In this document: piece by piece, positions 1 through 64,000 of the stretch
Layout: the number at the start of each line of letters is the position of its first letter
Position numbering within the stretch: the stretch's first letter is position 1
Program-made: the position numbers and the translations under genes
The notes under the pieces: generated by a model
The model's database searches: none
The model's input: the letters and a program-made list of their open reading frames with translations, nothing else
Told to the model about the DNA's origin: nothing
Assembly: GCA_902764875.1 (NCBI GenBank)
Contig: CACWXP010000011.1
Coordinates: 32,485-96,484, forward strand
Source of the DNA: an uncultured Eubacteriales bacterium
GTDB lineage: Bacteria; Bacillota; Clostridia; Christensenellales; Aristaeellaceae
DNA length: 64,000 nt
Reading direction: 5' to 3'

Positions 1-1153
1 TGATTGTGACCGGATTGAAAGCCAGGAGCAGCAGGACGGCCTTTGTATACAGATCCTTACGGTTTTCCTTCTGTTTTGCCCAGGAAAGGAGGATGCCGCA
101 GGCAGCCACATCGCACAGGCAGGGGATCAGACGGAAAATGACGCGGGTCCAGGATGTGTCGGCCCCGGTGATATTGGAAAGCCAGGAATTGACGCCAATC
201 ACATAGGTGTAGAGCGGCGGATAGTCGCAGAAGCTCGTTGCCTGGTAGAAGCCGGCGGGGCCGTTCTGCGCCATGGTGGCGCCCCAGCTGAGGAAGCAGT
301 TAACGTCGACACTGTATCCTTCGACAAGGAAGGAGATGACCAACCGGATCAGCAGGGCCAGGAGCAGAACCGGTCCGGTTTTAATCCTGTCGCCGTCGGA
401 CCGGGCCAGATCGGTTTTTCCGTCGCGGAAAGTGTAGATGAGGGCGAACGCGATCAGCGCGCTGAGCACGCCAACGGCCGTGAGGGCGGGCCAGGCGGGA
501 TCGGCCGCGCGTTCTTCCTCTTCATAATACTCGTCGGTCCATTCATCCTCTTCATAAACCGGTTCCGGTTCATACCAGAGGTCGGCCAGAACGCCGTCGG
601 GCAGCTCTTCTACTTCTTCCAGGGAAAGATTGCAGAAGGCAGCGGCGCCTTTGCTTTCACCGCTGTACCCGCCGACACGGGCAAAAACCGTGACTTCATG
701 CTGATCGGGACCGGTTTCCCCGTAGTATTCTATTTTCTGCCATTGACCATCGGTATCGTATTTCTTTTCGCTGAAGGCGTAGAGACCCTCGACGCTGAGG
801 TTTGCGCCGTGGCCTTCGCGGACGCCGTCGGCGCGGACGTAGGCGCTGAAGCAATAAAGCGATTCGGGCCTGACGGAAACTGTCTGGGCCAGGCGGGCGT
901 CGTTCTTCGCCGTGTTCTGAATGAGGATGGCGGAGGTTTCTCCGTCCTTTCCTTCGGTCATGCTGAAAACGGAGTATCCGGGATCGAGCCGGTAGGCATC
1001 CACAAACCAGCTTTCGGGAAGGCCGTCGTTGTTCAGAATATTAAAATCGCCGTTAACCAGGAGATTGTCCCCTTCCGCGCCTGCCGGCGCGGCGAGGAGG
1101 AACATCTCGATGACAATCAGAATGAAAAGCAGCGGCAGCGCCTTTCTCTTCAT
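1..1153 (-). CDS. Membrane glycosyltransferase (GT-C type) with N-terminal carbohydrate-binding-like region, 3' end cut by window
   Basis: I translated this open frame by hand; it starts at ATG 1153 and has no stop before the left edge, so about 384 N-terminal residues are visible. It opens with a signal-like helix, then a region of roughly 170 residues beginning NLLVNGDFN that reads like a CBM4/9-type jelly roll, then an acidic linker (YEEDEWTDEYYEEEE), a transmembrane helix, and a membrane part carrying DVNCFLSWG and YPPLYTYVIG. Those last motifs are typical of polytopic GT39/DUF2029-type glycosyltransferases, which use lipid-linked sugars at the outer face. It lies 21 bp after the YraN-family gene and is probably the last visible gene of the rbgA operon. 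Acceptor and sugar are unknown. Confidence 0.75.
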   Translation of the reverse strand, partial: MKRKALPLLFILIVIEMFLLAAPAGAEGDNLLVNGDFNILNNDGLPESWFVDAYRLDPGYSVFSMTEGKDGETSAILIQNTAKNDARLAQTVSVRPESLYCFSAYVRADGVREGHGANLSVEGLYAFSEKKYDTDGQWQKIEYYGETGPDQHEVTVFARVGGYSGESKGAAAFCNLSLEEVEELPDGVLADLWYEPEPVYEEDEWTDEYYEEEERAADPAWPALTAVGVLSALIAFALIYTFRDGKTDLARSDGDRIKTGPVLLLALLIRLVISFLVEGYSVDVNCFLSWGATMAQNGPAGFYQATSFCDYPPLYTYVIGVNSWLSNITGADTSWTRVIFRLIPCLCDVAACGILLSWAKQKENRKDLYTKAVLLLLAFNPVTI

Positions 1154-1174
1154 CTCTTCCTGTCCGTCCTTTCG

Positions 1175-1540
1175 TCAGTGCTGAAAATTCCCGTAGGGCT
1201 GGAACGCGTTGGGGATGTGGAGGATTTCGGATCCGTGTACCTCCACCAGGTCGAAACGGATCAGCGCGTTCATACAATGGTTCTGCATCATCCAGACGGT
1301 GGCCGCCCGGGCGATTCGCCGCTGCTTTGCGGTTTTCACGGCGGAAAGCCCCCAGCCGGCCTCGCCGGTGAGGCGGGTTTTCACTTCGACAAAAACAACC
1401 GTGTCGCCGTCCTTCATGATGAGATCGATTTCGCCGGGCTTTGCCCTGTACCTGTGCGCCAGGAGAACCATGCCTTTTTCACACAGATATGCGGCGGCGG
1501 TGTCTTCGCCGAAGAGGCCGGTTTCATAGGTCTGTTTCAT
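1175..1540 (-). CDS. UPF0102 family protein (YraN-like)
   Basis: This 121-residue protein has the UPF0102 pattern: GEDTAAAYL near the N terminus, then a nuclease-like core with GEIDLI and VFVEVKTR. The D-x(n)-E-x-K arrangement resembles Holliday-junction resolvase-type folds, but the biochemical role of the family is not settled. I chose ATG 1540 because the conserved family begins there and it overlaps the rnhB stop by 4 bp (ATGA). The longer upstream frame is only a shadow of rnhB. The order rbgA-rnhB-yraN is common in Firmicutes. Confidence 0.9.
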   Translation of the reverse strand: MKQTYETGLFGEDTAAAYLCEKGMVLLAHRYRAKPGEIDLIMKDGDTVVFVEVKTRLTGEAGWGLSAVKTAKQRRIARAATVWMMQNHCMNALIRFDLVEVHGSEILHIPNAFQPYGNFQH

Positions 1541-2148
1541 ACGAAATTCCCGATGAAGGATCGCCGGTGGATCGGGCACGGGCCGTATTTCTTCAGGGCT
1601 TCGATATGCTCCCTTGTGCCGTATCCCTTGTTGCGGGCAAAGCCGTATTCGGGCCAAAGGCGATCGGCCTCGGCCATCTGGCGGTCTCTCGTAACCTTTG
1701 CGACGATGCTGGCGGCGGCAATACTGTAGGAGTTCGCATCGCCCTTGATGATCGGAACTTCCGTTCCGTTCAGACCGAGGTTTGTCACCGCATCGATGAG
1801 GAAACAATCCGCCGGCACCTTTGAAGCCGCAAGGCGCATGGCGCTTTTTGTAGCCTGAAGAATGTTGATCCGGTCGATTTCCTCAGGGCTCATTTCACCG
1901 ATGCCGACATGGAGAGCGGCCTGCATGATTTCATCGAAAACCTTTTCCCGGCGAGATTCGCTGAGCTTTTTGCTGTCGTCGATCCAGAGGATCAGGGGCT
2001 GTTCCGGCATGACGACACAGGCCGTGACCACATTGCCGGCCAGGGGGCCCCTTCCCACCTCGTCCATACCGGCGAGGACGATGCCGGGGGTTCTGTATTG
2101 CGCGTCGAAAGCTATCAGAGCTTTCGCATGCTCCAACCGGTTGATCAT
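1537..2148 (-). CDS. rnhB: Ribonuclease HII
   Basis: The 203-residue protein removes ribonucleotides and RNA from RNA-DNA hybrids, acting in the cytoplasm. GMDEVGRGPLAG near residue 27 gives the Asp-Glu metal pair, DDSKKLS follows, and FLIDAV supplies another catalytic Asp. Length is close to the family norm. The start has a GAGGTGAATCC ribosome site, and its ATG overlaps the rbgA stop by 4 bp, so translation is probably coupled. Confidence 0.96.
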   Translation of the reverse strand: MINRLEHAKALIAFDAQYRTPGIVLAGMDEVGRGPLAGNVVTACVVMPEQPLILWIDDSKKLSESRREKVFDEIMQAALHVGIGEMSPEEIDRINILQATKSAMRLAASKVPADCFLIDAVTNLGLNGTEVPIIKGDANSYSIAAASIVAKVTRDRQMAEADRLWPEYGFARNKGYGTREHIEALKKYGPCPIHRRSFIGNFV

Positions 2149-3107
2149 GGATTCACCTCTTCCGTGCTTTTGCTGCCCCGGCCGGGGGCAGCGGCTTCTC
2201 CTTCATCATTCTGTCCGGTTCCGGCAGGTTTCTCATTCACGTCTTTTCCCTGCTCCGGCGCCTTTTCAAGGGTGATCCTGCCGAGCTTTCCGCCGCGGAA
2301 CTCGTCGAGAATGACGCGGGAAGCGCGGTCGTAATCGCATTCCCCGCCCTTCAGCAGCCACCCGCGACCCCGGCAGACCGCATCAATAAGTTCCTGCCCC
2401 CGGAGGGACGGATCGTTCACATGGAACCGATCCATGACCCTGTCCGGGCAGGTTTCCATCATTTCTTCCAAAAGGGAAAGGGAGAGCAGGTACAGGTCGG
2501 TCACATCGTCCTTGACGGAACCGATGTAGCACAGGCGTTTCGCCGCCTGCTGATCATCCAGGCGGGGCCAGAGCATGCCGGGCGTGTCGAGCAGCTCGAG
2601 ATACGGGGAGATGCGGATCCACTGATTACTCTTTGTAACGCCGGGGCGATCCCCCGTCCGGGCGATTCCTTTTCCCCGAAGCGCGTTGATCAGCGTGCTT
2701 TTTCCTACATTCGGAACGCCGAGAACCATGACCTTCACCGTTTTCCGGACGCCCCGGGCCAGCGCTCTGTCCACTGCATCTTTGGTGGATTTCTGGATGA
2801 GCTGGATGATTTCTTTGGTTTTTAACATTGTGGAATTGATCGCAAAGGCATCTGTACCGGATGCACGGATGACCTTCAGCCATTTGGCCGTTTCGGCCGG
2901 ATCGGCCAGATCGGCCTTATTCAGCAGGACGATGTGCTTTTTGCCTCCGGCGAGCCGGTTGATTTCCGGATTGCGGCTTGAATGCGGAAGGCGGGCATCG
3001 CAAAGTTCGAGGATGAGATCGACCTTTCGGATCTGGTCGGAAAGAAGTCGCTTTGTTTTAGCCATATGCCCCGGGTACCAGTTTATGGGCATTGCGGAAT
3101 TCTCCAT
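2145..3107 (-). CDS. rbgA: Ribosome biogenesis GTPase RbgA (YlqF)
   Basis: This circularly permuted GTPase acts in late assembly of the 50S subunit. The N terminus INWYPGHMAKTKR is the family signature. The G4 motif NKADLAD precedes G1 (GVPNVGKST) and G3 (DTPG), which is the permuted order. The start ATG has GGAGGTCAGGT in front of it. The C-terminal tail (GGECDYDRASRVILDEFRGG then a charged Pro/Gly-rich end) is typical but slightly extended. It is the first gene of the rnhB-yraN operon. Confidence 0.96.
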   Translation of the reverse strand: MENSAMPINWYPGHMAKTKRLLSDQIRKVDLILELCDARLPHSSRNPEINRLAGGKKHIVLLNKADLADPAETAKWLKVIRASGTDAFAINSTMLKTKEIIQLIQKSTKDAVDRALARGVRKTVKVMVLGVPNVGKSTLINALRGKGIARTGDRPGVTKSNQWIRISPYLELLDTPGMLWPRLDDQQAAKRLCYIGSVKDDVTDLYLLSLSLLEEMMETCPDRVMDRFHVNDPSLRGQELIDAVCRGRGWLLKGGECDYDRASRVILDEFRGGKLGRITLEKAPEQGKDVNEKPAGTGQNDEGEAAAPGRGSKSTEEVNP

Positions 3108-3145
3108 ACCTGACCTCCAATCCGAACCTCGTGAATTTCTTCTTC

Positions 3146-3174
3146 ATTATATAACAAGCCATATTGCACATCAA
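3146..3174 (-). promoter_or_regulatory. Promoter of rbgA operon
   Basis: On the minus strand TTGATG (3169-3174) and TATAAT (3146-3151) are separated by 17 bp, a good vegetative promoter 38 bp ahead of the rbgA start. Confidence 0.7.
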
Positions 3175-3239
3175 GGCGAACAAAAATAAAAAATCCCGGT
3201 TTCTTTGACAGGCCCCAGGATCAGGCAGACCGAAGTTTG

Positions 3240-3280
3240 GAAAACACAAAAACAGAACGCGGTCTTTACAAACCGCGTTC
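3240..3280 (-). terminator. Intrinsic terminator after the DUF2461 gene
   Basis: Just past the stop codon the minus-strand transcript can form a perfect 9-bp stem GAACGCGGT / ACCGCGTTC with an 8-base loop, followed by a TGTTTTTGTGTTTT tract. Confidence 0.85.
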
Positions 3281-3286
3281 CGAAAC

Positions 3287-3967
3287 TTAACCGAGTTCAT
3301 CCACGTAACCGCGGAGCAGCCGATAAAGCGGTGCCAGCGCTTTGAAATCCCTGCGGACTTCCTTGAGGATTTTGTCGGAATAGATCATTTTGTAATCGGG
3401 ATTTTCCTTAAAGATATAGAAATCCTTTGCCAGATACCAGCGCTTCAGGCGTTCCGGGATTTCCGGCGGTACAGGCATCTTTTTATGAGCGGTTCCGCCG
3501 AGAATCATCTTCCTGCGGGGCAGATCCAGATCATCCAGCAGGGCAAGGGTTCCTTCGGGATTGGCCCGCATCCTTTTGCGGAAAAGATCAAGCGCCTCGC
3601 GGTTTTCATCCCAGAATCCCATCCCCCAGCCAAGGCGGTCCGGGCCTGCTTCAAAATAATAGAACAGGGATTTTTCCCGCGGCTCCGCCGCATGGCGGAA
3701 AAGGTACCAGAGATGATCCCGGTAGGGGCTTTTATCCCGGGTGAAGCGGGTATCGCGGTGGATTCTGGAGAGGCACTTGTGGGGACGGACTTCCATCTGC
3801 GGATCAATTTTCAGCATGTCCGGAGCGAGATCCTCGATCATCGCATAGAACACCTGCTGCACTTCCTCCACATAGCGGTCATGCTCCTGATGGAAGTATT
3901 CCGTGTTGTTATGAAATTTCAGATCCAGAAAGAAACGGATTGTTTCGTCCGTAAAACCGGTGAACAT
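3287..3967 (-). CDS. DUF2461 family protein
   Basis: The 226-residue protein matches the DUF2461 family by FTGF at the start, the KIDPQMEVRPHKCLSRIHRDTRF segment (discontinuous family motif), the SPYRDHLWYLF block and a C-terminal LKEVRRDFKALAPLY. Its biochemical function is unknown. I chose ATG 3967, preceded by AAAGGAAATCTT, over the longer frame because family members begin MFTGF. It sits 20 bp past the GH3 stop, so it is probably read from the GH3 promoter, and a strong terminator follows. Confidence 0.88.
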   Translation of the reverse strand: MFTGFTDETIRFFLDLKFHNNTEYFHQEHDRYVEEVQQVFYAMIEDLAPDMLKIDPQMEVRPHKCLSRIHRDTRFTRDKSPYRDHLWYLFRHAAEPREKSLFYYFEAGPDRLGWGMGFWDENREALDLFRKRMRANPEGTLALLDDLDLPRRKMILGGTAHKKMPVPPEIPERLKRWYLAKDFYIFKENPDYKMIYSDKILKEVRRDFKALAPLYRLLRGYVDELG

Positions 3968-3987
3968 AAGATTTCCTTTCAAACGGA

Positions 3988-6057
3988 TTATTCGATGACG
4001 ACGGGCCTGACGCCGCACATTTGAACACTCTTTTCGTCCGGCTGGCTGACGCCGACAAAGAAAGTCAGCTTTCCGGCGGGGATTCTTTCGCCGTCTTTAT
4101 TCACGACGGTATCGGTCCATTTGTCCAGGGGAATCGCAACGGTTTCGGAGGCCCCCGCCTTCACAAAGACGCGGCGGAAGCCGCAGAGCCGCGGATGCGC
4201 CGGCGCATCGGGACTGTCGGCAGCGACATAAACCTGCAGGACCGTTTCGCCGTCCGTTTTCCCGGTGTTTTCGACCGTTGCCGTGATGGTGTTTCCATCT
4301 TTCTTCGCGGAAACGACCTTCCAGGTGGTATAGCTGAGACCGAAACCGAAGGGATACAGAACATCGCCGGTGAAATAGCGGTAGGTTCTGTTCTTCATAC
4401 TGTAATCCTCAAAGGCGGGCAGATCCTTCACATCCTTGTAGAAGGTCAGGGGCAGATGACCGCCGGGGTTCTTTTCGCCGAAAAGAATTTCCGCCAGAGC
4501 CGTTCCGCCGGCCTGGCCCGGATACCAGGCGAAGAGCTTCGCGTTGCCTTCCGGAACGTTCAGGGAACTGCCGGCCGCGATGACCGTGACGAGCTTCTTC
4601 GCACTCTTTTCAAGGGTTTTCAGGAGTTTACGCTGGCTTTCAGGGATCAGCAGATCGTTCTTGTCGCCGCTGAAGTATTCGTTGCCGGTGTCGCCCTCTT
4701 CCCCTTCCAGACCGGCATCGAGGCCGACGCAGGCAATCGTCACATCCGCCGTTTCCGCATACATGGCCGCCTCGGCCAGGCGGTCGTCCGCCTGGGCCAG
4801 GTTGGAAGTTCTGTCCTTGAACAGATGGCTTCCGAGGCTGTACAACACGCGGATGCCGCGGGCCTTGCAGTAAGCCCGGATACCTTCCAGGAAGGTGACA
4901 TAGCGGGAACTTGTGCCGTTGTAGTTACCCTCCAGCGCCGGGATGCTGTCCGCATTCGGGCCGATGACGGCGATCGTTTTGATTTTTGCGGGATCCAGGG
5001 GCAGGGTTCCGTCGTTTTCCAGAAGAACCATGCTCTTTTCTGCCGCCTTCAGAGCCAGCGCATCGTTTTCATCGGTATCGGCGTCGGTGACGGGGATACG
5101 GTTGTATTCGCAGTTTTCATCGAAGAGGCCCAGGAGATACCGGGTTGTGAAAAGACGTTCACAGGCCGTCGTGATCTGTTCTTCCGTCACCAATCCCTGT
5201 TTCAGGGCCTGGAGCATATGGAGATAGGTGTTGCCGCAGTTCAGGTCGCAGCCGTTTTTCAGTGCCAGGGCGGCGCTTTCTTCAGCCGTGTCGGTCACTT
5301 TATGATTCTCATGGAAATCGCGGACGGCCCAGCAGTCGCTGACCACATGACCGCGGAACCCCCATTTTTCGCGCAAGGTTTTCTTCAGCAGCGTTTCGCT
5401 TCCGCAGGCGGGCTCGCCGTTGACGCGGTTGTAGGCGCCCATGACGGACTCCACTTCCGCTTCCTTCACTGTTTCTTCAAAGGCGGTGAGGTAGGTTTCA
5501 ACCATGTCTTTTGGATTTGCCACGGCGTTGAACTCATGCCGCAGGGCCTCGGGACCGCTGTGGACGGCAAAATGCTTGCTGCAGGCGGCGACCTTCAGGT
5601 ATTTTCCGTCTCCCTGGAGGCCTTTGATGAAGCGGATGCCCAGACGGGTGGTCAGATAGGGATCCTCGCCGTAGGTTTCGTGACCACGGCCCCACCGAGG
5701 ATCGCGGAAAATGTTGATATTCGGGCTCCAAACCGTCAGTCCCTTATAGATATCCCTGTCGCCGTGGGCGCTTTGGCCGTTATATTTCGCACGGGCCTCC
5801 CGGGAAATTGCGGAGGCGATTTCTTCCTGGAAATCCTCGTCGAAGATGGCGGCCAGGCCGATGGCCTGGGGAAAAACGGTGGCCGTTCCGGCGCGGGCAA
5901 CCCCGTGGAGCACTTCATTCCACCAGTTGTAGGCGGGAATACCGAGCCGCGGGATGGCAGGCGCGTCGTATTTCAGCTGGGAAGCTTTTTCCTCAATCGT
6001 CATTTTTGCGACCAGTTCTCTGGCCTTTGCGGCAGCTTCTTCTCTGTTTCTCATCAT
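3988..6057 (-). CDS. Glycoside hydrolase family 3 (beta-xylosidase/beta-glucosidase type)
   Basis: This exo-acting glycosidase has 689 residues. The N-terminal TIM barrel contains FRDPRWGRGHETYGEDP and the nucleophile segment VVSDCWAV, whose Asp is the catalytic residue by family comparison. The second alpha/beta domain follows (VGLDAGLEGEEGD), and a C-terminal FnIII-like domain ends the protein. ESVMGAYNRVNGEPACGS is typical of the GH3 branch that includes xylosidases, but substrate cannot be fixed from sequence. There is no signal peptide, so it is cytoplasmic and fits uptake of oligosaccharides. I prefer ATG 6057, which has AGGAGACCGGAA before it, over the upstream ATG at 6081. Confidence 0.92.
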   Translation of the reverse strand: MMRNREEAAAKARELVAKMTIEEKASQLKYDAPAIPRLGIPAYNWWNEVLHGVARAGTATVFPQAIGLAAIFDEDFQEEIASAISREARAKYNGQSAHGDRDIYKGLTVWSPNINIFRDPRWGRGHETYGEDPYLTTRLGIRFIKGLQGDGKYLKVAACSKHFAVHSGPEALRHEFNAVANPKDMVETYLTAFEETVKEAEVESVMGAYNRVNGEPACGSETLLKKTLREKWGFRGHVVSDCWAVRDFHENHKVTDTAEESAALALKNGCDLNCGNTYLHMLQALKQGLVTEEQITTACERLFTTRYLLGLFDENCEYNRIPVTDADTDENDALALKAAEKSMVLLENDGTLPLDPAKIKTIAVIGPNADSIPALEGNYNGTSSRYVTFLEGIRAYCKARGIRVLYSLGSHLFKDRTSNLAQADDRLAEAAMYAETADVTIACVGLDAGLEGEEGDTGNEYFSGDKNDLLIPESQRKLLKTLEKSAKKLVTVIAAGSSLNVPEGNAKLFAWYPGQAGGTALAEILFGEKNPGGHLPLTFYKDVKDLPAFEDYSMKNRTYRYFTGDVLYPFGFGLSYTTWKVVSAKKDGNTITATVENTGKTDGETVLQVYVAADSPDAPAHPRLCGFRRVFVKAGASETVAIPLDKWTDTVVNKDGERIPAGKLTFFVGVSQPDEKSVQMCGVRPVVIE

Positions 6058-6117
6058 TTCCGGTCTCCTGTTCCTCATCATTTTATGCCTGGAAACACGT
6101 CATCTACGCTGTATATC

Positions 6118-6146
6118 ATCATAACACGAATAAGCCGTACGTACAA
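6118..6146 (-). promoter_or_regulatory. Promoter of GH3 gene
   Basis: Minus-strand TTGTAC (6141-6146) and TATGAT (6118-6123) have 17-bp spacing, about 60 bp ahead of the GH3 start. Confidence 0.6.
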
Positions 6147-6201
6147 CCTTAAAATGTTCGTGTTTTTCGGGATCTTTCGAGAAATCAAAAGCGGGACATA
6201 T

Positions 6202-6240
6202 AAAAGAACCGTTCTCTCTTTTCAGAGGAACGGCCCTTCA
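6202..6240 (-). terminator. Intrinsic terminator of rplS
   Basis: Downstream of the rplS stop the minus transcript forms CCGTTCCTCT-GAAA-AGAG(A)GAACGG with one bulged base, followed by TTCTTTT. Confidence 0.85.
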
Positions 6241-6251
6241 CAGGACACAGA

Positions 6252-6602
6252 TCACACGCGTTTGACTTCCTTAATTTTGGCCGCTTTGCCCTGAAGGCTG
6301 CGCAGATAGTACAGCTTGGCGCGGCGAACCTTACCGCGGCGGATGACGTCGACGTGATCCACGCGGGGGGAATTGATCGGGAACGTACGTTCGACGCCGA
6401 TCCCGTAGGACACCCGGCGAACAGTGAATGTTTCGCGGATGCCGCCGTTACGCTTGGCGATCACAGTACCTTCGAAGGCCTGCAGCCGTTCACGGTTACC
6501 TTCAACAACCTTGACCCAAACGCGGACAGTATCGCCGACATTGAACTGGGGAAGATCGCTGCGGATCTGCTTCGCCTCGATGGAACGAATAATCTCATTC
6601 AT
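6252..6602 (-). CDS. rplS: 50S ribosomal protein L19
   Basis: The 116-residue protein is a full-length L19, a component at the 30S-50S interface. Recognisable segments are [26 protein letters not shown] (discontinuous description: FNVGDTV, then [12 protein letters not shown]), [22 protein letters not shown]-like GIGVERTFP, and [14 protein letters not shown]. It starts at an ATG preceded by GGAAGGAGGC. It appears monocistronic, with its own promoter and terminator. Confidence 0.98.
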
Positions 6603-6702
6603 GATGTGTGCCTCCTTCCCTTATAGACGTTCTTGCTCCGGGGACGGAACCGAACGGAACCGTCACGCAGACCGGACAGAGGACCGTCCGCATAACTTTG
6701 AT
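6603..6702 (-). promoter_or_regulatory. 5' leader of rplS, possible L19 leader RNA
   Basis: About 100 bases of leader separate the promoter from the L19 start. They contain short inverted repeats such as GGACGGTCC...GGACAGAGG on the plus strand. Firmicute rplS genes often carry an autoregulatory L19 leader. I cannot confirm the structure by eye. Confidence 0.35.
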
Positions 6703-6731
6703 ATATTATCATATCGCGAGAGGAAATTCAA
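6703..6731 (-). promoter_or_regulatory. Promoter of rplS
   Basis: Minus-strand TTGAAT (6726-6731) and TAATAT (6703-6708) are spaced by 17 bp. Confidence 0.55.
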
Positions 6732-6750
6732 GATGTTTTTTGGCGACAGA

Positions 6751-7362
6751 TCAGAGACCGGTGGTTTCATAGGATGATGCGCCGTTGTTCGTCGGGCAGA
6801 CGTACAGGATGGCATATTTTTCGGGAGTGAAATAATAAAGGAAGACGCTGGTTCCGTCCTCTGCGGTCCATTCCAGCGCGCTGCGAATCAGATCCTGCTG
6901 ATAATAATTCTGGTAGATCCGATCCATCCATCCCTTGATGATCAGGGGATTGGCTTCCCGGCTGTCCCCGTAAACAGAACAGAGGGCACCGGTGAGATAC
7001 TGATAATTCAGGGAGGTGCAGTCCTGCGTGAACTCATAAGTAATCATCCTGAGTGCATCCTGCTTGAACATATACACCAGATCGGCAGAAAAGCGGCTGA
7101 CCTGAACCGGAGATTCGGAGATCAGCACCGCCCAGTCGGAAGAGACAGACTGCTTCATCGGAATATTTTCTATTGCGATGACCTGCTGCTGATTCATGGC
7201 CCAGGATACACCGTTTCGGAAGGAAAAAGGCTTTGCCTGCTGTTGTTCCGTTGTCACCAGATCGCGAATGCTGGAGCCGGAAACCGGTGTGCCTTCACCA
7301 AAGGCGCCGCAAACGCTAAATAACAACGCCAGGCCGCAAACCATTGCAATGATCCGTTTCAT
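6751..7362 (-). CDS. Secreted protein of unknown function
   Basis: The 203-residue protein begins with a classical signal peptide (MKRIIAMVCGLALLFSVCGAFG) with probable cleavage near AFG-EG. The mature part has no family I recognise: it is a mixed alpha/beta domain with FRNGVSWAMNQQQV, a Tyr-rich middle (NYQYL, YQNYYQQD) and a C-terminal FLYYFTPEKYAILYV. Its ATG overlaps the stop of the acyltransferase gene by 4 bp, so it is the last gene of the envelope operon and probably works outside the membrane with it. Confidence 0.75.
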   Translation of the reverse strand: MKRIIAMVCGLALLFSVCGAFGEGTPVSGSSIRDLVTTEQQQAKPFSFRNGVSWAMNQQQVIAIENIPMKQSVSSDWAVLISESPVQVSRFSADLVYMFKQDALRMITYEFTQDCTSLNYQYLTGALCSVYGDSREANPLIIKGWMDRIYQNYYQQDLIRSALEWTAEDGTSVFLYYFTPEKYAILYVCPTNNGASSYETTGL

Positions 7363-9416
7363 ATTTCTTTCCCCTTTCGCGCATTTTCCGCGTTTTGATT
7401 TTCGATTCCGCGGATCTGCCGAAGTGTTTCCGCCACGATCCTCTCCTGCTCCTGCTTCAGAGGCGCATCCGGATTGTATTCAAATATTTCGCCGAAGGTG
7501 ATGCTCCGATGCGTTTTATCTGCGTACATCGGAAGCATCCGAAGCTTCTTTTTCTTCCGCTTCCAGTAAATATTGGCCAGCATTACAAAGCCGGGAGACA
7601 GATCACCGATACCCTCCTGGGGATACTTCTGCTCCGGATTCTCCGGGAAAATAAGGATATTATCTCCGGTTTCCATAGCCTCCAGCGTTAAACGGAAGGT
7701 TTCCCGGAGCTTCAGGGGGGACTCCTTGTAAACGGGGATGCACTCCAGCTGTCCCATGACATTCACGCTGAGCCAGGCGGCCATTCTTGCCAACAGGCGC
7801 TTTTCGAACTCGGGCATACCTTCCTGGCGGCTGGTAGTGTTTTCATAGATATACTCGGTAACCGATTTCTTGTCGAACATCATGGTGGAATTCGCCCAGG
7901 CGCGAATCGGAACCGGAATATAGATTTTACAGGCCATGGGTCCGTAGAATTCACCGTGATTGCAGAGGAACACCAGCGGATTGTCGTCATCGGTGACAAT
8001 ATGATCCTTATTGTAAACCCTGCAGCGAAAATGGAGGCGGCAGAGGAAGATCAGGAACCGGGACAGCCAGGGCTGGCGGTAAGGTTCACTGATCACACGG
8101 GTTACCTGTTCCTGCAGCGCCGGGTTTTCGACACCGCTTTCCTTCAGCTTGAGCAATTTTCTTATTTTTTGAATATAGCGGCTGCTGAGAGGAAAGCGGA
8201 AGGCACTGATCAACGCGCCGATCAACACCAGGAAAACGGGAACGGCCATCACCGGCTGAAAGCGGGCGGCCCATTCCTCCGCGGACTGCGGCAGGCCCCT
8301 GCGGTTCACGAAGCATACGATTCCCAGGGCAATCAGCGCCAGAACATCCCCCAGGAGACGGGCCAGATTCCAGTTGGTGAGACGGAGCTTCCAGTACCCC
8401 TTGGGAACCTCCGATCCGCTGGCGTGTACGGCTTCCGGCATCAGTTCCTCGATACGGCCGAGTCCGGTAAGGCTGAGGGATCCGCCCACGGTGCATATGA
8501 TCAGGGAAATAAAAATTCTTGTATAATCAACCTTTCCGGCGACGAGCATCTGGATACAGAGAATAATACCGGCCAGCCACATGATGAGCCCGGAGCAAAG
8601 CAGCCAGGTCGGATCCTTCATGCCCTTACGTTCGGATTTGCGAATGAGCAAAAAGCCGATTTCGGCGGGAATCACGGTACACAGCACTGCGGTAATCATC
8701 GCGTGGAAAAGGCTTTCCCGGTTTGTTGCCACCAGGGCATAAATACAGGTGACAGTCAGTTCCACGGCCATCACCAGGAGGAGACTGACCCACTCCATCG
8801 TGTGATAGGCGTGCGCCTTACGAAAGTCTGCTTCTCCGAGATCCGATTCCTGTTCGATCTGTTCACGGCTTCCGCGAAGACGCCAGGTGACGTAAATCCG
8901 ATATGCGATCAGGATCATAAACCCGGCGGCCGGCATCCACCCGTCTTTCCAACCGAAGTTTGTGAAAATAATGGCGGACATGCCGCCCATGATCAGCAGC
9001 TGGATGACGACGCCGCTGATCTTCGCCCGGAGCGGCAGTTTTTCATCCGCATTGAAAAAACGGGATACCCGGTCGATATTCGCCTCTGCACAGATGCACA
9101 GCACAACAGCCGCAAAAAGAATCCAGGTTTTGCCGCTTTGAATGGTACCCGGGAAAATGCCGACCAGCAGCACCCCGATGGCCAGCAGGACGATCAGGAT
9201 CAACACCGTCCAGCGCTTTGCGTAGGACGGCAGAAACGCACGGTCTTTTCCGTAGGTTTTGGCAAAGACCAGAACCGCTTTTCCGCAAAGATAGAGCACG
9301 CCGCCGTAGAGCGGCATCCCTGTGAGCATGTTTGAAAGAATCATGCAGTAGATATAGCCGTAGAGCTGGGTTATGGCAGCACGCAGAGGCATTTTTTCCG
9401 CTGTTTTCGCAATCAT
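7359..9416 (-). CDS. Polytopic membrane protein fused to a PlsC-like acyltransferase domain
   Basis: The 685-residue protein has about eleven membrane segments in residues 15-410, then a cytoplasmic domain from about 465 resembling 1-acylglycerol-3-phosphate acyltransferases. The landmarks are LVFLCNHGEFYGP (His at 487) and ILIFPENPEQ (590 onward). In canonical enzymes the first motif is NHx4D and the third FPEG. Here the Asp position is Gly (H-GEFY-G) and the last Gly is Asn, so the chemistry may differ. The layout recalls transporter-acyltransferase fusions such as LplT-Aas. It overlaps both neighbours by 4 bp (ATGA), so it belongs to a tightly coupled envelope operon with an Lgt-like gene. 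Confidence 0.78.
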   Translation of the reverse strand: MIAKTAEKMPLRAAITQLYGYIYCMILSNMLTGMPLYGGVLYLCGKAVLVFAKTYGKDRAFLPSYAKRWTVLILIVLLAIGVLLVGIFPGTIQSGKTWILFAAVVLCICAEANIDRVSRFFNADEKLPLRAKISGVVIQLLIMGGMSAIIFTNFGWKDGWMPAAGFMILIAYRIYVTWRLRGSREQIEQESDLGEADFRKAHAYHTMEWVSLLLVMAVELTVTCIYALVATNRESLFHAMITAVLCTVIPAEIGFLLIRKSERKGMKDPTWLLCSGLIMWLAGIILCIQMLVAGKVDYTRIFISLIICTVGGSLSLTGLGRIEELMPEAVHASGSEVPKGYWKLRLTNWNLARLLGDVLALIALGIVCFVNRRGLPQSAEEWAARFQPVMAVPVFLVLIGALISAFRFPLSSRYIQKIRKLLKLKESGVENPALQEQVTRVISEPYRQPWLSRFLIFLCRLHFRCRVYNKDHIVTDDDNPLVFLCNHGEFYGPMACKIYIPVPIRAWANSTMMFDKKSVTEYIYENTTSRQEGMPEFEKRLLARMAAWLSVNVMGQLECIPVYKESPLKLRETFRLTLEAMETGDNILIFPENPEQKYPQEGIGDLSPGFVMLANIYWKRKKKKLRMLPMYADKTHRSITFGEIFEYNPDAPLKQEQERIVAETLRQIRGIENQNAENARKGKEI

Positions 9417-10369
9417 GCCGGTCTCTCCCGTTTTACAAGCAGCAGAATGCCCAGGACGACCGGTACGGCCAGGCCAAGGAACATGACCGCGTAAAGCACA
9501 TAGTGGCTGATACTCATGCGGTCGAGGGCAAACTCGATGCCGCCAGCAAGGCCGATGGACAAAGGAAGCGAAATGATCGCTGCGCGGAAGATCCCCTTAT
9601 GGGCTCCGCGGTTGCGGATGCCGGCAAGGGTCACACCCCAGACCAGAAGGATCGCGGCAAAAATCTGCTGAAAGCAAACGAAGCTGTATTCCAGAAAATG
9701 GTCATAGCGCAGGCTTTCCAGAATAATGCCGCCGGCGCCGCAAAGCATCATGAAAAGGATCCAGAGATCACCGTCAGCCCGGTTTCGGGTGAGGAAAAAC
9801 ACAAGAACCAGGAACAGCACCACCGCGCAGATCGCGCAGAGCAGGTGCGTTGCCAGAAAAGAAACGTCTTCATAGTAAGCGTCTTTTACCGAGAGGAAAG
9901 TTCCGTCCGGAAAGCTTCCGAAAGCAAGCTGACGGCTTATATTGAACCCTTCCGTTACCCGTTCGCCGAAGCGCTCGGCAGCCATCATCAGCGGCAGTGC
10001 TACAGAAACAATATCCAGCAGGATATCTGCTTTTTCCCCCACGGCTTTCGAACAGATCCATGCGCCGAGGAAAACGCCGAAGATCATACCGAAAAGGCTG
10101 AAGCCTCCGATAGAAAGGTTAAACCATGCACGAAAAGGCACGCCGCCCAGAGCCACATCGTTCAGCAGGCAAAAGACCAGTCTTGAACAGATGATCCCGC
10201 ACAGGAGACTGAGCAGGGACAGCAGGGCGGCAGTCCCCTTTTTCAGCCTTTCCGCGCGGCAAAGAACACAAACGGCCGCAACGGCACAGAGGGCGCCGAT
10301 AGCGCAATAAAGCCCGAAGGTGTAGACCTGGATCCCGAAGATTTCGGTTTTTGGCGCTTCTTCCCACAT
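9413..10369 (-). CDS. Lgt-like membrane protein (divergent prolipoprotein diacylglyceryl transferase homologue)
   Basis: The 318-residue protein has about seven to eight membrane helices and the Lgt layout: IQVYTFGLY at the start, GGFSLFGMIFG near 88-98, AERFGERVTEG near 131, and ILESLRYD near 216. Compared with the Lgt signatures GGMSFHGG and GRxGNF(I/V)NxE, the essential His position is Phe and the Asn after RxG is Glu, while the two conserved Arg positions remain. It may therefore be a non-canonical or altered-specificity paralogue. It lies 33 bp after the NAGPA-type gene and overlaps the acyltransferase gene by 4 bp. Confidence 0.72.
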   Translation of the reverse strand: MWEEAPKTEIFGIQVYTFGLYCAIGALCAVAAVCVLCRAERLKKGTAALLSLLSLLCGIICSRLVFCLLNDVALGGVPFRAWFNLSIGGFSLFGMIFGVFLGAWICSKAVGEKADILLDIVSVALPLMMAAERFGERVTEGFNISRQLAFGSFPDGTFLSVKDAYYEDVSFLATHLLCAICAVVLFLVLVFFLTRNRADGDLWILFMMLCGAGGIILESLRYDHFLEYSFVCFQQIFAAILLVWGVTLAGIRNRGAHKGIFRAAIISLPLSIGLAGGIEFALDRMSISHYVLYAVMFLGLAVPVVLGILLLVKRERPA

Positions 10370-10402
10370 GTTCGAACCTCTTTCCTTCCGGAAAAGAGCA
10401 GA

Positions 10403-11512
10403 TTAATTCCGCTCGTTTTCCGGCACAGCGGTGGCAAAATAGATAATATCGCTTTGAGATCTGTATTCAGACGCGGTCTGGTCTCCCTTTACATGGAACA
10501 TCACATTGTCGGCATCGGGTCCGATCATGATCATTTCGGCGGTGTTTCCTCCGTCGAGATTATAGGCCTGGACGCAGCCCAGATCTTTCATGAGATAGGC
10601 CAGCTCCTCGTGGCTCACGCCCCGGCTTTTTCCCCTCGCTTCAACCACAACGCAGACATAGCTGAGAGGGCCGGTCTGGCCGATGGCGGAACGGCTGGTT
10701 CTCCCCGTCCTGTCATAGTCATAGTTGTCATGGGTATTGATCTCCCCGTTTACCACCAATGCCGGACCGAACATGAAGGCATTGACGATCTCATTGCCGT
10801 GCTGCTTCACATATTCCTCCATCCCGTCGGACAGGACGAAGAGATGAAAATCGCCGTTCCGGTCAATCATCAGCGTATCTTTAACCTTGCTGGTTTTGTT
10901 CCTCTTCGGTATCTTTTCGGTCATACGGACTTCAAAGCGTTTCTTTTCGGGCATTTGGATGAAAAGATCACCGTTCATAGCGATCACCGCGTTGTTCTGC
11001 TTTGCGATGTTGAACATCTTGAGGGCACGGGAGCTCTTGACGCCGTAAGCCGTGGCTGTTCGGACCTGGCTCGGATCCGCCACTTCGATCCGCGCCACGT
11101 GAACCGTAGACTCCATGACCTCAAGCGTTTCGACAGTGACGCGGATTGAAGCATCCTCGTATCCATTTTCATTAAACTTTTCCGGATCCGGCATGGGCGG
11201 TACGGAAAAATCGAAAGGAAGCTTCCATGCGTCCGGAATGCTCAGATTTCCGCCGGAAACAGACTCGGAAGTCTTTTCGGCAAAGGGATCTTCTGCATCC
11301 GTCTCTTCCATGACAAATTCCTCTTCTGCCGCGGCAGATGGGAAAAGCAGACGCCCGAAATCCAGGGATTCGCCTTCATCTTCTTTCTCATCCTCGTTCA
11401 ACAGCGTGTCCTTCGCTTCCTGAATCATCATCGGCGCAGACAGATAAAACGGCATGCCGCAAATCAGCGCTGCACAAAGCAGGGCGCACAGAATTCTCAG
11501 CCATGTTTTCAT
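10403..11512 (-). CDS. Phosphodiester glycosidase (NAGPA-domain) family membrane-anchored protein
   Basis: The 369-residue protein has an N-terminal membrane helix (residues 5-25), an acidic linker to about 110, then a domain resembling N-acetylglucosamine-1-phosphodiester alpha-N-acetylglucosaminidase (DUF2233). Family motifs are AMNGDLF, GPALVVNGE, RTSRSAIGQ and YNLDGGNTAEM, the last being the hallmark. Bacterial members act outside the membrane on phosphodiester-linked sugars of cell-wall or exopolysaccharide; the substrate here is unknown. It begins 3 bp after the DUF1292 gene. Confidence 0.88.
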   Translation of the reverse strand: MKTWLRILCALLCAALICGMPFYLSAPMMIQEAKDTLLNEDEKEDEGESLDFGRLLFPSAAAEEEFVMEETDAEDPFAEKTSESVSGGNLSIPDAWKLPFDFSVPPMPDPEKFNENGYEDASIRVTVETLEVMESTVHVARIEVADPSQVRTATAYGVKSSRALKMFNIAKQNNAVIAMNGDLFIQMPEKKRFEVRMTEKIPKRNKTSKVKDTLMIDRNGDFHLFVLSDGMEEYVKQHGNEIVNAFMFGPALVVNGEINTHDNYDYDRTGRTSRSAIGQTGPLSYVCVVVEARGKSRGVSHEELAYLMKDLGCVQAYNLDGGNTAEMIMIGPDADNVMFHVKGDQTASEYRSQSDIIYFATAVPENERN

Positions 11513-11515
11513 TGC

Positions 11516-11824
11516 TTATTCTTCCTCGTCGTCGGCCACGCGGGTATTCGCGATTTCGATGAGCTTTTCAGCCAGAGTTTCATCCTCAACAAGCTCGAAT
11601 TCCTCGTCTTCCTCGCCGTTTTCGCCTTCAGCGGCCACAACTTTGCAGACGATACATTCCTCGCCGTTTTCGTCGGCCTCCTGACCCATTTCAGTCAGGA
11701 GCGCGTATTCATCGCCGTTGTAGAAGAAATAATCCCGGACGATAAATTCGTATTCCTTTCCGTCTTCGTCCTCAAAGATGATGGTATCGGGTTCCATGCT
11801 GTTGTTCATTTCCAGATCGTCCAT
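11516..11824 (-). CDS. DUF1292 family acidic protein (YrzB-like)
   Basis: This 102-residue protein, nearly a quarter Glu, has the DUF1292 core DTIIFEDEDGKEYEF followed by the EYALLTEM and ECIVCKV strands. Function is unknown; Firmicute homologues often sit beside mreB/ruvX-type genes. The longer acidic C-terminal tail (EEDEEFELVEDE) is unusual but within family variation. It is first in the five-gene envelope operon and has a strong promoter. Confidence 0.85.
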   Translation of the reverse strand: MDDLEMNNSMEPDTIIFEDEDGKEYEFIVRDYFFYNGDEYALLTEMGQEADENGEECIVCKVVAAEGENGEEDEEFELVEDETLAEKLIEIANTRVADDEEE

Positions 11825-11859
11825 TTTCTGCCTTCCTTCCTTAAATCGCTGACTTTCAG

Positions 11860-11888
11860 ATTATAATCAACCTGGCTTTGTTTGACAA
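11860..11888 (-). promoter_or_regulatory. Promoter of the DUF1292-envelope operon
   Basis: Minus-strand TTGTCA (11883-11888) and TATAAT (11860-11865) are separated by 17 bp. The spacer and -35 overlap an inverted repeat (AACCtGGCTT / AAGCCgGGTT, 11869-11896) that could be an operator or a terminator for the gene upstream. Confidence 0.7.
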
Positions 11889-11907
11889 GCCGGGTTTTCC
11901 TGCTCTA

Positions 11908-12126
11908 TCATTGTACAGGCGGCGGATCCTTCCGTTTCAGGGGATGGCGCGATCCGTCCTTCTCCTGAACTACGATGTTATCCAGCATCGCCTTCAGATT
12001 TTCGCGATAGCCGTCGAGGTATTCCTTTCGGAGGGCGGCCTGTTCGGCTGCCTCCTGTTCGGTGAGCGTTCCCGCCTTCTTTTTTCGGGCCAGCTCGTTG
12101 ATCCGTTCAATCTTTTTCGGGTCCAT
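11908..12126 (-). CDS. DUF896 family protein (YnzC-like)
   Basis: This 72-residue protein matches DUF896: KIERINELARKKK, then LTEQEAAEQAALRKEYL and NLKAMLDNI, a small helical hairpin. Homologues are linked to SOS regulation in Bacillus (YnzC lies near lexA), but the role is unknown. I chose ATG 12126, behind GAGGTGAACCAA; the longer frame upstream is an antisense shadow of the GNAT gene. Confidence 0.9.
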   Translation of the reverse strand: MDPKKIERINELARKKKAGTLTEQEAAEQAALRKEYLDGYRENLKAMLDNIVVQEKDGSRHPLKRKDPPPVQ

Positions 12127-12174
12127 TTGGTTCACCTCACATTCATACTTCATCCTTGCCGGGAGGGAAAATAC

Positions 12175-12624
12175 ATGATTCAGGGAAAATGGTTTGCTCC
12201 GGGAGAAAATCTTTCCGCGGAGGTTCTGCCCGTTCGGGCGGAGGTTTTCGGCGGTTCCGGACCTGCGGCGGATCCGGAGGGGTGGAACACTGTTGTTTTC
12301 GCAGACGGCGTGCCGGCGGCTTCCGGGCGCATCTGGTGGGCAGACGGGGCGTTCCGGCTCGGGGAGATCGGGGTCATCCCCTCCCATCGCGGACGCAAAC
12401 TCGGCGACCTTGTGCTGCGGCTGCTTCTTTTCAAGGCGCAATCCCATTTCGCCCGGGAAGTCCGCCTGATCTGCCCGGAAGACACGGAAGGATTCTTCGC
12501 CCGGCTCGGCTTCCGGCCGGTTTCCCGGCTGGACGGAACAGTTGAAATGATGATCCCCGGGGATGAGATTGAACTCGACTCCTGCAAAAACTGCAAAAAA
12601 GAAAACTGTCCGAACCGGAAATGA
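12175..12624 (+). CDS. GNAT family N-acetyltransferase
   Basis: The 149-residue protein has the acetyl-CoA-binding GNAT motif A (LGEIGVIPSHRGRKLGDLVLRLLL, where R/Q-x-x-G-x-G/A is represented by RGRKLG) and the C-terminal FFARLGFRPV motif. The acceptor is unknown. It ends with a short Cys-rich tail CKNCKKENCPNRK that could bind metal. I chose ATG 12175 with GGGAGGG upstream; the upstream extension overlaps the divergent DUF896 gene. It converges 4 bp from the next gene. Confidence 0.85.
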   Translation: MIQGKWFAPGENLSAEVLPVRAEVFGGSGPAADPEGWNTVVFADGVPAASGRIWWADGAFRLGEIGVIPSHRGRKLGDLVLRLLLFKAQSHFAREVRLICPEDTEGFFARLGFRPVSRLDGTVEMMIPGDEIELDSCKNCKKENCPNRK

Positions 12625-12628
12625 GAGA

Positions 12629-13345
12629 CTATTTCCGGCTGTCCATACCGGCAGGAAGCATCAAAAGCATACACAGGAGCAAGCAGCCCGCAGCGACGGC
12701 CGCATCGCCGATCTGACTTCCGGCGGACAGCACGCCCGCAGTCATGAGCACGGTTACTGCTTCACAGCTGAGCACCGCAATCCACTCCAAAACGGAGGAT
12801 GCGGTGTTTTTTTGCGTTGCATCGAGACGCACGGTCCAGACAGCAAAAGCAGCATCGGCCAGGAGAAACATCAGGATCTGCGTCAGGTTCACACTTCCGA
12901 CTCGAAGAAGCGTTTCCCCGCGGAAACTTTCGGTGAAACCCCGAATCAGACCCCAGAGGCAGAGCGCCGTGAGGAACAGATCCCCGTTATCGGGAAGATC
13001 CTTCTTCCGGGCAATCAGCCAGATCACAAAGCCCACAAAGCAAAGGCAGGCAAGCATCATTTCCACCCGGGAAACGGCGAACCTTCCTTCTTCAGTGATA
13101 AAGGTCATTCCGCCCAGTGGCTCAAAGCAATTCATTCCCTTTGCAAGGGGTGTTGCCTGTTCGAAAAGCTTCCAGACGGCAAGCCCAGGGAAAAAACCGA
13201 AGCCGGCAGCGTTCAGCGTTTTACCGGCGGGCGTTTCGACGGCTGTTTTCTTCCGGACTTCCAGCAGGCGAAAGAAAGCAAACAGCAGAAACACCGCCAA
13301 CGAAGACGGGATACCGACGGTGGTAACAGTGAGCTTCAATATCAT
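12629..13345 (-). CDS. Lgt-like integral membrane protein, reduced
   Basis: The 238-residue hydrophobic protein has about six membrane helices. Residues 120-165 (GDLFLTALCLWGLIRG, then ESFRGE and VNLTQILMF) match the C-terminal part of prolipoprotein diacylglyceryl transferase, including the Arg of the E-x-x-R motif. The N-terminal half lacks the catalytic HGG and GRxGNF segments. It is probably a degenerate paralogue and not a working Lgt. Its ATG overlaps the GT2-GtrA stop by 4 bp, which suggests a role in the same lipid-linked sugar pathway. Confidence 0.65.
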   Translation of the reverse strand: MILKLTVTTVGIPSSLAVFLLFAFFRLLEVRKKTAVETPAGKTLNAAGFGFFPGLAVWKLFEQATPLAKGMNCFEPLGGMTFITEEGRFAVSRVEMMLACLCFVGFVIWLIARKKDLPDNGDLFLTALCLWGLIRGFTESFRGETLLRVGSVNLTQILMFLLADAAFAVWTVRLDATQKNTASSVLEWIAVLSCEAVTVLMTAGVLSAGSQIGDAAVAAGCLLLCMLLMLPAGMDSRK

Positions 13346-14466
13346 GCCTCCTCTTTAAAAACCCACTGCTGCTGAACCCGGTAGCTGACAAAATAGAGCA
13401 GTGTGTCGACAATTACTTTTGCCAGCCAGGGGGCCATGCCCAGCTTTCCAAGGCCCTTGATGCCAAGGGTGGACAGAATGACAATGCCGACAGCCACAAG
13501 CGCATAGCGCCAGCCAGCGCCCTTGCTTCCCCTGACCTTGAACACCATATCCTTGTTCAGGCGGAAATTCAGGATCGCGCTGAAAAGGCGGGCCGTATAG
13601 TTGGCCAGGGATGTATTGTCCAGATGAATGCCCAAAGGCAGCGATACATTCAGATGGATGCCCAGGAGCGGAAAGAGCCAGCCGCTGAACAGATTGAAAA
13701 GGAGATGATCGGCCAGAAAGCTGATGATGGAGGCACCCATGAATTTGAAAAAGCTTCCGAGGATGACTTTGTAGATCTTCCAGCTGTCCTTGATCGGATG
13801 AAAATGGGTCCCCTTGTTTTCATTCTCATAGATCGTTTCGATGGTGACCGGAATCATGGGAATGCCCGCGCGGGAGCAGGCGATCAGCACTTTCATCTCG
13901 TATTCAAAGCGCTCACCCTCGACGTTGATCATGAACGGAAGCTCTTCCCTGCGGAAGGCCCGGAGTCCGGTTTGTGTATCCGGGAGATACTGACCGTAAA
14001 GGAGCTTGAAAACAACAGAAGTGATTTTGTTGCCGCTGCGGCTTTTGGGCGGAATGTTTTCCAGGGAGAAATCGCGGCTTCCGAGATAAAGGGCTTTCTC
14101 CCCTTTCCCGATCTCTTCCGCCAGGCGGATGCAATCCGGGACGGTGTGCTGTCCGTCGGCATCGGCAGTGATGACGCCGGCGACATCCGGAAGATTGTCC
14201 AGAATATATTTGTATCCCGTTTTCAGGGCCACGCCCTTGCCGTGGTTCACATCATGGTGCAAGACAACGGCCCGGTCGACCCCTTCGACCTCTTTGAAAA
14301 TCGGCTGATAGGCCTCGCTGCTACCGTCGTCGACGACGACAATGTGGCCGAAACCGCTTTCCGACAGCTTTTGAATATACGCCGGAAGCCTTTCATCCGG
14401 CTCCAGCGAGGGAATCAGAATGACCGCTTTGCGCGCATCGGGAATGTGCTTTTCCTGACCGTTCAT
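13342..14466 (-). CDS. Glycosyltransferase family 2 fused to GtrA-like membrane domain
   Basis: Residues 14-225 form a GT2 (DPM1/polyprenyl-phosphate type) domain: VILIPSLEPDERL, VVVDDGSS, VNHGKGVALKTG, ADADGQH (the DxD-type metal site) and PDTQTGLRAFRR. Residues 235-374 hold about four membrane helices of the GtrA type, with ARLFSAILNFRLNKDMVF and YRVQQQWVFKE. Such fusions make or flip a polyprenyl-phosphate sugar for surface glycosylation, which could supply the GT-C enzyme at the left edge. It starts at ATG with AAGGAG upstream. Confidence 0.92.
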   Translation of the reverse strand: MNGQEKHIPDARKAVILIPSLEPDERLPAYIQKLSESGFGHIVVVDDGSSEAYQPIFKEVEGVDRAVVLHHDVNHGKGVALKTGYKYILDNLPDVAGVITADADGQHTVPDCIRLAEEIGKGEKALYLGSRDFSLENIPPKSRSGNKITSVVFKLLYGQYLPDTQTGLRAFRREELPFMINVEGERFEYEMKVLIACSRAGIPMIPVTIETIYENENKGTHFHPIKDSWKIYKVILGSFFKFMGASIISFLADHLLFNLFSGWLFPLLGIHLNVSLPLGIHLDNTSLANYTARLFSAILNFRLNKDMVFKVRGSKGAGWRYALVAVGIVILSTLGIKGLGKLGMAPWLAKVIVDTLLYFVSYRVQQQWVFKEEA

Positions 14467-14505
14467 CCGTTTCTCCTTCCCGTTTCACAGGTGATAAACC
14501 AATTT

Positions 14506-14534
14506 ATTATAACAGAAACGCCTTGAAAGCACAA
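14506..14534 (-). promoter_or_regulatory. Promoter of GT2-GtrA operon
   Basis: Minus-strand TTGTGC (14529-14534) and TATAAT (14506-14511) have 17-bp spacing. Confidence 0.6.
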
Positions 14535-14556
14535 CATGTATGGCGATTTCCGGCCG

Positions 14557-14585
14557 TTGACATACAATACCTGTGACGATATAAT
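14557..14585 (+). promoter_or_regulatory. Promoter of F420-ligase-like operon
   Basis: TTGACA (14557-14562) and TATAAT (14580-14585), both perfect consensus, with 17-bp spacing. One of the strongest promoters in the window; divergent from the GT2 promoter. Confidence 0.85.
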
Positions 14586-14615
14586 AATATATCCATTGAA
14601 TCGGAGGTGTCCTTG

Positions 14616-15362
14616 ATGGGAAGTGCTTCGAAAAATCTTGAAGAACAGCGCCGTGAAAAAAACGGCATAACGTATTTTGACCGGGGAACCCTTACCGGCC
14701 GAAACGGCCGACGGTACGACCGCTATGCGATCCAGACCCACTTCATCGAAGTTGGCGAAGACCAGTCGGAAATCGTTCGCAAATACGTACTGCCCATTGC
14801 TCAGGACGGTGATGTGCTTGCCTTCGGCGCAAAGGTGATGGCCATGTGCACCCGAAACGTTTTCACCAAAGAACAGATTCAGCCCGGATTCTGGGCCAAA
14901 CTGCTCTCTCCCCACGCCAGCGAAACTGTGGCGGGTATCGGGATGCACGATCCCTACAAGCTTCAGCTTGCGATCAATATGGTCGGCGCGCCGCGGGTGG
15001 TTCTGGCTTCCGTCGTTTCCGCCGTGACCAAGCCCTTCGGCGTGAAAGGGCTGTTCTACAAAATCGTGGGCAAGGGCGTAGCCGGGATTGACGGCTTTTA
15101 CTACCGTTCCTCCTTTGACCGGTACAAGGATCTGGCACTGGTGAACAACGAAAACGCCGAGGAGCTTTGCAACGCGCTTGAAAAAGAAACGGGGATTCCG
15201 GTGGTGCTGATGGACGCCAACGACATCGACCAGAACCAGCTTGGCAAATGCACGGACTTCCCTCTGTTGGACGACGAGATACAGGACGCCATGAAAGACA
15301 ACCCCTCCGGACAGGGAGACGAACTTACGCCCCTGATCCTGATCCGGCCCCTGTCGAACTGA
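14616..15362 (+). CDS. Coenzyme F420-0:L-glutamate ligase-like protein
   Basis: The 248-residue protein belongs to the F420-0:gamma-glutamyl ligase-like group found in clostridia: AIQTHFIEVGED, a glycine-rich GDVLAFGAKVMAM, HDPYKLQLAINMVG, then PVVLMDANDID. Most Firmicutes do not make F420, so this branch probably amidates a different acid substrate. I start it at ATG 14616 because the GGAGG at 14603-14607 overlaps the alternative GTG at 14607. It begins a three-gene operon with DUF1643 and thioesterase genes. Confidence 0.82.
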   Translation: MGSASKNLEEQRREKNGITYFDRGTLTGRNGRRYDRYAIQTHFIEVGEDQSEIVRKYVLPIAQDGDVLAFGAKVMAMCTRNVFTKEQIQPGFWAKLLSPHASETVAGIGMHDPYKLQLAINMVGAPRVVLASVVSAVTKPFGVKGLFYKIVGKGVAGIDGFYYRSSFDRYKDLALVNNENAEELCNALEKETGIPVVLMDANDIDQNQLGKCTDFPLLDDEIQDAMKDNPSGQGDELTPLILIRPLSN

Positions 15363-15363
15363 C

Positions 15364-15987
15364 ATGCGGCACATTCCAACTTCCGACACGTTTCACACGA
15401 AGGTTCTGACCTTCGAGGAAGCGCTTGTGCCCACAGCAGACGATTTTGACCGGGACAGATGGATCTATGTCCCCGATCATTACAGCGAGTACCGCTATAT
15501 TCTCGGAACAAAGGGAAGCCGGCCGCTGATCTGCATCGGGATCAATCCGTCCACCGCTGCGCCGGACCGGCTTGACAACACGCTGAAAAGCGCCCAGCGC
15601 ATCGCGCTTGGCAACGGATACGATTCGTTTATCATGTTCAACGTGTATGCCCAGCGGGCGACGATTCCGGACGACATGGAAAAAACGCTGAATCCGGAGC
15701 TGCACCGGGAGAACATGAAGGCCTTTGAATGGATCCTGGAGCGGACGGCGGCGCCGGCATCTGTGTGGGCCGCCTGGGGCGCGATCATTGAAAAGCGGGA
15801 TTATCTGGCTGGATGTGTTCGGGAGATAGCAGCCATCGGCAACCGCTACGGGGCCCGGTGGTTTACTGCCGGGAAACGCAGCAAGGCCGGCCATCCGCAC
15901 CATCCGCTGTATCTTCCGAAGGATTCGGCGCTGGATCCTTTCGACGATCTTCTTCCCTATCTGGATGCCCTTTCGCAGGCAAAATAA
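15364..15987 (+). CDS. DUF1643 domain protein
   Basis: The 207-residue protein has the DUF1643 signature: a long N-terminal stretch, LICIGINPSTA, then LDNTLKSAQRIALGNGYDSFIMFNVYAQRAT (seen as D-x-T then NGYDSF and N-x-Y), VWAAWGAI and KAGHPHHPLYL. Function is unknown; the fold is related to uracil-DNA-glycosylase-like proteins. It begins 1 bp after the F420-ligase-like stop, implying coupled translation. Confidence 0.88.
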   Translation: MRHIPTSDTFHTKVLTFEEALVPTADDFDRDRWIYVPDHYSEYRYILGTKGSRPLICIGINPSTAAPDRLDNTLKSAQRIALGNGYDSFIMFNVYAQRATIPDDMEKTLNPELHRENMKAFEWILERTAAPASVWAAWGAIIEKRDYLAGCVREIAAIGNRYGARWFTAGKRSKAGHPHHPLYLPKDSALDPFDDLLPYLDALSQAK

Positions 15988-16013
15988 ATCAGCTGAATCG
16001 GAGGCGATTCTTT

Positions 16014-16748
16014 ATGATGAAAACATACACAGAAACCTTTACCCTGCGGACCAGGGACTGCGACCTGAAAGGCACCTGGCGCTTGAGTGCTGTGCTGGAG
16101 GCCATGCAGGAAGCGGCCGGCACTCACAGCATGCTGCTGGGGTGCGGACGGGACGAACTGCTGAAGAAAAACATTGTATGGGTGCTTTCCCGGAGCGAAC
16201 TGCACATGGACCGGTATCCCGGGGCCGGCGAAAAGATCACGCTGCACACCTTCCCGATGCCGAACCGGATTTGTTTCTTTCCGCGGTACTATATCTTCAC
16301 GGACGAGCGGGGCGAAATGATCGGTAAGGCCGGGACGCTTTGGCTGCTGCTGGACATTGAGACCCGGAAGATGCTGCCCCCGGGAGACATCGCGAACCTG
16401 ATTCCGGACAACCGGGACCTTGCCGTTCCGATGAACCTGCCAGCCACAGTGGGCAACCTTCAGGGTGAAGAATTCATCAGCGAATACACACCGGTTTACA
16501 CGGATCTGGACGTGAACCAGCACGTGAACAACACCAGGTATGCCGACTGGCTCTGCAACACGCTGGGGATTAAAACCATGTCGGAGAATGAACCGGAAAC
16601 GGTCATCTTCAATTATAACCACGAAATTCTTCCGGGGCAGAAGATCCGCCTTCGGAAAATCCTTCACGGAAACGAATACCGGCTGACCGGCTTTGTCGGA
16701 GACACAAACGCCTTTGAAATCGGCGGCGTTCTGCGGCCGCGGGTATAA
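16014..16748 (+). CDS. Acyl-ACP thioesterase (double hotdog)
   Basis: The 244-residue cytoplasmic enzyme would release fatty acids from acyl carrier protein. The first hotdog starts with FTLRTRDCDLKGTWRLSAVLEAMQEAA (seen in pieces) and includes IVWVLSRSELHMDRYP. The second has the family motif YTDLDVNQHVNNTRYADW, giving Asn and His of the active site. I chose ATG 16014 behind GGAGGCGATTC; the in-frame upstream extension is DUF1643 coding sequence in another frame. An intrinsic terminator follows. Confidence 0.92.
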   Translation: MMKTYTETFTLRTRDCDLKGTWRLSAVLEAMQEAAGTHSMLLGCGRDELLKKNIVWVLSRSELHMDRYPGAGEKITLHTFPMPNRICFFPRYYIFTDERGEMIGKAGTLWLLLDIETRKMLPPGDIANLIPDNRDLAVPMNLPATVGNLQGEEFISEYTPVYTDLDVNQHVNNTRYADWLCNTLGIKTMSENEPETVIFNYNHEILPGQKIRLRKILHGNEYRLTGFVGDTNAFEIGGVLRPRV

Positions 16749-16773
16749 GCCAACGAATTGAGTCGTTTTAAAC

Positions 16774-16805
16774 GCCCGGATTCCGAAAGGAAACCGGGTC
16801 TTTTT
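16774..16805 (+). terminator. Intrinsic terminator of thioesterase operon
   Basis: CCCGGaTTCC-GAAA-GGAAaCCGGG followed by TCTTTTT, between convergent genes. Confidence 0.85.
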
Positions 16806-18717
16806 ACTCCCCATGTTTCTCTTTGTACATTTCCTTGTCGGCTTTCCCAAGCCAGGTTTCGGCCTCACTTTGAATTGAAGCGGTTCCTTCGCTTTCAGGA
16901 ACTTTTCGATAGCAGCCGATGCTCACGGATACGCCGTAATTCTTTTCTGCCCGCCGGATGCTTTGACCGATGGCTTCCCGGACCATCCACATATAGGTAT
17001 CCGCCTTCTTCTGGTCATAATTCTTTGCCAGCACAACGAACTCATCGCCGCCGGTCCGGATGCAAATTTCATCCAGGCATGCGCTTTTTTTCATGGCGTC
17101 GGCAATGGTGCAGAGACAGAAGTCTCCTTCCGCATGGCCATAGCGGTCGTTGATCTTCTTCATACCGTTCATATCAATCAGGAAAACCGCCAGCTCCGTT
17201 CCGGCCGTCCGGCATTCCTCATAGTAGCTTTCGAAAAAGCGGTAATATCCGCGGCGGTTGTAGAGACCGGTCAGCATATCCGTCTGGTAAAGATATTCCA
17301 GCTCTTTCACTGATTCCGTCAGCTGATTACGGAAGAGCCAGCTGATCAAAACGGTGCTGACCGAGACGAGCCAGGACTTGATATGCAGCTGCTCCATTTC
17401 CTTCAGTTCCGGGTTGATAATGAAATAGCCGAGGAAGTACTGAAGATGATGAACCGGAAAAATATAATAAGGGGTCGGATCATTCATGATCTCGTCTGGA
17501 AGGAGACAGCCCCTGGGGAGCTTTTGCCTTTTGACGGGTGCGCCGTTCCACTGTCCGCAGACGACGTTGAAGGATTCCTCCTTCAGGGAATACCTGTGCT
17601 GAATCAGCTTTTTCTCTTCCCAGCCGTCGATCAGGCAGAGGACGGCGTCTTTAAAACCGGTTTCCCGAAGGCAGCCTTTTTCGATTTCGTCGTAGATTTC
17701 CTCAATGGAATCATCCGTGGCACCGCCAAGGATCATATTTGTATTGGAAAGGGCCAGGTTTTCGAGATTGGACACCGTTCGGATATATTTTTCGCGGATC
17801 ATATCCCGGCGGGCCGGACCCGGGGTCTCACAGCCGCAGGACTTGCGCAGACAGAGGGCTCCGGGAACAGCGGTGATGTCGTCTGGATGATCGCCGCGAA
17901 GCACGCGTTTGAGGATTTCCATACCCGTCTGGCCTACACGGAAAAAGGGTTGCGCAGAGGTTGTAAGGGAAGGATCGTTGTATTGGGCACGGAGAATGTC
18001 GTCATATCCGGTTACGAGCACATCATCGGGAACACGGAAGCCTTTTTTCTCCAGCGCGCGGATGATTCCGATGGCCGTGTAGTCATTGACGCAGACGATG
18101 GCATCCGGGAGCTTTTTGTCGCCTTCCGCTGCATAGGCCTCCAAAATGTCATCCACGATGCCGAAACCGCATTCCGGACGGAGGGTACCGTAATATATCC
18201 GGTCTTCCCCGCAGTCCAAACCCCAGTCCGCGAGGGTGTTCTTGAAAATGTCGATCCTTTCCCGGCAGAAGGAACGCTCCAGTGGACCGGCCACATGGAC
18301 GATATCCCGACAGTTGTGCTTTTCGATCAGATGCTCGATGACTTCCCGGAAGGAACGGTCCTGATCGTTGACGATGCTGTAGGTTCCTTCCTTCACCGTG
18401 CCCATGGTGACAACCGGGATGGAAACCGCATCCTTCAGTTCGTTGATCGGGCCGATAAAGGAACCCGTCATATAGGTATCAAAGGAGATCAGCGCGTCGT
18501 ATTCCTTCAGATCCGGCAGCAGGTAGACAACAAAGTCACCCTTATCGTAATCCTGATAAAGATCATAGCTTCGGCTTGTGTGGTTGTCGGCAAAACTGGT
18601 GAAGAAGAGGATTTTCATATCCTCTCCCCGGGCTGCGCTGAGCAGGCCCTCCATCGTCTGGCGCACCATATCCTCATAGAGCGCAGAGATAAAAACAGCA
18701 ATGGTTTTCCGACCCAT
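16804..18717 (-). CDS. Diguanylate cyclase with LacI-type sugar-binding sensor domain
   Basis: The 637-residue protein has an N-terminal periplasmic-binding-protein-1-like domain (about 1-300: KTIAVFISALYED, DAIVCVNDYTAIGIIRAL, VLVTGYDD) of the kind used by LacI regulators, but without the HTH and without signal peptide or membrane helices. A middle region with CGCETPG and a helical linker leads to a C-terminal GGDEF domain with DMLTGLYNRRGYYRF and RTGGDEF. The RxxD inhibitory site before GGDEF is absent (SACLD). It probably makes c-di-GMP in the cytoplasm in response to a sugar. It begins 37 bp after the GH5 gene, so the two are likely co-transcribed. Confidence 0.88.
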   Translation of the reverse strand: MGRKTIAVFISALYEDMVRQTMEGLLSAARGEDMKILFFTSFADNHTSRSYDLYQDYDKGDFVVYLLPDLKEYDALISFDTYMTGSFIGPINELKDAVSIPVVTMGTVKEGTYSIVNDQDRSFREVIEHLIEKHNCRDIVHVAGPLERSFCRERIDIFKNTLADWGLDCGEDRIYYGTLRPECGFGIVDDILEAYAAEGDKKLPDAIVCVNDYTAIGIIRALEKKGFRVPDDVLVTGYDDILRAQYNDPSLTTSAQPFFRVGQTGMEILKRVLRGDHPDDITAVPGALCLRKSCGCETPGPARRDMIREKYIRTVSNLENLALSNTNMILGGATDDSIEEIYDEIEKGCLRETGFKDAVLCLIDGWEEKKLIQHRYSLKEESFNVVCGQWNGAPVKRQKLPRGCLLPDEIMNDPTPYYIFPVHHLQYFLGYFIINPELKEMEQLHIKSWLVSVSTVLISWLFRNQLTESVKELEYLYQTDMLTGLYNRRGYYRFFESYYEECRTAGTELAVFLIDMNGMKKINDRYGHAEGDFCLCTIADAMKKSACLDEICIRTGGDEFVVLAKNYDQKKADTYMWMVREAIGQSIRRAEKNYGVSVSIGCYRKVPESEGTASIQSEAETWLGKADKEMYKEKHGE

Positions 18718-18754
18718 GTCAACGATCCTTCTTTCCGGTTCCGAAAGTTCTTCT

Positions 18755-19705
18755 TTACAGCAGAGGAATCAGGCGGCTGCGGACACCGTCCATTCTTTCG
18801 TCAATCAGACCGAAGTCCATTTGCCTGTAACTCCAGGCAGCCCGGGAAATTTCGTGTTTTTCAAAGGTATCATGGATCACCCGGAACCAATTCACGGTAT
18901 CCTCCGGTGAAGCGATATCAATCACGCCGTATTCCCCGCAGTAAAGAGCCGTTTTGTGCTTCTCAGCCGTTTCAATGGCAGAAGCGAAAGTACGTTCGAA
19001 GAAATCTTCATCCACGCCGGCTTCCTCAAAGGAGACCCTTGCCTTCGGATCAAGCCAGGGAACCCAGTAGGCACCCTGGTGCGTGAAACTGATGGGATCG
19101 TAGCAGTGGAAATTGTAAATGACCTTTGGATCGGCCGGCGGATCCAGATCCTTCAGGGCATCGGGCGCGTTATTGTGATAGCTTCCGATCAGGATCAGGG
19201 AATCCGGGGCGATCTTCCGAATACGGCAGATGGACTCGGTGGAAATTTTGTTCCAGGAAGTGATAAAGGATTCATCCGTCACTTCGTTCAGGAGTTCAAA
19301 AGCCACGTTTTTCGCGTCAGTAAAATTCTTGGCCATTTCCTCCCAAAGTCGGTAAAACCGCTGCTGGCAGGGCTCACTGGAAAAGAAGCCTTCTTCCTTT
19401 TCACCTGCGTCAAAAGAAAAACCGGCGGTTTTATGCAAATCCAGGACGAGCTTCAGGCCGTTTTTCTGTGCCCAGGTGATGGCTTTTTCAATGCGGCGAA
19501 AGCCATCGGCCTTCCATGTTCCGTCATCAGCCTCCATTACATTGTAATCCACGGGGAGGCGGACATGATCCAGACCCCAGTCCGCGATGATGCCGAAATC
19601 CTTTTCCGTGATAAAGTGGTCCATCCGATTCTCGGAATAATCACACTGGGAAAACCACCCGCCCAGGTCCACTCCCCTGTAAAATCCGAAATCTTTCATC
19701 TTCAT
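18755..19705 (-). CDS. Glycoside hydrolase family 5, intracellular
   Basis: The 316-residue enzyme has GH5 motifs in order: RGVDLGGWFSQ, HVRLPVDY, LVLDLHKTAG, VAFELLNEVTDES (acid/base Glu), YNFHCYDP and YCGEYGV (nucleophile Glu). It has no signal peptide or carbohydrate-binding module and so should act on imported beta-linked oligosaccharides. GGAGG precedes ATG 19705. Substrate is not determined. The downstream sugar-sensing GGDEF gene suggests they report on the same ligand. Confidence 0.92.
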   Translation of the reverse strand: MKMKDFGFYRGVDLGGWFSQCDYSENRMDHFITEKDFGIIADWGLDHVRLPVDYNVMEADDGTWKADGFRRIEKAITWAQKNGLKLVLDLHKTAGFSFDAGEKEEGFFSSEPCQQRFYRLWEEMAKNFTDAKNVAFELLNEVTDESFITSWNKISTESICRIRKIAPDSLILIGSYHNNAPDALKDLDPPADPKVIYNFHCYDPISFTHQGAYWVPWLDPKARVSFEEAGVDEDFFERTFASAIETAEKHKTALYCGEYGVIDIASPEDTVNWFRVIHDTFEKHEISRAAWSYRQMDFGLIDERMDGVRSRLIPLL

Positions 19706-19794
19706 ACCGTTTTCCTCCGCTCTTTCTTTCTGTTTCCGGGTTTAATGCAGGATATTTTGCGCTTTTAAATAGAATCAGTATACTCTTTTTCTCC

Positions 19795-20451
19795 TTATTT
19801 GTACAGACAAAGATAAATGCCGAACCAATGGGCAACCGCGCCGAAAAGAACAAAGAAATGCCAGATGAAATGTGCGCCTTTTTTCTTCATCGCAAAGGGG
19901 ACGATGCCTATGGTATACAGCAAGCCACCGGCCAGGATCCAGACAAAGAGCGGCATATTGTCGGAGAGCATTTTCGGCAGGAATACCAGTCCGCACCAGC
20001 CGAGGATGATATAGAGGGTGATATGAACCTTTGTGGCCCTTTCCGGACCGAAAACAGCGATCAGCGTAACGCCGGCCAGTATGACCGCCCATTGGACGAT
20101 GCAGAAGGCCACGCCCTGCGCCCCGCCCCAGTAAAGAAGCCAGAGGGGCGTGAAGGTTCCGCCGATCAGCAGATAAATGGAGATATAGTCAAAGCGGCGC
20201 CAGAGGCGCTTTACGCGGGTACCCCATTTAAAGCTGTGGTACAGGCAGCTCATGAGGAACATCATGATGAGACAGATGCCATAGACCAGCGCAGCGCAGA
20301 GCTTCAGCCCCGTATCGGACTGAAGCAGCAACAGGACCAGGGCCGCGACGGAGAACAGGGCGCCGACACCATGGGTAACAGCGTTGCCGACTTCCTCGAG
20401 GACCGAGCGTTTCGGCGGTTCCTTTCGCGGGGTTTTGTTTTCAGGGCTCAA
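19795..20451 (-). CDS. Hemolysin III family (PAQR-like) membrane protein
   Basis: The 218-residue protein has seven membrane helices and the family motifs EEVGNAVTHGVGALFS near residue 20, YHSFKW in the middle and HFIWHFFVLFGAVAHW at the end. The conserved Ser/His/Asp residues indicate the CREST-type hydrolase fold; the physiological role of bacterial members is unclear and the haemolysin name is historical. The start is TTG 20451 with AAAGGAG seven to eight bases ahead. Confidence 0.9.
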   Translation of the reverse strand: MSPENKTPRKEPPKRSVLEEVGNAVTHGVGALFSVAALVLLLLQSDTGLKLCAALVYGICLIMMFLMSCLYHSFKWGTRVKRLWRRFDYISIYLLIGGTFTPLWLLYWGGAQGVAFCIVQWAVILAGVTLIAVFGPERATKVHITLYIILGWCGLVFLPKMLSDNMPLFVWILAGGLLYTIGIVPFAMKKKGAHFIWHFFVLFGAVAHWFGIYLCLYK

Positions 20452-20486
20452 TTTGGAGGCTCCTTTCCCGGATTTTCAGAAATTGT

Positions 20487-20535
20487 AAAAGGACGGTTCT
20501 CTTACAGCCAGTTCTGGCCGCAGTTGAACCGTCCC
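20487..20535 (-). terminator. Intrinsic terminator downstream of lysS
   Basis: In the minus transcript GGACGGTTC pairs with GAACCGTCC (9 bp), followed by TTTTAC; the loop holds a smaller hairpin GCCAG/CTGGC. A second 8-bp hairpin (CAGCCGTA/TACGGCTG, 20581-20610) lies between it and the lysS stop. Confidence 0.75.
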
Positions 20536-20611
20536 TCATGCTGCCGAGAAGGAACAGCCTTTGCGTTTTGAATGATCGGCCAGCCGTAAAGGAACCTTCC
20601 CCTACGGCTGT

Positions 20612-22126
20612 TTATGCCTCTTTGTTCTCGGCTTCTTCGCTTTCCTTCCTGTCCAGGGGCTTCATAGTCGGGAAAAGAAGAACATCGCGGATGGCCTGAG
20701 AATCCGTGAGGAGCATACACATCCGGTCGATGCCGAAGCCGATGCCTCCGGTGGGCGGCATGCCGATTTCCAGTGCGTTCAGGAAGTCCTCATCGGTATG
20801 GTTGGCTTCCTCATCGCCGGCGGCAAACTGCTCCTCCTGAAGGGCGAAGCGGTGACGCTGGTCGATGGGATCGTTCAGTTCGGAATAGGCATTGGCCATT
20901 TCCCAGCCGTTCATGAAAAACTCGAAGCGCTCCACATACTCCGGATTGTCCGGCTTCATTTTGGTGAGCGGGCTGATATCCGTCGGGTGGTCCATGATGA
21001 AGGTGGGCTGGATCATGTACTCCTCGCAGAACTGCTCGAAGAACAGATTCAGAATTTCACCCTTCTTATGCCGTGGCTCGAACTCGACATGATGCGCCTT
21101 TGCGGCTTCGCGGGCTTCTTCCAGGGTGTGGATCTGGTCGAAATCCACGCCGGAATACTGCCTGACCGCTTCGGTCATGGTGAGACGGGCGAAAGGTTTG
21201 CCAAGATCCATTTCGATACCGTTGTAGACGATTTTCGTGGTTCCCAGGACTTCCTGCGCTACATAGCGATAGAGATTCTCCGTGAGGTCCATCATGCCGT
21301 GGTAATCGGTATAGGCCTGATAGAGCTCCATGAGGGTGAACTCCGGATTGTGCCGGGTGTCGAGGCCCTCGTTGCGGAAAACACGGCCGATTTCATAGAC
21401 CCTTTCCAGACCGCCGACGATCAGGCGCTTTAGATAAAGCTCAAGAGAAATACGGAGCTTGAAATCCTCGTCCAGGGCGTTGAAGTGGGTTTCAAAAGGC
21501 CGGGCCGCGGCACCGCCGGCATTGGCCACTAGCATGGGCGTTTCGACCTCCATGAAGCCCTGACCGTCCAGATAGCGGCGAATGGCACTGATGATCTTTG
21601 ACCGCTTGATGAAGGTGTCCTTCACTTCCGGATTCATGATCAGATCCACATACCGCTGGCGGTAGCGCAAATCGGTGTTGGTGAGTCCGTGATACTTTTC
21701 AGGAAGGATCTGAAGGCTCTTGCTGAGGAGCACGAGTTCGACGGCATGGACGGAAATTTCCTCCGTTTTCGTTTTGAAAACGGTTCCCTTCAGGCCGACG
21801 ATATCGCCGATATCCATCTTTTTGAAATCCTTGTAGGATTCCTCACCGACGAAATCACGGGCGACATAGCACTGGATGGTTCCCTGCAGGTCCTGGATAT
21901 GGCAGAAGGAAGCCTTTCCCATGATCCGTTTGGACATCATCCGGCCGGCAATGCAGACTTCCTGCCCTTCAAGTTTGTCATAATTATCCTTGATTTCGGC
22001 ACTGTGGTGCGTTACGCCGTATTTCGTGATGACAAATGGATTCTTTCCGGCCTGCTGCAGCTCGGTCAGCTTGTCCCTTCGGATCTGGAGAAGCTCGTTT
22101 ACATTTCCGGTTTCCTGTCCTGCCAT
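20612..22126 (-). CDS. lysS: Lysyl-tRNA synthetase, class II
   Basis: The 504-residue enzyme charges tRNA-Lys. An OB-fold anticodon domain (about 55-145, with [18 protein letters not shown] in pieces) precedes the class II catalytic core. Motif 2 is [15 protein letters not shown] and motif 3 is [13 protein letters not shown]. Length is normal for the bacterial enzyme. It starts 15 bp after greA; greA-lysS is a frequent pair in Firmicutes. Confidence 0.98.
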
Positions 22127-22141
22127 GGTGATTCTCCTTAA

Positions 22142-22624
22142 TTACAGCTTTTTGATCGACAGCACCTTGAACCGAATGGTTCCGGCGGGGATCGTGATGG
22201 TTACGGTCTGGTTCCGCTTCGCTCCCAGCAGGCCGGCGCCTACGGGGCTCTCGTTGGAAATCCGATTTTCGACGGGGTCTGCTTCATTGGCGCCCACAAT
22301 CGCGTATTCATAGGTTTCGTTTTCATCGAGATCCTTGACCTTGACGACGGTTCCGATGGAGACCCGCTCGGTGGTAATTTCGTCATCAGCGACGACGGTG
22401 GCCGTGCGGATGGTGGCCTGGAGGCGGTTAATTTCTTCCTCTACCTTGGCCTGTTCCTTTTTCGCCTCGTCGTATTCCGCGTTTTCACTGAGGTCGCCGA
22501 AACCGCGGGCGATCGCGATCTGTTCGCTGATTTCATTGCGGCGGACAGACACGAGATAATCCAGCTGCTCCTGCAGCTTTTTCAGTCCGCTCTCTGTGAG
22601 AATAGTTCCTTTTTCTTCGGCCAT
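22142..22624 (-). CDS. greA: Transcription elongation factor GreA
   Basis: The 160-residue factor rescues backtracked RNA polymerase. The N-terminal coiled coil (LTESGLKKLQEQLDYL and GDLSENAEYDEAKKEQA) carries the acidic tip residues needed for cleavage, and the C-terminal FKBP-like domain has PVGAGLLGAKRNQTVTI. AAGGAG lies ahead of the ATG. Confidence 0.98.
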   Translation of the reverse strand: MAEEKGTILTESGLKKLQEQLDYLVSVRRNEISEQIAIARGFGDLSENAEYDEAKKEQAKVEEEINRLQATIRTATVVADDEITTERVSIGTVVKVKDLDENETYEYAIVGANEADPVENRISNESPVGAGLLGAKRNQTVTITIPAGTIRFKVLSIKKL

Positions 22625-22651
22625 TTTTGTTCAGGCTCCTTTCACATACAA

Positions 22652-22689
22652 GAAACACCCTGCGGCCGGCGGCCATGACAAGGTGTTTC
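22652..22689 (-). terminator. Hairpin in the greA leader
   Basis: GAAACACC pairs with GGTGTTTC around a GC-rich loop, followed by TTGT only. It lies between the greA promoter and start, so it may act as a weak terminator of the upstream operon or as an attenuator. Confidence 0.4.
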
Positions 22690-22714
22690 AGAGTTTCTTC
22701 TGAAGAATAACGGG

Positions 22715-22743
22715 ATTATACCCGTTTTCAGGATCTTTGTCAA
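22715..22743 (-). promoter_or_regulatory. Promoter of greA-lysS
   Basis: Minus-strand TTGACA (22738-22743) and TATAAT (22715-22720), both consensus, 17 bp apart. The -35 box lies just before the stop codon of the gene upstream. Confidence 0.85.
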
Positions 22744-22745
22744 CT

Positions 22746-23519
22746 TTATCCCAGAAATCCAATGGCCTCATTGAAAACGTTGAAGAGCATATCGCCTGAG
22801 CAAACCGGCAGAACGCAGTCTGTTTTGCCGATCTGTGCTTCGGTGAAAAGCTCTGAAGTGCCTGTTAAGACAAGAGCCGGATAGATATCCGTCCCCGGGC
22901 CGAAGAGGATTTCCAGAAACGGGACATACTTGGCCGCCTGCAGCACTTCATCGGGATCGACAGCGTTCTTCATCTTGAATTCCAGCGGAAAAACCCGTTC
23001 CGGCGTGATCACAAGCACATCAGCATAGATCCGGATCATCCGCCGGAGATTGAGGCGGAGCTCGAAGACAATCTCCCAGGAAGAGGTATCCAGAGAGGAC
23101 ATTTCCCGGAGATCCTCAAAAAGGCGTCGCATGGTTTCACGGCAGTCACGGAAAGAATGAATCAGTCCGCGGGTATCGTTCAAATTCCGGCCGATGCGGC
23201 GGCATCCCTGTTCCAGTTCATTCAGCCAGGTGTTTTCGTCTTCAGCCATAAACTCCTGAACGGTTCCATACCACCCGGAGAACTCATAAAGCCCTTCATA
23301 AGGCGGCTGCTGGCGAACCAGAGCATGCCAGTTATATTCTTTATCCTGATAGCAGAGTTCCCGCATGAGGGCAGAGGACACCATCCAGCGGCTGATTTCA
23401 GTTTTTTCCAGACCCAGCTCCCGGGCAATTTCGCGGGCTTTGATGCCGCTGCTCCGGGAGATCAGGGAATAAATTTGTAGCTCCGCCGGGGTAAAGAGCC
23501 GGGTTGCATCTTTTGCCAC
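22746..23519 (-). CDS. Winged-helix protein with nuclease-like C-terminal half, unknown function
   Basis: I do not recognise a named family. Residues 8-60 look like a winged helix-turn-helix (FTPAELQIYSLISRSSGIKAREIA then GLEKTEISRWM). Residues 150-235 contain IRIYADVLVITPERVFPLEFKMK, a D-x(n)-E-x-K arrangement like PD-(D/E)XK nucleases, followed by VLQAAKYVPFLEILFG. It could be a DNA-binding nuclease or a nuclease-fold regulator. The start is GTG 23519 with GGAGGAAATAACC before it, 14 bp after metA, so it is co-transcribed with methionine synthesis. Confidence 0.6.
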   Translation of the reverse strand: MAKDATRLFTPAELQIYSLISRSSGIKAREIARELGLEKTEISRWMVSSALMRELCYQDKEYNWHALVRQQPPYEGLYEFSGWYGTVQEFMAEDENTWLNELEQGCRRIGRNLNDTRGLIHSFRDCRETMRRLFEDLREMSSLDTSSWEIVFELRLNLRRMIRIYADVLVITPERVFPLEFKMKNAVDPDEVLQAAKYVPFLEILFGPGTDIYPALVLTGTSELFTEAQIGKTDCVLPVCSGDMLFNVFNEAIGFLG

Positions 23520-23533
23520 GGTTATTTCCTCCG

Positions 23534-24454
23534 TCAGCGTGAAATCTCGCTGAGGTCGTAGGGCGTGGTCTGGTAGACCATATAGTTGAGCCAGTTCGCG
23601 TAGAGCAGATTCGCGTGGCTGCGCCAGGAAACGATCGGCTCCTTTGTATCATCGTCGTTCGGATAATAGTTCTTCGGCACTTCGATGGACAGTCCGGCGT
23701 TTTTGTCCCGGAGATATTCCTTTTCCAGGGTGCGGGGATCGTATTCACTGTGGCCCATGATGAAGACCTGGCGGCCGTTTTCCGTCGTTGCGGCATAGAC
23801 GCCGGCCTCATCGGAGGAGGCCAGAATTTTCAGCTTGCCGCAGGCCTCCAGATCTTCCCGGCGGACGGTGGTATGACGACTGTGGGGCGCCATGAATACA
23901 TCGTCAAAGCCACGGAGAAGAATATAGTTCTTCCGCTCGGCATGATGCGGAAAGACACCGAAAATCTTTTTCTCCAAAGGATATTTCGGTATGCCGAAAT
24001 GATAATAGAGCGCGGCCTGGGCGCCCCAGCAGATATGAAAAGTGGAATGTACATGTTCCTTGCTCCACTCCATGATTTCGCAAAGTTCATCCCAGTATTC
24101 CACCTGTTCGAAAGGCAGGTGCTCCACCGGTGCGCCGGTGATGATCATTCCGTCGAACTTCATTTCTCTGATTTCATCGAAAGTTTTATAGAAAGCAGTC
24201 AGATGCTCTGCGGATGTGTTCTTTGAGACATGGGACTCCATCTTGATCAGCTCGGTTTCAACCTGAAGCGAAGTGTTGCCCAGGAGGCGCAGGAGCTGCG
24301 TTTCAGTGTCGATTTTGGTGGGCATCAGGTTCACAATCGCGATCCGTAGCGGACGGATATCCTGGGTCATGGCCCGGGTTTCCGTCATCACAAATATATT
24401 CTCATCCGTCAGCGTTCTGTAGGCCGGGAGTTCATTCGGAATCTTGATCGGCAA
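23534..24454 (-). CDS. metAA: Homoserine O-acetyltransferase, MetA type
   Basis: The 306-residue enzyme acylates homoserine in methionine synthesis. [17 protein letters not shown] contains the acyl-accepting Cys and [13 protein letters not shown] the His/Glu relay. The segment [16 protein letters not shown] has Glu where succinyl-CoA-specific enzymes have Gly (GAPLG), so by established structure-function work on MetA it should use acetyl-CoA. The start is TTG 24454, behind AAAGGAATGAAAAAAG. No SAM riboswitch is visible upstream. Confidence 0.95.
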
Positions 24455-24497
24455 CTTTTTTCATTCCTTTCCGGAAATCCGTTGATCACAAGACAAG

Positions 24498-24526
24498 AGT
24501 CTACCACATTTTCCGTCAAATCACAA
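24498..24526 (-). promoter_or_regulatory. Promoter of metA operon
   Basis: Minus-strand TTGTGA (24521-24526) and TAGACT (24498-24503), spacing 17 bp. The leader is too short for an S-box. Confidence 0.5.
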
Positions 24527-24560
24527 GGAATCGCGCGGAGATCGGCCGGTTTCATGCATG

Positions 24561-24598
24561 AAAAAAACAGCGCCCGGAGAAACCCGGGCACCGTTTTT
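24561..24598 (-). terminator. Intrinsic terminator of groESL
   Basis: GGTGCCCGG-GTTTCT-CCGGGCGCT followed by seven T residues, directly after the groEL stop. Confidence 0.9.
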
Positions 24599-24617
24599 GC
24601 AATGCTTATTCAGGGGA

Positions 24618-26576
<1,959 letters not shown>

Positions 26577-26594
26577 TCATAACATCTTTCCGTT

Positions 26595-26621
26595 TTAGCA
26601 CTCGCCTTGCACGAGTGCTAA
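26595..26621 (-). promoter_or_regulatory. CIRCE operator (HrcA-binding)
   Basis: Perfect CIRCE: TTAGCACTC, nine bases, GAGTGCTAA. HrcA represses groESL here and heat relieves it. It lies in the 5' leader, starting about 12 bp after the -10 box. Confidence 0.98.
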
Positions 26622-26632
26622 CAACGTAATGT

Positions 26633-26661
26633 AATATATCTCATCCGTTCATTTCATGCAA
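26633..26661 (-). promoter_or_regulatory. Promoter of groESL
   Basis: Minus-strand TTGCAT (26656-26661) and TATATT (26633-26638), spacing 17 bp, immediately upstream of CIRCE. Confidence 0.8.
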
Positions 26662-26818
26662 GCACCGACATGCCCGGTATTCTTCTGTTTTCTGCATATT
26701 ACGTTGTATTTCTCATCTGTTCTTTACGATTCTCCGTTTTTCTGCTGTTCTGCATTCCGATTCCTTGTGATACAATCTGTTCCGGTATTTTCATTCCGCA
26801 CAAAAGGACGGCCTTTTT

Positions 26819-27877
26819 ATGAACCGTTATCGCGAAATCTCTTCTGCCCTTCTTTCCTGGTATGACCGATGCGCCCGGGACCTCCCCTGGCGCGGTATCC
26901 ATGATGCCTATCGAACGTGGATCAGCGAAATCATGCTGCAGCAGACAAGGGTCGATACCGTTATTCCCTATTATAAGCGTTTTCTTGCCCGTTTTCCTTC
27001 CCTTACGGATCTGGCGGCAGGAGATGAAGCGGAAGTGCTGAAGCTTTGGGAGGGACTGGGATATTATTCCCGGGCTCGCAACCTGCTGAAGGGCGCACGG
27101 CAGGTAGTAGAGGAATACAGCGGAAAGCTTCCTAAAGATCCGCGGCTGCTGGCCAAAATCAGCGGTATCGGCCCCTATACGGCAGGCGCTATTGCTTCCA
27201 TCGCATATGACATTCCCGTTCCGGCAGTGGACGGAAACGTGCAGCGGGTTTATTCCCGGGTTTTCGGCGTCCGGGAGAATATCCGTCTTCCTGCAGAAAG
27301 AAGCAAACTGGACAAACTCGCCGAAGTACTTGTACCGCAGGACCGCCCCGGCGACTATAACCAGGCAGTGATGGATCTCGGGGCTACGGTCTGTATTCCC
27401 GGCACGCCGAATTGCGATCAGTGTCCCCTTTCCGATTTCTGCAATGCCTTTGAACGGGGCGACGCCGCGGATCTTCCCCTGATTCCCGGAAAACCGGCGT
27501 CGAGAATCATTCGATGGACCGTAGCCGTGATTACGGACGGAAAAAGAACACTGGTTCGGCAGCGGACGGAATCCCTGCTCCAGGGGCTTTGGTGTTTTCC
27601 GATGCTGGAATGTTCCTCCGAAGAAACGCCCTCAATGCTGGTACGCAAGTTTCATCTTGCGGCAGAGCCCATCAGGAATTCCATACATGCCCGCCATGTT
27701 TTCACGCACCTGGTCTGGGAGATGGATGTTCTGCCCCTGAGAACCGCAGCCGGGAAGAAAGTTCCCGCCGGATACCGGTGGGTCTCGACGGACGAACTGA
27801 ACGCGCTTGCTTTTCCGGCGGCTATGAACGCCGCCCTGCGGACCGCAAAAGAGCTCCTCCGGGAAGAGGAGCTCTGA
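26819..27877 (+). CDS. mutY: A/G-specific adenine DNA glycosylase
   Basis: The 352-residue enzyme removes adenine opposite 8-oxoguanine. EIMLQQTRVDTV holds the catalytic Glu region, GIGPYTAGAIASIAY the helix-hairpin-helix and VPAVDGNVQRVYSR the catalytic Asp. CIPGTPNCDQCPLSDFC gives the 4Fe-4S ligands with C-x6-C-x2-C-x5-C spacing. A NUDIX-like C-terminal domain recognises oxoG. It is divergent from groESL. Its last codons contain the terminator of the opposite-strand gene. Confidence 0.97.
   Translation: MNRYREISSALLSWYDRCARDLPWRGIHDAYRTWISEIMLQQTRVDTVIPYYKRFLARFPSLTDLAAGDEAEVLKLWEGLGYYSRARNLLKGARQVVEEYSGKLPKDPRLLAKISGIGPYTAGAIASIAYDIPVPAVDGNVQRVYSRVFGVRENIRLPAERSKLDKLAEVLVPQDRPGDYNQAVMDLGATVCIPGTPNCDQCPLSDFCNAFERGDAADLPLIPGKPASRIIRWTVAVITDGKRTLVRQRTESLLQGLWCFPMLECSSEETPSMLVRKFHLAAEPIRNSIHARHVFTHLVWEMDVLPLRTAAGKKVPAGYRWVSTDELNALAFPAAMNAALRTAKELLREEEL
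27846..27875 (-). terminator. Terminator of the M18 aminopeptidase gene, inside the mutY 3' end
   Basis: The minus transcript forms a perfect 9-bp stem GAGCTCCTC-TTCCCG-GAGGAGCTC followed by TTTTGC. These bases also encode the last residues of MutY (KELLREEEL). Confidence 0.75.
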
Positions 27878-27897
27878 GAGATCCGACTGTTATATCA

Positions 27898-29280
27898 TTA
27901 CGCGTTGAGCATAAAAGCCCGGTACGCCTTGTCGGCCTCATACAGGTCCGCTTTGGAAATAATTTCCATTGGAGCGTGCATATTCAGCACCGCAACGCCG
28001 CTGTCGATGACCTCCATACCGTAAAGAGCACAGATATAGGCGATGGTACCGCCGCCGCCCTGATCCACACGGCCAAGCTCGGCCGTTTGCCAGGAAACCT
28101 TGCAGTCGTCCATAATGCGGCGAACTTTTCCGATGAATTCGGCATTGGCATCGTTGGATCCGCTTTTCCCGCGGGTGCCGGTAAACTTATTGTAGCAAAC
28201 ACCGCGGCCGAGGAAAGCGGCATTTTTCTTTTCAAAAGCAGAAGCATACAGCGGATCGAAGCCGGCGCTGACGTCGCAGGAAAGCATTCGGCTGTTCTGC
28301 AGGGCGCGGCGAACGGTGAGTTCGCTGTACTGCCCCATCAGATTCGCAATTTCGGCCAGGGCGTTTTCCAGATACCTTGCCCGCATGCCGGTTGCGCCGA
28401 CGCTGCCGATTTCTTCTTTATCCACAAGCATACCGCAGCATGTGAACTCCGGAATGGACGGCAGTGAAAGGAGCGCATCCAGTTCGGCAAAAGCACAGCT
28501 TCTGTCGTCATGGCCATAGCCGATGATCATGGAACGGTCGAGACCAAAGTCCCTGGCCTTTTCCGCGGGAACGGCCTCAATCTCGGCAGAAAGCATGTCT
28601 TCTTCCTCGATACCGTATTCGTCTTTCAGAATTCTAAGGAGCTGAGCCTTGACGGGTTCCTTTTCCTCTTCTTCGAGGGGTTTCCCGGCAAGAATGATAT
28701 CCAGGTTTTCGCCGGTGATCGCCTCGCTGAGCTTCTTTGACGCCTGGTCCTGGGAAAGGTGGACCAGGAGGTCGCTGATGCCGACAACCGGATCATCGTC
28801 TTTTTCGCCGATACAGATGTTGATCATCGTTCCGTCTTTCCTGACAACGACACCGTGAAGCGCCATCTGCCTGGCTACCCACTGGTATTTCTTGATTCCG
28901 CCGTAGTAATGCGTGTCGGCCAAAGCAAAATCGGCGTCCTCGTAGAAGGGATTCTGTTTCAGATCAACCCGCGGGGAATCGATATGAGCGCCGACAATAT
29001 TCATTCCGGCTTCCAGCGGATGCTTTCCGATATGGAATGCGACAACCGCCTTGTTCATCTGATTCAGATAGACTTTATCGCCAGATTTCAGCTTTTTCTT
29101 TTCATGGACCGCCTTTTCGAGGGAAAGGTAACCTTTCTTCTCCAGCGCATCCACAATGTAATTCACGCATTCCCGTTCCGTTTTTCCCCGGTTCAGAAAG
29201 TCTTTATACCGTTCCGCCAGCAGATCGACCTTTTTCAGATCGGTCTTATTATAGGTTTTCCATGCATTGGGTCTTTCCAT
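27898..29280 (-). CDS. M18 family aminopeptidase
   Basis: The 460-residue zinc peptidase removes N-terminal acidic or neutral residues in the cytoplasm. Family motifs are NIVGAHIDSPRVDLKQ (metal His and Asp), GYGHDDRSCAFAELDAL (metal Asp), LVDKEEIGSVGATG (catalytic and metal Glu), SCDVSAGFDP, and the C-terminal NMHAPMEIISKADL with the last metal His. Length and order fit clostridial M18 enzymes. It is monocistronic with its own promoter and terminator. Confidence 0.95.
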   Translation of the reverse strand: MERPNAWKTYNKTDLKKVDLLAERYKDFLNRGKTERECVNYIVDALEKKGYLSLEKAVHEKKKLKSGDKVYLNQMNKAVVAFHIGKHPLEAGMNIVGAHIDSPRVDLKQNPFYEDADFALADTHYYGGIKKYQWVARQMALHGVVVRKDGTMINICIGEKDDDPVVGISDLLVHLSQDQASKKLSEAITGENLDIILAGKPLEEEEKEPVKAQLLRILKDEYGIEEEDMLSAEIEAVPAEKARDFGLDRSMIIGYGHDDRSCAFAELDALLSLPSIPEFTCCGMLVDKEEIGSVGATGMRARYLENALAEIANLMGQYSELTVRRALQNSRMLSCDVSAGFDPLYASAFEKKNAAFLGRGVCYNKFTGTRGKSGSNDANAEFIGKVRRIMDDCKVSWQTAELGRVDQGGGGTIAYICALYGMEVIDSGVAVLNMHAPMEIISKADLYEADKAYRAFMLNA

Positions 29281-29308
29281 TTATTTTCCACCATCCTTTT
29301 CCTGGGGA

Positions 29309-29337
29309 ATTTTACCACGAATGGCAATGAAAAACAA
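29309..29337 (-). promoter_or_regulatory. Promoter of M18 aminopeptidase gene
   Basis: Minus-strand TTGTTT (29332-29337) and TAAAAT (29309-29314), spacing 17 bp, downstream of the terminator at 29340. Confidence 0.6.
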
Positions 29338-29339
29338 CG

Positions 29340-29365
29340 AATAAAAATCCCCGCGGCAGCGGGGA
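29340..29365 (-). terminator. Intrinsic terminator of the LexA-like pair
   Basis: CCCCGC-TGCC-GCGGGG followed by ATTTTTAT in the minus transcript. Confidence 0.85.
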
Positions 29366-29372
29366 CTCCGGA

Positions 29373-29645
29373 TTATCCGGCTTGGCGCATTTCCATCAGG
29401 GCTACGCGGGTTAAATAGTACTTTCTTTTTGATTCGGTTCCCTGCCTGAGGAGGCCTTCGTTAACCATGCGCTGGAGATACCCGGCGGTGGTCGAAGTGG
29501 ACATGAGACCGGCGGCTTCTCCGATTTCACGGACACTGGGCTGGCGGCCCGTTTCGTTTGAGAAGGAGAGAATGTAGCGGAGAATGAGTTCTCTCGTCTG
29601 GGTGTTTCTCGGTGAGCGACTGTACATGCTTTTCATCCTTTCCAA
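29373..29645 (-). CDS. Stand-alone LexA-type winged-helix DNA-binding protein
   Basis: The 90-residue protein resembles only the LexA N-terminal domain: RELILRYILSFSNETGRQPSVREIGEAAGL (in pieces, the LexA pattern G-x-x-P-S-V-R-E-I) and STTAGYLQRMVNEGLL, the recognition region. The S24 peptidase half is absent, so self-cleavage is impossible. Its stop lies 2 bp after the XRE-S24 gene on the same transcript, suggesting the two proteins share one regulatory system. Confidence 0.8.
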   Translation of the reverse strand: MERMKSMYSRSPRNTQTRELILRYILSFSNETGRQPSVREIGEAAGLMSTSTTAGYLQRMVNEGLLRQGTESKRKYYLTRVALMEMRQAG

Positions 29646-29647
29646 TC

Positions 29648-30439
29648 TTATATGTCATTCAATTCATCTTCACTGGCAAACAATTCATCATCAATGATTC
29701 CGAGCACCTTTCCGATGCAACGAACTTCGTCGCCTTCTCCGAAATGCATAACGGGGTATCTGGGGTTCAGACTGTGGAGGCCGTCGCGCTGGTATACCTT
29801 GATGTATCCGGCATCGCCGCAGACGAAGATCGCAACGTCGCCGGGGCGAATTTTTGCCCCATGCTGGACAAGGACACGGTCGCCGTCATGGAACTCGGGC
29901 TCCATGCTGTCTCCGCTGACGCGAATAATTTCATCGGCAAGGATGGTCAACGGCGTTTCCTCAATCCAAACCTTTTCTCCGCAGCTTTCCCCGAGAAAGG
30001 CGCAGGGGCCGGCACAGGCAGAAAGATCGCTCATGAACACAGAGATCAGCTTCCTCTTTTTTGCCGGATTCAGATCGGGTTTTTGAAGCTCAATCAGGGT
30101 ATCCATCTGGCGGAGGATGATTTTCCGGTGGTAATCCGTGAGACTGGCGTATCTCCTCCGAAACTCATCGGGGACACTGAGCTCCTCCTTGTCGTTCGGA
30201 ATCCCGAAAAACTCATTGAGAGGAATATCCAGCGCATCACAGATTACGGGAACGCTGCTGATATCCGGACGGCTGCGGCCTGCCTCCCACGCGCCGACAG
30301 CATTCTTCCGGACGGAGACGAGGGCGCCGAGTTCTTCCTGGCTCATTTTTTTGCGGCGGCGATTCTCCCTGATCAGCTCAGCGAAGGGAACGCCGGCAGC
30401 ATTCAGCATATCAGTGTTCTTCAGTTCCTGTCTTCCCAT
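29648..30439 (-). CDS. XRE-family repressor with S24 (LexA-like) peptidase domain
   Basis: Residues 20-75 form an XRE helix-turn-helix (RENRRRKKMSQEELGALVSV, NAVGAWEAGRSRPD). Residues 165-245 are an S24 peptidase: VSGDSMEPEF carries the Ser nucleophile and GYIKVYQR the Lys. A possible Ala-Gly cleavage site sits in SACAGPC near residue 140. This is the build of phage CI/ImmA-type and SOS-like repressors that cut themselves on RecA activation. The promoter overlaps GGGAAC half-sites, consistent with autoregulation. Confidence 0.9.
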   Translation of the reverse strand: MGRQELKNTDMLNAAGVPFAELIRENRRRKKMSQEELGALVSVRKNAVGAWEAGRSRPDISSVPVICDALDIPLNEFFGIPNDKEELSVPDEFRRRYASLTDYHRKIILRQMDTLIELQKPDLNPAKKRKLISVFMSDLSACAGPCAFLGESCGEKVWIEETPLTILADEIIRVSGDSMEPEFHDGDRVLVQHGAKIRPGDVAIFVCGDAGYIKVYQRDGLHSLNPRYPVMHFGEGDEVRCIGKVLGIIDDELFASEDELNDI

Positions 30440-30463
30440 AACGCATCACTCCTTTGCGGGAAC

Positions 30464-30493
30464 ATTATAGCACAATTGTATTGTCGATGTAAA
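30464..30493 (-). promoter_or_regulatory. Promoter of the XRE-S24 gene
   Basis: Minus-strand TTTACA (30488-30493) and TATAAT (30464-30469) with 18-bp spacing and an extended TGc before the -10. A GGGAACA half-site abuts the -10. Confidence 0.65.
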
Positions 30494-30494
30494 G

Positions 30495-30520
30495 GGGAAC
30501 AAAATAATTTTTTTGTTCCC
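30495..30520. promoter_or_regulatory. Inverted repeat operator between the XRE-S24 and argF genes
   Basis: Arms GGGAACAAAA and TTTTGTTCCC are perfect over 10 bases with a 6-base A/T centre. It abuts the -35 box of the XRE-S24 promoter, and a further GGGAACA copy lies by its -10. It is probably the repressor's own operator. Confidence 0.6.
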
Positions 30521-30555
30521 TTCTGTGCTTTCTTTGTCCACAGGGTTTCTCCCGA

Positions 30556-30584
30556 TTGACCCGGCACCCTCTAGCCCCTATAAT
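30556..30584 (+). promoter_or_regulatory. Promoter of argF
   Basis: TTGACC (30556-30561) and TATAAT (30579-30584) with 17-bp spacing. Confidence 0.75.
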
Positions 30585-30619
30585 ATCATTATATTATCAT
30601 AACCAGAGGAGTGTAAAAC

Positions 30620-31603
30620 ATGTTCCACCTTCAGCAGAAATGTTTCCTGAAACTTCTTGACCTGAGCCCGGAAGAGATTACCGGACTGCTGGACCTGGCC
30701 GCAGATCTGAAAGCAAAGAAAAAGGCCGGCATCCCTCATGCTCTTCATGCGGGAAAAAATATTGCCCTTATTTTTGAAAAAACCAGCACGCGTACGCGCT
30801 GCGCCTTTGAGGTTGCAGCCTACGACCTGGGTATGAACTGTACTTATCTGGATCCTTCGGGAAGCCAGATCGGCAAAAAAGAAAGCATTGCCGATACTGC
30901 CCGGGTTCTGGGCCGTATGTATGACGGCATTGAATACCGCGGTTTTGGCCAGCAGATCGTAGAAGATCTTGCCCGCTATTCAGGCGTTCCCGTTTGGAAC
31001 GGACTGACAAACGAATTCCATCCGACGCAGATTCTCGCGGACTTCCTCACGATCCGGGAGCATTTCGGATTCCTGAAAGGCATTAAGCTGGTTTATCTCG
31101 GAGACGCACGTTATAACATGGGAAATTCACTGATGGTCGGCTGCGCGAAGATGGGCATGCACTTTGTTGCCTGCGCCCCAAAGAAATACTGGCCGGATGA
31201 AAAACTGATCACCGACTGCCGGACCATCGCAGCCGTTACCGACGCCACGCTGGAATTCTCGGAAGACGTTTCGTCGGTTGCCGGTGCCCACGCGATCTAT
31301 ACGGACGTCTGGGTTTCCATGGGAGAGCCGGATTCCGTTTGGGAAGAAAGAATTCAGGATCTGATTCCCTACCGTGTTACGGGGGAAATCATGCGTAAGG
31401 CAGGATCCCAGTGCGTATTCATGCACTGCCTGCCCTCTTTCCACGACCTTAACACGGCCATCGGAAAAAGTATCTTTGAAAAGTTCGGCGTGGACTGTAT
31501 GGAAGTAACGGACGAAGTTTTTGAAGGGCCCCAATCCATTGTATTCGACGAAGCAGAAAACCGCATGCACACCATCAAGGCTGTTATGGCCGCGACGCTC
31601 TGA
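30620..31603 (+). CDS. argF: Ornithine carbamoyltransferase
   Basis: The 327-residue enzyme joins carbamoyl phosphate to ornithine to give citrulline. The carbamoyl-phosphate motif is [16 protein letters not shown], the HPTQ motif follows in [12 protein letters not shown], and the ornithine loop Cys lies in [10 protein letters not shown]. It stands alone, not in an arg or arc operon, so anabolic or catabolic use cannot be told from context. GAGGAG precedes the ATG. Confidence 0.96.
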
Positions 31604-31627
31604 TCGTACCGTACAGCAACAGCGAAC

Positions 31628-31666
31628 AATAAAAACGCGCTCCGTATCAAGAGCACGTTTTTATTG
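31628..31666. terminator. Bidirectional terminator between argF and dapF
   Basis: AATAAAAACG(c)GCTC ... GAGC(a)CGTTTTTATT forms a stem with T tracts on both strands, serving both convergent genes. Confidence 0.85.
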
Positions 31667-31677
31667 TTTGTCGTTCT

Positions 31678-32475
31678 TCAGACAGGCCATTCGCCGTCAA
31701 ACACAAATTCGGCGGGGCCTTCCTGGAAAACATGATTCGTCTTTTCATCCCATTCAATACGGAGTGTCCCGCCGTTCAGATTCAGGAAAGCCCGGCGGTC
31801 AGTGAGGCCATTGGCCGCCGCCGCAACAAGGGTTGCGCAGGCGCCCGTTCCACAGGCCATTGTTTCCCCTGCGCCACGTTCCCATACGCGCATCCGGATC
31901 CGATCCCCGGCGAGAACTTCCGCGAATTCCGTATTGGTTCGGTTCGGAAAGAGCGGAGCTCTTTCGATAACCCTTCCGTAGTCCTCCACGTCGAAGGAAT
32001 CAACCTCGTCCACAAAGATTACAGCATGGGGATTACCCGTGCTGACCCTGGTAAACACGAATTCACGATCCTTTGCCGTAACCTTTTCACCGAGACCCTG
32101 AATTTCCGGTTCGCCCATATCCACTCGGACCGAGAGGGTTTTCCTTTTTTCCGCGTTGATCTTCAGTATTTTGATTCCGGCGCCCGTCATCAAAGAGACC
32201 TCGGTCTTTTTTGTCAGACCCCGGTCGAAAACGTATTTCCCAACGCACCGGGCGGCATTTCCGCACATTTCGGATTCGCTTCCGTCTGCATTGAACATCC
32301 GCATGCGGAAATCCGCCTCCGGATCGGGACAGATGAGCACAAGCCCGTCGCTTCCGACGCCGAAATGACGGTCACTGATCCGGCGGGCAACATCCTCCGG
32401 ATGTTCGACCTTTTCCTCAAAGCAGTTCACATAGATATAATCGTTTCCGATGCCCTGCATTTTCGTGAATTTCAT
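31678..32475 (-). CDS. dapF: Diaminopimelate epimerase
   Basis: The 265-residue enzyme converts LL- to meso-diaminopimelate for lysine and peptidoglycan. The two catalytic Cys lie in SEMCGNAARCVGKY and TMACGTGACATLV. QGIGNDYIYVN and STGNPHAVIF are further family motifs. It lies 24 bp after an unknown membrane-protein gene and is the last gene of the set headed by the GntR regulator. Confidence 0.97.
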   Translation of the reverse strand: MKFTKMQGIGNDYIYVNCFEEKVEHPEDVARRISDRHFGVGSDGLVLICPDPEADFRMRMFNADGSESEMCGNAARCVGKYVFDRGLTKKTEVSLMTGAGIKILKINAEKRKTLSVRVDMGEPEIQGLGEKVTAKDREFVFTRVSTGNPHAVIFVDEVDSFDVEDYGRVIERAPLFPNRTNTEFAEVLAGDRIRMRVWERGAGETMACGTGACATLVAAAANGLTDRRAFLNLNGGTLRIEWDEKTNHVFQEGPAEFVFDGEWPV

Positions 32476-32499
32476 ATTTCCGACCCCGCCTTTTTCTGA

Positions 32500-33027
32500 T
32501 TATTCAACATGGCCCGGCGCTTCCAGCGGCTCGCCCTGAAGCAGAGGCTCCTCTTCGCTCTCTTCTTCCTTCATTCCGCGGCGGATAAACTTATTCAGCT
32601 CTTCCAGCCGTTTGATTCTTCCCTGCACCCGATGGCCGGTTAGTGTTTTGCTGCGATATCGATCGAAAAGGGCTCGCACGCCCATGGTGACCGGAATGGC
32701 GGCCCAGAACCCGGTAAGCCCGGCCACAGCTGTTCCCACGCCCATGGCAGCACCACTTTTCACCATGCGGTAGGCGCCGTCCTTCAGGCCTGTCATGCCC
32801 GGTTTTTTTCCGAGAAGGACTTTTGCTCCCTCGGTTGCCGAAATAATGACAAAAGGAAGAAAAGGCGTCACGCTGGATGTCAACTCGGTGAGAATGCCCG
32901 TTTCCTCAAGAATACCGGAATCAACGGCAATCTGATCCATATAGGAAAGGCCCGTGGCAATCGTGTCAACCACGGTGTCGTGCTGACGTTTTCTGTATTC
33001 CTTTACCAATTCCTCATACGTCTTCAT
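32500..33027 (-). CDS. Hypothetical protein with hydrophobic centre
   Basis: I do not recognise this 175-residue protein. A helical N terminus (MKTYEELVKEYRKRQHDTVVD, in pieces) precedes two hydrophobic segments, about 50-68 (SSVTPFLPFVIISATEGA) and about 92-118 (SGAAMGVGTAVAGLTGFWAAIPV in pieces), then a basic and finally acidic tail. The glycine-rich hydrophobic run may insert in the membrane. It lies 19 bp after the coiled-coil gene and 24 bp before dapF. Confidence 0.7.
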   Translation of the reverse strand: MKTYEELVKEYRKRQHDTVVDTIATGLSYMDQIAVDSGILEETGILTELTSSVTPFLPFVIISATEGAKVLLGKKPGMTGLKDGAYRMVKSGAAMGVGTAVAGLTGFWAAIPVTMGVRALFDRYRSKTLTGHRVQGRIKRLEELNKFIRRGMKEEESEEEPLLQGEPLEAPGHVE

Positions 33028-33046
33028 TTTGAAGGTCCTCCCTGCA

Positions 33047-33517
33047 TCAGAAGAACTTGTTGATCACCGTGACAATGATCCATGCGCCGGCGGCAATTGC
33101 GATCAGTACTGTGAGATCGCGGATGATAGTCCCCTTTCGGTTCTTTTCTTTCCCGGCCACAGCCGGTTTGTTTGCAGCCTGCTTTTCAAGGGCCGCCAAA
33201 CGGTTCCGCAATTCTGTAAGATCACGGTCGTGGGCCCTGCGCTCTTCCTCCAGAGACGTTTCGGCCGCTTCCACCCGGGTCTGGATCGCCTGAATCCGGC
33301 GATCTTCCTCCGTCACCATCTTATCCACATCCCGGCGAAGATTGCCCTGATCCTCGCAGAGCCCTTCCGCCACAAGAGTCATTTCCGCCGTGAAGTTTTC
33401 GATCAACTGCGCCGTGCTTTCCCCGCGCACCATCTTCAGCGCGCCGTCCCAAAGCTTTTTCGGTTTTTCCTGGACAGCGACAGGCTTTTTTTCGGCAAGT
33501 TCTGTTTTTTCGCTCAT
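33047..33517 (-). CDS. Coiled-coil protein with C-terminal membrane anchor, unknown function
   Basis: The 156-residue protein has a long coiled coil at about 55-115 (EDQGNLRRDVDKMVTEEDRR and EEERRAHDRDLTELRNRLAALE in pieces) and one C-terminal transmembrane helix (LTVLIAIAAGAWIIVTVI), so it is tail-anchored with its coil in the cytoplasm. I chose ATG 33517, which has GGGAGG at good spacing; earlier starts are too close to it. It follows the GntR gene by 16 bp. Confidence 0.75.
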   Translation of the reverse strand: MSEKTELAEKKPVAVQEKPKKLWDGALKMVRGESTAQLIENFTAEMTLVAEGLCEDQGNLRRDVDKMVTEEDRRIQAIQTRVEAAETSLEEERRAHDRDLTELRNRLAALEKQAANKPAVAGKEKNRKGTIIRDLTVLIAIAAGAWIIVTVINKFF

Positions 33518-33533
33518 TTTTATCATCCTCCCG

Positions 33534-34244
33534 TCAGATTCGGAATACAAACCGGTCCCCGCGAATCAGCTGCAGGCTGTTGTGCAGAGGGCGGCCCTTC
33601 TGGTCGTAAACGACTTCATGCAAACGCATCAGCGGATCTCCCTTTTTAATGTTCAGGAGTTTTGCCTGATCATCGGTTGCAAAAGCCATTGAAATATCGT
33701 GGGACGCCTGTTTCGGCTCAATGCCGTAGTCCCGAAGGACGCCGTAAAGACTTCCGGCAAGGTTTTCGTTCTCAAGATAGGAATAGGCCATGGAAAAATG
33801 GTTCTTCTCCAGGACGACCGGAACACCGTCTGCCGTTCGTACCCGAAGGGTTTCCACCACCTTTGAACCTTCCCGCAGTTCCAGCTCGCAGATGTCGGAA
33901 TCATCGGCATTTACTTCCTTCACATGAACCAGGATCGTTCCGCCACGGAACCCGTTCAGCTTGCACGCATCGTGAAAACTGTGGATACTTTTCAGGTCCT
34001 GGCTGATGCGGGGTGTGGAAACAAAGGTGCCTTTCCCCTGCTTCTTTTCGAGAAGTCCTTCCGCAGTCAGCTCTGACAGTGCCCGACGAACCGTTACCCT
34101 GCTGACCTTATAAAGTGCCTCGAGCTCGTGTTCCGGGGGAATCCTGCTTCCGACAGGATACTTTCCGCGTTCAATATCCTCTGCCAGTCGCTGCATCAGC
34201 TGGTGGTAAAGAGGACTTGAACTTTCCGACTGAAGATTCTTCAT
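33534..34244 (-). CDS. GntR family regulator, HutC/UTRA type
   Basis: The 236-residue regulator has an N-terminal winged helix (PLYHQLMQRLAEDIERGKYP in pieces, IPPEHELEALYKVSRVTVRRAL, GKGTFVS) and a C-terminal UTRA ligand domain (LREGSKVVETLRVRTADGVPV in pieces, ending LQLIRGDRFVFRI). Such proteins usually sense sugar phosphates such as GlcN6P. I chose ATG 34244 behind GGAGGAACGCCTGT; the upstream frame crosses the operator. It heads the set leading to dapF. Confidence 0.92.
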   Translation of the reverse strand: MKNLQSESSSPLYHQLMQRLAEDIERGKYPVGSRIPPEHELEALYKVSRVTVRRALSELTAEGLLEKKQGKGTFVSTPRISQDLKSIHSFHDACKLNGFRGGTILVHVKEVNADDSDICELELREGSKVVETLRVRTADGVPVVLEKNHFSMAYSYLENENLAGSLYGVLRDYGIEPKQASHDISMAFATDDQAKLLNIKKGDPLMRLHEVVYDQKGRPLHNSLQLIRGDRFVFRI

Positions 34245-34260
34245 ACAGGCGTTCCTCCTG

Positions 34261-34284
34261 TTGTATTGATACATATTAATACAA
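34261..34284. promoter_or_regulatory. Probable GntR autoregulatory operator
   Basis: TTGTATT ... AATACAA inverted repeat spanning 24 bp, containing a tighter TGTATTGATACA palindrome. It begins a few bases after the predicted transcription start, ideally placed for repression. Confidence 0.65.
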
Positions 34285-34293
34285 CGCAAGAAC

Positions 34294-34322
34294 ATGATAC
34301 CATTTTCAACAGAAAAGTTCAA
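34294..34322 (-). promoter_or_regulatory. Promoter of the GntR operon
   Basis: Minus-strand TTGAAC (34317-34322) and TATCAT (34294-34299), spacing 17 bp. Confidence 0.65.
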
Positions 34323-34381
34323 GCCCGGTACGGTAAAGGCCGGCCCGATACGGACCGGCCGTAAGGAACACTGTGATTCCT

Positions 34382-34933
34382 TTACTCCACGGGGACAAAA
34401 TCAAGATCAGAAAGGAACTTCATTGCCTGGGTGATCTGGGCATCGGTCAGTGGTTGCGTGCCATTATCTGCGCCAAAGACGTTGAGACCCACCTCATATC
34501 CCTTGTAAAGTGTTACAAAGCAAGCAAAATCGAAGGACGGATCATCGGAGCGAAGAATCATGACCTTGGTTCCGTAATCGGTTTCCATAATGTCTATTTT
34601 CTCGTTCAGAGAGGGATCGTCATCCACAAGAGCATACATTTCCGCTTCGCTCAGGTCGTTCAGTCGCTCTACATTAGCATACTCTTCTAGGAATGAGATA
34701 ACAAGGGAGAAGGATGGTTTCGAGGGATCCTCACTTCCGAAAACCGCCCAGATATCCGTGTCCATGCTTTGTGTGTCCTCCAGACGGTATCCTTCCGGTG
34801 TGATGCCCCGGATATTGAAGGCACCGTTCACGGTAACAACGGTATAGTCTTCCTTCTTCGCAGACTCGGCAACAGCAAAGGTGCAGGACAGGACCAGCAT
34901 CAGGCACAGCAGCAAGGCTGACAATTTCTTCAT
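34382..34933 (-). CDS. Secreted protein of unknown function
   Basis: The 183-residue protein has a signal peptide (MKKLSALLLCLMLVLSCTFAVAES) cut near AVA-ES. The mature part is acidic, with VVTVNGAFNIRGITPEGYRL, FSLVISFLEEYANVERL (in pieces) and an end LTDAQITQAMKFLSDLDFVP. I know no family for it. It follows the SH3-domain gene by 36 bp on the same strand and may share its transcript. Confidence 0.75.
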   Translation of the reverse strand: MKKLSALLLCLMLVLSCTFAVAESAKKEDYTVVTVNGAFNIRGITPEGYRLEDTQSMDTDIWAVFGSEDPSKPSFSLVISFLEEYANVERLNDLSEAEMYALVDDDPSLNEKIDIMETDYGTKVMILRSDDPSFDFACFVTLYKGYEVGLNVFGADNGTQPLTDAQITQAMKFLSDLDFVPVE

Positions 34934-34969
34934 AACTGTTATCCTCCTATAATCATTGATTCAAACCGT

Positions 34970-35572
34970 TCAGTAAGACGAACCGACACCCATACTGATC
35001 GTGTACTGTCGCATAACATAACCCGTTACACCGTTGTCATTTTTGCGAACCTGGAGCCAGTTCGCGGTTTCGGCGATAACCGTCAGCTGGGTATTGGCAT
35101 ATAAATTTTCGGCATGACAACACTCCGTGCTCGGAATATAGCGGAGATTTACCCAGCCGGTGGCACGGACAGGCTTGGCAACCACCGTATAGGGTGAAAC
35201 GACGTGATAGCTCCGAAGCTCATTTTCCAGGGAATAGATCAGCCCCTGGGAACTTCCGCCGGAAGGCATGGGTGTAACCGGGGTGACCGGTGAGCCATCC
35301 ACCAGATACTGGGTCATGACATAAGCCGTCTGGCCGTTGTAGCGAATGACGGCCCAGGTATAATCCGTTGTATAGTTTTCGACGGAAATGGCACTTCCGT
35401 TCGGAATGGTTCCCAGGAGAGAGGAATTGACGCTGGGCCATGCCCGCACGTTCAGGGGCTTTCCGTTTCTGGTGTAAACATATTTGGTGATTCCGGCTGC
35501 CGTTGCGGCCGGCACAAAAGTCAGCATCAGCAATGCCAATGCCAGCAGAAGGGGAATTACGCGTTTCTTCAT
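34970..35572 (-). CDS. Secreted protein with two bacterial SH3 domains
   Basis: The 200-residue protein has a signal peptide (MKKRVIPLLLALALLMLTFVP then ATAAG, in pieces). SH3b domain one (NGKPLNVRAWPSVNSSLLGTI in pieces ... YVMTQYLVDG) and SH3b domain two (TGWVNLRYIPSTECCHAE ... VTGYVMRQY) flank a Pro/Ser-rich linker. Such domains bind peptidoglycan, so it is probably a cell-wall protein. I chose ATG 35572 behind GGGAGGTATTTATA. Confidence 0.85.
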   Translation of the reverse strand: MKKRVIPLLLALALLMLTFVPAATAAGITKYVYTRNGKPLNVRAWPSVNSSLLGTIPNGSAISVENYTTDYTWAVIRYNGQTAYVMTQYLVDGSPVTPVTPMPSGGSSQGLIYSLENELRSYHVVSPYTVVAKPVRATGWVNLRYIPSTECCHAENLYANTQLTVIAETANWLQVRKNDNGVTGYVMRQYTISMGVGSSY

Positions 35573-35670
35573 TATAAATACCTCCCGATTCATTGATCCC
35601 GTGAAAAGGATCGTTCATCATAATAGACGAACAAGAATCCATCCTCCATCCCGATGCCTGAAAAAAACAT

Positions 35671-35709
35671 GAAAAACCGGGAACCCATTGTGATGAATCA
35701 GTTCCCGGG
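35671..35709 (-). terminator. Intrinsic terminator after the DUF4097 gene
   Basis: CCGGGAAC ... GTTCCCGG, 8-bp stem, followed by TTTTTC in the minus transcript. Confidence 0.8.
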
Positions 35710-35719
35710 AAACTCTTTT

Positions 35720-36922
35720 TTATTTCACGTTGATATCGCCGCTGACACTGGAGGCCTGGATTTGGAGCTTTGCTCCGGGGCCGGCATCAGGAACGTCACA
35801 GCTCTCTGATCCGGAAACAGTGGACATGGAAGTATGCACGCCACCGTCGGTTCCGACGGCCAAAGAGATATCCACATCGCCGCTGGTGGAACGAACCTGA
35901 ATGGAACGAGCCGCATCGCCGCGCAGATTGACGGTCACATCACCGCTGACAGAATTCATGCGAATCTGTTCCGCTTCGCCGTTCAGTTCCACATCACCGC
36001 TGGTAGACCTCAGTTCGGCGTTTCGATAAAGACCGCAGGCTTCCACGTCACCGCTCATGCTGCTGAGGGTTGCGGTATCTGCGTTTCCTTCGAATTCAAC
36101 CTCTCCGCTCATTGCGCTGAGGGTTACAATACGGGCCGGTCCATGATCGATGGCTTTGATTTCTATATCGCCGCTCATGTTATGGGCGGAAAGCTTCATG
36201 GGCATCTTCGCCTTCACTTCAATGTCGCCGGACTTGGCGTTCAGGTTCATTTCATCAAGCGCCTGACGCGGAAGATCAATAAAGACATCTTCGCATATGC
36301 TGATATTGGCCGCAACGCTGCCGATGGCCTTGCCGATAAAACTGAGCAGGCCTTTCATGGTAAATTCCTGGCTTGCCATTTTCCGGCCTTCTTCTTCGAT
36401 AGATTTTTTTGCCTTGTCCACAGCCTTCACAACAAGTGCGGAGCCTTCTTTTTCACAGAGGATCTGTTCCATATCCTCACACCGTACATGAATCCGACTG
36501 TCACCGGAGATGCCGATCTTCAAATCGCAGTTTTTCAGTTCCGTTTTCAAACTGCGAATTTCCGATGCTTCATAAACATACTCGCTCGGCTTTTCGACGG
36601 GAGGAACTTCCTTTTCCTCTTCGCCCATGCGGATTTCCGGAACTTCGGTATCCTGTTCGAACTTCTGCTCCGCGTTCACTTTTTCCTTCTTCGCAGCCTG
36701 AACATCGCTCTTCTTCGGATATTCGTCAATGACTTCCTTCATACCCTTGAGGCTTTCCACCACCGCGTCGATGGCTTCTGTTTCACTCATGCCCCGGGCG
36801 ATCAAATCCTCGTAATGCTCCAAGCAGTTATTCAGCAGTTCTTCGTGCAACGCTCTTGTTTCCGCATTGTCAACGGTATCCTTAAACATGTGATCGATAA
36901 TTCCCCGAATACTTGCACTCAT
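35720..36922 (-). CDS. DUF4097 beta-repeat protein with N-terminal helical HAAS-like domain
   Basis: Residues 1-70 are a HAAS/DUF1700-like helical domain (EELLNNCLEHYEDLIARGMSE, in pieces, then EAIDAVVESLKG), which often pairs with PadR regulators. A charged linker follows. Residues 230-400 are a DUF4097 beta-helix-like array with the unit SGD(V/I)E repeated about eight times (SGDIEVKA, SGDIEIKA, SGEVEFEG, SGDVEACG, SGDVELNG, SGDVTVNL, SGDVDISL, SGDINVK). No signal peptide or membrane helix is evident. It lies 5 bp after padR, a standard PadR target arrangement. Confidence 0.88.
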   Translation of the reverse strand: MSASIRGIIDHMFKDTVDNAETRALHEELLNNCLEHYEDLIARGMSETEAIDAVVESLKGMKEVIDEYPKKSDVQAAKKEKVNAEQKFEQDTEVPEIRMGEEEKEVPPVEKPSEYVYEASEIRSLKTELKNCDLKIGISGDSRIHVRCEDMEQILCEKEGSALVVKAVDKAKKSIEEEGRKMASQEFTMKGLLSFIGKAIGSVAANISICEDVFIDLPRQALDEMNLNAKSGDIEVKAKMPMKLSAHNMSGDIEIKAIDHGPARIVTLSAMSGEVEFEGNADTATLSSMSGDVEACGLYRNAELRSTSGDVELNGEAEQIRMNSVSGDVTVNLRGDAARSIQVRSTSGDVDISLAVGTDGGVHTSMSTVSGSESCDVPDAGPGAKLQIQASSVSGDINVK

Positions 36923-36927
36923 GGTCT

Positions 36928-37257
36928 TTACTCCTCCTCCAGCAGGCGGTTCAGCACTTCCCTCGTCTCACGCCAGGCGTCCGCTTCCTCCGCCAGTCTT
37001 CTTTTTCCTTCTTCTGTTATGCTGTAATACCTTCTTCTTGCGCCAACCGTCTCGTCCCCCCAATAGGAGCGAATACAGCCCGCGTTTTCCAGCCTTCGGA
37101 ACGCTGTGTACAGCGTTGCTTCCTTCAACTCCAGCCGGCCGCCGCTGATGTTTGTAACTTCCTTGCTGATCTGGTATCCGTAGCCGTCTTTCTTTTCCAG
37201 GCGGCGAAGAATCACTGCATCGGTATAGCCGCGCAGCAGGTCCGCCGAAATGACCAT
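36928..37257 (-). CDS. PadR family transcriptional regulator
   Basis: The 109-residue winged-helix protein has the PadR pattern: RGYTDAVILRRLEKKDGYGYQI in pieces, LKEATLYTAFRRLENAGCI, and GARRRYYSITEEGKRRLAEE (20 residues). It probably represses its own operon with the DUF4097 gene. GGGAGGTGATTCT precedes its ATG. Confidence 0.95.
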   Translation of the reverse strand: MVISADLLRGYTDAVILRRLEKKDGYGYQISKEVTNISGGRLELKEATLYTAFRRLENAGCIRSYWGDETVGARRRYYSITEEGKRRLAEEADAWRETREVLNRLLEEE

Positions 37258-37275
37258 AGAATCACCTCCCGATGC

Positions 37276-37292
37276 ATGTTATATCACAACAT
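37276..37292. promoter_or_regulatory. PadR-type operator overlapping the padR -10
   Basis: ATGTT-ATATCAC-AACAT, an inverted repeat of the ATGT/ACAT class bound by PadR proteins, covering the -10 box. Confidence 0.65.
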
Positions 37293-37306
37293 ACCTCATC
37301 TGTCAA
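37278..37306 (-). promoter_or_regulatory. Promoter of padR-DUF4097 operon
   Basis: Minus-strand TTGACA (37301-37306) and TATAAC (37278-37283), spacing 17 bp. Confidence 0.75.
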
Positions 37307-37347
37307 TGTATTATATCAAATTATTTACAGAAATACTTGAAGTATTT

Positions 37348-37791
37348 TTATTTGCCTTTCCGGATCCTGCCGCGTTCCTCCGCCGCTTTGTACTCGTTGA
37401 TTTCTTCCTCCGTTTCGGGAGTGAACGGAGGAACCGATGTCGGCTGATCCCGCTCATCCAGGGCGACAAAAACGGCATAGGCACGATTGATCAGTTCCCA
37501 GCTTCCGTCCAGGGTTTCCACAAGGCTGTCCACCCGGACCTCCAGAGACGTTCTTCCGGTCCAGGTGACCACCGCTTCGAGCACAACGGTATCGTTCAGA
37601 TAGGCCGGCTTCAGAAAAGTAAGGTTGTCGATGCAGACCGTTGTAACGGCCTTGTGGGTATACCTTCGAGCCGCCACAGCGCCCGTTACATCGATCCAGG
37701 CCATGATCTGCCCTCCGAAGAGTCTCGGCTTTGCATAGCCGTTGCAATGCTGCGGCATAACGATCTGGACGGCAGTTGTTTTTTCCTGCAT
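37348..37791 (-). CDS. Acyl-CoA thioesterase, hotdog fold (YciA type)
   Basis: The 147-residue cytoplasmic enzyme has the family motifs PRLFGGQIMAWIDVTGAVAA (20 residues, with the catalytic Asp), FLKPAYLNDTVVLEA and RTSLEVRVDS. It would hydrolyse acyl-CoA; chain length is not predictable. I chose ATG 37791, which has AGGAGAG before it, because the preceding frame reads through the coiled-coil gene's 3' part. It follows that gene by 16 bp. Confidence 0.9.
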   Translation of the reverse strand: MQEKTTAVQIVMPQHCNGYAKPRLFGGQIMAWIDVTGAVAARRYTHKAVTTVCIDNLTFLKPAYLNDTVVLEAVVTWTGRTSLEVRVDSLVETLDGSWELINRAYAVFVALDERDQPTSVPPFTPETEEEINEYKAAEERGRIRKGK

Positions 37792-37807
37792 TGTTGTTCT
37801 CTCCTCT

Positions 37808-38086
37808 TTACATATTTTCAATTTCTTCCTCAAGCTCTTCAATTTTGTCCTCAAGGATGTTTCTTTCCGCTTCCCAATCTTCAAACTCAATGCTCAGAAC
37901 ATCCATAGGTTCGTCAAGCTTCAACAATTCCAGGCGATCCTTCAGTTCCTCCAGTTCCTGTTCCATTTCTTCCCTCGTGGGCGCATAATACTTCGCAAAG
38001 ACCGGATTCTGCCGATAGCTGACGTTACCCTGTTCGTCCACGCGAATATCGAGCCTGTTTTCTGGATATCCCGGAATTTCTTTCAA
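37808..38086 (-). CDS. Small coiled-coil protein, unknown function
   Basis: The 92-residue protein has an N-terminal strand-like part (NRLDIRVDEQGNVSYRQNP in pieces) and an acidic coiled coil from about residue 38 to the end (REEMEQELEELKDRLELLK, then DKIEELEEEIENM). The start is TTG 38086 with GGAGGCTATTCAT in front. No family recognised. Confidence 0.7.
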   Translation of the reverse strand: MKEIPGYPENRLDIRVDEQGNVSYRQNPVFAKYYAPTREEMEQELEELKDRLELLKLDEPMDVLSIEFEDWEAERNILEDKIEELEEEIENM

Positions 38087-38107
38087 ATGAATAGCCTCCT
38101 GTCCCGA

Positions 38108-38136
38108 TTGTTTTTCAATGCCCAGTATGGTAAAAT
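38108..38136 (+). promoter_or_regulatory. Promoter of GH67 gene
   Basis: TTGTTT (38108-38113) and TAAAAT (38131-38136), spacing 17 bp, 43 bp ahead of the start codon. Confidence 0.65.
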
Positions 38137-38144
38137 CATAACTG

Positions 38145-38163
38145 TTTACAATCAGATTGTAAA
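38145..38163. promoter_or_regulatory. Perfect 19-bp palindrome in the GH67 leader, probable operator
   Basis: TTTACAATCAGATTGTAAA has perfect 8-base arms around CAG. It starts at about +1 to +3 of the predicted transcript and ends just before the AAGGAG ribosome site, a classic repressor position. Confidence 0.7.
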
Positions 38164-38178
38164 GGAGTTCCGTCCATC

Positions 38179-40005
38179 ATGAAAGCATGGCTGTCACATT
38201 TGTCCCTGGATCTGACCGTTTCCCCTTCCTCTCCGGAGGAACTGGCTCGGGCAGAACTTTCTTCCGCGCTGCCGGAAACCGTTTTCCGGCTGGACAACGA
38301 TCCTTCTCTCGGGGAAGGCTATCGGATTCAAAAGAAAGCAGACGGCAGTTTTACCATCTCCGGCGGGAAGACGGGTATCCTTTACGGTGCATATGCCATG
38401 ATCCGCAGCGCGCTTTCCGGCAGGGGACTTCCTGAATCCCTGTTCTCCGTCCCGAAATACGGCCTGCGTATGATCAACTGCTGGGACAATATGGACGGAA
38501 CGGTGGAACGGGGTTATTCCGGCCGCAGCCTTTTCTTTGAAGGAGACCGCTTTCAGTACAACCCTCTGCGCATGATGGAACTCGGCCGGCTCATGGCTTC
38601 CGTTGGGCTGAACGTGCTTTGCATCAATAATGTGAACGTTCATAACCCGGCGCAGCTGCTGCTGGAGGACTTTCTGCCTGAAGCAAAGCGGCTCGCGGAT
38701 CTTTTCCGTCCCTTTGGCGTGCGGCTGATGTTTTCAGTTGACTTTTCCCAGCCTATGCGTCACGGGATTCCGACGGCGGATCCCCTTTCCCCGCTTGTTC
38801 AGGACTGGTGGAAAAAAACCGCACAGGAGGTTTACCGGGCGATTCCGGACCTGGTCGGCTTCCTTGTCAAGGCAGACAGCGAAGGCCGTCCCGGGCCTTT
38901 TACATACGGACGCAACCATGCGGACGGGGCCAACATGCTGGCCGACGCAGTGCGGCCCTTCGGGGGCAAAATTATCTGGCGCTGCTTCGTTTACAACTGC
39001 CGCCAGGACTGGCGGGACGTGCAGACCGACCGGCCGAAAGCCGCCTGGGAGCACTATGCCTTCCTGGACGGTGAATTTGCGGACAACGTGATTCTTCAGG
39101 TGAAACACGGGCCTTTCGATTTCCAGGTTCGGGAGCCGCTTTCCCCACTGCTGCTCGGCATGAAGCAGACAAACCTGGCCATGGAACTGCAGCTCGCACA
39201 GGAATACACCGGACACCAGATTGATCTTTATACTATGATCCCCATGTGGAAAGAGATTTTTGAAGAGCTTCCCGCAGACAACATCATGTCCGTCGCGGCG
39301 GTTTCAAACCTCGGCCGGGATGACAATTATACCGGTCATCCGCTGGCTGCCGTGAACTTCTACACTTTCGGACTGATGGCCTGGGATCCGGAAACGCACG
39401 CAGAAAGCGCCGTTTCCGAATGGATCCGTTTGACATACGGTTTCAGGTCTGAAGATGAAAAAGCCCTTTTAAAGGTTCTGCTTGGCAGCCGGCGGACCTA
39501 TGAGAAATACACGGCGCCGCTGGGCATCGGCTGGATGATTACACCTCACGATCACTACGGCCCGAACCCTTCGGGGTATGAATACGACCTTTGGGGAACC
39601 TATCACAAAGCGAACCGGGAGGCCGTCGGCATTGACAGGACTGAAAAGGGCACTGGGTACCTTCTTCAGTATCCAGAAGAACTTCAGAAAAAATACGGTG
39701 ATCCTGCCACCTGCCCGGACCTTTATCTGCTGTTTTACCACCGGCTTCCCTATTCCTTCGTCATGAAAGACGGTCGAACACTGATTCAGCGGATCTACGA
39801 CGATCACTTTGAAGGGTACGAAGAAACTAAAGCCATGGCGGAGGTGATCCGGTCGCTCCCCTTCCCGGAACCGGACCGTGAAATCATTCTTTCCCGCATG
39901 GACAGGCAGCTTTACAACGCCAAAGAATGGTGCGATATTATCAACACGTTCTTCCGCCGTCTTTCCGGCGCGGATGACGCACGGGGCAGAACTATTTATG
40001 ACTGA
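38179..40005 (+). CDS. Alpha-glucuronidase, GH67
   Basis: The 608-residue enzyme removes (4-O-methyl-)glucuronic acid from xylo-oligosaccharides. The N-terminal domain (about 1-90) ends at GILYGAYAMIR. The TIM barrel starts with GLRMINCWDNMDGTVERGYSG (in pieces), then INNVNVH, FLVKADSEGRPGP and the catalytic region FLDGEFADNVILQVKHGPFD (20 residues) with FQVREPLSPL, whose Asp and Glu match the GH67 general bases. The helical C-terminal domain follows. At 608 residues it is shorter than many fungal and bacterial members (about 680). No signal peptide, so intracellular. Confidence 0.95.
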   Translation: MKAWLSHLSLDLTVSPSSPEELARAELSSALPETVFRLDNDPSLGEGYRIQKKADGSFTISGGKTGILYGAYAMIRSALSGRGLPESLFSVPKYGLRMINCWDNMDGTVERGYSGRSLFFEGDRFQYNPLRMMELGRLMASVGLNVLCINNVNVHNPAQLLLEDFLPEAKRLADLFRPFGVRLMFSVDFSQPMRHGIPTADPLSPLVQDWWKKTAQEVYRAIPDLVGFLVKADSEGRPGPFTYGRNHADGANMLADAVRPFGGKIIWRCFVYNCRQDWRDVQTDRPKAAWEHYAFLDGEFADNVILQVKHGPFDFQVREPLSPLLLGMKQTNLAMELQLAQEYTGHQIDLYTMIPMWKEIFEELPADNIMSVAAVSNLGRDDNYTGHPLAAVNFYTFGLMAWDPETHAESAVSEWIRLTYGFRSEDEKALLKVLLGSRRTYEKYTAPLGIGWMITPHDHYGPNPSGYEYDLWGTYHKANREAVGIDRTEKGTGYLLQYPEELQKKYGDPATCPDLYLLFYHRLPYSFVMKDGRTLIQRIYDDHFEGYEETKAMAEVIRSLPFPEPDREIILSRMDRQLYNAKEWCDIINTFFRRLSGADDARGRTIYD

Positions 40006-40034
40006 CGCGGCATTCCCGCGGGAGAGGAATCAAA

Positions 40035-42125
40035 ATGTCATTTGAAACCATTCTGAAAATGACCCTGGCTACGGCCGGTTACGTACTGGTAACCGGCTTG
40101 CTGTGGCTTTTCTGGATGAAGAAGAAAAAACATAACAGAAAGGATCAGATTCTGGTCGGCCTCGTTTTCGGTGCCTGTGCCGTTGCTGCCAATCACTTCG
40201 GTATCGTCCAGGGAAGTTTTCTGATTCTGAACGTTCGTGATATCGGCCCCCTTTCCGCAGGCTTGTTTTTCAGCCCGGTCAGCGGTATTATCGCCGGCCT
40301 GATCGGCGGTATTGAACGCTATCTTGCTGCGGAGATCTGGGGCATCGGTTCTTTTACCAAAGTTGCCTGCAGCCTGAGCACCTGCCTGGCCGGTTTTTTT
40401 GCCGCGTTTCTGAACAAAAAAATTCACCAGGGAAAACGCCCGTCCATGCCTCTGTCCTTCTTTCTCGGGGCTGTGACGGAAGTTTTCCATATGTACGCCG
40501 TGATTTTTACTAACCGGGACAACATCAGTATAGCCTATTACATTGTCCGCGGCGTTGCTTTACCCATGATTCTGTTTACCGCCTTCGGGCTTGCTTTCTG
40601 CTCCGGAGTGATCATGCGCCTTTCCCACGAAACATCCGATCTGGGTTTGCGCGTTCCGGATGAAAAAATACCGATCACGGTTCTCTTTCAGCGAGCGTTA
40701 CTTGTAGTTACAATCGGACTGTTCGTTTTCAACTTCATTGTATCCTACAACACAAATACCCGAATGGTCTCCGAAAGCGCAGAAAGTGAACTTCAGTCCA
40801 TTTGTCTGCAAAAATCATATATATTCGAATCCACACACGATCTTGAAGCATTGAAAAAGAACCTGAATGAGTCGGATGAAACCAATATATCGGCCATGCT
40901 GGTCAACATCGATACCGGCGAAATCGTTGCCGGCGAGGACTCCCTTACCGACTACGTTGTTTTTGATGCAAACGACCGGGAAGTTCTGCGTAATTGCGCA
41001 GATAAAGAAGCCGTTCAAATCAAATTTGAAAGCGTCGGCGATATTGAATTTCTATGCTGTGCCAGCAGCATTTCCGGACAATACTACCTGGTTTGCCTGC
41101 GCAAAATGTTCTCTGTGTTCTTAATCCGGGATTCCCAGATGTATGAGAATACGCTTTCGGATATTCTGCTGTTCACGGTCATGTACATGCTGGTTGTGAT
41201 GCTGGCGGACCGGCTGGTGGTTCGAAATCTTCACCGGGTGAACAAATCCCTGCATAAAATCACCGGCGGCGACCTGAAAGAAGTCGTATGGGTTCACGCA
41301 TGCAAGGAATTCACCGATTTGAGCGAAGATATCAACAGTACCGTCACCACCCTGCGCGGATATATTGACGAAGCAGAACAACGCTTGAAGAACGAACTGA
41401 AGCTGGCCGCTACCATTCAGGAGGCTTCTCTTCCGCAGAATTTTGATCTTCCGGAAAAAAACATCGATATTCATGCGCTGATGACCCCTGCGAAAGAAGT
41501 CGGCGGCGATTTCTACGACTTCTTCTATGTCGGAGTTGACTGCCTTTGTCTGGTAATCGCCGACGTCAGCGGCAAGGGCGTTCCGGCCTCTCTTTTCATG
41601 ATGCGCGCAAAAACCGCTATCAAAAACTACACACGCAGCGGTATGAGCCCTGCCGAAGTGCTTTCCAAGGTGAACCACACGCTTTGCGAAGGCAACGACG
41701 CGGAAATGTTCGTAACCGTCTGGCTCGGTATTCTGAACCTGAAAACAGGACAGATGCAGTGCGCCAACGCCGGGCATGAATACCCCGTACTGATGCGGGC
41801 GGACGGTAACTATGAGCTGCTGAAAGACCGGCATGGACTGGTGCTGGCCGCCATGAATGGCATCAAATTCCCTGAATACGAAATTCAGTTGAATCCCGGC
41901 GACCGGATCTTCGTATACACCGACGGCGTTCCTGAGGCCATCAACGAAAAAGAGGAAGCATACGGAACAGACCGTCTGATCAGCCGGCTGAACCGCGTTA
42001 AAAACTATCCGCAGGATTATATCCTGAAAGAAATCCTGCAGGATATCCGGAACTTCGCCGGATCCGCGGACCAGTTTGATGATATTACAATGATGGGACT
42101 GACCTATAAGGACACAGTCGAATGA
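40035..42125 (+). CDS. LytS-type membrane sensor with PP2C/SpoIIE phosphatase domain
   Basis: The 696-residue protein has an N-terminal 5TM-LYT receptor domain (about 1-200: NVRDIGPLSAGLFFSPVSG in pieces, IAGLIGGIERYL, SLSTCLAGFFAAF), a further helix near 215-240, an extracytoplasmic sensor region, a helix near 370-390, a HAMP-like linker, and a C-terminal SpoIIE phosphatase (MTPAKEVGGDFYDFF, VSGKGVPASLFMM, VYTDGVPEA). It probably dephosphorylates an anti-anti-sigma factor or similar target on sensing an envelope or sugar cue. It starts 29 bp after the GH67 stop and is likely co-transcribed. It ends 1 bp from the convergent cassette gene. Confidence 0.92.
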   Translation: MSFETILKMTLATAGYVLVTGLLWLFWMKKKKHNRKDQILVGLVFGACAVAANHFGIVQGSFLILNVRDIGPLSAGLFFSPVSGIIAGLIGGIERYLAAEIWGIGSFTKVACSLSTCLAGFFAAFLNKKIHQGKRPSMPLSFFLGAVTEVFHMYAVIFTNRDNISIAYYIVRGVALPMILFTAFGLAFCSGVIMRLSHETSDLGLRVPDEKIPITVLFQRALLVVTIGLFVFNFIVSYNTNTRMVSESAESELQSICLQKSYIFESTHDLEALKKNLNESDETNISAMLVNIDTGEIVAGEDSLTDYVVFDANDREVLRNCADKEAVQIKFESVGDIEFLCCASSISGQYYLVCLRKMFSVFLIRDSQMYENTLSDILLFTVMYMLVVMLADRLVVRNLHRVNKSLHKITGGDLKEVVWVHACKEFTDLSEDINSTVTTLRGYIDEAEQRLKNELKLAATIQEASLPQNFDLPEKNIDIHALMTPAKEVGGDFYDFFYVGVDCLCLVIADVSGKGVPASLFMMRAKTAIKNYTRSGMSPAEVLSKVNHTLCEGNDAEMFVTVWLGILNLKTGQMQCANAGHEYPVLMRADGNYELLKDRHGLVLAAMNGIKFPEYEIQLNPGDRIFVYTDGVPEAINEKEEAYGTDRLISRLNRVKNYPQDYILKEILQDIRNFAGSADQFDDITMMGLTYKDTVE

Positions 42126-42126
42126 G

Positions 42127-42837
42127 TTATGCTTTTAATGCGTCCTTATACCAGGTCAGCAGCATCAGCACGTCACAGTTACTCATCCCTTCCAGGGTCG
42201 TGACGCCGTTCTCGTCCGTCACTTTTCGCGGCTCTTCTATCAACTCAAGGTCCTGTATAATCAGGTGGTCTTTCAGCGTGATTTTGAGCTCGTTCAGAAT
42301 TTTATTGATCATCTTCACCTTATGCCCGGCAAAAATCCCCTCTGGACGCTTCTCAGTGTAGGTCTCTAATAACAGGTAGATATCGTTGAACACCTGCATA
42401 ATATACGCCAGGTCATGATGATCCCGAACGTACCATTTCTTTTCTTCCGGAGACTTCTGTTCCTGGTTCTGATCCGCCGGAGAAAGCTGCTTCCCCTTTT
42501 CTTTAAGGTACTGAACTCCATTGGAAACCCGCCGCTGCATCGCGGCGGGATCCTTTTTCAGCTCGGCTATTTCCTTCTTCTTCGCGCAGCGCATCAGAAA
42601 AGGATCGCGGATTTTCCGCGGAACCGTGTTCGGCACCAGCGCAAAGTAGTTTTCGTTCGGATACATCCGGTCTGCAAAAAGCGGAACAACCTTTCCGATG
42701 GTCCTGCGCCTGACTCTGGAATTCTGAGTCTCGCTGGAATACTCACGGTCCAGTTCCATTTGGACCGTCTTCTCGTTGCGGATGACAATCTTCCCCTGCT
42801 CAAAGGGAATGGGTACCGTGATATCTTTCAGATACAT
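42127..42837 (-). CDS. Unknown protein, last gene of the terminase-like cassette
   Basis: The 236-residue protein starts MYLKDITVPIPFEQGKIVIR and continues with RRRTIGKVVPLF and RMYPNENYFALVP. That N-terminal style (IGK followed by MYPNE-Y) reminds me of N-terminal regions of IS1634/IS4-type transposases, but no DDE catalytic part is present. The second half is helical: HDLAYIMQVFNDIYLLLETY and KMINKILNELKITLKDHL. No function can be given. It begins 4 bp after the second small YGKP gene and ends 1 bp from the convergent phosphatase gene. Confidence 0.6.
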   Translation of the reverse strand: MYLKDITVPIPFEQGKIVIRNEKTVQMELDREYSSETQNSRVRRRTIGKVVPLFADRMYPNENYFALVPNTVPRKIRDPFLMRCAKKKEIAELKKDPAAMQRRVSNGVQYLKEKGKQLSPADQNQEQKSPEEKKWYVRDHHDLAYIMQVFNDIYLLLETYTEKRPEGIFAGHKVKMINKILNELKITLKDHLIIQDLELIEEPRKVTDENGVTTLEGMSNCDVLMLLTWYKDALKA

Positions 42838-42841
42838 GGGT

Positions 42842-43306
42842 TCATTTCTCCTCTCCGCTGTTTCGAGTGTCGGATTTCGAGTGTCCGTTTACTACATCCG
42901 AGGCCGGCCCTTTTTCAGTCGGATCGTTGATTTCATTGGCTTCGTCCGCGGTTTTTCGAGTGTTTTTTCCCGAGTGTTCGAGTGTTTCGCCATGCAGATT
43001 CCGCATCCTTGCGGCAAAATCTGCAATCCTTTCGCTGGCCTTCTCCACCTCGTGCTCGCTGCTCTGGATCTGCAGCATCTCGTCCGGCTTCCCGTATACC
43101 CGGTCCAGAATGATGTCCACCAGCGCCAGCTTGGCCGCATCGGGTACATTTCTGTCCTTCAGGATTTCTTCCATCCGGACTGCTGCGCGAAAGGCCAGTC
43201 CGCGCAGCTTGTCCAGAGCACCCTTCGCGTCCATGTCTGGTACGGGAGTTTCTAGCTCGCTGTCCCGGTCAAGGATGAGGTGATCGCTGGGAATATCATG
43301 AATCAT
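42842..43306 (-). CDS. Terminase small-subunit-like YGKP protein, paralogue 2
   Basis: The 154-residue protein has a helical core RGLAFRAAVRMEEILKDRNV, then AAKLALVDIILDRVYGKPDE, and a hydrophilic acidic tail. The core aligns with the 105-residue protein at 44576-44893 (VDMILNR/VDIILDR plus YGKP). The A-a-x-x-I-L-D-R-x-Y-G-K-P pattern is common in phage small terminase and DUF5681-type proteins. Five CGAGTGT copies lie within this gene. It follows the TerL-like gene by 26 bp. Confidence 0.6.
   Translation of the reverse strand: MIHDIPSDHLILDRDSELETPVPDMDAKGALDKLRGLAFRAAVRMEEILKDRNVPDAAKLALVDIILDRVYGKPDEMLQIQSSEHEVEKASERIADFAARMRNLHGETLEHSGKNTRKTADEANEINDPTEKGPASDVVNGHSKSDTRNSGEEK
42864..42985. 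repeat. Five CGAGTGT repeats inside the second YGKP gene
   Basis: Copies start at 42864, 42878, 42957, 42971 and 42979. The first pair and the third-fourth pair share a 14-bp period. Phage packaging sites often lie inside the small terminase gene, so these could be recognition sites; chance codon use is also possible. Confidence 0.4.
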
Positions 43307-43332
43307 AGCTTGTTCCTCCTGTCTTTTCTATA

Positions 43333-44583
43333 TTACATATACCACCTGGGATCCCAGTACCGACAGCAGCAGGCGGCGCTGTCCGGAGCGTCGTCATGCT
43401 CGGCATGCTCTGTATAATCCATGATCTGGTTGATGTAGTCCGGATCTGTGCCGCGAAGGAAGATAATGTTCGGCCACCACTTTTTCATATACGTGGAAAT
43501 CTTGATAAACTTGTTCTGATTCTCCGAATAGGATTTTGCCCATTTGCCCCTGTGCCGGATTTCCTTGCAAAGAAAACCTTTGTCGCCGTTATCTTCGCAA
43601 TGCAAAGGCCAGCACAGAAGCCGATCCGCTTCCATGATGCATTCTTCAAGCACGGCATCCACAGGTTTGTGCCAAATCCGACCATAAAGATAGATTTTGT
43701 TACCGGTCCGTTTCGCGCAGGTGAAGGCCGTAAAATCGCTCCCGCCGTAGGCTGCGTCGATGTGAGAAATGCCATTCCGCAGTAGTTTCGGATCGTCTGT
43801 GAAAACCGGTGGCGTATCGAAAAAGGCTTCTTCCGATGCAATGTGTTTCAGCTCATAATTCGCTGCAAACAGTGAAGGCGTCATGGACTGCCGGATCTCA
43901 TCCAGCTTCTCGGTTGAAATCAGTCCCGTCTGGTAACAGTCGTACCGGTGGATGTTCGGCATCTTGCTGAACACGTCGTCCTTGTGCCAGGGCGTTCCCA
44001 GGTTGATAATCCTTCCTTCCCTGTTCCGGATGTTCTGCAGCTCATCATACTGCAGCTTGGTACGTTCTCTCTCGGCCCTGCTGATTCGGTCTGAAAGGTT
44101 GCAAATGTCGTCGGTAATCACGTAATAGGCGTGTTTGCCGGTGATACTGGCTCGCAGACCGATGCCCAGCAGCTGATGGGCGCCCATGGGCGATGTCCAG
44201 AGATTCGTCGAAATATGATCCGTACCTTCCGAAACAATTTGCAGCGGTTTGCCGTGCATAAAATTGCAAAAATCCTTCATGAGACCCGTTCGAAGGATCT
44301 TCGCCACCATCCCCAGCATCTCGCTTACGTCTTTGTCCGTTTTTCGGATAAAGATAATGTTCCTTTTCGGGTTCATCAGAAGGATCAGGGCAATTGCCAC
44401 AGCCAGGCAGGAGCTTTTGTAGCTCCCCCGGTGTGCCTGCAGCGTATAGTCTCCTTCACCGAAGACCATTTCATGGATCCATTCCCCGTGCAAAGGCGTC
44501 AGGTCTTTAAACCCGACTTCCTTGCCGACTTCATCCAGGTGGCTGAAGGCATCCTCCAGCATCTCCAGTTTCTGCTCATTCAT
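43333..44583 (-). CDS. Phage terminase large-subunit-like ATPase-nuclease
   Basis: The 416-residue protein has all parts of a TerL motor. The ATPase has a variant Walker A AHRGSYKSS (50-58), Walker B YYVITDDI (153-160) and a coupling motif LGTPWHKDD (195-203). The RNase H-like nuclease has HIDAAYGGSD (274-283), HCEDNGDKG (328-336) and HDDAPDSAA (396-404), which give the acidic metal-binding residues. It appears intact and is not eroded. It overlaps the first small YGKP gene by 8 bp. No portal, capsid, tail or integrase gene is near, so it is not part of an ordinary prophage in this window. Confidence 0.85.
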   Translation of the reverse strand: MNEQKLEMLEDAFSHLDEVGKEVGFKDLTPLHGEWIHEMVFGEGDYTLQAHRGSYKSSCLAVAIALILLMNPKRNIIFIRKTDKDVSEMLGMVAKILRTGLMKDFCNFMHGKPLQIVSEGTDHISTNLWTSPMGAHQLLGIGLRASITGKHAYYVITDDICNLSDRISRAERERTKLQYDELQNIRNREGRIINLGTPWHKDDVFSKMPNIHRYDCYQTGLISTEKLDEIRQSMTPSLFAANYELKHIASEEAFFDTPPVFTDDPKLLRNGISHIDAAYGGSDFTAFTCAKRTGNKIYLYGRIWHKPVDAVLEECIMEADRLLCWPLHCEDNGDKGFLCKEIRHRGKWAKSYSENQNKFIKISTYMKKWWPNIIFLRGTDPDYINQIMDYTEHAEHDDAPDSAACCCRYWDPRWYM

Positions 44584-44893
44584 GGTTCAATGCTCCTCTC
44601 TTCATTTTGATTCTCTCAACCAAAGCCTGAATGCTGACGCCGGATTCTTCCGGAGTTCTCTCTTCCGCTTCAAGCTTCAGAACACCTTCAGGTTTTCCGT
44701 ATGTCCGGTTCAGAATCATGTCAATCACCTGAATTTGCGCATTCAGCGGCGCCTTGGGGTTATCAAGGACTCTTTCGATTACATCGACAGCCAGTGGTGC
44801 AAGGCTTAATATCTTCCTTTGGGGATCCTTCTCCTCATAAGAATTCGCCGCTTCCATGGCGATAATGTTGGGTCCGGCTGGAGTGTGTTTCAT
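44576..44893 (-). CDS. Terminase small-subunit-like YGKP protein, paralogue 1
   Basis: The 105-residue protein has the core LAPLAVDVIERVLDNPKAPL, IQVIDMILNRTYGKPEGVL and a helical end SIQALVERIKMKRGALNHE. It is first in the cassette and overlaps the TerL-like gene by 8 bp, the usual TerS-TerL order. GGAAAGGATGATCTTGC precedes its ATG. The terminator at 44928-44962 lies just upstream, so expression probably depends on read-through or antitermination. Confidence 0.65.
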   Translation of the reverse strand: MKHTPAGPNIIAMEAANSYEEKDPQRKILSLAPLAVDVIERVLDNPKAPLNAQIQVIDMILNRTYGKPEGVLKLEAEERTPEESGVSIQALVERIKMKRGALNHE

Positions 44894-44927
44894 GCAAGAT
44901 CATCCTTTCCTATTTATATATGGATAG

Positions 44928-44962
44928 AAAAAAACCGGTCCGGAGTTTTCTCCGAATCGGTT
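44928..44962 (-). terminator. Intrinsic terminator in the leader of the terminase-like cassette
   Basis: AACCGaTtCGGAG-AAAA-CTCCGgaCCGGTT followed by seven T residues in the minus transcript. It lies 35 bp before the first cassette gene and downstream of the leader promoter, so it either ends a separate small RNA or acts as an attenuator. Confidence 0.85.
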
Positions 44963-45035
44963 GATTCTCGCTGTCTTGATTTTAGTACATCATATTGATA
45001 TCATCCATGAACAATAATATTCAACAGTCATTGAC

Positions 45036-45056
45036 GTGTCATAGGAGTGTCATAGG
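45036..45056. repeat. GTGTCATAGG tandem pair, 11-bp period
   Basis: Two copies of GTGTCATAGG start 11 bp apart, overlapping the end of the 27-codon frame. The GTG-T/A-CA core resembles the GTGACA of the larger array at 45241. Confidence 0.7.
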
Positions 45057-45133
45057 CGTGATTCTTTCCCGTTGCCTTTCAAATCCTGTTCGACAACATA
45101 TCTGATATCATATATCGAAACGGCATTCAACAT
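45050..45133 (-). CDS. Possible 27-residue leader peptide
   Basis: A short frame from ATG 45133 with GGGAG five bases ahead begins MLNAVSIYDIRYVVE and ends KGNGKESRL. It has coding-like character but I have no homologue to support it. Its stop falls in the GTGTCATAGG pair. Confidence 0.3.
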   Translation of the reverse strand: MLNAVSIYDIRYVVEQDLKGNGKESRL

Positions 45134-45165
45134 GCAATCTCCCGGTTATCAACCGGCAATTTTTT

Positions 45166-45201
45166 TCAAATGAAAAACCTTGCACGCTGCTCGCACATCA
45201 T
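45166..45201 (-). CDS. Possible 11-residue leader peptide
   Basis: MMCEQRARFFI from ATG 45201 in the leader, with a weak GGGTG ribosome site. It is included only because it lies between the two other tiny frames. Confidence 0.15.
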   Translation of the reverse strand: MMCEQRARFFI

Positions 45202-45240
45202 AATAATATCACCCTGGGCAGCGGTACACAAGGAGTACGC

Positions 45241-45306
45241 TCCTGTCACTCCCCTGTCACTCCCCTGTCACTCCCCTGTCACTCCCCCGTCACTCCCCTG
45301 TTACTC
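45241..45306. repeat. Six-copy 11-bp tandem repeat
   Basis: Six head-to-tail units of consensus CCCTGTCACTC. Units two to four are identical; the first, fifth and sixth each differ by one base. The period is close to one DNA helical turn, so bound proteins would line up on one face. There are no spacers, so it is not CRISPR. Confidence 0.95.
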
Positions 45307-45307
45307 T

Positions 45308-45361
45308 TTAAAGCGGTTTAACAGTTACAACTTCCGGTAGGTAATGTATTCTCCTCATCAT
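45308..45361 (-). CDS. Possible 17-residue leader peptide
   Basis: MMRRIHYLPEVVTVKPL starts at ATG 45361 with AAGGAG six bases ahead, an excellent ribosome site, about 15 bases after the predicted transcription start. Its stop lies 2 bp before the 11-bp repeat array. Too short to judge by coding statistics. Confidence 0.4.
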   Translation of the reverse strand: MMRRIHYLPEVVTVKPL

Positions 45362-45382
45362 GAGAATCTCCTTGCAGTTTAC

Positions 45383-45411
45383 AGTATATTGTTTATCGCA
45401 GAGGTTTTCAA
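45383..45411 (-). promoter_or_regulatory. Promoter of the cassette leader
   Basis: Minus-strand TTGAAA (45406-45411) and TATACT (45383-45388), spacing 17 bp. Just upstream are two AGAGGAARTGAG repeats. Confidence 0.7.
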
Positions 45412-45445
45412 GAGGAAATGAGTGGCATTCAGAGGAAGTGAGAGG
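45411..45445. repeat. Two AGAGGAARTGAGnGG repeats upstream of the leader promoter
   Basis: Copies at 45411-45425 and 45431-45445, 20 bp apart (about two helical turns), abut the -35 box. They may bind an activator. The stretch 45446-45554 shows nothing else. Confidence 0.5.
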
Positions 45446-45554
45446 CTGTTTTTTACAGATCTTAATACTTCGAACGCCAGAGAGCAAGAACAGTGGTTTT
45501 AGCTAAAGACATCCAGACAAGTATTTACAGGATTGTGAATGAGTCTTCTTAAGT

Positions 45555-45588
45555 GAAAAAAGCCATCCCACAATGGGACAGCTTTTTC
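45555..45588. terminator. Terminator after the sugar ABC operon
   Basis: AAAAAGC-TCCCA-TTG-TGGGA-GCTTTTT type stem with T tracts on both strands, just past the last permease stop. Confidence 0.85.
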
Positions 45589-45599
45589 AAAAACCAATT

Positions 45600-46670
45600 C
45601 TAACCTTTCGCGATAGAAACAGCGCCGGCCTTTTTTGCCTTGGCTTTATCACGTGCACTGAGAATCACGCTCTGAAGGAGAATGAAAACACCCAGCAAGG
45701 CACCGCTGGCCATATCCTGCCACCAGGAGTCATTCAGCTTGCTCATGCCAATGATCTTCTGGATCGTAGCCAGGATCATCGTTCCGAAGAAGGTGCCGAT
45801 CACATTGCCGACGCCGCCGGTCAGCAGCGTTCCGCCGATTATCGAAGCGGCAATTGCGTCCATTTCACTTCTCATGGCGACACTCGCATTTCCCGTCGGT
45901 TTATGCATGAGGAATACAAAGCCCGCAATACCACTCAAAAGTCCGCTGATAACATAGCTCATGAAACGGGTCCGCTTCACATTGATACCGAGCATCAGAG
46001 CGCTTTGCTGATTTCCGCCGAGGGCGTAGATATTCCGTCCGAGCTTTATATACCGGAGCATCAGGAAGCTAAGCACAACCACCAGCAGCGCAACCACAGC
46101 GCCAATCTCAAGCTTTGCAGGGATTGTGTTTCCGTTCTGTGCAATATATCCAAGGAACGGGATTTCGATCTTATTACTGCGGAAAGCATAGAACGCGGCA
46201 TGGGTCTGAGCAGAAACCTTCACAGGTTCCACAGAAAGCATAGTCGTAAGTCCTCTGGACAGGAACATACCGGCAAGAGTTACGATAAAGGGTTGTATCT
46301 CCAGATAACTGATAAGGAAGCCCTGGCCCACGCCGAAAGCAAGGCCAATTCCCAAAGCGAGAAGCAAGGTGACAATAATTCCCAATGCATTCTGCGGTGC
46401 CGAATTGTTCAGGAAGATTGAACAAGCCATGACGGTCAGGCTGATGACACCGCCGACACTGATATTAATGCCGCCACCAATCATTACGATGGACAAGGCG
46501 CATGAAATAATAATCAGGTATGCATTATCATTCAGGAGGTCAAAGAACATTTGGAACTTTTCAAATCCCTGGACACCGGTGACGATGGCCGCAATATACA
46601 TGACCGCGAAAATACAGACGGCGATCGTTGTTAGCAGCTGGGTATTGTTCAAAGGCTCTCTGCGTTTCAT
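45600..46670 (-). CDS. Sugar ABC transporter permease, YjfF type
   Basis: The 356-residue protein has about nine to ten membrane helices and the BPD_transp_2 signatures IGGGINISVGGVISL, IQPFIVTLAGMFLSRGL and AIAASIIGGTLLTGGVGNVIG (in pieces). It resembles YjfF, one half of the galactofuranose-type importer channel. I chose ATG 46670 with GAGGTGATC; the earlier GTG is within the ribosome site. It overlaps nothing and starts 3 bp inside the end region of the upstream permease. Confidence 0.93.
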   Translation of the reverse strand: MKRREPLNNTQLLTTIAVCIFAVMYIAAIVTGVQGFEKFQMFFDLLNDNAYLIIISCALSIVMIGGGINISVGGVISLTVMACSIFLNNSAPQNALGIIVTLLLALGIGLAFGVGQGFLISYLEIQPFIVTLAGMFLSRGLTTMLSVEPVKVSAQTHAAFYAFRSNKIEIPFLGYIAQNGNTIPAKLEIGAVVALLVVVLSFLMLRYIKLGRNIYALGGNQQSALMLGINVKRTRFMSYVISGLLSGIAGFVFLMHKPTGNASVAMRSEMDAIAASIIGGTLLTGGVGNVIGTFFGTMILATIQKIIGMSKLNDSWWQDMASGALLGVFILLQSVILSARDKAKAKKAGAVSIAKG

Positions 46671-46672
46671 GA

Positions 46673-47752
46673 TCACCTCACCCCCTTTGCGGTACTGAGC
46701 TGCCTGCCGGATTTCATTTTATTGGAGAGAGCGGCAATCTTGCTCTTAATCACCGGGGAGCCGGCAACCACGATGACGATAATCACAATCGCCTTATAGG
46801 CCTTTACATTCACGGTTGCAACGTTCATTGCATAAAGCGTTGTGGTCAGCATCTGGATAATATAAGCACCCATAATACTGCCGGCGATTCTGAATTTGCC
46901 GCCGCCCAGATTGTTTCCGCCGATGGCAACAGCAAGAATTGCGTCCATTTCAACATCAACGAGCAGGGTTTTATGGCTTAATTGGGCCATACGGCAAACG
47001 CCGATCATGGAAGCGACTGCTACACAGACTCCCAGCAAGACAAAACTCAACAGCTTGATAACTGTAGGATTGATGCCGTTCAACCGGGCCGCACCCTGAT
47101 TGATACCAACCGACTGTGTATAGAGCCGGAGGTTCGTAAACCTGAAAACCAGGGACAGAATGATACCGACAAGAACAACCGCAAAGATCGGCGTAGGGAT
47201 CGGAATTCCCGGAATCGTCATACCCATTGCCCGAATAATCGGACTGTTCAGCTGGGGTGTGGCGCTGCCGGTGATCCAGTATGCAATGGAGCGTCCGCAG
47301 GAGAACAGGATCAGGGTTGCAATCATCGGTTGTATTCTGAAGACGGCAACCAATGTTCCGTTAAACATCATAAAGGCAACAGCAGCAAGTATGCAGACCA
47401 GCACACCCAAAATTACGGAACCGGCGGTGATTTCCTCACCGGACTTGAGAACCTTCACAAAGAAACTGCCTGCAATGGCTCCGACCGCCCCGACGGAAAT
47501 ATCCTGACCTCCGCAAGCCGCGGTCACCAGCGTCATACCCATGGCAATAATCGCCAGAGCGCTTGCATTATCAATAATCGTGATCAGATTACCGCTGAGT
47601 ACGCTGTTTCCGTCATTGTTCACTGCAACCTTGATAGCGAAAAAATTCGGATCGCGGATGAGGTTGAACAGAAGCAGAATCGCCAATGCGGTCAGCGGGA
47701 TCAGAAGCTGACCGAGCGCACTCTTTTTTCCGTTTTTGCTCTTCGAGTTCAT
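46673..47752 (-). CDS. Sugar ABC transporter permease, YtfT type
   Basis: The 359-residue membrane protein carries AMGMTLVTAACGGQDISVGAV (in pieces), IQPMIATLILFSCGRSIAYW (20 residues) and ILAVAIGGNNLGGGKF. It pairs with the YjfF-type permease in a heterodimeric channel. ATG 47752 has GGAGGTGAACGGTAAC ahead, and the ATPase stop lies immediately upstream. Confidence 0.93.
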   Translation of the reverse strand: MNSKSKNGKKSALGQLLIPLTALAILLLFNLIRDPNFFAIKVAVNNDGNSVLSGNLITIIDNASALAIIAMGMTLVTAACGGQDISVGAVGAIAGSFFVKVLKSGEEITAGSVILGVLVCILAAVAFMMFNGTLVAVFRIQPMIATLILFSCGRSIAYWITGSATPQLNSPIIRAMGMTIPGIPIPTPIFAVVLVGIILSLVFRFTNLRLYTQSVGINQGAARLNGINPTVIKLLSFVLLGVCVAVASMIGVCRMAQLSHKTLLVDVEMDAILAVAIGGNNLGGGKFRIAGSIMGAYIIQMLTTTLYAMNVATVNVKAYKAIVIIVIVVAGSPVIKSKIAALSNKMKSGRQLSTAKGVR

Positions 47753-47753
47753 G

Positions 47754-49310
47754 TTACCGTTCACCTCCCGCAATTGTCTTCATGACCGAGGCCTGGGTCA
47801 GTTGGTCACCGGTCAGTTCACCGACAATATTCCTGTCTCTCATAACAATCAGCCGACTGCATGTACGCAGCATTTCCTCAATTTCAGAAGAGATGAACGT
47901 AATGCTCATGTTCTCCTCAGTTGCCAATTTCAGCACCAGTTTCTGAATTTCAAGTTTGGTACCAACGTCGATGCCGCGGGTCGGCTCGTCCAGAATGAGA
48001 TAATCCGGATGTGTCAACAACCAGCGGGCCAGAATCACCTTCTGCTGGTTTCCACCTGAAAGGCTTCCCACTGGCGTTTCCTGGCTTGCAGTTTTGATGC
48101 TGAGTGCCTTGATATATTCATCGGCAAATTCTTCCATTTCCTTCTTGCTCATGGGATGGAAGAAACCTTTCATGACCTGCAGTGCAAGAATAATATTCTC
48201 GCGAACCGAAAGATCAGCTATAATTCCATCGCGTTTACGGTCTTCAGGCAGATAACCGATGCCTGCTTTCATGGCGTCATGCGGCTTTGTAATATTGACT
48301 TTCTTTCCCTTTACCTGTACATCGCCGCCCGTTACCCGGTCGGCTCCGAAGATCGCCCTAACGCTTTCACTGCGTCCGGAACCCAGCAGGCCGGTAAAGC
48401 CGTTTACCTCACCCTCGTGAATCACAAAGTCGAAAGGTTTACTTTCAGAGCTGGAAAGGTCTTTTGCCTGATAGACCACTTTTTCCCCGGCAGTCTTTTT
48501 CTGTCCGATCTCCTCGAGATCCGCAAGATCGTCCAGATTCTTGCCCATCATCCTGGCGACCAGCTCCACCTGCGGCAGATCGCTGATAGGATACTCACCG
48601 ACCAGTTCGCCGTTGCGAAGCACGGTAATACGATCGCTGACTTCATATACCTGCTCAAGGAAATGAGTTACAAAGATGATACCGACACCGCGGCTCTTCA
48701 GATCGCGCATAAGTCCGAAAAGCATCTGGACTTCCTTATCATCCAGAGACGAGGTCGGTTCATCCAGAATCAGAACCTTACAATTCATGTCCACCGCACG
48801 GGCGATAGCCACCATCTGCTGCACAGCCAGGGAACAGTTCCCAAGTTCCTGCTTGGCCCTGGCGGGAACACCCAGACTTTTCAGGATTTCATTCGCTCTT
48901 TTTTCGTAATCCTTCCAGTGCACCATTTGTCCCTTGTTTCTGCCGATAAACATATTTTCCGCCACGGTCAGATTCGGGCACAGAGTGATTTCCTGATACA
49001 CTGTTGCAATACCGATATCCTGCGCTTCCTGTGGAGAATGAATATGCGCTTCCCCTTCCACACCTTCCACCCAAATGCTTCCGCCGTCCTTTTCATGAAC
49101 GCCGGTCAGCACCTTGATCAGCGTTGATTTTCCCGCTCCGTTTTCACCCATGAGCGCATGAATCTCGCCCTTTCGAAGGGTAAAATCCACTTTATTCAGC
49201 GCTTTTGTGCCCGGAAACCGCTTATCGATACCGCGCATTGCCAGAACAACATCCTTATCCAGCTGCTTTGAAGCTTTCAGTTCCTTCGCCGAGACCACTC
49301 GATTTTCCAT
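47754..49310 (-). CDS. Sugar ABC transporter ATP-binding protein (double ATPase, YtfR type)
   Basis: The 518-residue protein has two fused ABC domains. The first has Walker A GENGAGKST, a signature-like NCSLAVQQMVAIARA and Walker B LILDEPTSSLD. The second has a degenerate Walker A region LLGSGRSES, signature LSGGNQQKV and LILDEPTRGID. This is the layout of ribose/galactose-class importers. It drives uptake with the two permeases downstream. Confidence 0.95.
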   Translation of the reverse strand: MENRVVSAKELKASKQLDKDVVLAMRGIDKRFPGTKALNKVDFTLRKGEIHALMGENGAGKSTLIKVLTGVHEKDGGSIWVEGVEGEAHIHSPQEAQDIGIATVYQEITLCPNLTVAENMFIGRNKGQMVHWKDYEKRANEILKSLGVPARAKQELGNCSLAVQQMVAIARAVDMNCKVLILDEPTSSLDDKEVQMLFGLMRDLKSRGVGIIFVTHFLEQVYEVSDRITVLRNGELVGEYPISDLPQVELVARMMGKNLDDLADLEEIGQKKTAGEKVVYQAKDLSSSESKPFDFVIHEGEVNGFTGLLGSGRSESVRAIFGADRVTGGDVQVKGKKVNITKPHDAMKAGIGYLPEDRKRDGIIADLSVRENIILALQVMKGFFHPMSKKEMEEFADEYIKALSIKTASQETPVGSLSGGNQQKVILARWLLTHPDYLILDEPTRGIDVGTKLEIQKLVLKLATEENMSITFISSEIEEMLRTCSRLIVMRDRNIVGELTGDQLTQASVMKTIAGGER

Positions 49311-49359
49311 TTGGGCTGCTCCTTCCCGACCCGATTGTATCCTGCAGGACGTTTCTTAA

Positions 49360-49406
49360 AGAAAGCGCGGTATGAACGCGCGCTTACCGTTTGTTCATAC
49401 CGCGCC
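49360..49406 (-). terminator. Hairpin between substrate-binding and ATPase genes
   Basis: A perfect 13-bp stem GCGCGGTATGAAC / GTTCATACCGCGC followed by TTTCTTT. It probably ends most transcripts after the binding-protein gene, giving more binding protein than transporter. Confidence 0.8.
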
Positions 49407-49425
49407 AAGTCAAGCCTTTTTTGAA

Positions 49426-50382
49426 TTACTTCAGGCCGTAAGTGTCAACATCTTCCTGGGTGATGGTGGTGGCATCGAAGCCCTTTTCTTCATTGTAGAT
49501 GATACCGCCTTCGATGGTTTCGCCAGCTTCCAGCTTCTTGATCATGTCGTCAATCACAGCCGCCTGGAAGGGGCTGCACTGTCCGTCGTAGTTCCATTCG
49601 CCGGCCAGCAGCTTTTCAAGCGCCCAAGCATTGCAGTCAAAGCCCATGATTATCACGTCGCCGTCGACACCGTGGGTGATGCCCTTCTCGTCCAGAGCAG
49701 TCACAACGCCGCGGGCCATGCCATCATTTTCAGCGTACACAACGTTGAAGGTCTTGCCAGCGTCGATCGCGGCCAGGGCGATGGCGTGCGCTTCGTCTTC
49801 AGACCAGCTGTCTCCGCCGGTGCCTTCATGAACGATGGTCCACTTGTCATCCGCTTCGCACTTGGCGGCCAGAGCGCCGGACCGGCCCAGCTGCGCAGCG
49901 CTGCCCAGCTGTCCCTGGATGTGCAGGATGTCATACTTCTCAAGGTTCAGGCTTTCCAGCCAAGCAACAGCGGTTTCACCTTCCTGGTCCATGTTGGAAA
50001 CGACAGCAGCGGTGTAGAGCTCAGGATCGCATTCGATCAGACGGTCGAACAGGAACACCTGGATGCCGTTGTCTTTTGCTTCCTGCAGAACTTCGTCCCA
50101 ACCGGTGGTTTCAGCGGCGGAAACCAAGATGTACTTCACACCAGCGGTGATGAAGCCCTTGAAAGCTTCCAGCTGCTTGTCGGCGGTAGGAGCGGTTACA
50201 AACGTGGCATCGTAGCCGTTCTCAGCGGTGAAAGTGGCGTTCAGGTCAGCAACGTTGGCCTGACGATAGCCGGATTCAGAGGGGTCCAGATTGATGATGC
50301 CGACTTTGATTCCGTCCGCCAGAGCGGAAGCGGCGCACAGCACCATTACCAGAGCGAGTACCAGAGCAAGGATCTTCTTCAT
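49426..50382 (-). CDS. Sugar ABC transporter substrate-binding protein (YtfQ-like)
   Basis: The 318-residue protein has a signal peptide (MKKILALVLALVMVLCAASALA) with ALA-D cleavage. The Cys there lacks a proper lipobox, so it is probably released or held by other means. The mature protein is a peripla_BP_4 fold: VGIINLDPSESGYRQANV, FDRLIECDPELY, VVYAENDGMARGV and IIMGFDCNAWALEKL. It resembles galactofuranose/pyranose-binding YtfQ; the actual ligand is unknown. GGAGGAGAAAACCT precedes the ATG. Confidence 0.93.
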   Translation of the reverse strand: MKKILALVLALVMVLCAASALADGIKVGIINLDPSESGYRQANVADLNATFTAENGYDATFVTAPTADKQLEAFKGFITAGVKYILVSAAETTGWDEVLQEAKDNGIQVFLFDRLIECDPELYTAAVVSNMDQEGETAVAWLESLNLEKYDILHIQGQLGSAAQLGRSGALAAKCEADDKWTIVHEGTGGDSWSEDEAHAIALAAIDAGKTFNVVYAENDGMARGVVTALDEKGITHGVDGDVIIMGFDCNAWALEKLLAGEWNYDGQCSPFQAAVIDDMIKKLEAGETIEGGIIYNEEKGFDATTITQEDVDTYGLK

Positions 50383-50430
50383 AGGTTTTCTCCTCCATTA
50401 ATCTTTTTGGCATTCCTGCCATTTGTCTTT

Positions 50431-50458
50431 ATTATAGAAAAGAGCCCCTGAATTTGAA
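50431..50458 (-). promoter_or_regulatory. Promoter of the sugar ABC operon
   Basis: TATAAT (50431-50436) on the minus strand with a poor -35 (TTCAAA, 16-bp spacing), the pattern of an activator-dependent promoter. The nearby AraC-type response regulator is the likely activator. Confidence 0.5.
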
Positions 50459-50470
50459 ATACAGAGGCTT
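50437..50470 (-). terminator. Intrinsic terminator after the response regulator gene
   Basis: AGCCtCTG ... CAGgGGCT stem followed by CTTTTC; it overlaps the spacer of the ABC promoter. Confidence 0.6.
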
Positions 50471-50544
50471 TTTATTTTGGTTCAAATTTTTCCGTTTATG
50501 ACATTTTTTAGTTGTTTTTCAGTTTATTTTCTTTCCGGAGTTGT

Positions 50545-52116
50545 TCACTTTTTTTCGTTTCGGCTTTCCTTCCTGTATTCACCTGGAGTCATGCCGGTAT
50601 TTTTCTTGAAAAGATAGCTGAAATAATGCGAATCATTGTAACCGATTTCCTGGGCGATCCGTGAGGATCGCATTTCGGTGGCTTCCAGGAGTTCCTTCGC
50701 TTTGCCGATGCGAAGAGCCGTGAGATACTGGGTGAAGGTGAGGCCGGTTTCCTGGGCAAAAACTGTAGAAAAATGGCTTTGGGAGAGATGAACCTCATCC
50801 GCTACATCCTGGAGCATCAGATTCGGATCTGAATAGTGCTGGGCAAGATAAGCACGGGCATGGCTGATGGCGGAATCGCCGTAGCCGGATCGGTTCTGAT
50901 CCCGGTATTCCATTGCGGATCTGAGCAGAGCAGCCAATCGGCGAAGCCCTTCCTCTCCCTCTGTATGCAAGGCTTCTGTAATCTGCTGCTCATCCAGTGT
51001 ATCCTTCGGATTTCCGCCTGCTTCCTGTATGATCCGCCTGGCTGCTAACAGGGCTGCAACACGAAGATAACCCAAGGCCAGGGCCGGGTCCATGCTTTCG
51101 GAATACTCGGTCAGAATCATTTCAACGCTTCCAGTCTGCGCGTACTGCAGACGCTCATAAAGCGGACTCAACTCCTTTTCCGGCAGCGGGTTGTCAGAGC
51201 CTTTTTGCTCGTTAATGCCGATGATGATATGATCCACAGGGCGTTCGGCATTTTGCAGATGGCGGGCATGGCGGGCTGTTCTCATGGACTGACGGATGGA
51301 ATGGAAATCATTCACGGTTTCCCCAATGGAAATCAGCAGGTGACCCGCCTTCATGAGTTCGGGAAGATGAATTAACGAATTCGCAAAGGAATAGGCACGC
51401 TCTTCCGCATCATCAGGCCTATCGCCGAGGACCAGTGCCCGAGCACCTTTCGGCGCACTGCAGATGAAGACGCCGCCACCGCTCATTTCGGCCATGGTAA
51501 AAAGTGCGTTGCGGCAGGCGAGACGCTCCTCCCCTTCGGCATCGAAGGCGATATCTATCACCGCATAGCAACTGGCGGAAAGGTTAATGCCAAGGGCACG
51601 CATCTGACCGATCAGAGCATCATCATCCTCGGGATCTCCTTCATCTGTGAAAAGCGAAGCCAAAAGTTTGTCTCGGAGGAACTGATTCCCAGAAGACAGC
51701 CGTTCCCGCATCGCCGTTAGATTTTCCCGCTCTTTTCGCTTATCTTCGATCTGGCGGCGAACGCGGTCCAAGGCAGCTCCCAGTTCTTCGGAAGTTACCG
51801 GTTTCAGCAGGTATTCCCGGACCCCAAGGGAGATTGCCTTCTGGGCATAGGAAAAATCATCATAGCCGGAGAGAATGATCCGTTCCACCCATGGCATGGT
51901 CCGCTGCACTTCTTCGCACAGGCGGATGCCATCCATAAAAGGCATCCGGATATCTGTCAGGAGTATTTCCGCGTTCAGGTCGCGAAGCATCGGCAGGGCC
52001 ATTTCCCCGTCCGGCGCTTCACCCACCAATTGATATCCCTTTTCCTCCCATGGAAAAGAATTCCGGAGGTTTTCACGGATGGCGATTTCATCATCCACGA
52101 GAAATACTTTCATCAT
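50545..52116 (-). CDS. AraC-type response regulator (YesN-like)
   Basis: The 523-residue protein has an N-terminal receiver domain (VFLVDDE, phospho-acceptor Asp in LLTDIRMPFMDG near residue 55, LKPVTSEEL), a long helical middle and a C-terminal AraC HTH pair (YLAQHYSDPNLMLQDVADEV in pieces, IAQEIGYNDSHYFSYLFKKN, then TGMTPGEYR). I chose ATG 52116 behind GGAGGAAATTGACC, giving a 26-bp overlap with the kinase gene. It most likely activates the sugar ABC operon downstream. Confidence 0.94.
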   Translation of the reverse strand: MMKVFLVDDEIAIRENLRNSFPWEEKGYQLVGEAPDGEMALPMLRDLNAEILLTDIRMPFMDGIRLCEEVQRTMPWVERIILSGYDDFSYAQKAISLGVREYLLKPVTSEELGAALDRVRRQIEDKRKERENLTAMRERLSSGNQFLRDKLLASLFTDEGDPEDDDALIGQMRALGINLSASCYAVIDIAFDAEGEERLACRNALFTMAEMSGGGVFICSAPKGARALVLGDRPDDAEERAYSFANSLIHLPELMKAGHLLISIGETVNDFHSIRQSMRTARHARHLQNAERPVDHIIIGINEQKGSDNPLPEKELSPLYERLQYAQTGSVEMILTEYSESMDPALALGYLRVAALLAARRIIQEAGGNPKDTLDEQQITEALHTEGEEGLRRLAALLRSAMEYRDQNRSGYGDSAISHARAYLAQHYSDPNLMLQDVADEVHLSQSHFSTVFAQETGLTFTQYLTALRIGKAKELLEATEMRSSRIAQEIGYNDSHYFSYLFKKNTGMTPGEYRKESRNEKK

Positions 52117-53569
52117 GGTCAATTTCCTCCCTTGTGCGGAACGGAATGGTGAAAAACACTTCCGTTCCTCCTTCGTCCGACCGGATAGTAAGGCCTTTCT
52201 GCTTCTGATAGAAGAGACGGATCCTCATATCAACATTTCGGAGTCCAAAACCTGAATGGCCGGGTTCCGACGCTTCCTGGACAGTCGGATTTTCCTCTGT
52301 CAACATCGCACGAACTCTTTCCAATTCTTCTTTCGTCATTCCTCTGCCATTATCCTTTACGAGAAATGTAATAATTCCTCTTCCGACACGGACACGAACC
52401 TCGATCCGACCGCCGCCGCGTTTCGTTTTAATTCCATGATAGAGCGCGTTTTCAACAAGCGGCTGAAGAAGTAACTTCGGCATATAAACGCTCTGAAGTT
52501 CTCCACATTCGTCTACTTCATAATCAAGAATATCCCGGTATCTCGTTTTCTGGATACTGAGATAGGCTGAAACATGCTTCAGCTCCTGAGGCACAGGAAT
52601 CCAGTCGGCGCCGGATGAAAGCGAGATTCGGAAGAAATCGCTGAGACTGCGCGTTAGCCGGACCACCTCATCCGCCTTTCCGGACTCAGCCTGCCAGACA
52701 ATGGTATCCAGCGTGTTGTAGAGAAAATGGGGATTAATCTGGGCCTGCATGGTTCGCAGCTCAGCCTTGGCCAGGTTTTCAGATTTCTGTCGCGTTTCCT
52801 GCATCAGAGTTTCCAGCTGATTAGCCATTTCATTGATCTGATCACCCAATTCCCTGAGTTCTTCCACCTCAACGCCGGTTACGCGCTCACCGAACTGACC
52901 CTCGGCAATTCTGCGTACGGTATTTTCCATGGAGCCGAGGGCGTTTTGAATGGAATCAGTTATCCGGTCTGTTTTTATATGGCTGTACCAAAGGGCAAAC
53001 AGGAGCAGCAGGACTTCTACCGCAGCAGCAACCCACATCCACTGATGCAGGCGCTTACTGGTGATAGTGGCATTGGCAATCTCCTCTGTAATAAAGGAAT
53101 CCAACATGTCTGCGACCAGCCGGCCCACATTGCGAACTTCATCGACGATACCCTCAATTTCATCCACTGGCCGATGTACTGCCATGCCGTCCCGAACCTG
53201 GAGTGCATACTGCTCCATGGTATCCATAGTCCGCCGGGCAATCATCAGTTGCAGATGACCTCCACCCTCTGTTTGTCCGGTAAGCTGGTCGAGGGTGTTA
53301 TCGATCCGATGGATATTTTTCATGACGCCGCTTTTGTTAAACTCGACACGCCCAGCAGCAACGGAAAACAGATCTTCCGCCAGGGTCGTTTCCAGGGCAG
53401 GCTTCAGTTCGGCCGCCTCATCCATCCGGCTGATCATCGCCTGATAGCGGGAGGAATAAAGAACCATAACCACCAGGCCAATCATTACAGGTAGCACCAG
53501 AAGAACAGCAATGATGCATACTGAATGCCTGACCTCAGAGGAAATCCCGGTGCCTTTTCTTCCTTTCAT
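52091..53569 (-). CDS. Sensor histidine kinase (YesM-like, LytS/His_kinase family)
   Basis: The 492-residue protein has membrane helices near 15-35 and 178-198 around an extracytoplasmic helical domain, then a HAMP domain, the phospho-acceptor region AQINPHFLYNTLDTIVWQAE (20 residues) and an ATPase domain (LVENALYHGIK, VKDNGRGMTKEE, SGFGLRNVDMRI). It forms a three-component sensor with the lipoprotein gene 2 bp upstream and the regulator gene that overlaps it. Confidence 0.95.
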   Translation of the reverse strand: MKGRKGTGISSEVRHSVCIIAVLLVLPVMIGLVVMVLYSSRYQAMISRMDEAAELKPALETTLAEDLFSVAAGRVEFNKSGVMKNIHRIDNTLDQLTGQTEGGGHLQLMIARRTMDTMEQYALQVRDGMAVHRPVDEIEGIVDEVRNVGRLVADMLDSFITEEIANATITSKRLHQWMWVAAAVEVLLLLFALWYSHIKTDRITDSIQNALGSMENTVRRIAEGQFGERVTGVEVEELRELGDQINEMANQLETLMQETRQKSENLAKAELRTMQAQINPHFLYNTLDTIVWQAESGKADEVVRLTRSLSDFFRISLSSGADWIPVPQELKHVSAYLSIQKTRYRDILDYEVDECGELQSVYMPKLLLQPLVENALYHGIKTKRGGGRIEVRVRVGRGIITFLVKDNGRGMTKEELERVRAMLTEENPTVQEASEPGHSGFGLRNVDMRIRLFYQKQKGLTIRSDEGGTEVFFTIPFRTREEIDHDESISRG

Positions 53570-53571
53570 GA

Positions 53572-54549
53572 TCAGAATCCCTCCACCGAAGGATCTGTGA
53601 GATCATCAAAGTCTGTAAAAACCCCCTCTTCAGGATGAGTCACCTTAGAAACCTTCTGTCCGGAGGTTAGGCTCTTCACGAGGGCCATAGCTGCCGGGCC
53701 AAGCTTTGGCGTACACTGGACAACACAGTTGATTTTTCCGTTTTTCAAAGCATCGACTGCTTCCTTTTCACCGTCCACAGTAATCAGGAGAATATCTTTT
53801 CCCGGCTGAATCCCCTTCTGCTCCAGAATGTCCAGGACTCCGAGTGTCATGGAATCGTTATGTGAATAGATGACATCGATACCGTCTTTTCCGAAACGGT
53901 TCAGCAGATCCAGTGCGCATTCCTCTCCCTTGGATCGCAGGAAATCCCCGTCCACGCTGGCAATCACGGTGAAACGGCTGTCCCCGGCGATGGCGTCCAT
54001 GAATCCGGCTTTGCGATCTCGCATAGGCGTTGAATCCTTGGTTCCGCAGATCTCCGCGATGTTCAGGTGATCTACACCCAGAGCGTCCGCCTTCCGGATC
54101 AGGTATTCCCCGGCTTTTTTTCCTTCAGCGTAGAAATCAGCGCCGACATAGGACGCATAAAGGCTTTCATCAGGTGTTTCGATCATTCTGTCCATCAGGA
54201 TCACGGGAATACCGGCCTTTTTCGCTTCATTCAGCACGTTGTCCCAACCGTTTTCAACAATCGGTGAGAAGACAATGACATCCACCTGATAAGCAATAAA
54301 GGACCGAATCGCATCAATCTGCTTTTCCTGCTTCTGGTTCGCGTTTTCCATCATAAGACCGAAGCCGGCTTCCTTCGATGCCTTTTCCATACTTTCGGTG
54401 TTTGCGATGCGCCAGGAGCTTTCCGCACCAAGCTGGGAAAAACCAACAACAACGGACGGTTGCTTGGCCTCAGGCGCAGGTTCCTTTGCACAGCCAAAGA
54501 GCAGCAGACACAGCAAAAGGGACAAAAGTAGACAGATTTTTCTTCTCAT
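53572..54549 (-). CDS. Sugar-binding lipoprotein, probable accessory sensor
   Basis: The 325-residue protein has a lipobox LLFGC, Cys at residue 20, so it is lipid-anchored outside the membrane. The binding fold matches the YtfQ family (VVVGFSQLGAESSWRIAN, ILMDRMIETPDESLY, VIYSHNDSMTLGVLD, LLITVDGEKEAVDAL). It sits 2 bp upstream of the kinase gene, so it probably presents bound sugar to the kinase and does not serve the transporter. Confidence 0.9.
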   Translation of the reverse strand: MRRKICLLLSLLLCLLLFGCAKEPAPEAKQPSVVVGFSQLGAESSWRIANTESMEKASKEAGFGLMMENANQKQEKQIDAIRSFIAYQVDVIVFSPIVENGWDNVLNEAKKAGIPVILMDRMIETPDESLYASYVGADFYAEGKKAGEYLIRKADALGVDHLNIAEICGTKDSTPMRDRKAGFMDAIAGDSRFTVIASVDGDFLRSKGEECALDLLNRFGKDGIDVIYSHNDSMTLGVLDILEQKGIQPGKDILLITVDGEKEAVDALKNGKINCVVQCTPKLGPAAMALVKSLTSGQKVSKVTHPEEGVFTDFDDLTDPSVEGF

Positions 54550-54569
54550 GCTTCAAACCTCCCCATCCA

Positions 54570-57452
54570 TTACAGTTCTCCGATTTTTTCGCATCCGCAC
54601 TGGCGGAGGACTTCCTCGTGGGCAACGATGCATGTACGGCCGTCACGGGCAAAAGTATTCAGCCATTCGCCGCAGTCCGCCAGCTGTTCCGGCGTTGTGT
54701 TCAGCACTTCAAGGCGAATACGTTCGTTAAGTTCCCTGGTGTAGCCCGTAAACATTCTTGTATCCGCCAGCAGTCCCTTGTCGCGGGCTGACAGAAGCGG
54801 ATTCAGTTCATTGAGAGCTGAAATGATATACCGGTCAGGATTCCTTTCGGTTTTTGCAAATTCTTGAAGAAAAGCGGCTGCGCCGCTGTCGGCCTGCAGT
54901 GTTTTTGCAGGAGTCGGATCCCGGAAAGAATAGGAATAGAGGTTTCCCATTCGGTCGATCTGGATCCCGGCACCGTAAGCACCGCCCTGTACCCGAACCT
55001 TGTTCCAGTAATGCCCGAGGCTGAGGATGCCGCAAGCCAGCCACATGGTGCCGGTGAAAGCGAGGCCGCAGCGGCTGAGCCTGTATCCGCGGCCGGCAAA
55101 GCCAATCTGTGCCGGAATTCTGAAACCGTTGATTCCGTCGTCTTCTTCCTTCCAGGAGGCGCATTCCGGGACCGCTGAACCATTTGGGAAGGAATGAGCC
55201 AGGATTTCCGGCAAAAGGTCATTGCCGGAAGTTACGCTGAGGGTCAGACGGTCACGGCAGATTGTTCTGAGAAGCAGATTGTTAGCTGATTCGAAGAAAG
55301 CAGGCATGTGACCCGCGGAATCTGCCGCAAATGAATGAATGTAGCGGCACATCCGGTCGCCGTCTATAGCGTTTTTCACAGCACTCTCGCTGCTGAAACG
55401 GCTCAGGATTTTTCTGACGGCCAGCAAATGGCCGTCACTGACAATCCGTTCCCGTGTGCTGATTTCGTTTTGCATCATGATCTCGGTGATTTTATCTTCC
55501 TGGCCGTCGATCACAGTGTTGCAGAGGATTTCCGCCAAAAGTTCCTGGGCTTCACCAGCATATTCCTCCAAGGCGCTGACGTAGGCCGTGAGGCATGGAG
55601 CGCAGTGATTATCGTCGCCGGCTTTTGACCAGGAAACCACCGAAAACCCGAGATTGCCAGTAACACGGCGGATTTCCTGCTGCAGACGCAGAGCCGAATA
55701 TTTGCGGGTCGGAAGCCTTCCGAGCATTCCTACGAACAAGGAAATCTTTGTAAGCTCTTCTAGAGACAAATCCGTCAGGAGAAAGTATGCGCGAAGATGT
55801 ACAACGCCGTTGCACGGAATCCGGTGAATCATAACGGGAACACCGTTAATCCGCATTGTTTCCGTCTCTGTCCATTCCGGGGTGACATCAGCGTCTTCCC
55901 GGCGAAGCAACGGCAGCGTTGCAAGATCTTCTTCCCGGTCAGGGGTCAGCTGCCAGTTTTCGATCTCTTCACGAAGACGCTCGGTTTCGCTCCGTTCCTC
56001 TTCAGACATATTTTCCAATGCCTGACGCAGCTTTCGCGCTTCCCGTTCACGCCGCTCTTCGCCAAGGGTCGCGGAAGGCACCGTATGCAGCACGGCCGCA
56101 TTTTCGCGGTTCAGAAGCATATCCTCCGCCAGACGGTTAAAGGTACCGTCGTCCACCCAGGTTTTCAGTGTTCGGATGAGTTTTGCGCTTTCCAATGCCT
56201 CAGCCGGATCTCCACCGTAGAGCCATGTTCCCATGCTGCGGATACAGCGGCCGATTCCCTGGGGTTCCTCCTCCTCACGCAGGTTGAAAACGGCCCGGTT
56301 CAGCGATGCCTCCACAGCATTGCGGTCCAGTCCGGTCCGGCTGATCTGCGTGCCCGTTTCCTCCAGCAAGGCCATAATTTCATTCTCTTTTCCGTCGGTA
56401 ACATGCTCGGCATGAATGGCAATCCAGCTTTGCAGGCCCGTATCATCCAGAGACAGGTTCAGATCCTTTGCCAGATTTCTTTCAAGGGCTGCCCGCTTCA
56501 GCGGCGCTTCGTTGTTGCCGGTCAGCACGTCAGCAACAATGCACCGGGCCATATTCTCTGCACGATCCCGCCAGGTGCCTGCAATCCGGGCAATCGTCAG
56601 ATATCCTCTGTTTTCCGGTTCTTCCTCCGGCGCCAGCTCATAGTAAATCGTTCTCTCAGAGCTTTTAGGCTGTTGATAGGAGAACTCCGGATGATTGGCT
56701 CTTTTATTATAGGAAGAAAAGGTTTCATCCAACAGGGGCAGCATTTCCTCCATGGGTACGGCTCCGTCGAGGTAAATCCAGGCATTGCCGGGGTGATAGC
56801 AGCGTTCATACTGCCTTTTATACTCTTCATAAGTCAGATCCGTGATTTGTTCCGGGTCTCCGCCGCTGTTGTAACCGTTGTAGGTATCCGGAAACAACAT
56901 GGAAACAAGTTCATGTTCGATCAGGGCATCTGTTTCGCTCATAGCGCCTTTCATTTCGTTATATACAACGCCGCGGTATTCCGGATTGCCTTCCTCATCC
57001 CGGTCAATATGCCATCCTTCCTGGCAAAACCGTTTCCGGTCTTTCATGGAGGCCGGAGCAAATACCGCATCGAGATAGACACCGGTCAGATTCATCAGAT
57101 CCCTCGGATTCCGGCTGGCTACGGGGAACATGGTCATATCCGGAAAAGTCATGGCATTCAGGAAAGTATTCATGCTGCTTTTGAGAAGTTCAACAAAGGG
57201 CTCCTTCATCGGATATTTCTCGCTGCCACAGAGAAGGCTGTGCTCGAGAATATGGAAAACGCCGGTGGAATCCTGCGGAAGGGTACGGAAACTGATGGAA
57301 AAAACAATGTTCTCCGCTCCGTTATCCAGAAAGAAAAGACGGGCGCCTGTGCGCTCATGCTCCATTTGGAAAATGTTTCCCTTCGGATCTTGGCTTTCTT
57401 CTGCCCTTTGTACGCGAAACCCGTGAATCAGCTGATCTTTTTGATATTTCAT
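54570..57452 (-). CDS. M16C family zinc metallopeptidase (presequence-protease/HypA type)
   Basis: The 960-residue protein has the inverted zinc motif HILEH at 67-71 with the downstream Glu in YNEMKGAMSE, and the four-domain M16C layout typical of cytoplasmic insulinase-like enzymes. Its length is normal for the group. It would degrade short unstructured peptides in a closed chamber. The lipoprotein gene begins 20 bp after its stop, without a visible terminator, so some read-through into the sensor genes is likely. Confidence 0.95.
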   Translation of the reverse strand: MKYQKDQLIHGFRVQRAEESQDPKGNIFQMEHERTGARLFFLDNGAENIVFSISFRTLPQDSTGVFHILEHSLLCGSEKYPMKEPFVELLKSSMNTFLNAMTFPDMTMFPVASRNPRDLMNLTGVYLDAVFAPASMKDRKRFCQEGWHIDRDEEGNPEYRGVVYNEMKGAMSETDALIEHELVSMLFPDTYNGYNSGGDPEQITDLTYEEYKRQYERCYHPGNAWIYLDGAVPMEEMLPLLDETFSSYNKRANHPEFSYQQPKSSERTIYYELAPEEEPENRGYLTIARIAGTWRDRAENMARCIVADVLTGNNEAPLKRAALERNLAKDLNLSLDDTGLQSWIAIHAEHVTDGKENEIMALLEETGTQISRTGLDRNAVEASLNRAVFNLREEEEPQGIGRCIRSMGTWLYGGDPAEALESAKLIRTLKTWVDDGTFNRLAEDMLLNRENAAVLHTVPSATLGEERREREARKLRQALENMSEEERSETERLREEIENWQLTPDREEDLATLPLLRREDADVTPEWTETETMRINGVPVMIHRIPCNGVVHLRAYFLLTDLSLEELTKISLFVGMLGRLPTRKYSALRLQQEIRRVTGNLGFSVVSWSKAGDDNHCAPCLTAYVSALEEYAGEAQELLAEILCNTVIDGQEDKITEIMMQNEISTRERIVSDGHLLAVRKILSRFSSESAVKNAIDGDRMCRYIHSFAADSAGHMPAFFESANNLLLRTICRDRLTLSVTSGNDLLPEILAHSFPNGSAVPECASWKEEDDGINGFRIPAQIGFAGRGYRLSRCGLAFTGTMWLACGILSLGHYWNKVRVQGGAYGAGIQIDRMGNLYSYSFRDPTPAKTLQADSGAAAFLQEFAKTERNPDRYIISALNELNPLLSARDKGLLADTRMFTGYTRELNERIRLEVLNTTPEQLADCGEWLNTFARDGRTCIVAHEEVLRQCGCEKIGEL

Positions 57453-57482
57453 GCAGTTACTCCATTCTATGTTTTCTCTCCC

Positions 57483-57510
57483 ATTTTATCGGATTCCTTC
57501 CGCTTGTCAA
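57483..57510 (-). promoter_or_regulatory. Promoter of M16C gene
   Basis: Minus-strand TTGACA (57505-57510) and TAAAAT (57483-57488), spacing 16 bp. Confidence 0.65.
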
Positions 57511-57594
57511 GAAGCCGAAAAGCAGGAATTCCGGTCTTTGTGTTGTATATATGTTGATGTGGATTTCCGCAATGATCCCCGGAGGAGGCAGGAT

Positions 57595-58599
57595 ATGAAC
57601 ATTCGGCAGCGTCTGGAACAGCAGGAATTTCTTCTTCTTGCGCCGTATGCTTCTCACGCTGCGGACAGTGCCGGCCGCGAAAAAGCTGAGATCCCCTGCG
57701 ACTTGAGAACAGATTTTCAGCGGGACCGGGATCGGATCATTCACTGCAAATCCTTCCGCCGGCTTAAATTCAAAACCCAGGTTTTTCTCTCTCCGGAGGG
57801 CGATCACTACCGCACTCGCCTGACCCACACGCTGGAGGTTTCCCAGGTGGCAAGGACCATTGCGCGGGCGTTGCGCCTGAACGAGGATCTGACCGAAGCC
57901 ATCGCCCTTGGGCACGATCTGGGTCACACACCCTACGGCCACATCGGTGAACGAACGCTGAACAACCTTTTGCCGGAGGGGTTCCGTCATAATGAGCAGA
58001 GCCTGCGGGTTGTGGAAAAGCTTGAAAACGACGGTTCCGGCCTGAACCTTACCAAAGAAGTCCGCCACGGGATCCTGACGCACTCGGGAACCTTACTGCC
58101 GGAAACACCGGAGGCGGAATGTGTTCGCCGAGCGGACCGGATTGCCTATCTGAACCACGACCTGGACGATGCCCTTCGCAGCGGCATTCTCCGGGCAGAC
58201 GCCATTCCTCCGGATTGTTTGAAGGTTCTCGGCAACACACACCGGGCAAGAATCAACACGATGATCGTTGATGTGGTCGCAAACAGCGAGGGGCAGCCCC
58301 ATTTGGCCATGAGTCCGGCCGTTGAAAGCGCGATGAACGGTCTGCGGGAATTTATGTTTGAACGGGTGTACCGAAACGAATGGCGTGATCCGGAGGAAGC
58401 CCGCTGTGATTATGTGTTGCGCCATCTTTTCGAGTATTACTGCGAGCATCCGGGCGAAATGCCGGAAGAATTTGTTGTGATCGGCTATCAGGACGGAACG
58501 GAACGCAGTGTTTGCGACTTCCTTTCCTGCATGACGGATCGATATGCAACGCGCAAGTTTACGGAGCTTTTCGCCCCAAATTCCTTTCCTGCTTTCTGA
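57595..58599 (+). CDS. dGTP triphosphohydrolase-like HD protein
   Basis: The 334-residue protein has the dGTPase features FQRDRDRIIHCKSFRRLKFK (20 residues), THTLEVSQVARTIARAL and the HD metal motif LGHDLGHTPYGHIGE, with HNEQSLRVVE after it. It hydrolyses dNTPs, keeping pools balanced. ATG 57595 has GGAGGAGGCAGGAT ahead; the frame upstream is not coding. It begins the dnaG-rpoD series, a common clostridial arrangement. Confidence 0.95.
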   Translation: MNIRQRLEQQEFLLLAPYASHAADSAGREKAEIPCDLRTDFQRDRDRIIHCKSFRRLKFKTQVFLSPEGDHYRTRLTHTLEVSQVARTIARALRLNEDLTEAIALGHDLGHTPYGHIGERTLNNLLPEGFRHNEQSLRVVEKLENDGSGLNLTKEVRHGILTHSGTLLPETPEAECVRRADRIAYLNHDLDDALRSGILRADAIPPDCLKVLGNTHRARINTMIVDVVANSEGQPHLAMSPAVESAMNGLREFMFERVYRNEWRDPEEARCDYVLRHLFEYYCEHPGEMPEEFVVIGYQDGTERSVCDFLSCMTDRYATRKFTELFAPNSFPAF

Positions 58600-58634
58600 C
58601 CCTACTTCCATTTGAATTCTGAGGTGGAGCATCG

Positions 58635-60419
58635 ATGGCATCCCGTTTCCCCGCTCATTGGCTGGACGAGCTGCGATCCCGTTCGGACATTGTGCAGATT
58701 GTTTCCGGCTATGTTGGTCTGAAAAAGTCCGGACGAAAATATTGGGGGCTCTGTCCTTTCCATGGGGAAAAGACTGCCTCCTTCTCTGTCGACGGCGAAC
58801 AACAGCTGTATTACTGTTTCGGCTGTAAGGCCGGCGGAGATGTGATCCATTTCATTATGGACATCGAACGGTGCAGCTTTCACGAAGCCGTTGAAATCCT
58901 TGCCGACCGGGCGCACATTCCTCTTCCTGAGATGGAAAACGACGCGGACTGGGAACAGCGGCAAACCCGTCGGGAACGCCTGCTGACCGCAAATCGGGAA
59001 GCTGCTAAGTTTTATCACGAAATGCTTTTTCGGCCCGAGGGTGCTGCTTCACTGAACTATCTTCGCAAGCGGGGGCTATCCGATTCCGTGATTCGAAAAT
59101 TCGGTCTCGGTGCCGCACCGGATCAGTGGTCTGCGCTGACCGACCACCTTGTATCTGCCGGTTATACCACGGATGAACTTGTCTCCGTCGGTCTCACCAT
59201 TGTCCGTCCTCCGAAGGAACCCGGCGGAAAGCAGACCGCTTTCGACATGTTCCGCAACCGGGCGATCTTTCCGATCATTGACATGCACAAAAACGTGATC
59301 GCCTTCGGTGGCAGATCTCTCGGAAAGGAGCTCCCGAAATATATCAACACAGCCGATACCCCCGTTTACAGCAAGAGCCGGAATATCTACGCGGCCAATC
59401 TACTGAAGCAACAGCGTCATCTGGATCATGTTGTTCTTACGGAAGGTTATATGGATGTCGTCTCCCTGACCCAGTTCGGCGTTGAAGGCGCCTGTGCTTC
59501 CCTCGGAACATCGCTGACCGAGGAGCAGGCACGTCTCATCCGCCGTTTCGCCCCGGAAGTCTATCTGGCCTATGACGGTGATTCCGCCGGACAGAAAGCC
59601 ATTCTCCGAGGATTGGAGATTTTTGAAAAGGAAGGGCTTCCGGCCCGGGTTCTGGTTTTTCCGGACGGCCTGGATCCGGACGAGTTTGTCCGCAGGGACG
59701 GAGCAGAAGCCTTCTCGGCGCTTCAGACGCTGACCCCGACCGCCTATCGGCTCCGGCAGCTGAAGACATCTTTCGATCTTTCGAAGGACGAGGACAAAAT
59801 GAACTATGTCCGCAAGGCCGCCCTTGTCCTTTCCGGGCTTGATCCCGTCGGTCAGGAAACTTATCTGAAGACGCTGATGGTGGAAACCGGTTTCTCCCAC
59901 GACGTTCTGCAGCAGCAGGTTGATGAAGGCCGAGGGAAAGCCCTCGGAAACGCAGGGCTTTCAAAGCCTGCCGAGGCGCGCCGTTCTCGCGCCGCAAGAA
60001 AAAATGAAGGTTCAGTCTCCCCTGTTACCGCTGCCCAGGAAACGCTGCTCGGCCTCCTCGCAACCGGACAAATTCCGAAAGATATGGTTGAGGAAAAGGA
60101 TTTTGAGGACGACGAGTTGAAATCATTATATATGGCGCTGATCGGCGGAGCATCTCCCGCTTCGCTTCCGGATACGGCGCCGGATGATGAAACCCGGTCC
60201 CGCTATACGCGGATTCTTTTATCCCCCGCGGCGGAGAGCACGGATCAGATGATTTCCATGGCAGGCCAGTGCCTCGGCAGGATCCGTAAAGCTTCCTGCC
60301 AGAAACAGTACGATGCGCTGATGCAGAAGATGAAAACGATGGACCCGAAGGATCCTGCGATTCCCGGTATGCTTCAGGAGGCGCAGGAGCTCCGGAAAAA
60401 AATGGACAAACCGGCCTGA
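58635..60419 (+). CDS. dnaG: DNA primase
   Basis: The 594-residue enzyme makes RNA primers. The zinc-binding domain has [11 protein letters not shown] and [15 protein letters not shown]. The TOPRIM core has [28 protein letters not shown] and [14 protein letters not shown]. The C-terminal helicase-binding part is shorter and more diverged than in model species. It follows the dGTPase gene by 35 bp. Confidence 0.97.
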
Positions 60420-60460
60420 CCGATTACAGAACCGACCGAGATATAAAGGAGAGGATTCCC

Positions 60461-61591
60461 TTGTCTACCCTTTCACCCGATAGCCGTCAGAAGCGTTTGG
60501 ACGAACTTTATGAATACGGAAAGTCCAAAGGAACGCTGACGTATAAAGAAATCATGGACCGGCTGATGGAGCTGCAAATGGATTCCGACCAGCTCGACCG
60601 CGTTCTTGAAACGCTTGATGCATATGGTGTTTCCGTTGTAAACGATTCATCAGACGATACCGTCAGTATTTCCGATGATCAGGCAGCAGATGTCGCAGCA
60701 GCCACCGCGGCAGCAGATGAGTCTGCCAACGATCCGATCGATCTTTCCATTCCGGAAGGAATCAGCATTGACGACCCCGTACGTATGTATCTGAAAGAGA
60801 TCGGCAAGGTACCGCTGCTTACGGCCGAAGAGGAAATCGAGATTGCAAAGCGGCTCGAAGCCGGAGATGAAAGCGCCAAACAGAAGCTGGCCGAAGCCAA
60901 CCTGCGCCTTGTCGTTTCCATTGCGAAGCGCTATGTTGGCCGCGGTATGCTTTTTTTGGACCTGATTCAGGAAGGAAACCTGGGTCTGATCAAAGCCGTT
61001 GAAAAGTTTGACTACCGCAAAGGCTTCAAATTCTCCACCTATGCCACCTGGTGGATCCGCCAGGCGATTACACGGGCCATCGCGGACCAGGCACGAACCA
61101 TCCGGATCCCTGTACATATGGTTGAAACCATCAACAAGCTGATCCGTGTTTCCCGTCAGCTGCTGCAACAATACGGCCGGGAGCCCACACCGGAGGAAAT
61201 CGCCGCCGAAATGGGTATTTCCGAGGCGAAAGTCCGCGAAATCATCAAAATAGCGCAGGAACCTGTATCCCTGGAAACGCCCATCGGTGAAGAAGAAGAT
61301 TCCCATCTTGGCGACTTTATTCCAGACGACGACGCTCCTGCCCCTGCCGAGGCCGCATCCTTTACCCTGATGAAGGAACAGCTGATGGATGTTCTTGACA
61401 CGCTGACCCCCAGAGAGGAGAAGGTGCTCCGCCTCCGTTTCGGGCTTGACGATGGCCATCAGCGCACCCTTGAGGAAGTCGGTAAGGAATTCAACGTCAC
61501 CCGCGAGCGCATCCGCCAGATTGAAGCCAAGGCCCTGCGCAAGCTTCGCCATCCTTCCCGCAGCAAGAAGCTTCGGGATTACCTGGACTGA
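60461..61591 (+). CDS. rpoD: RNA polymerase primary sigma factor RpoD/SigA
   Basis: The 376-residue factor has region 1.1 (about 8-55), 1.2 ([18 protein letters not shown]), 2 ([20 protein letters not shown] and [20 protein letters not shown], 20 residues each), 3 and 4 ([34 protein letters not shown]). It starts at TTG 60461 with AAAGGAGAGGATTCCC ahead. It recognises the TTGACA-17-TATAAT promoters seen throughout this window. Confidence 0.98.
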
Positions 61592-61595
61592 TAAT

Positions 61596-62288
61596 ATGCA
61601 GCAAAGAATGCTTGATCCCCGCCTTTCGCTCGCATTTGATCTCTATGATCCATGCGATCTGGCGGCAGACATCGGAACCGATCACGCCCATCTTCCGGCC
61701 GCGCTCCTGCAGCGCGGCCGCTGTCGGCATATGATTCTTACGGATATCAGCAAAAGTGCGCTCGAAAATGCGCGCATGGAGATGATCCGCCTTCACCTGA
61801 CAAACCGGGTTTCGCTCCGTCTCGGTGACGGGCTGATCCCTGTTTCGGAAGAATGCGGCGTGATTTCGATCATGGGCATGGGTGGTCGAACCATCCGGGA
61901 CATCCTGCTTTCCGGGAAAGATCGGCTGAAGAAAGCCTCACTGATCCTTTCCGCCCACACGGACTGGCACCTGATCCGCGCCGCCATTCACGAAATCGGA
62001 TATCACCTGGATCGGGAGGAACCCTGTTTTTCCGCCGGAAGATATTACCTTGTACTCCGCGCACGACCTGGCCAAAAAGCCATGACGGATCAGGAGATAC
62101 GGCTTGGCGGACCGCTTTTTCATTCTGAATCGGAGGTGCTTGTCCCATTCCTCCATCGTCGAAAGGAAGTGCTGGAGGAACGGCTTCGTGGAATCTCCTT
62201 CGCCTCCTCTCCTGATCAGTCTGAATTGCTGCTGCTGAAATCCGACTTGAATTTCTACAAAAACTATCTCTCGACCCGTGAATCCTGA
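61596..62288 (+). CDS. trmK: tRNA (adenine-22-N1)-methyltransferase
   Basis: The 230-residue SAM-dependent enzyme methylates A22 of bacterial tRNA. The SAM site is ADIGTDHAHLPAALLQ, followed by DISKSALENAR, SLRLGDGL and the motif IMGMGGRTIRDIL. It lies 4 bp after rpoD; no strong ribosome site precedes ATG 61596, so translational coupling is likely. An internal ATG at 61608 is an alternative start. Confidence 0.93.
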   Translation: MQQRMLDPRLSLAFDLYDPCDLAADIGTDHAHLPAALLQRGRCRHMILTDISKSALENARMEMIRLHLTNRVSLRLGDGLIPVSEECGVISIMGMGGRTIRDILLSGKDRLKKASLILSAHTDWHLIRAAIHEIGYHLDREEPCFSAGRYYLVLRARPGQKAMTDQEIRLGGPLFHSESEVLVPFLHRRKEVLEERLRGISFASSPDQSELLLLKSDLNFYKNYLSTRES

Positions 62289-62310
62289 TTTCACAGAACG
62301 GAGGCATTTT

Positions 62311-63081
62311 ATGAACGTTCAAACCGTATATAACGTGATCCACAGTGTTGCTCCTTTCGACACCCAGATGGAAAGCGATAATTCCGGCCTGCTGGTCGGA
62401 TCCCCCCGGCAGGAAGTAACAAGGATCCTTTTCGCGCTGGATGTAACAGAGACGGTAATTGACGAGGCTCTTTCCATCGGTGCGGAACTGATCGTCTCAC
62501 ATCACCCGCTGATGTTTTCCCCGATCCGTTCCCTGACGGATGAAGATTATGAAGGGCGCCTGCTGCGCCGTCTCTGCCGGGAAAACATCAGTTTGATCGC
62601 CGCCCACACCAATCTGGACCGGGCCCGGGGCGGAATCAACGATACACTTGCAGCACTGTGCGGATTATCAGATGTTTCCGGAGAAGGCTTTTTCCGCTCG
62701 GGCATCCTCCCGGGCGATCTGACTGTACGGAATTACGCGGATCTTCTGACAGCAAGCCTGAAAACCACCGTTCGTATTCTGGGGCCCGAGGACCGGATCA
62801 TCCGTAGGGTCGGTTTGTGTTCAGGCAGCGGGAGCGATGAATGGTTCCGGGCGTTTGAAGATCACTGTGACGCTTTTGTTTCCGGAGAAATAAAGCATCA
62901 CCACGCCCTGGCCATGGTGGATGCAGGGATCATCGGCCTTGAATGCGGGCATTTTGCCACGGAGGAGCCCGGGATTGCAGCCCTTGCCGAAGCTTTACAA
63001 AACGCATTCAATCATGTAGAATGTAATGTGCGGGTTTTTGTATCCGCAGTTTCTGCGTATACCTTGCCGCGCACGCCGTGA
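62311..63081 (+). CDS. Nif3-like dinuclear metal-centre protein (GTP cyclohydrolase 1 type 2 family)
   Basis: The 256-residue protein has metal-binding motifs of the NIF3 family: IVSHHPLMFSP, AAHTNLDRARGG and GEIKHHHAL, with the C-terminal GHFATEEPG. Despite the database family name no GTP cyclohydrolase role is established. It lacks the long central insertion of some homologues. ATG 62311 has GGAGGCATTTT ahead; trmK-nif3 adjacency is typical of Firmicutes. Confidence 0.94.
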   Translation: MNVQTVYNVIHSVAPFDTQMESDNSGLLVGSPRQEVTRILFALDVTETVIDEALSIGAELIVSHHPLMFSPIRSLTDEDYEGRLLRRLCRENISLIAAHTNLDRARGGINDTLAALCGLSDVSGEGFFRSGILPGDLTVRNYADLLTASLKTTVRILGPEDRIIRRVGLCSGSGSDEWFRAFEDHCDAFVSGEIKHHHALAMVDAGIIGLECGHFATEEPGIAALAEALQNAFNHVECNVRVFVSAVSAYTLPRTP

Positions 63082-63115
63082 CAGGCGGCTTTTCCTGTCG
63101 GAAGGAGGCTCCTGA

Positions 63116-63817
63116 ATGGAAAACTTTGAAGCCCTGTGGGCATATCAGACGGAAGACATGAAAGCTGACGCCATTGCCAACGCGATCCGGCGCTCTCCGG
63201 TCCGTCAGAAACTCGAAAAAACCCGCGATCTGATTCTGGATCGTCAGAAACAGTACAAACAGATCGAGGTTGAAATTACAGCCATGTCCGATCGGAAGGA
63301 TATCATTGCCGAGGCGGTTGAGCATTCCGAGGCCCAGCTTCAGACGCTGAAAACGCGTTTTGAAACCAATCCTCCCCAGTCTGCGGAAGAAGTTAAGGCT
63401 TTGATGGCTGAAGTCAGCCGCTGCCGTGACACAATTCGCCAGTATGAGGCAGAAATCGCCCGGATTGTCAAGGAAGCCACCGCACACGAAAAGCTTCAGA
63501 AGGTTGTCCGTATGGAAGCAGCCAACGCTAAGAAAGCTTTTGACCAGCTGAAGGCCGAATATGAGGAAGAATCTCAAAGCAAAAAGGCAGAGCTGGATGA
63601 GCAACGAGCCAGAGCAAAGGCTCTGGTCGACAGTGTGGATCCCGCGCTTCTTGAAGAATACAACACCATTAAGAAGCGTATTTCTCCTCCGGTAGCCCGT
63701 CTGACATATGGCCAGTGTTCCGGGTGCAATACCTCGCTTCCATCGGCGGTTCTGTCGAAGATTAAAAACGGAAGTCTGGTTGAATGCGAAACCTGCGGAC
63801 GGATGATCATACAGTAA
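63116..63817 (+). CDS. Coiled-coil zinc-ribbon protein (DUF164/CT398-like)
   Basis: The 233-residue protein has a long antiparallel coiled coil (about 25-180) and a C-terminal zinc ribbon with CSGCNTSLP and CETCGRMI. Homologues follow nif3 in many genomes; a link to nucleic-acid or sigma-54/flagellar functions has been proposed in other phyla, but no role is established here. GGAAGGAGG precedes its ATG, and a strong terminator follows. Confidence 0.92.
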   Translation: MENFEALWAYQTEDMKADAIANAIRRSPVRQKLEKTRDLILDRQKQYKQIEVEITAMSDRKDIIAEAVEHSEAQLQTLKTRFETNPPQSAEEVKALMAEVSRCRDTIRQYEAEIARIVKEATAHEKLQKVVRMEAANAKKAFDQLKAEYEEESQSKKAELDEQRARAKALVDSVDPALLEEYNTIKKRISPPVARLTYGQCSGCNTSLPSAVLSKIKNGSLVECETCGRMIIQ

Positions 63818-63826
63818 AGAATCCCA

Positions 63827-63862
63827 CAAAAAAGGGGCTGTCTTTCAGGACAACCCCTTTTT
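63827..63862 (+). terminator. Intrinsic terminator at the end of the rpoD series
   Basis: AAAGGGGcTGTC-loop-GACAaCCCC followed by five T residues. The group II intron begins immediately after the T run. Confidence 0.92.
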
Positions 63863-64000
63863 GTGTGTGCCGGGCATGGCACAATTCTTGCGGGTGAAAG
63901 TCCCGCCACGGGTATTTACCGCCAAGTGTAGCGAACCGCAAGCTGCTACCAGTAATGGCAGGAGGGGAGGAAGCGGTGTAGCAAAGCCGAGGAGCCTACG
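63863..64000 (+). mobile_element. 5' end of a group II intron, cut by window edge
   Basis: Starting at GTGTGCC (63865, or one to two bases earlier) the sequence carries the hallmarks of group II domain I: GTGTGCCGGGCATGGC, GCGGGTGAAAGTCCCGC, CCGCAAGCTGCTACC and GGGGAGGAAGCGG. Placement directly behind an intrinsic terminator is the known insertion preference of class C introns. The reverse transcriptase gene would lie beyond the right edge. Precise class is not certain. Confidence 0.85.

Follow-up and report, generated by a model that had tools for sequence, protein, structure and literature searches.

A recurrent terminase-only gene cassette as a possible satellite-like packaging unit

Why would a bacterial chromosome hold intact phage-type packaging genes with no head or tail genes beside them? 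The question is raised by a 64,000-nucleotide stretch of DNA from an uncultured Eubacteriales bacterium, referred to here as the window. A minus-strand block at 42127-44893 consists of four ORFs, encoding a YGKP protein (P1), a large terminase (TerL), a second YGKP protein (P3) and a protein termed P4 (Table 1). The ORF coordinates give an overlap of 8 bp between P1 and TerL, and gaps of 26 bp between TerL and P3 and of 4 bp between P3 and P4, which reproduces in full the same-strand cassette with two YGKP paralogues described in the initial annotation. Reading frames are open in all four genes and the motor and nuclease residues are present, so that the cassette is intact, as had been claimed.

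Table 1. Features of the cassette, its upstream region and its host flanks, in window positions.
Feature	Position	Strand	Basis
SpoIIE-type phosphatase, host flank, convergent	40035-42125	+	Ends 1 base from P4 stop codon
P4, 236-aa protein, no family assigned	42127-42837	-	ORF list, homologues near TerL
P3, second YGKP protein, 154 aa	42842-43306	-	ORF list, similarity to P1
TerL, large terminase ATPase-nuclease, phrog_38, T7-like	43333-44583 (416 aa)	-	Profile matches
P1, 105-aa YGKP protein, putative small terminase or DNA-binding TerL partner	44576-44893	-	ORF list
Terminator-like hairpin and T-run, P1 leader	44939-44956	-	-16.2 kcal/mol
Sigma-70-like promoter (ATGACA, 17 nt, TATTAT)	45014-45042	-	Consensus match only
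Array B, 11-bp direct repeats	45018-45060	-	Overlaps promoter-like site
Array A, 11-bp direct repeats, 5.9 copies, GGGGAGTGACA on minus strand	45242-45306	-	Upstream of P1
ABC transporter permease, host flank	45600-46676	-	BPD_transp_2 match

The window TerL matches the PHROGs family phrog_38 ('terminase large subunit') over residues 25-411 (E = 1.9e-67), a profile that spans the ATPase and nuclease domains, as expected of a large terminase. The match to the NCBIfam model termin_lrg_T7 (E = 1.2e-19) lies below the cut-off of that model. The Walker B and acidic nuclease residues are identical in 30 of 30 genus rows, and Walker A is kept in all 28 rows covering that region; these are the catalytic residues of large terminases. 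Comparison of the window copy with the L034, L035 and L036 copies gave dN/dS values of 0.08-0.10, and values of 0.09-0.16, with dS near saturation, were obtained within a group of five P1-TerL-P4 loci. The window TerL is under purifying selection, and ratios of about 0.1 bear out the earlier view that selection has kept the gene.

With the tests used, the rest of the window yielded no gene for a portal, capsid, tail or lysis protein. The window was queried with 173 proteins, picked mechanically from ten loci of the genus that are phage or phage-like. Outside the cassette, they matched a sigma-70 gene of the host (60395-61585) and, on the minus strand, a gene at 29648-30439. The latter combines HTH and Peptidase_S24 domains, the domain make-up of CI/LexA-type repressors, has its best match in phage contig L122 (35%) and lies 12 kb to the left of the cassette, with host-type genes in between. 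The PHROGs search covered the four cassette genes and ten flanking ORFs, out of 54 picked window ORFs of at least 150 aa, and one of these ten (29612-30556, plus strand) is the opposite strand of the repressor-like gene. None of the four cassette genes matches an integrase in Pfam, PHROGs or NCBIfam, and no flanking repeats acceptable as att sites were found at the window cassette; a PICI would be expected to have an integrase and attachment sites. A transposon was also considered and was rejected, as the cassette has no acceptable terminal inverted repeats or target duplication.

The isolation ascribed to the cassette thus stands within the window but not in the genome as a whole, which holds 12 TerL matches (four shorter than 100 bases), several of them adjoining portal genes, and 7 portal matches. 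The L034 TerL (79% identical to the window copy) is portal-adjacent and lies in a prophage, and the L036 TerL (80%) lies with a portal and a protease-like gene. The nearest relative of the window TerL is a copy in its own genome (L035, 85%), where the portal is followed by host-type genes and the other side is cut by a contig end, a setting that shows no whole prophage. In the tree, the window TerL branches within the group of resident portal-linked copies, and its grouping with L066, a locus in another species, is rejected (p-AU = 0.013). The window copy could therefore be a recent leftover. P1 rejects a grouping with the resident copies at p = 0.036 only, and P4 does not reject it (p = 0.34). 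A search for recombination tracts between the window TerL and the resident copies returned no near-identical stretch, the longest identical run being 41 bp.

On this evidence a prophage remnant is a serious possibility, and a close rival of the satellite-like unit that we propose below. The cassette would then be the recent leftover of a temperate phage related to the resident ones, its genes still intact and its odd order produced by deletion across tandem or rearranged copies. Besides the position of TerL in the tree, the many related pieces in the genome and the CI-type repressor-like gene fit such an origin. The fuller phage loci have the orders P3-P4-P1-TerL-portal, P4-P1-TerL-portal and P4-TerL-portal, or P1-TerL-portal, portal-P1-TerL-P4 and portal-TerL-P1-P4; P1-TerL-P3-P4 occurs in none of those read and is unusual, as had been noted. 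A tandem in genome G004 (L067), in which fragments of P1-TerL-portal precede P4-P1-TerL in a span of 5.3 kb, is an arrangement of the sort from which such a deletion could start, and in L069 the packaging genes are the final block ahead of an S41-peptidase gene, so that a deletion could leave them behind. However, the window TerL branch has a pN/pS of 0.075 over 158 codons, which departs from the neutral drift expected of a remnant, although this value does not date the exit from the phage and part of the branch may be phage time. Moreover, no structural phage gene or debris was detected in the window or, with proteins of the genus phage loci as the only queries, in the flanks of 13 related loci, several of which (L075, L077, L074 and others) are short on one side, with 0.1-2.9 kb to the contig end.

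Recurrence in other species argues further against simple decay. Terminase-only loci were found eight times, in seven genomes of one genus, and TerL is present in 15 of the 45 genus genomes. The order of the window, P1-TerL-P3-P4, is repeated in one other species (L066) with different flanks and open frames, at identities of 60% for P1, 74% for TerL, 55% for P3 and 59% for P4. Five P1-TerL-P4 loci, in five species, form one TerL clade (SH-aLRT 100; 100/100 in a second tree), which would be hard to reach through independent decay. Their contexts differ: the S10 operon, SIR2/NACHT-like genes, an FtsK/SLFN-like helicase, SfsA/pilin and AraC/PurR. All 15 of their genes have open frames, and DNA similarity among them ends no more than about 45 bp from the three genes; the exceptions are patches in the HTH gene that lies upstream in three loci, and one chance-like patch elsewhere. 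This HTH gene is divergent and is found in three of the five, joined in two by a late-regulator-like partner, for which a phrog_36 match was tested in L077, a locus that has phage-like genes next to it. Comparison with 8 relatives for L037, which lies upstream of rpsJ, and with 4 close relatives for L076 revealed breaks in synteny close to the cassettes but no clean empty site. Such cassettes occur away from prophages in other genomes, and homologues are not confined to full prophages, a restriction that according to the initial annotation would have pointed to a simple remnant. Among the matches listed in the literature search, there was no description of terminase-only cassettes.

We favour, at a probability of roughly 0.4, the reading that a phage-derived terminase cassette has become a satellite-like unit, kept by selection and dependent on heads that are produced in trans. 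This minimal packaging module would have its own motor and a borrowed head. P1 and P3, as small terminase, would recognise the 11-bp repeats and use them as a packaging site; alternatively, the repeats would be bound by a late activator. TerL and P1 would then dock on a portal that a resident prophage, or the gene-transfer-agent-like cluster of the genus, provides in trans, and DNA would be packaged from the cassette onward. All seven genomes in which terminase-only loci occur have a portal gene, but so do 34 of the 45 genus genomes.

The repeats invoked here lie upstream of P1. Array A, which is helically phased, is the strongest lag-11 periodicity of the window, matched by none of 200 shuffles, and array B, for which TRF reports 2.3 copies at 45036-45060, is the second strongest lag-11 site. 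Three sigma-70-like consensus matches were found in the stretch searched, against 1.3 expected in shuffles. Of 60 control ORF starts, 3 have phased repeats of 10-11 bp, compared with 7 of 14 stand-alone starts (Fisher 1.7e-4) and four of the eight terminase-only loci (Fisher 0.003), the pattern having been spotted by eye in several of the tested loci before the Fisher test. Repeats upstream of L037, L077, L130, L072, L068, L125 and L074 are not significant, and 4 of the 16 starts in phages or at contig ends do have significant repeats; a comparison of stand-alone with phage starts gives p = 0.26.

The T-run of the leader hairpin lies 38 nt ahead of the P1 start. At -7 kcal/mol, a leader terminator is found at 11 of the 14 stand-alone starts, compared with 7 of 16 in phages and 26 of 60 among the controls (p = 0.035 for stand-alone against control). 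With a shorter leader, and with 80 starts preceded by a gap of at least 100 bp as the comparison, the counts are 8 of 14 stand-alone starts against 16 of 80 at -12 kcal/mol (p = 0.007), and 9 of 14 against 31 of 80 at -7 kcal/mol (p = 0.09). A leader terminator common to stand-alone cassettes is suggestive only. Some starts in these counts derive from tblastn coordinates, and the L066 start lies inside P1, which makes its leader about 100 bp short.

P1 and P3 are about 30% identical (E ~1e-7). Neither has a TerS match in Pfam, PHROGs or NCBIfam, so that the label small terminase is one that we infer. The AlphaFold model of P1 has three helices at low confidence (pLDDT 68), and the putative TerS role of P1 draws on its place before TerL. 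The YGKP proteins are candidates for a packaging-specificity function. P4 itself has no family in Pfam, PHROGs or NCBIfam, and 12 aligned P4 relatives gave weak single-member matches in Pfam and PHROGs. Its AlphaFold model (pLDDT 84) has no fold match in the PDB (best E = 0.53), and homologues of P4 are found close to TerL both in phages and at the stand-alone loci. An impression that the P4 N-terminus is transposase-like found no support in Pfam, PHROGs or the PDB fold search.

Read more boldly, the repeats as packaging site, the TerS-like proteins and TerL could form a selfish, mobile packaging-start cassette. It would load any resident phage or gene-transfer heads with chromosomal DNA starting at itself and so move, together with neighbouring host genes (here those of sugar metabolism), by imposed lateral transduction and homologous recombination, without an integrase. 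We regard this as unlikely. We judge improbable a role in anti-phage interference, in which the TerL and TerS-like proteins would poison packaging or cut the DNA of related infecting phages. L076 does lie near SIR2-STALD and a NACHT-like gene, L066 near AAA_21 and a sub-threshold RloB match, and the portal-bearing L068 (hsdR, hsdM) and L125 (hsdM) near type I restriction-modification genes, and the TerL is close to that of same-genus phages, as a decoy would be. The window cassette, L037, L075, L130 and L131, however, sit among housekeeping or transport genes, and the fully conserved ATPase and nuclease residues suit a working motor better than a decoy.

A gene-transfer-agent-like cluster is widespread in the genus. 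That the cassette serves as second terminase to this capsid-portal cluster seems to us very improbable. A portal homologue is found in 34 of 45 genus genomes, 24 of which have a single copy; some of these lone copies, those of G015 and G045 for example, belong to phage-like loci. Of 13 loci fetched, 7 have the portal homologue next to the same cobW gene. In G002 a distance of about 115 kb separates the cassette from the cluster on a single contig, and split loci have a precedent in FpGTA, with two operons about 125 kb apart (PMC12946183). Against this, the G002 cluster has a TerL of its own, of another family (phrog_2), and TerL cassettes are patchy whereas the cluster is widespread, so that the cassettes are not an obligate part of it.

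If the satellite-like cassettes work, packaging is separable from head and tail genes and can spread as a unit of its own, with fewer phage functions than in the satellites compared and with preferential packaging of the chromosomal genes next to a cassette. Widespread packaging of bacterial DNA in capsids has recently been reported from the human gut, for the most part in families of the Clostridia (PMC12946183), which would make working cassettes a route of gene flow, open to direct testing, in relatives of those bacteria.

Among known systems, same-genus temperate phages (such as L034, L069, L122 and L123) share with the cassette a homologous phrog_38-type TerL and same-strand genes, and most also carry YGKP proteins and P4; they differ in gene order and by adding a portal and, variously, a protease, lysin, DNA polymerase A or tail genes. 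Gene transfer agents, of which RcGTA is a further one used for comparison, are likewise phage-derived packaging genes retained by a host, possibly in separate loci. They are, however, lineage-wide, vertically shared structural clusters, whereas the cassette lacks any structural gene and is distributed patchily, TerL being present in 15 of 45 genomes. SaPIs and other PICIs, including cf-PICIs, resemble the cassette in its proposed mode, own packaging genes redirecting packaging: some SaPIs carry a TerS gene, and cf-PICIs have genes for TerL, TerS, portal and capsid proteins (PMC10690885). The cassette has TerL, but no portal, capsid or integrase gene, and no replication gene was recognised in it. 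The direct repeats of an SPP1-type pac site span promoters and the start of the small terminase gene, and the DNA-binding domain of SF6 TerS showed little specificity for the repeats (PMC4737164); the cassette repeats, placed similarly, are a putative site of this kind. Finally, the sites of the late-gene activators Alt of TP901-1 and Ltr of Phi13 consist of four direct repeats upstream of a late promoter from which packaging and structural genes are expressed (PMC13123087). The window cassette shares direct repeats upstream of a promoter-like site with these systems but lacks a linked regulator gene, and any activator would have to come from elsewhere.

The four tightly packed same-strand genes proposed in the initial annotation are borne out by the ORF coordinates, all on the minus strand, with the two YGKP proteins P1 and P3 enclosing TerL and a family-less protein, P4, closing the order P1-TerL-P3-P4. 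P1 and P3 are weakly related (about 30% identity), and searches of Pfam, PHROGs and NCBIfam returned no named family for either of them, nor a match for P4, whose predicted model (pLDDT 84) gave no match in a PDB fold search. On one side of the cassette lies a SpoIIE-type gene, its end 1 base away from the stop codon of P4, and on the other side an ABC permease gene. In line with the claimed absence of phage structural genes, a search with 173 proteins from phage loci of the genus brought out none in the window outside the cassette. A gene with HTH and Peptidase_S24 domains, the make-up of a CI/LexA-type repressor, shares 35% identity with its counterpart on the phage contig L122; it could belong to the host or be the vestige of a phage.

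Coordinates of the cassette and of related features (window or fetched locus)
Locus	Feature	Position	Strand	Remark
Window	P1	44576-44893	minus	YGKP protein
Window	TerL	43333-44583	minus	phrog_38 match, E 1.9e-67
Window	P3	42842-43306	minus	YGKP protein
Window	P4	42127-42837	minus	family-less protein
Window	11-bp direct-repeat array	45242-45306		upstream of P1, 5.9 copies
Window	second 11-bp direct-repeat array	45018-45060		upstream of P1, overlaps promoter-like site
Window	repressor-like gene	29648-30439	minus	HTH + Peptidase_S24
L068	portal-TerL-P1-P4 mini-module	11599-11827		stretch where the module ends, 75 bp from tRNA (Met)
L125	portal-TerL-P1-P4 mini-module	11833-11959		stretch where the module ends, 36 bp from tRNA (Ser)
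L072	portal-TerL-P1-P4 mini-module	11345-11529		stretch where the module ends, 111 bp from tRNA (Trp)
L066	small cysteine-containing peptide gene	7612-7890		stand-alone locus
L071	small cysteine-containing peptide gene	9648-9932		phage
L067	tandem packaging blocks	7182-12485		G004:C25
L034	PDDEXK_2 gene	6448-7290	opposite to P1 and TerL	between P1 and TerL
L043	PDDEXK_2 gene	6726-7601	opposite to P1 and TerL	between P1 and TerL
L044	solitary P4 gene	6027-7060		G000:C14
L315	single open frame	26500-46400		G000:C9, 19,901 bases
L294 (G002), L295, L296, L298, L299, L301, L302	portal-capsid-protease-TerL cluster			by cobW

The idea of a unit with a history of its own rests most firmly on five P1-TerL-P4 cassettes (L037, L075, L076, L077 and L130), whose TerL sequences form a single clade both in a tree of 119 rows (SH-aLRT 100) and in a careful one of 21 rows (100/100). 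They belong to five species and have different neighbours in each, with all 15 frames open. Their DNA similarity spans the three genes and stops ~30–45 bp past P4 and at most ~25 bp ahead of P1, apart from patches within an upstream HTH gene (L075, L077, L130) and one 140-bp patch elsewhere (L075/L130). That HTH gene is divergent, and is followed by a second regulator in L077 (phrog_36 match) and L075. Directly after the P4 stop, all five carry a GGTTCC(C/T/A)CTCAAAA-type repeat in two or three direct copies, recognized by eye; similar GGAACC-type repeats, also seen by eye, appear scattered through phage genes of the genus. A separate TerL clade (support 98) comprises L068, L125, L070, L072 and L128, the last with no portal seen, together with the viral contigs L214, L215 and L219. 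One of these contigs, L215, reads as a phage, having TerL and P4 together with tail-like genes, a Phage_portal_3 protein and a lysin-like gene, so this set is closer to ordinary phage.

Whether the cassette recurs away from prophages had been raised at the outset. With an E-value limit of 1e-20, TerL was detected in 15 of 45 genus genomes (39 matches); larger stretches were fetched for 37 of these, and many, lying at contig ends, were left out of the classification. Eight loci in seven genomes are terminase-only with host-type flanks: the window, L066, the five-species clade and L074, which has a lone TerL. Four further loci (L131, L068, L125, L072) have a portal, and no capsid gene was found in them. 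In three of these P4 ends close to a tRNA gene (75 bp in L068, 36 bp in L125, 111 bp in L072), which suggests that these mini-modules sit at tRNA integration sites; no integrase was seen there. Type I restriction-modification genes precede those of L068 and L125.

When the 173 phage-locus proteins were searched against the flanks of 13 loci (the seven other terminase-only ones, the four with a portal, L128 and L073), none gave a match to portal, capsid or tail proteins, with under 3 kb of flank on one side in L075, L077, L072, L128, L074 and L073. The matches that did appear were a small cysteine-containing peptide in L066, a lysin-end repeat within a larger ORF in L075, pieces of relatives of the window's repressor-like gene near the cassettes of L076, L130 and L072, short matches in L076 and L073, a host-type peptidase in L128 and, in L077, a regulator-like gene and a gene common to the start of phage contig L129. 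The peptide gene of L066 is 62% identical to one in the phage L071, and both lie near TerL.

TerL requires a portal, so heads for a cassette that has none must come in trans; the cassette TerL would then package DNA into heads supplied by another element. A portal gene lies elsewhere in each of the seven genomes that carry terminase-only loci. Since 34 of the 45 genus genomes overall have one too, this is permissive rather than evidence. A satellite-like packaging module is the most likely reading. A recent prophage remnant follows close behind, while a role in interference is less likely.

The order P1-TerL-P3-P4 occurs only in the window and L066, where the P3 frame stays open over about 126 codons. 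The P1 tree unites the two (92/93) and the P4 tree does so weakly (81/71), a smaller P4 tree leaving the grouping undecided. In the TerL tree, by contrast, the window joins L034, L035 and L036, the portal-adjoining resident copies of its own genome (92/90), and L066 joins phages L122 and L124 (97/94); constraining window and L066 together was rejected (p-AU 0.013). Grouping the window with the resident copies was rejected for P1 (p-AU 0.036) and not rejected for P4 (p-AU 0.34). Given these discordant groupings, the cassette is likely a mosaic, in which the small genes would share a history with L066 and TerL would have been exchanged with, or derived from, the resident phage lineage. The alternative of derivation rather than exchange amounts to the remnant reading. 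Rearranged cassettes may have arisen by way of an arrangement like that of L067, with its tandem packaging blocks (P1-TerL-portal fragments, then P4-P1-TerL).

The genome that carries the window (3.27 Mb in 67 contigs) holds 12 TerL matches, four under 100 bases and the remainder 62–100% identical, and seven portal matches, two of them fragments. Several of its contigs break inside TerL, as expected where similar copies confuse assembly. The prophage in which L034 lies encodes a family A DNA polymerase, a large protein bearing an NrS-1 polymerase-type helix-bundle domain, P3, P4 and P1, an opposite-strand PDDEXK_2 gene, TerL and portal, as well as an NlpC/P60 lysin and a protease/scaffold-like gene. 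The PDDEXK_2 gene (nuclease family transposase, Rpn-like) separates P1 and TerL there and in L043. L035, the copy nearest the window TerL (85%), is bordered on one side by a portal and then host-type genes, and on the other by a contig end. In L044 a P4 gene stands without a neighbouring TerL, preceded by an 11-bp repeat array, and P4 may travel or act by itself. Upstream of the L037 cassette, one open frame runs through all of L315 and encodes a giant repetitive protein of >6600 residues.

The dN/dS of TerL, to which the initial annotation had pointed, gave purifying-type values (NG86) of 0.08–0.10 against the three resident copies and 0.09–0.16 within the five-species clade, figures that are rough with dS near saturation. 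On the window TerL branch, counted over 158 codons at which the three resident copies agree with outgroup support, 44.5 synonymous and 13.5 non-synonymous changes were obtained (pN/pS 0.075). Motor and nuclease residues are intact in 30/30 genus rows, and Walker A in the 28/28 rows covering it.

A wider search kept the best 80 of 133 relatives on genome contigs, forming 79 loci, and the best 80 of at least 307 on viral contigs. At the tabulated genome-contig loci from outside the genus, profiles built from the genus, which would miss distant small genes, brought out no P1-TerL-P4 cassette; a single P1-like match lay beside TerL (L157). On this evidence, the stand-alone form is known from one genus.

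The portal homologue is present in 12 of 13 better genomes and single-copy in 24 of the 34 that have it, some single copies lying in phage-like loci (e.g. G015, G045). The G002 locus combines a phrog_2 TerL, portal, head maturation protease, major head protein and virion structural protein, with host-type genes, one flippase-like (Polysacc_synt, MurJ), between portal and protease. Of 13 loci fetched, 7, including that of G002, have the cluster next to the same cobW gene (92–96% identity). The cluster resembles a gene transfer agent (GTA) passed down vertically, or else a defective prophage, and is a candidate GTA of the genus; that the cassette is a GTA accessory is less likely than the satellite-like module. 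The matching cluster of the window's own genome (L306, G000:C39) has head-gene matches and only a C-terminal portal fragment. According to a 2026 paper, GTA-like packaging takes place in the human gut, Christensenellaceae accounting for 3 of 25 events, and a Faecalibacterium GTA is divided between two operons (PMC12946183).

The two arrays upstream of P1 are the two top lag-11 sites of the 64-kb window, and the P1 leader contains a terminator-like hairpin. Repeats phased at a lag of 10 or 11 occur at 7/14 stand-alone starts (which include the solitary P4 gene and portal-bearing loci), 4/16 phage or contig-end starts and 3/60 control ORF starts (Fisher, stand-alone vs control 1.7e-4, vs phage 0.26), and at 4/8 terminase-only loci (p 0.003 vs control). 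These p-values are optimistic, given the mixed make-up of the 14, start positions chosen by the analyst, and repeats already noticed by eye in several of the sequences before the test. The repeat sequences differ between cassettes. The SPP1 pac region includes direct repeats at terS, for which the SF6 TerS domain showed little specificity (PMC4737164); direct repeats also serve as activator sites ahead of late operons (PMC13123087). The window arrays would fit either a pac-type or an activator-type role, and each of the two, if true, would point to a cassette intended for use in a phage-like programme.
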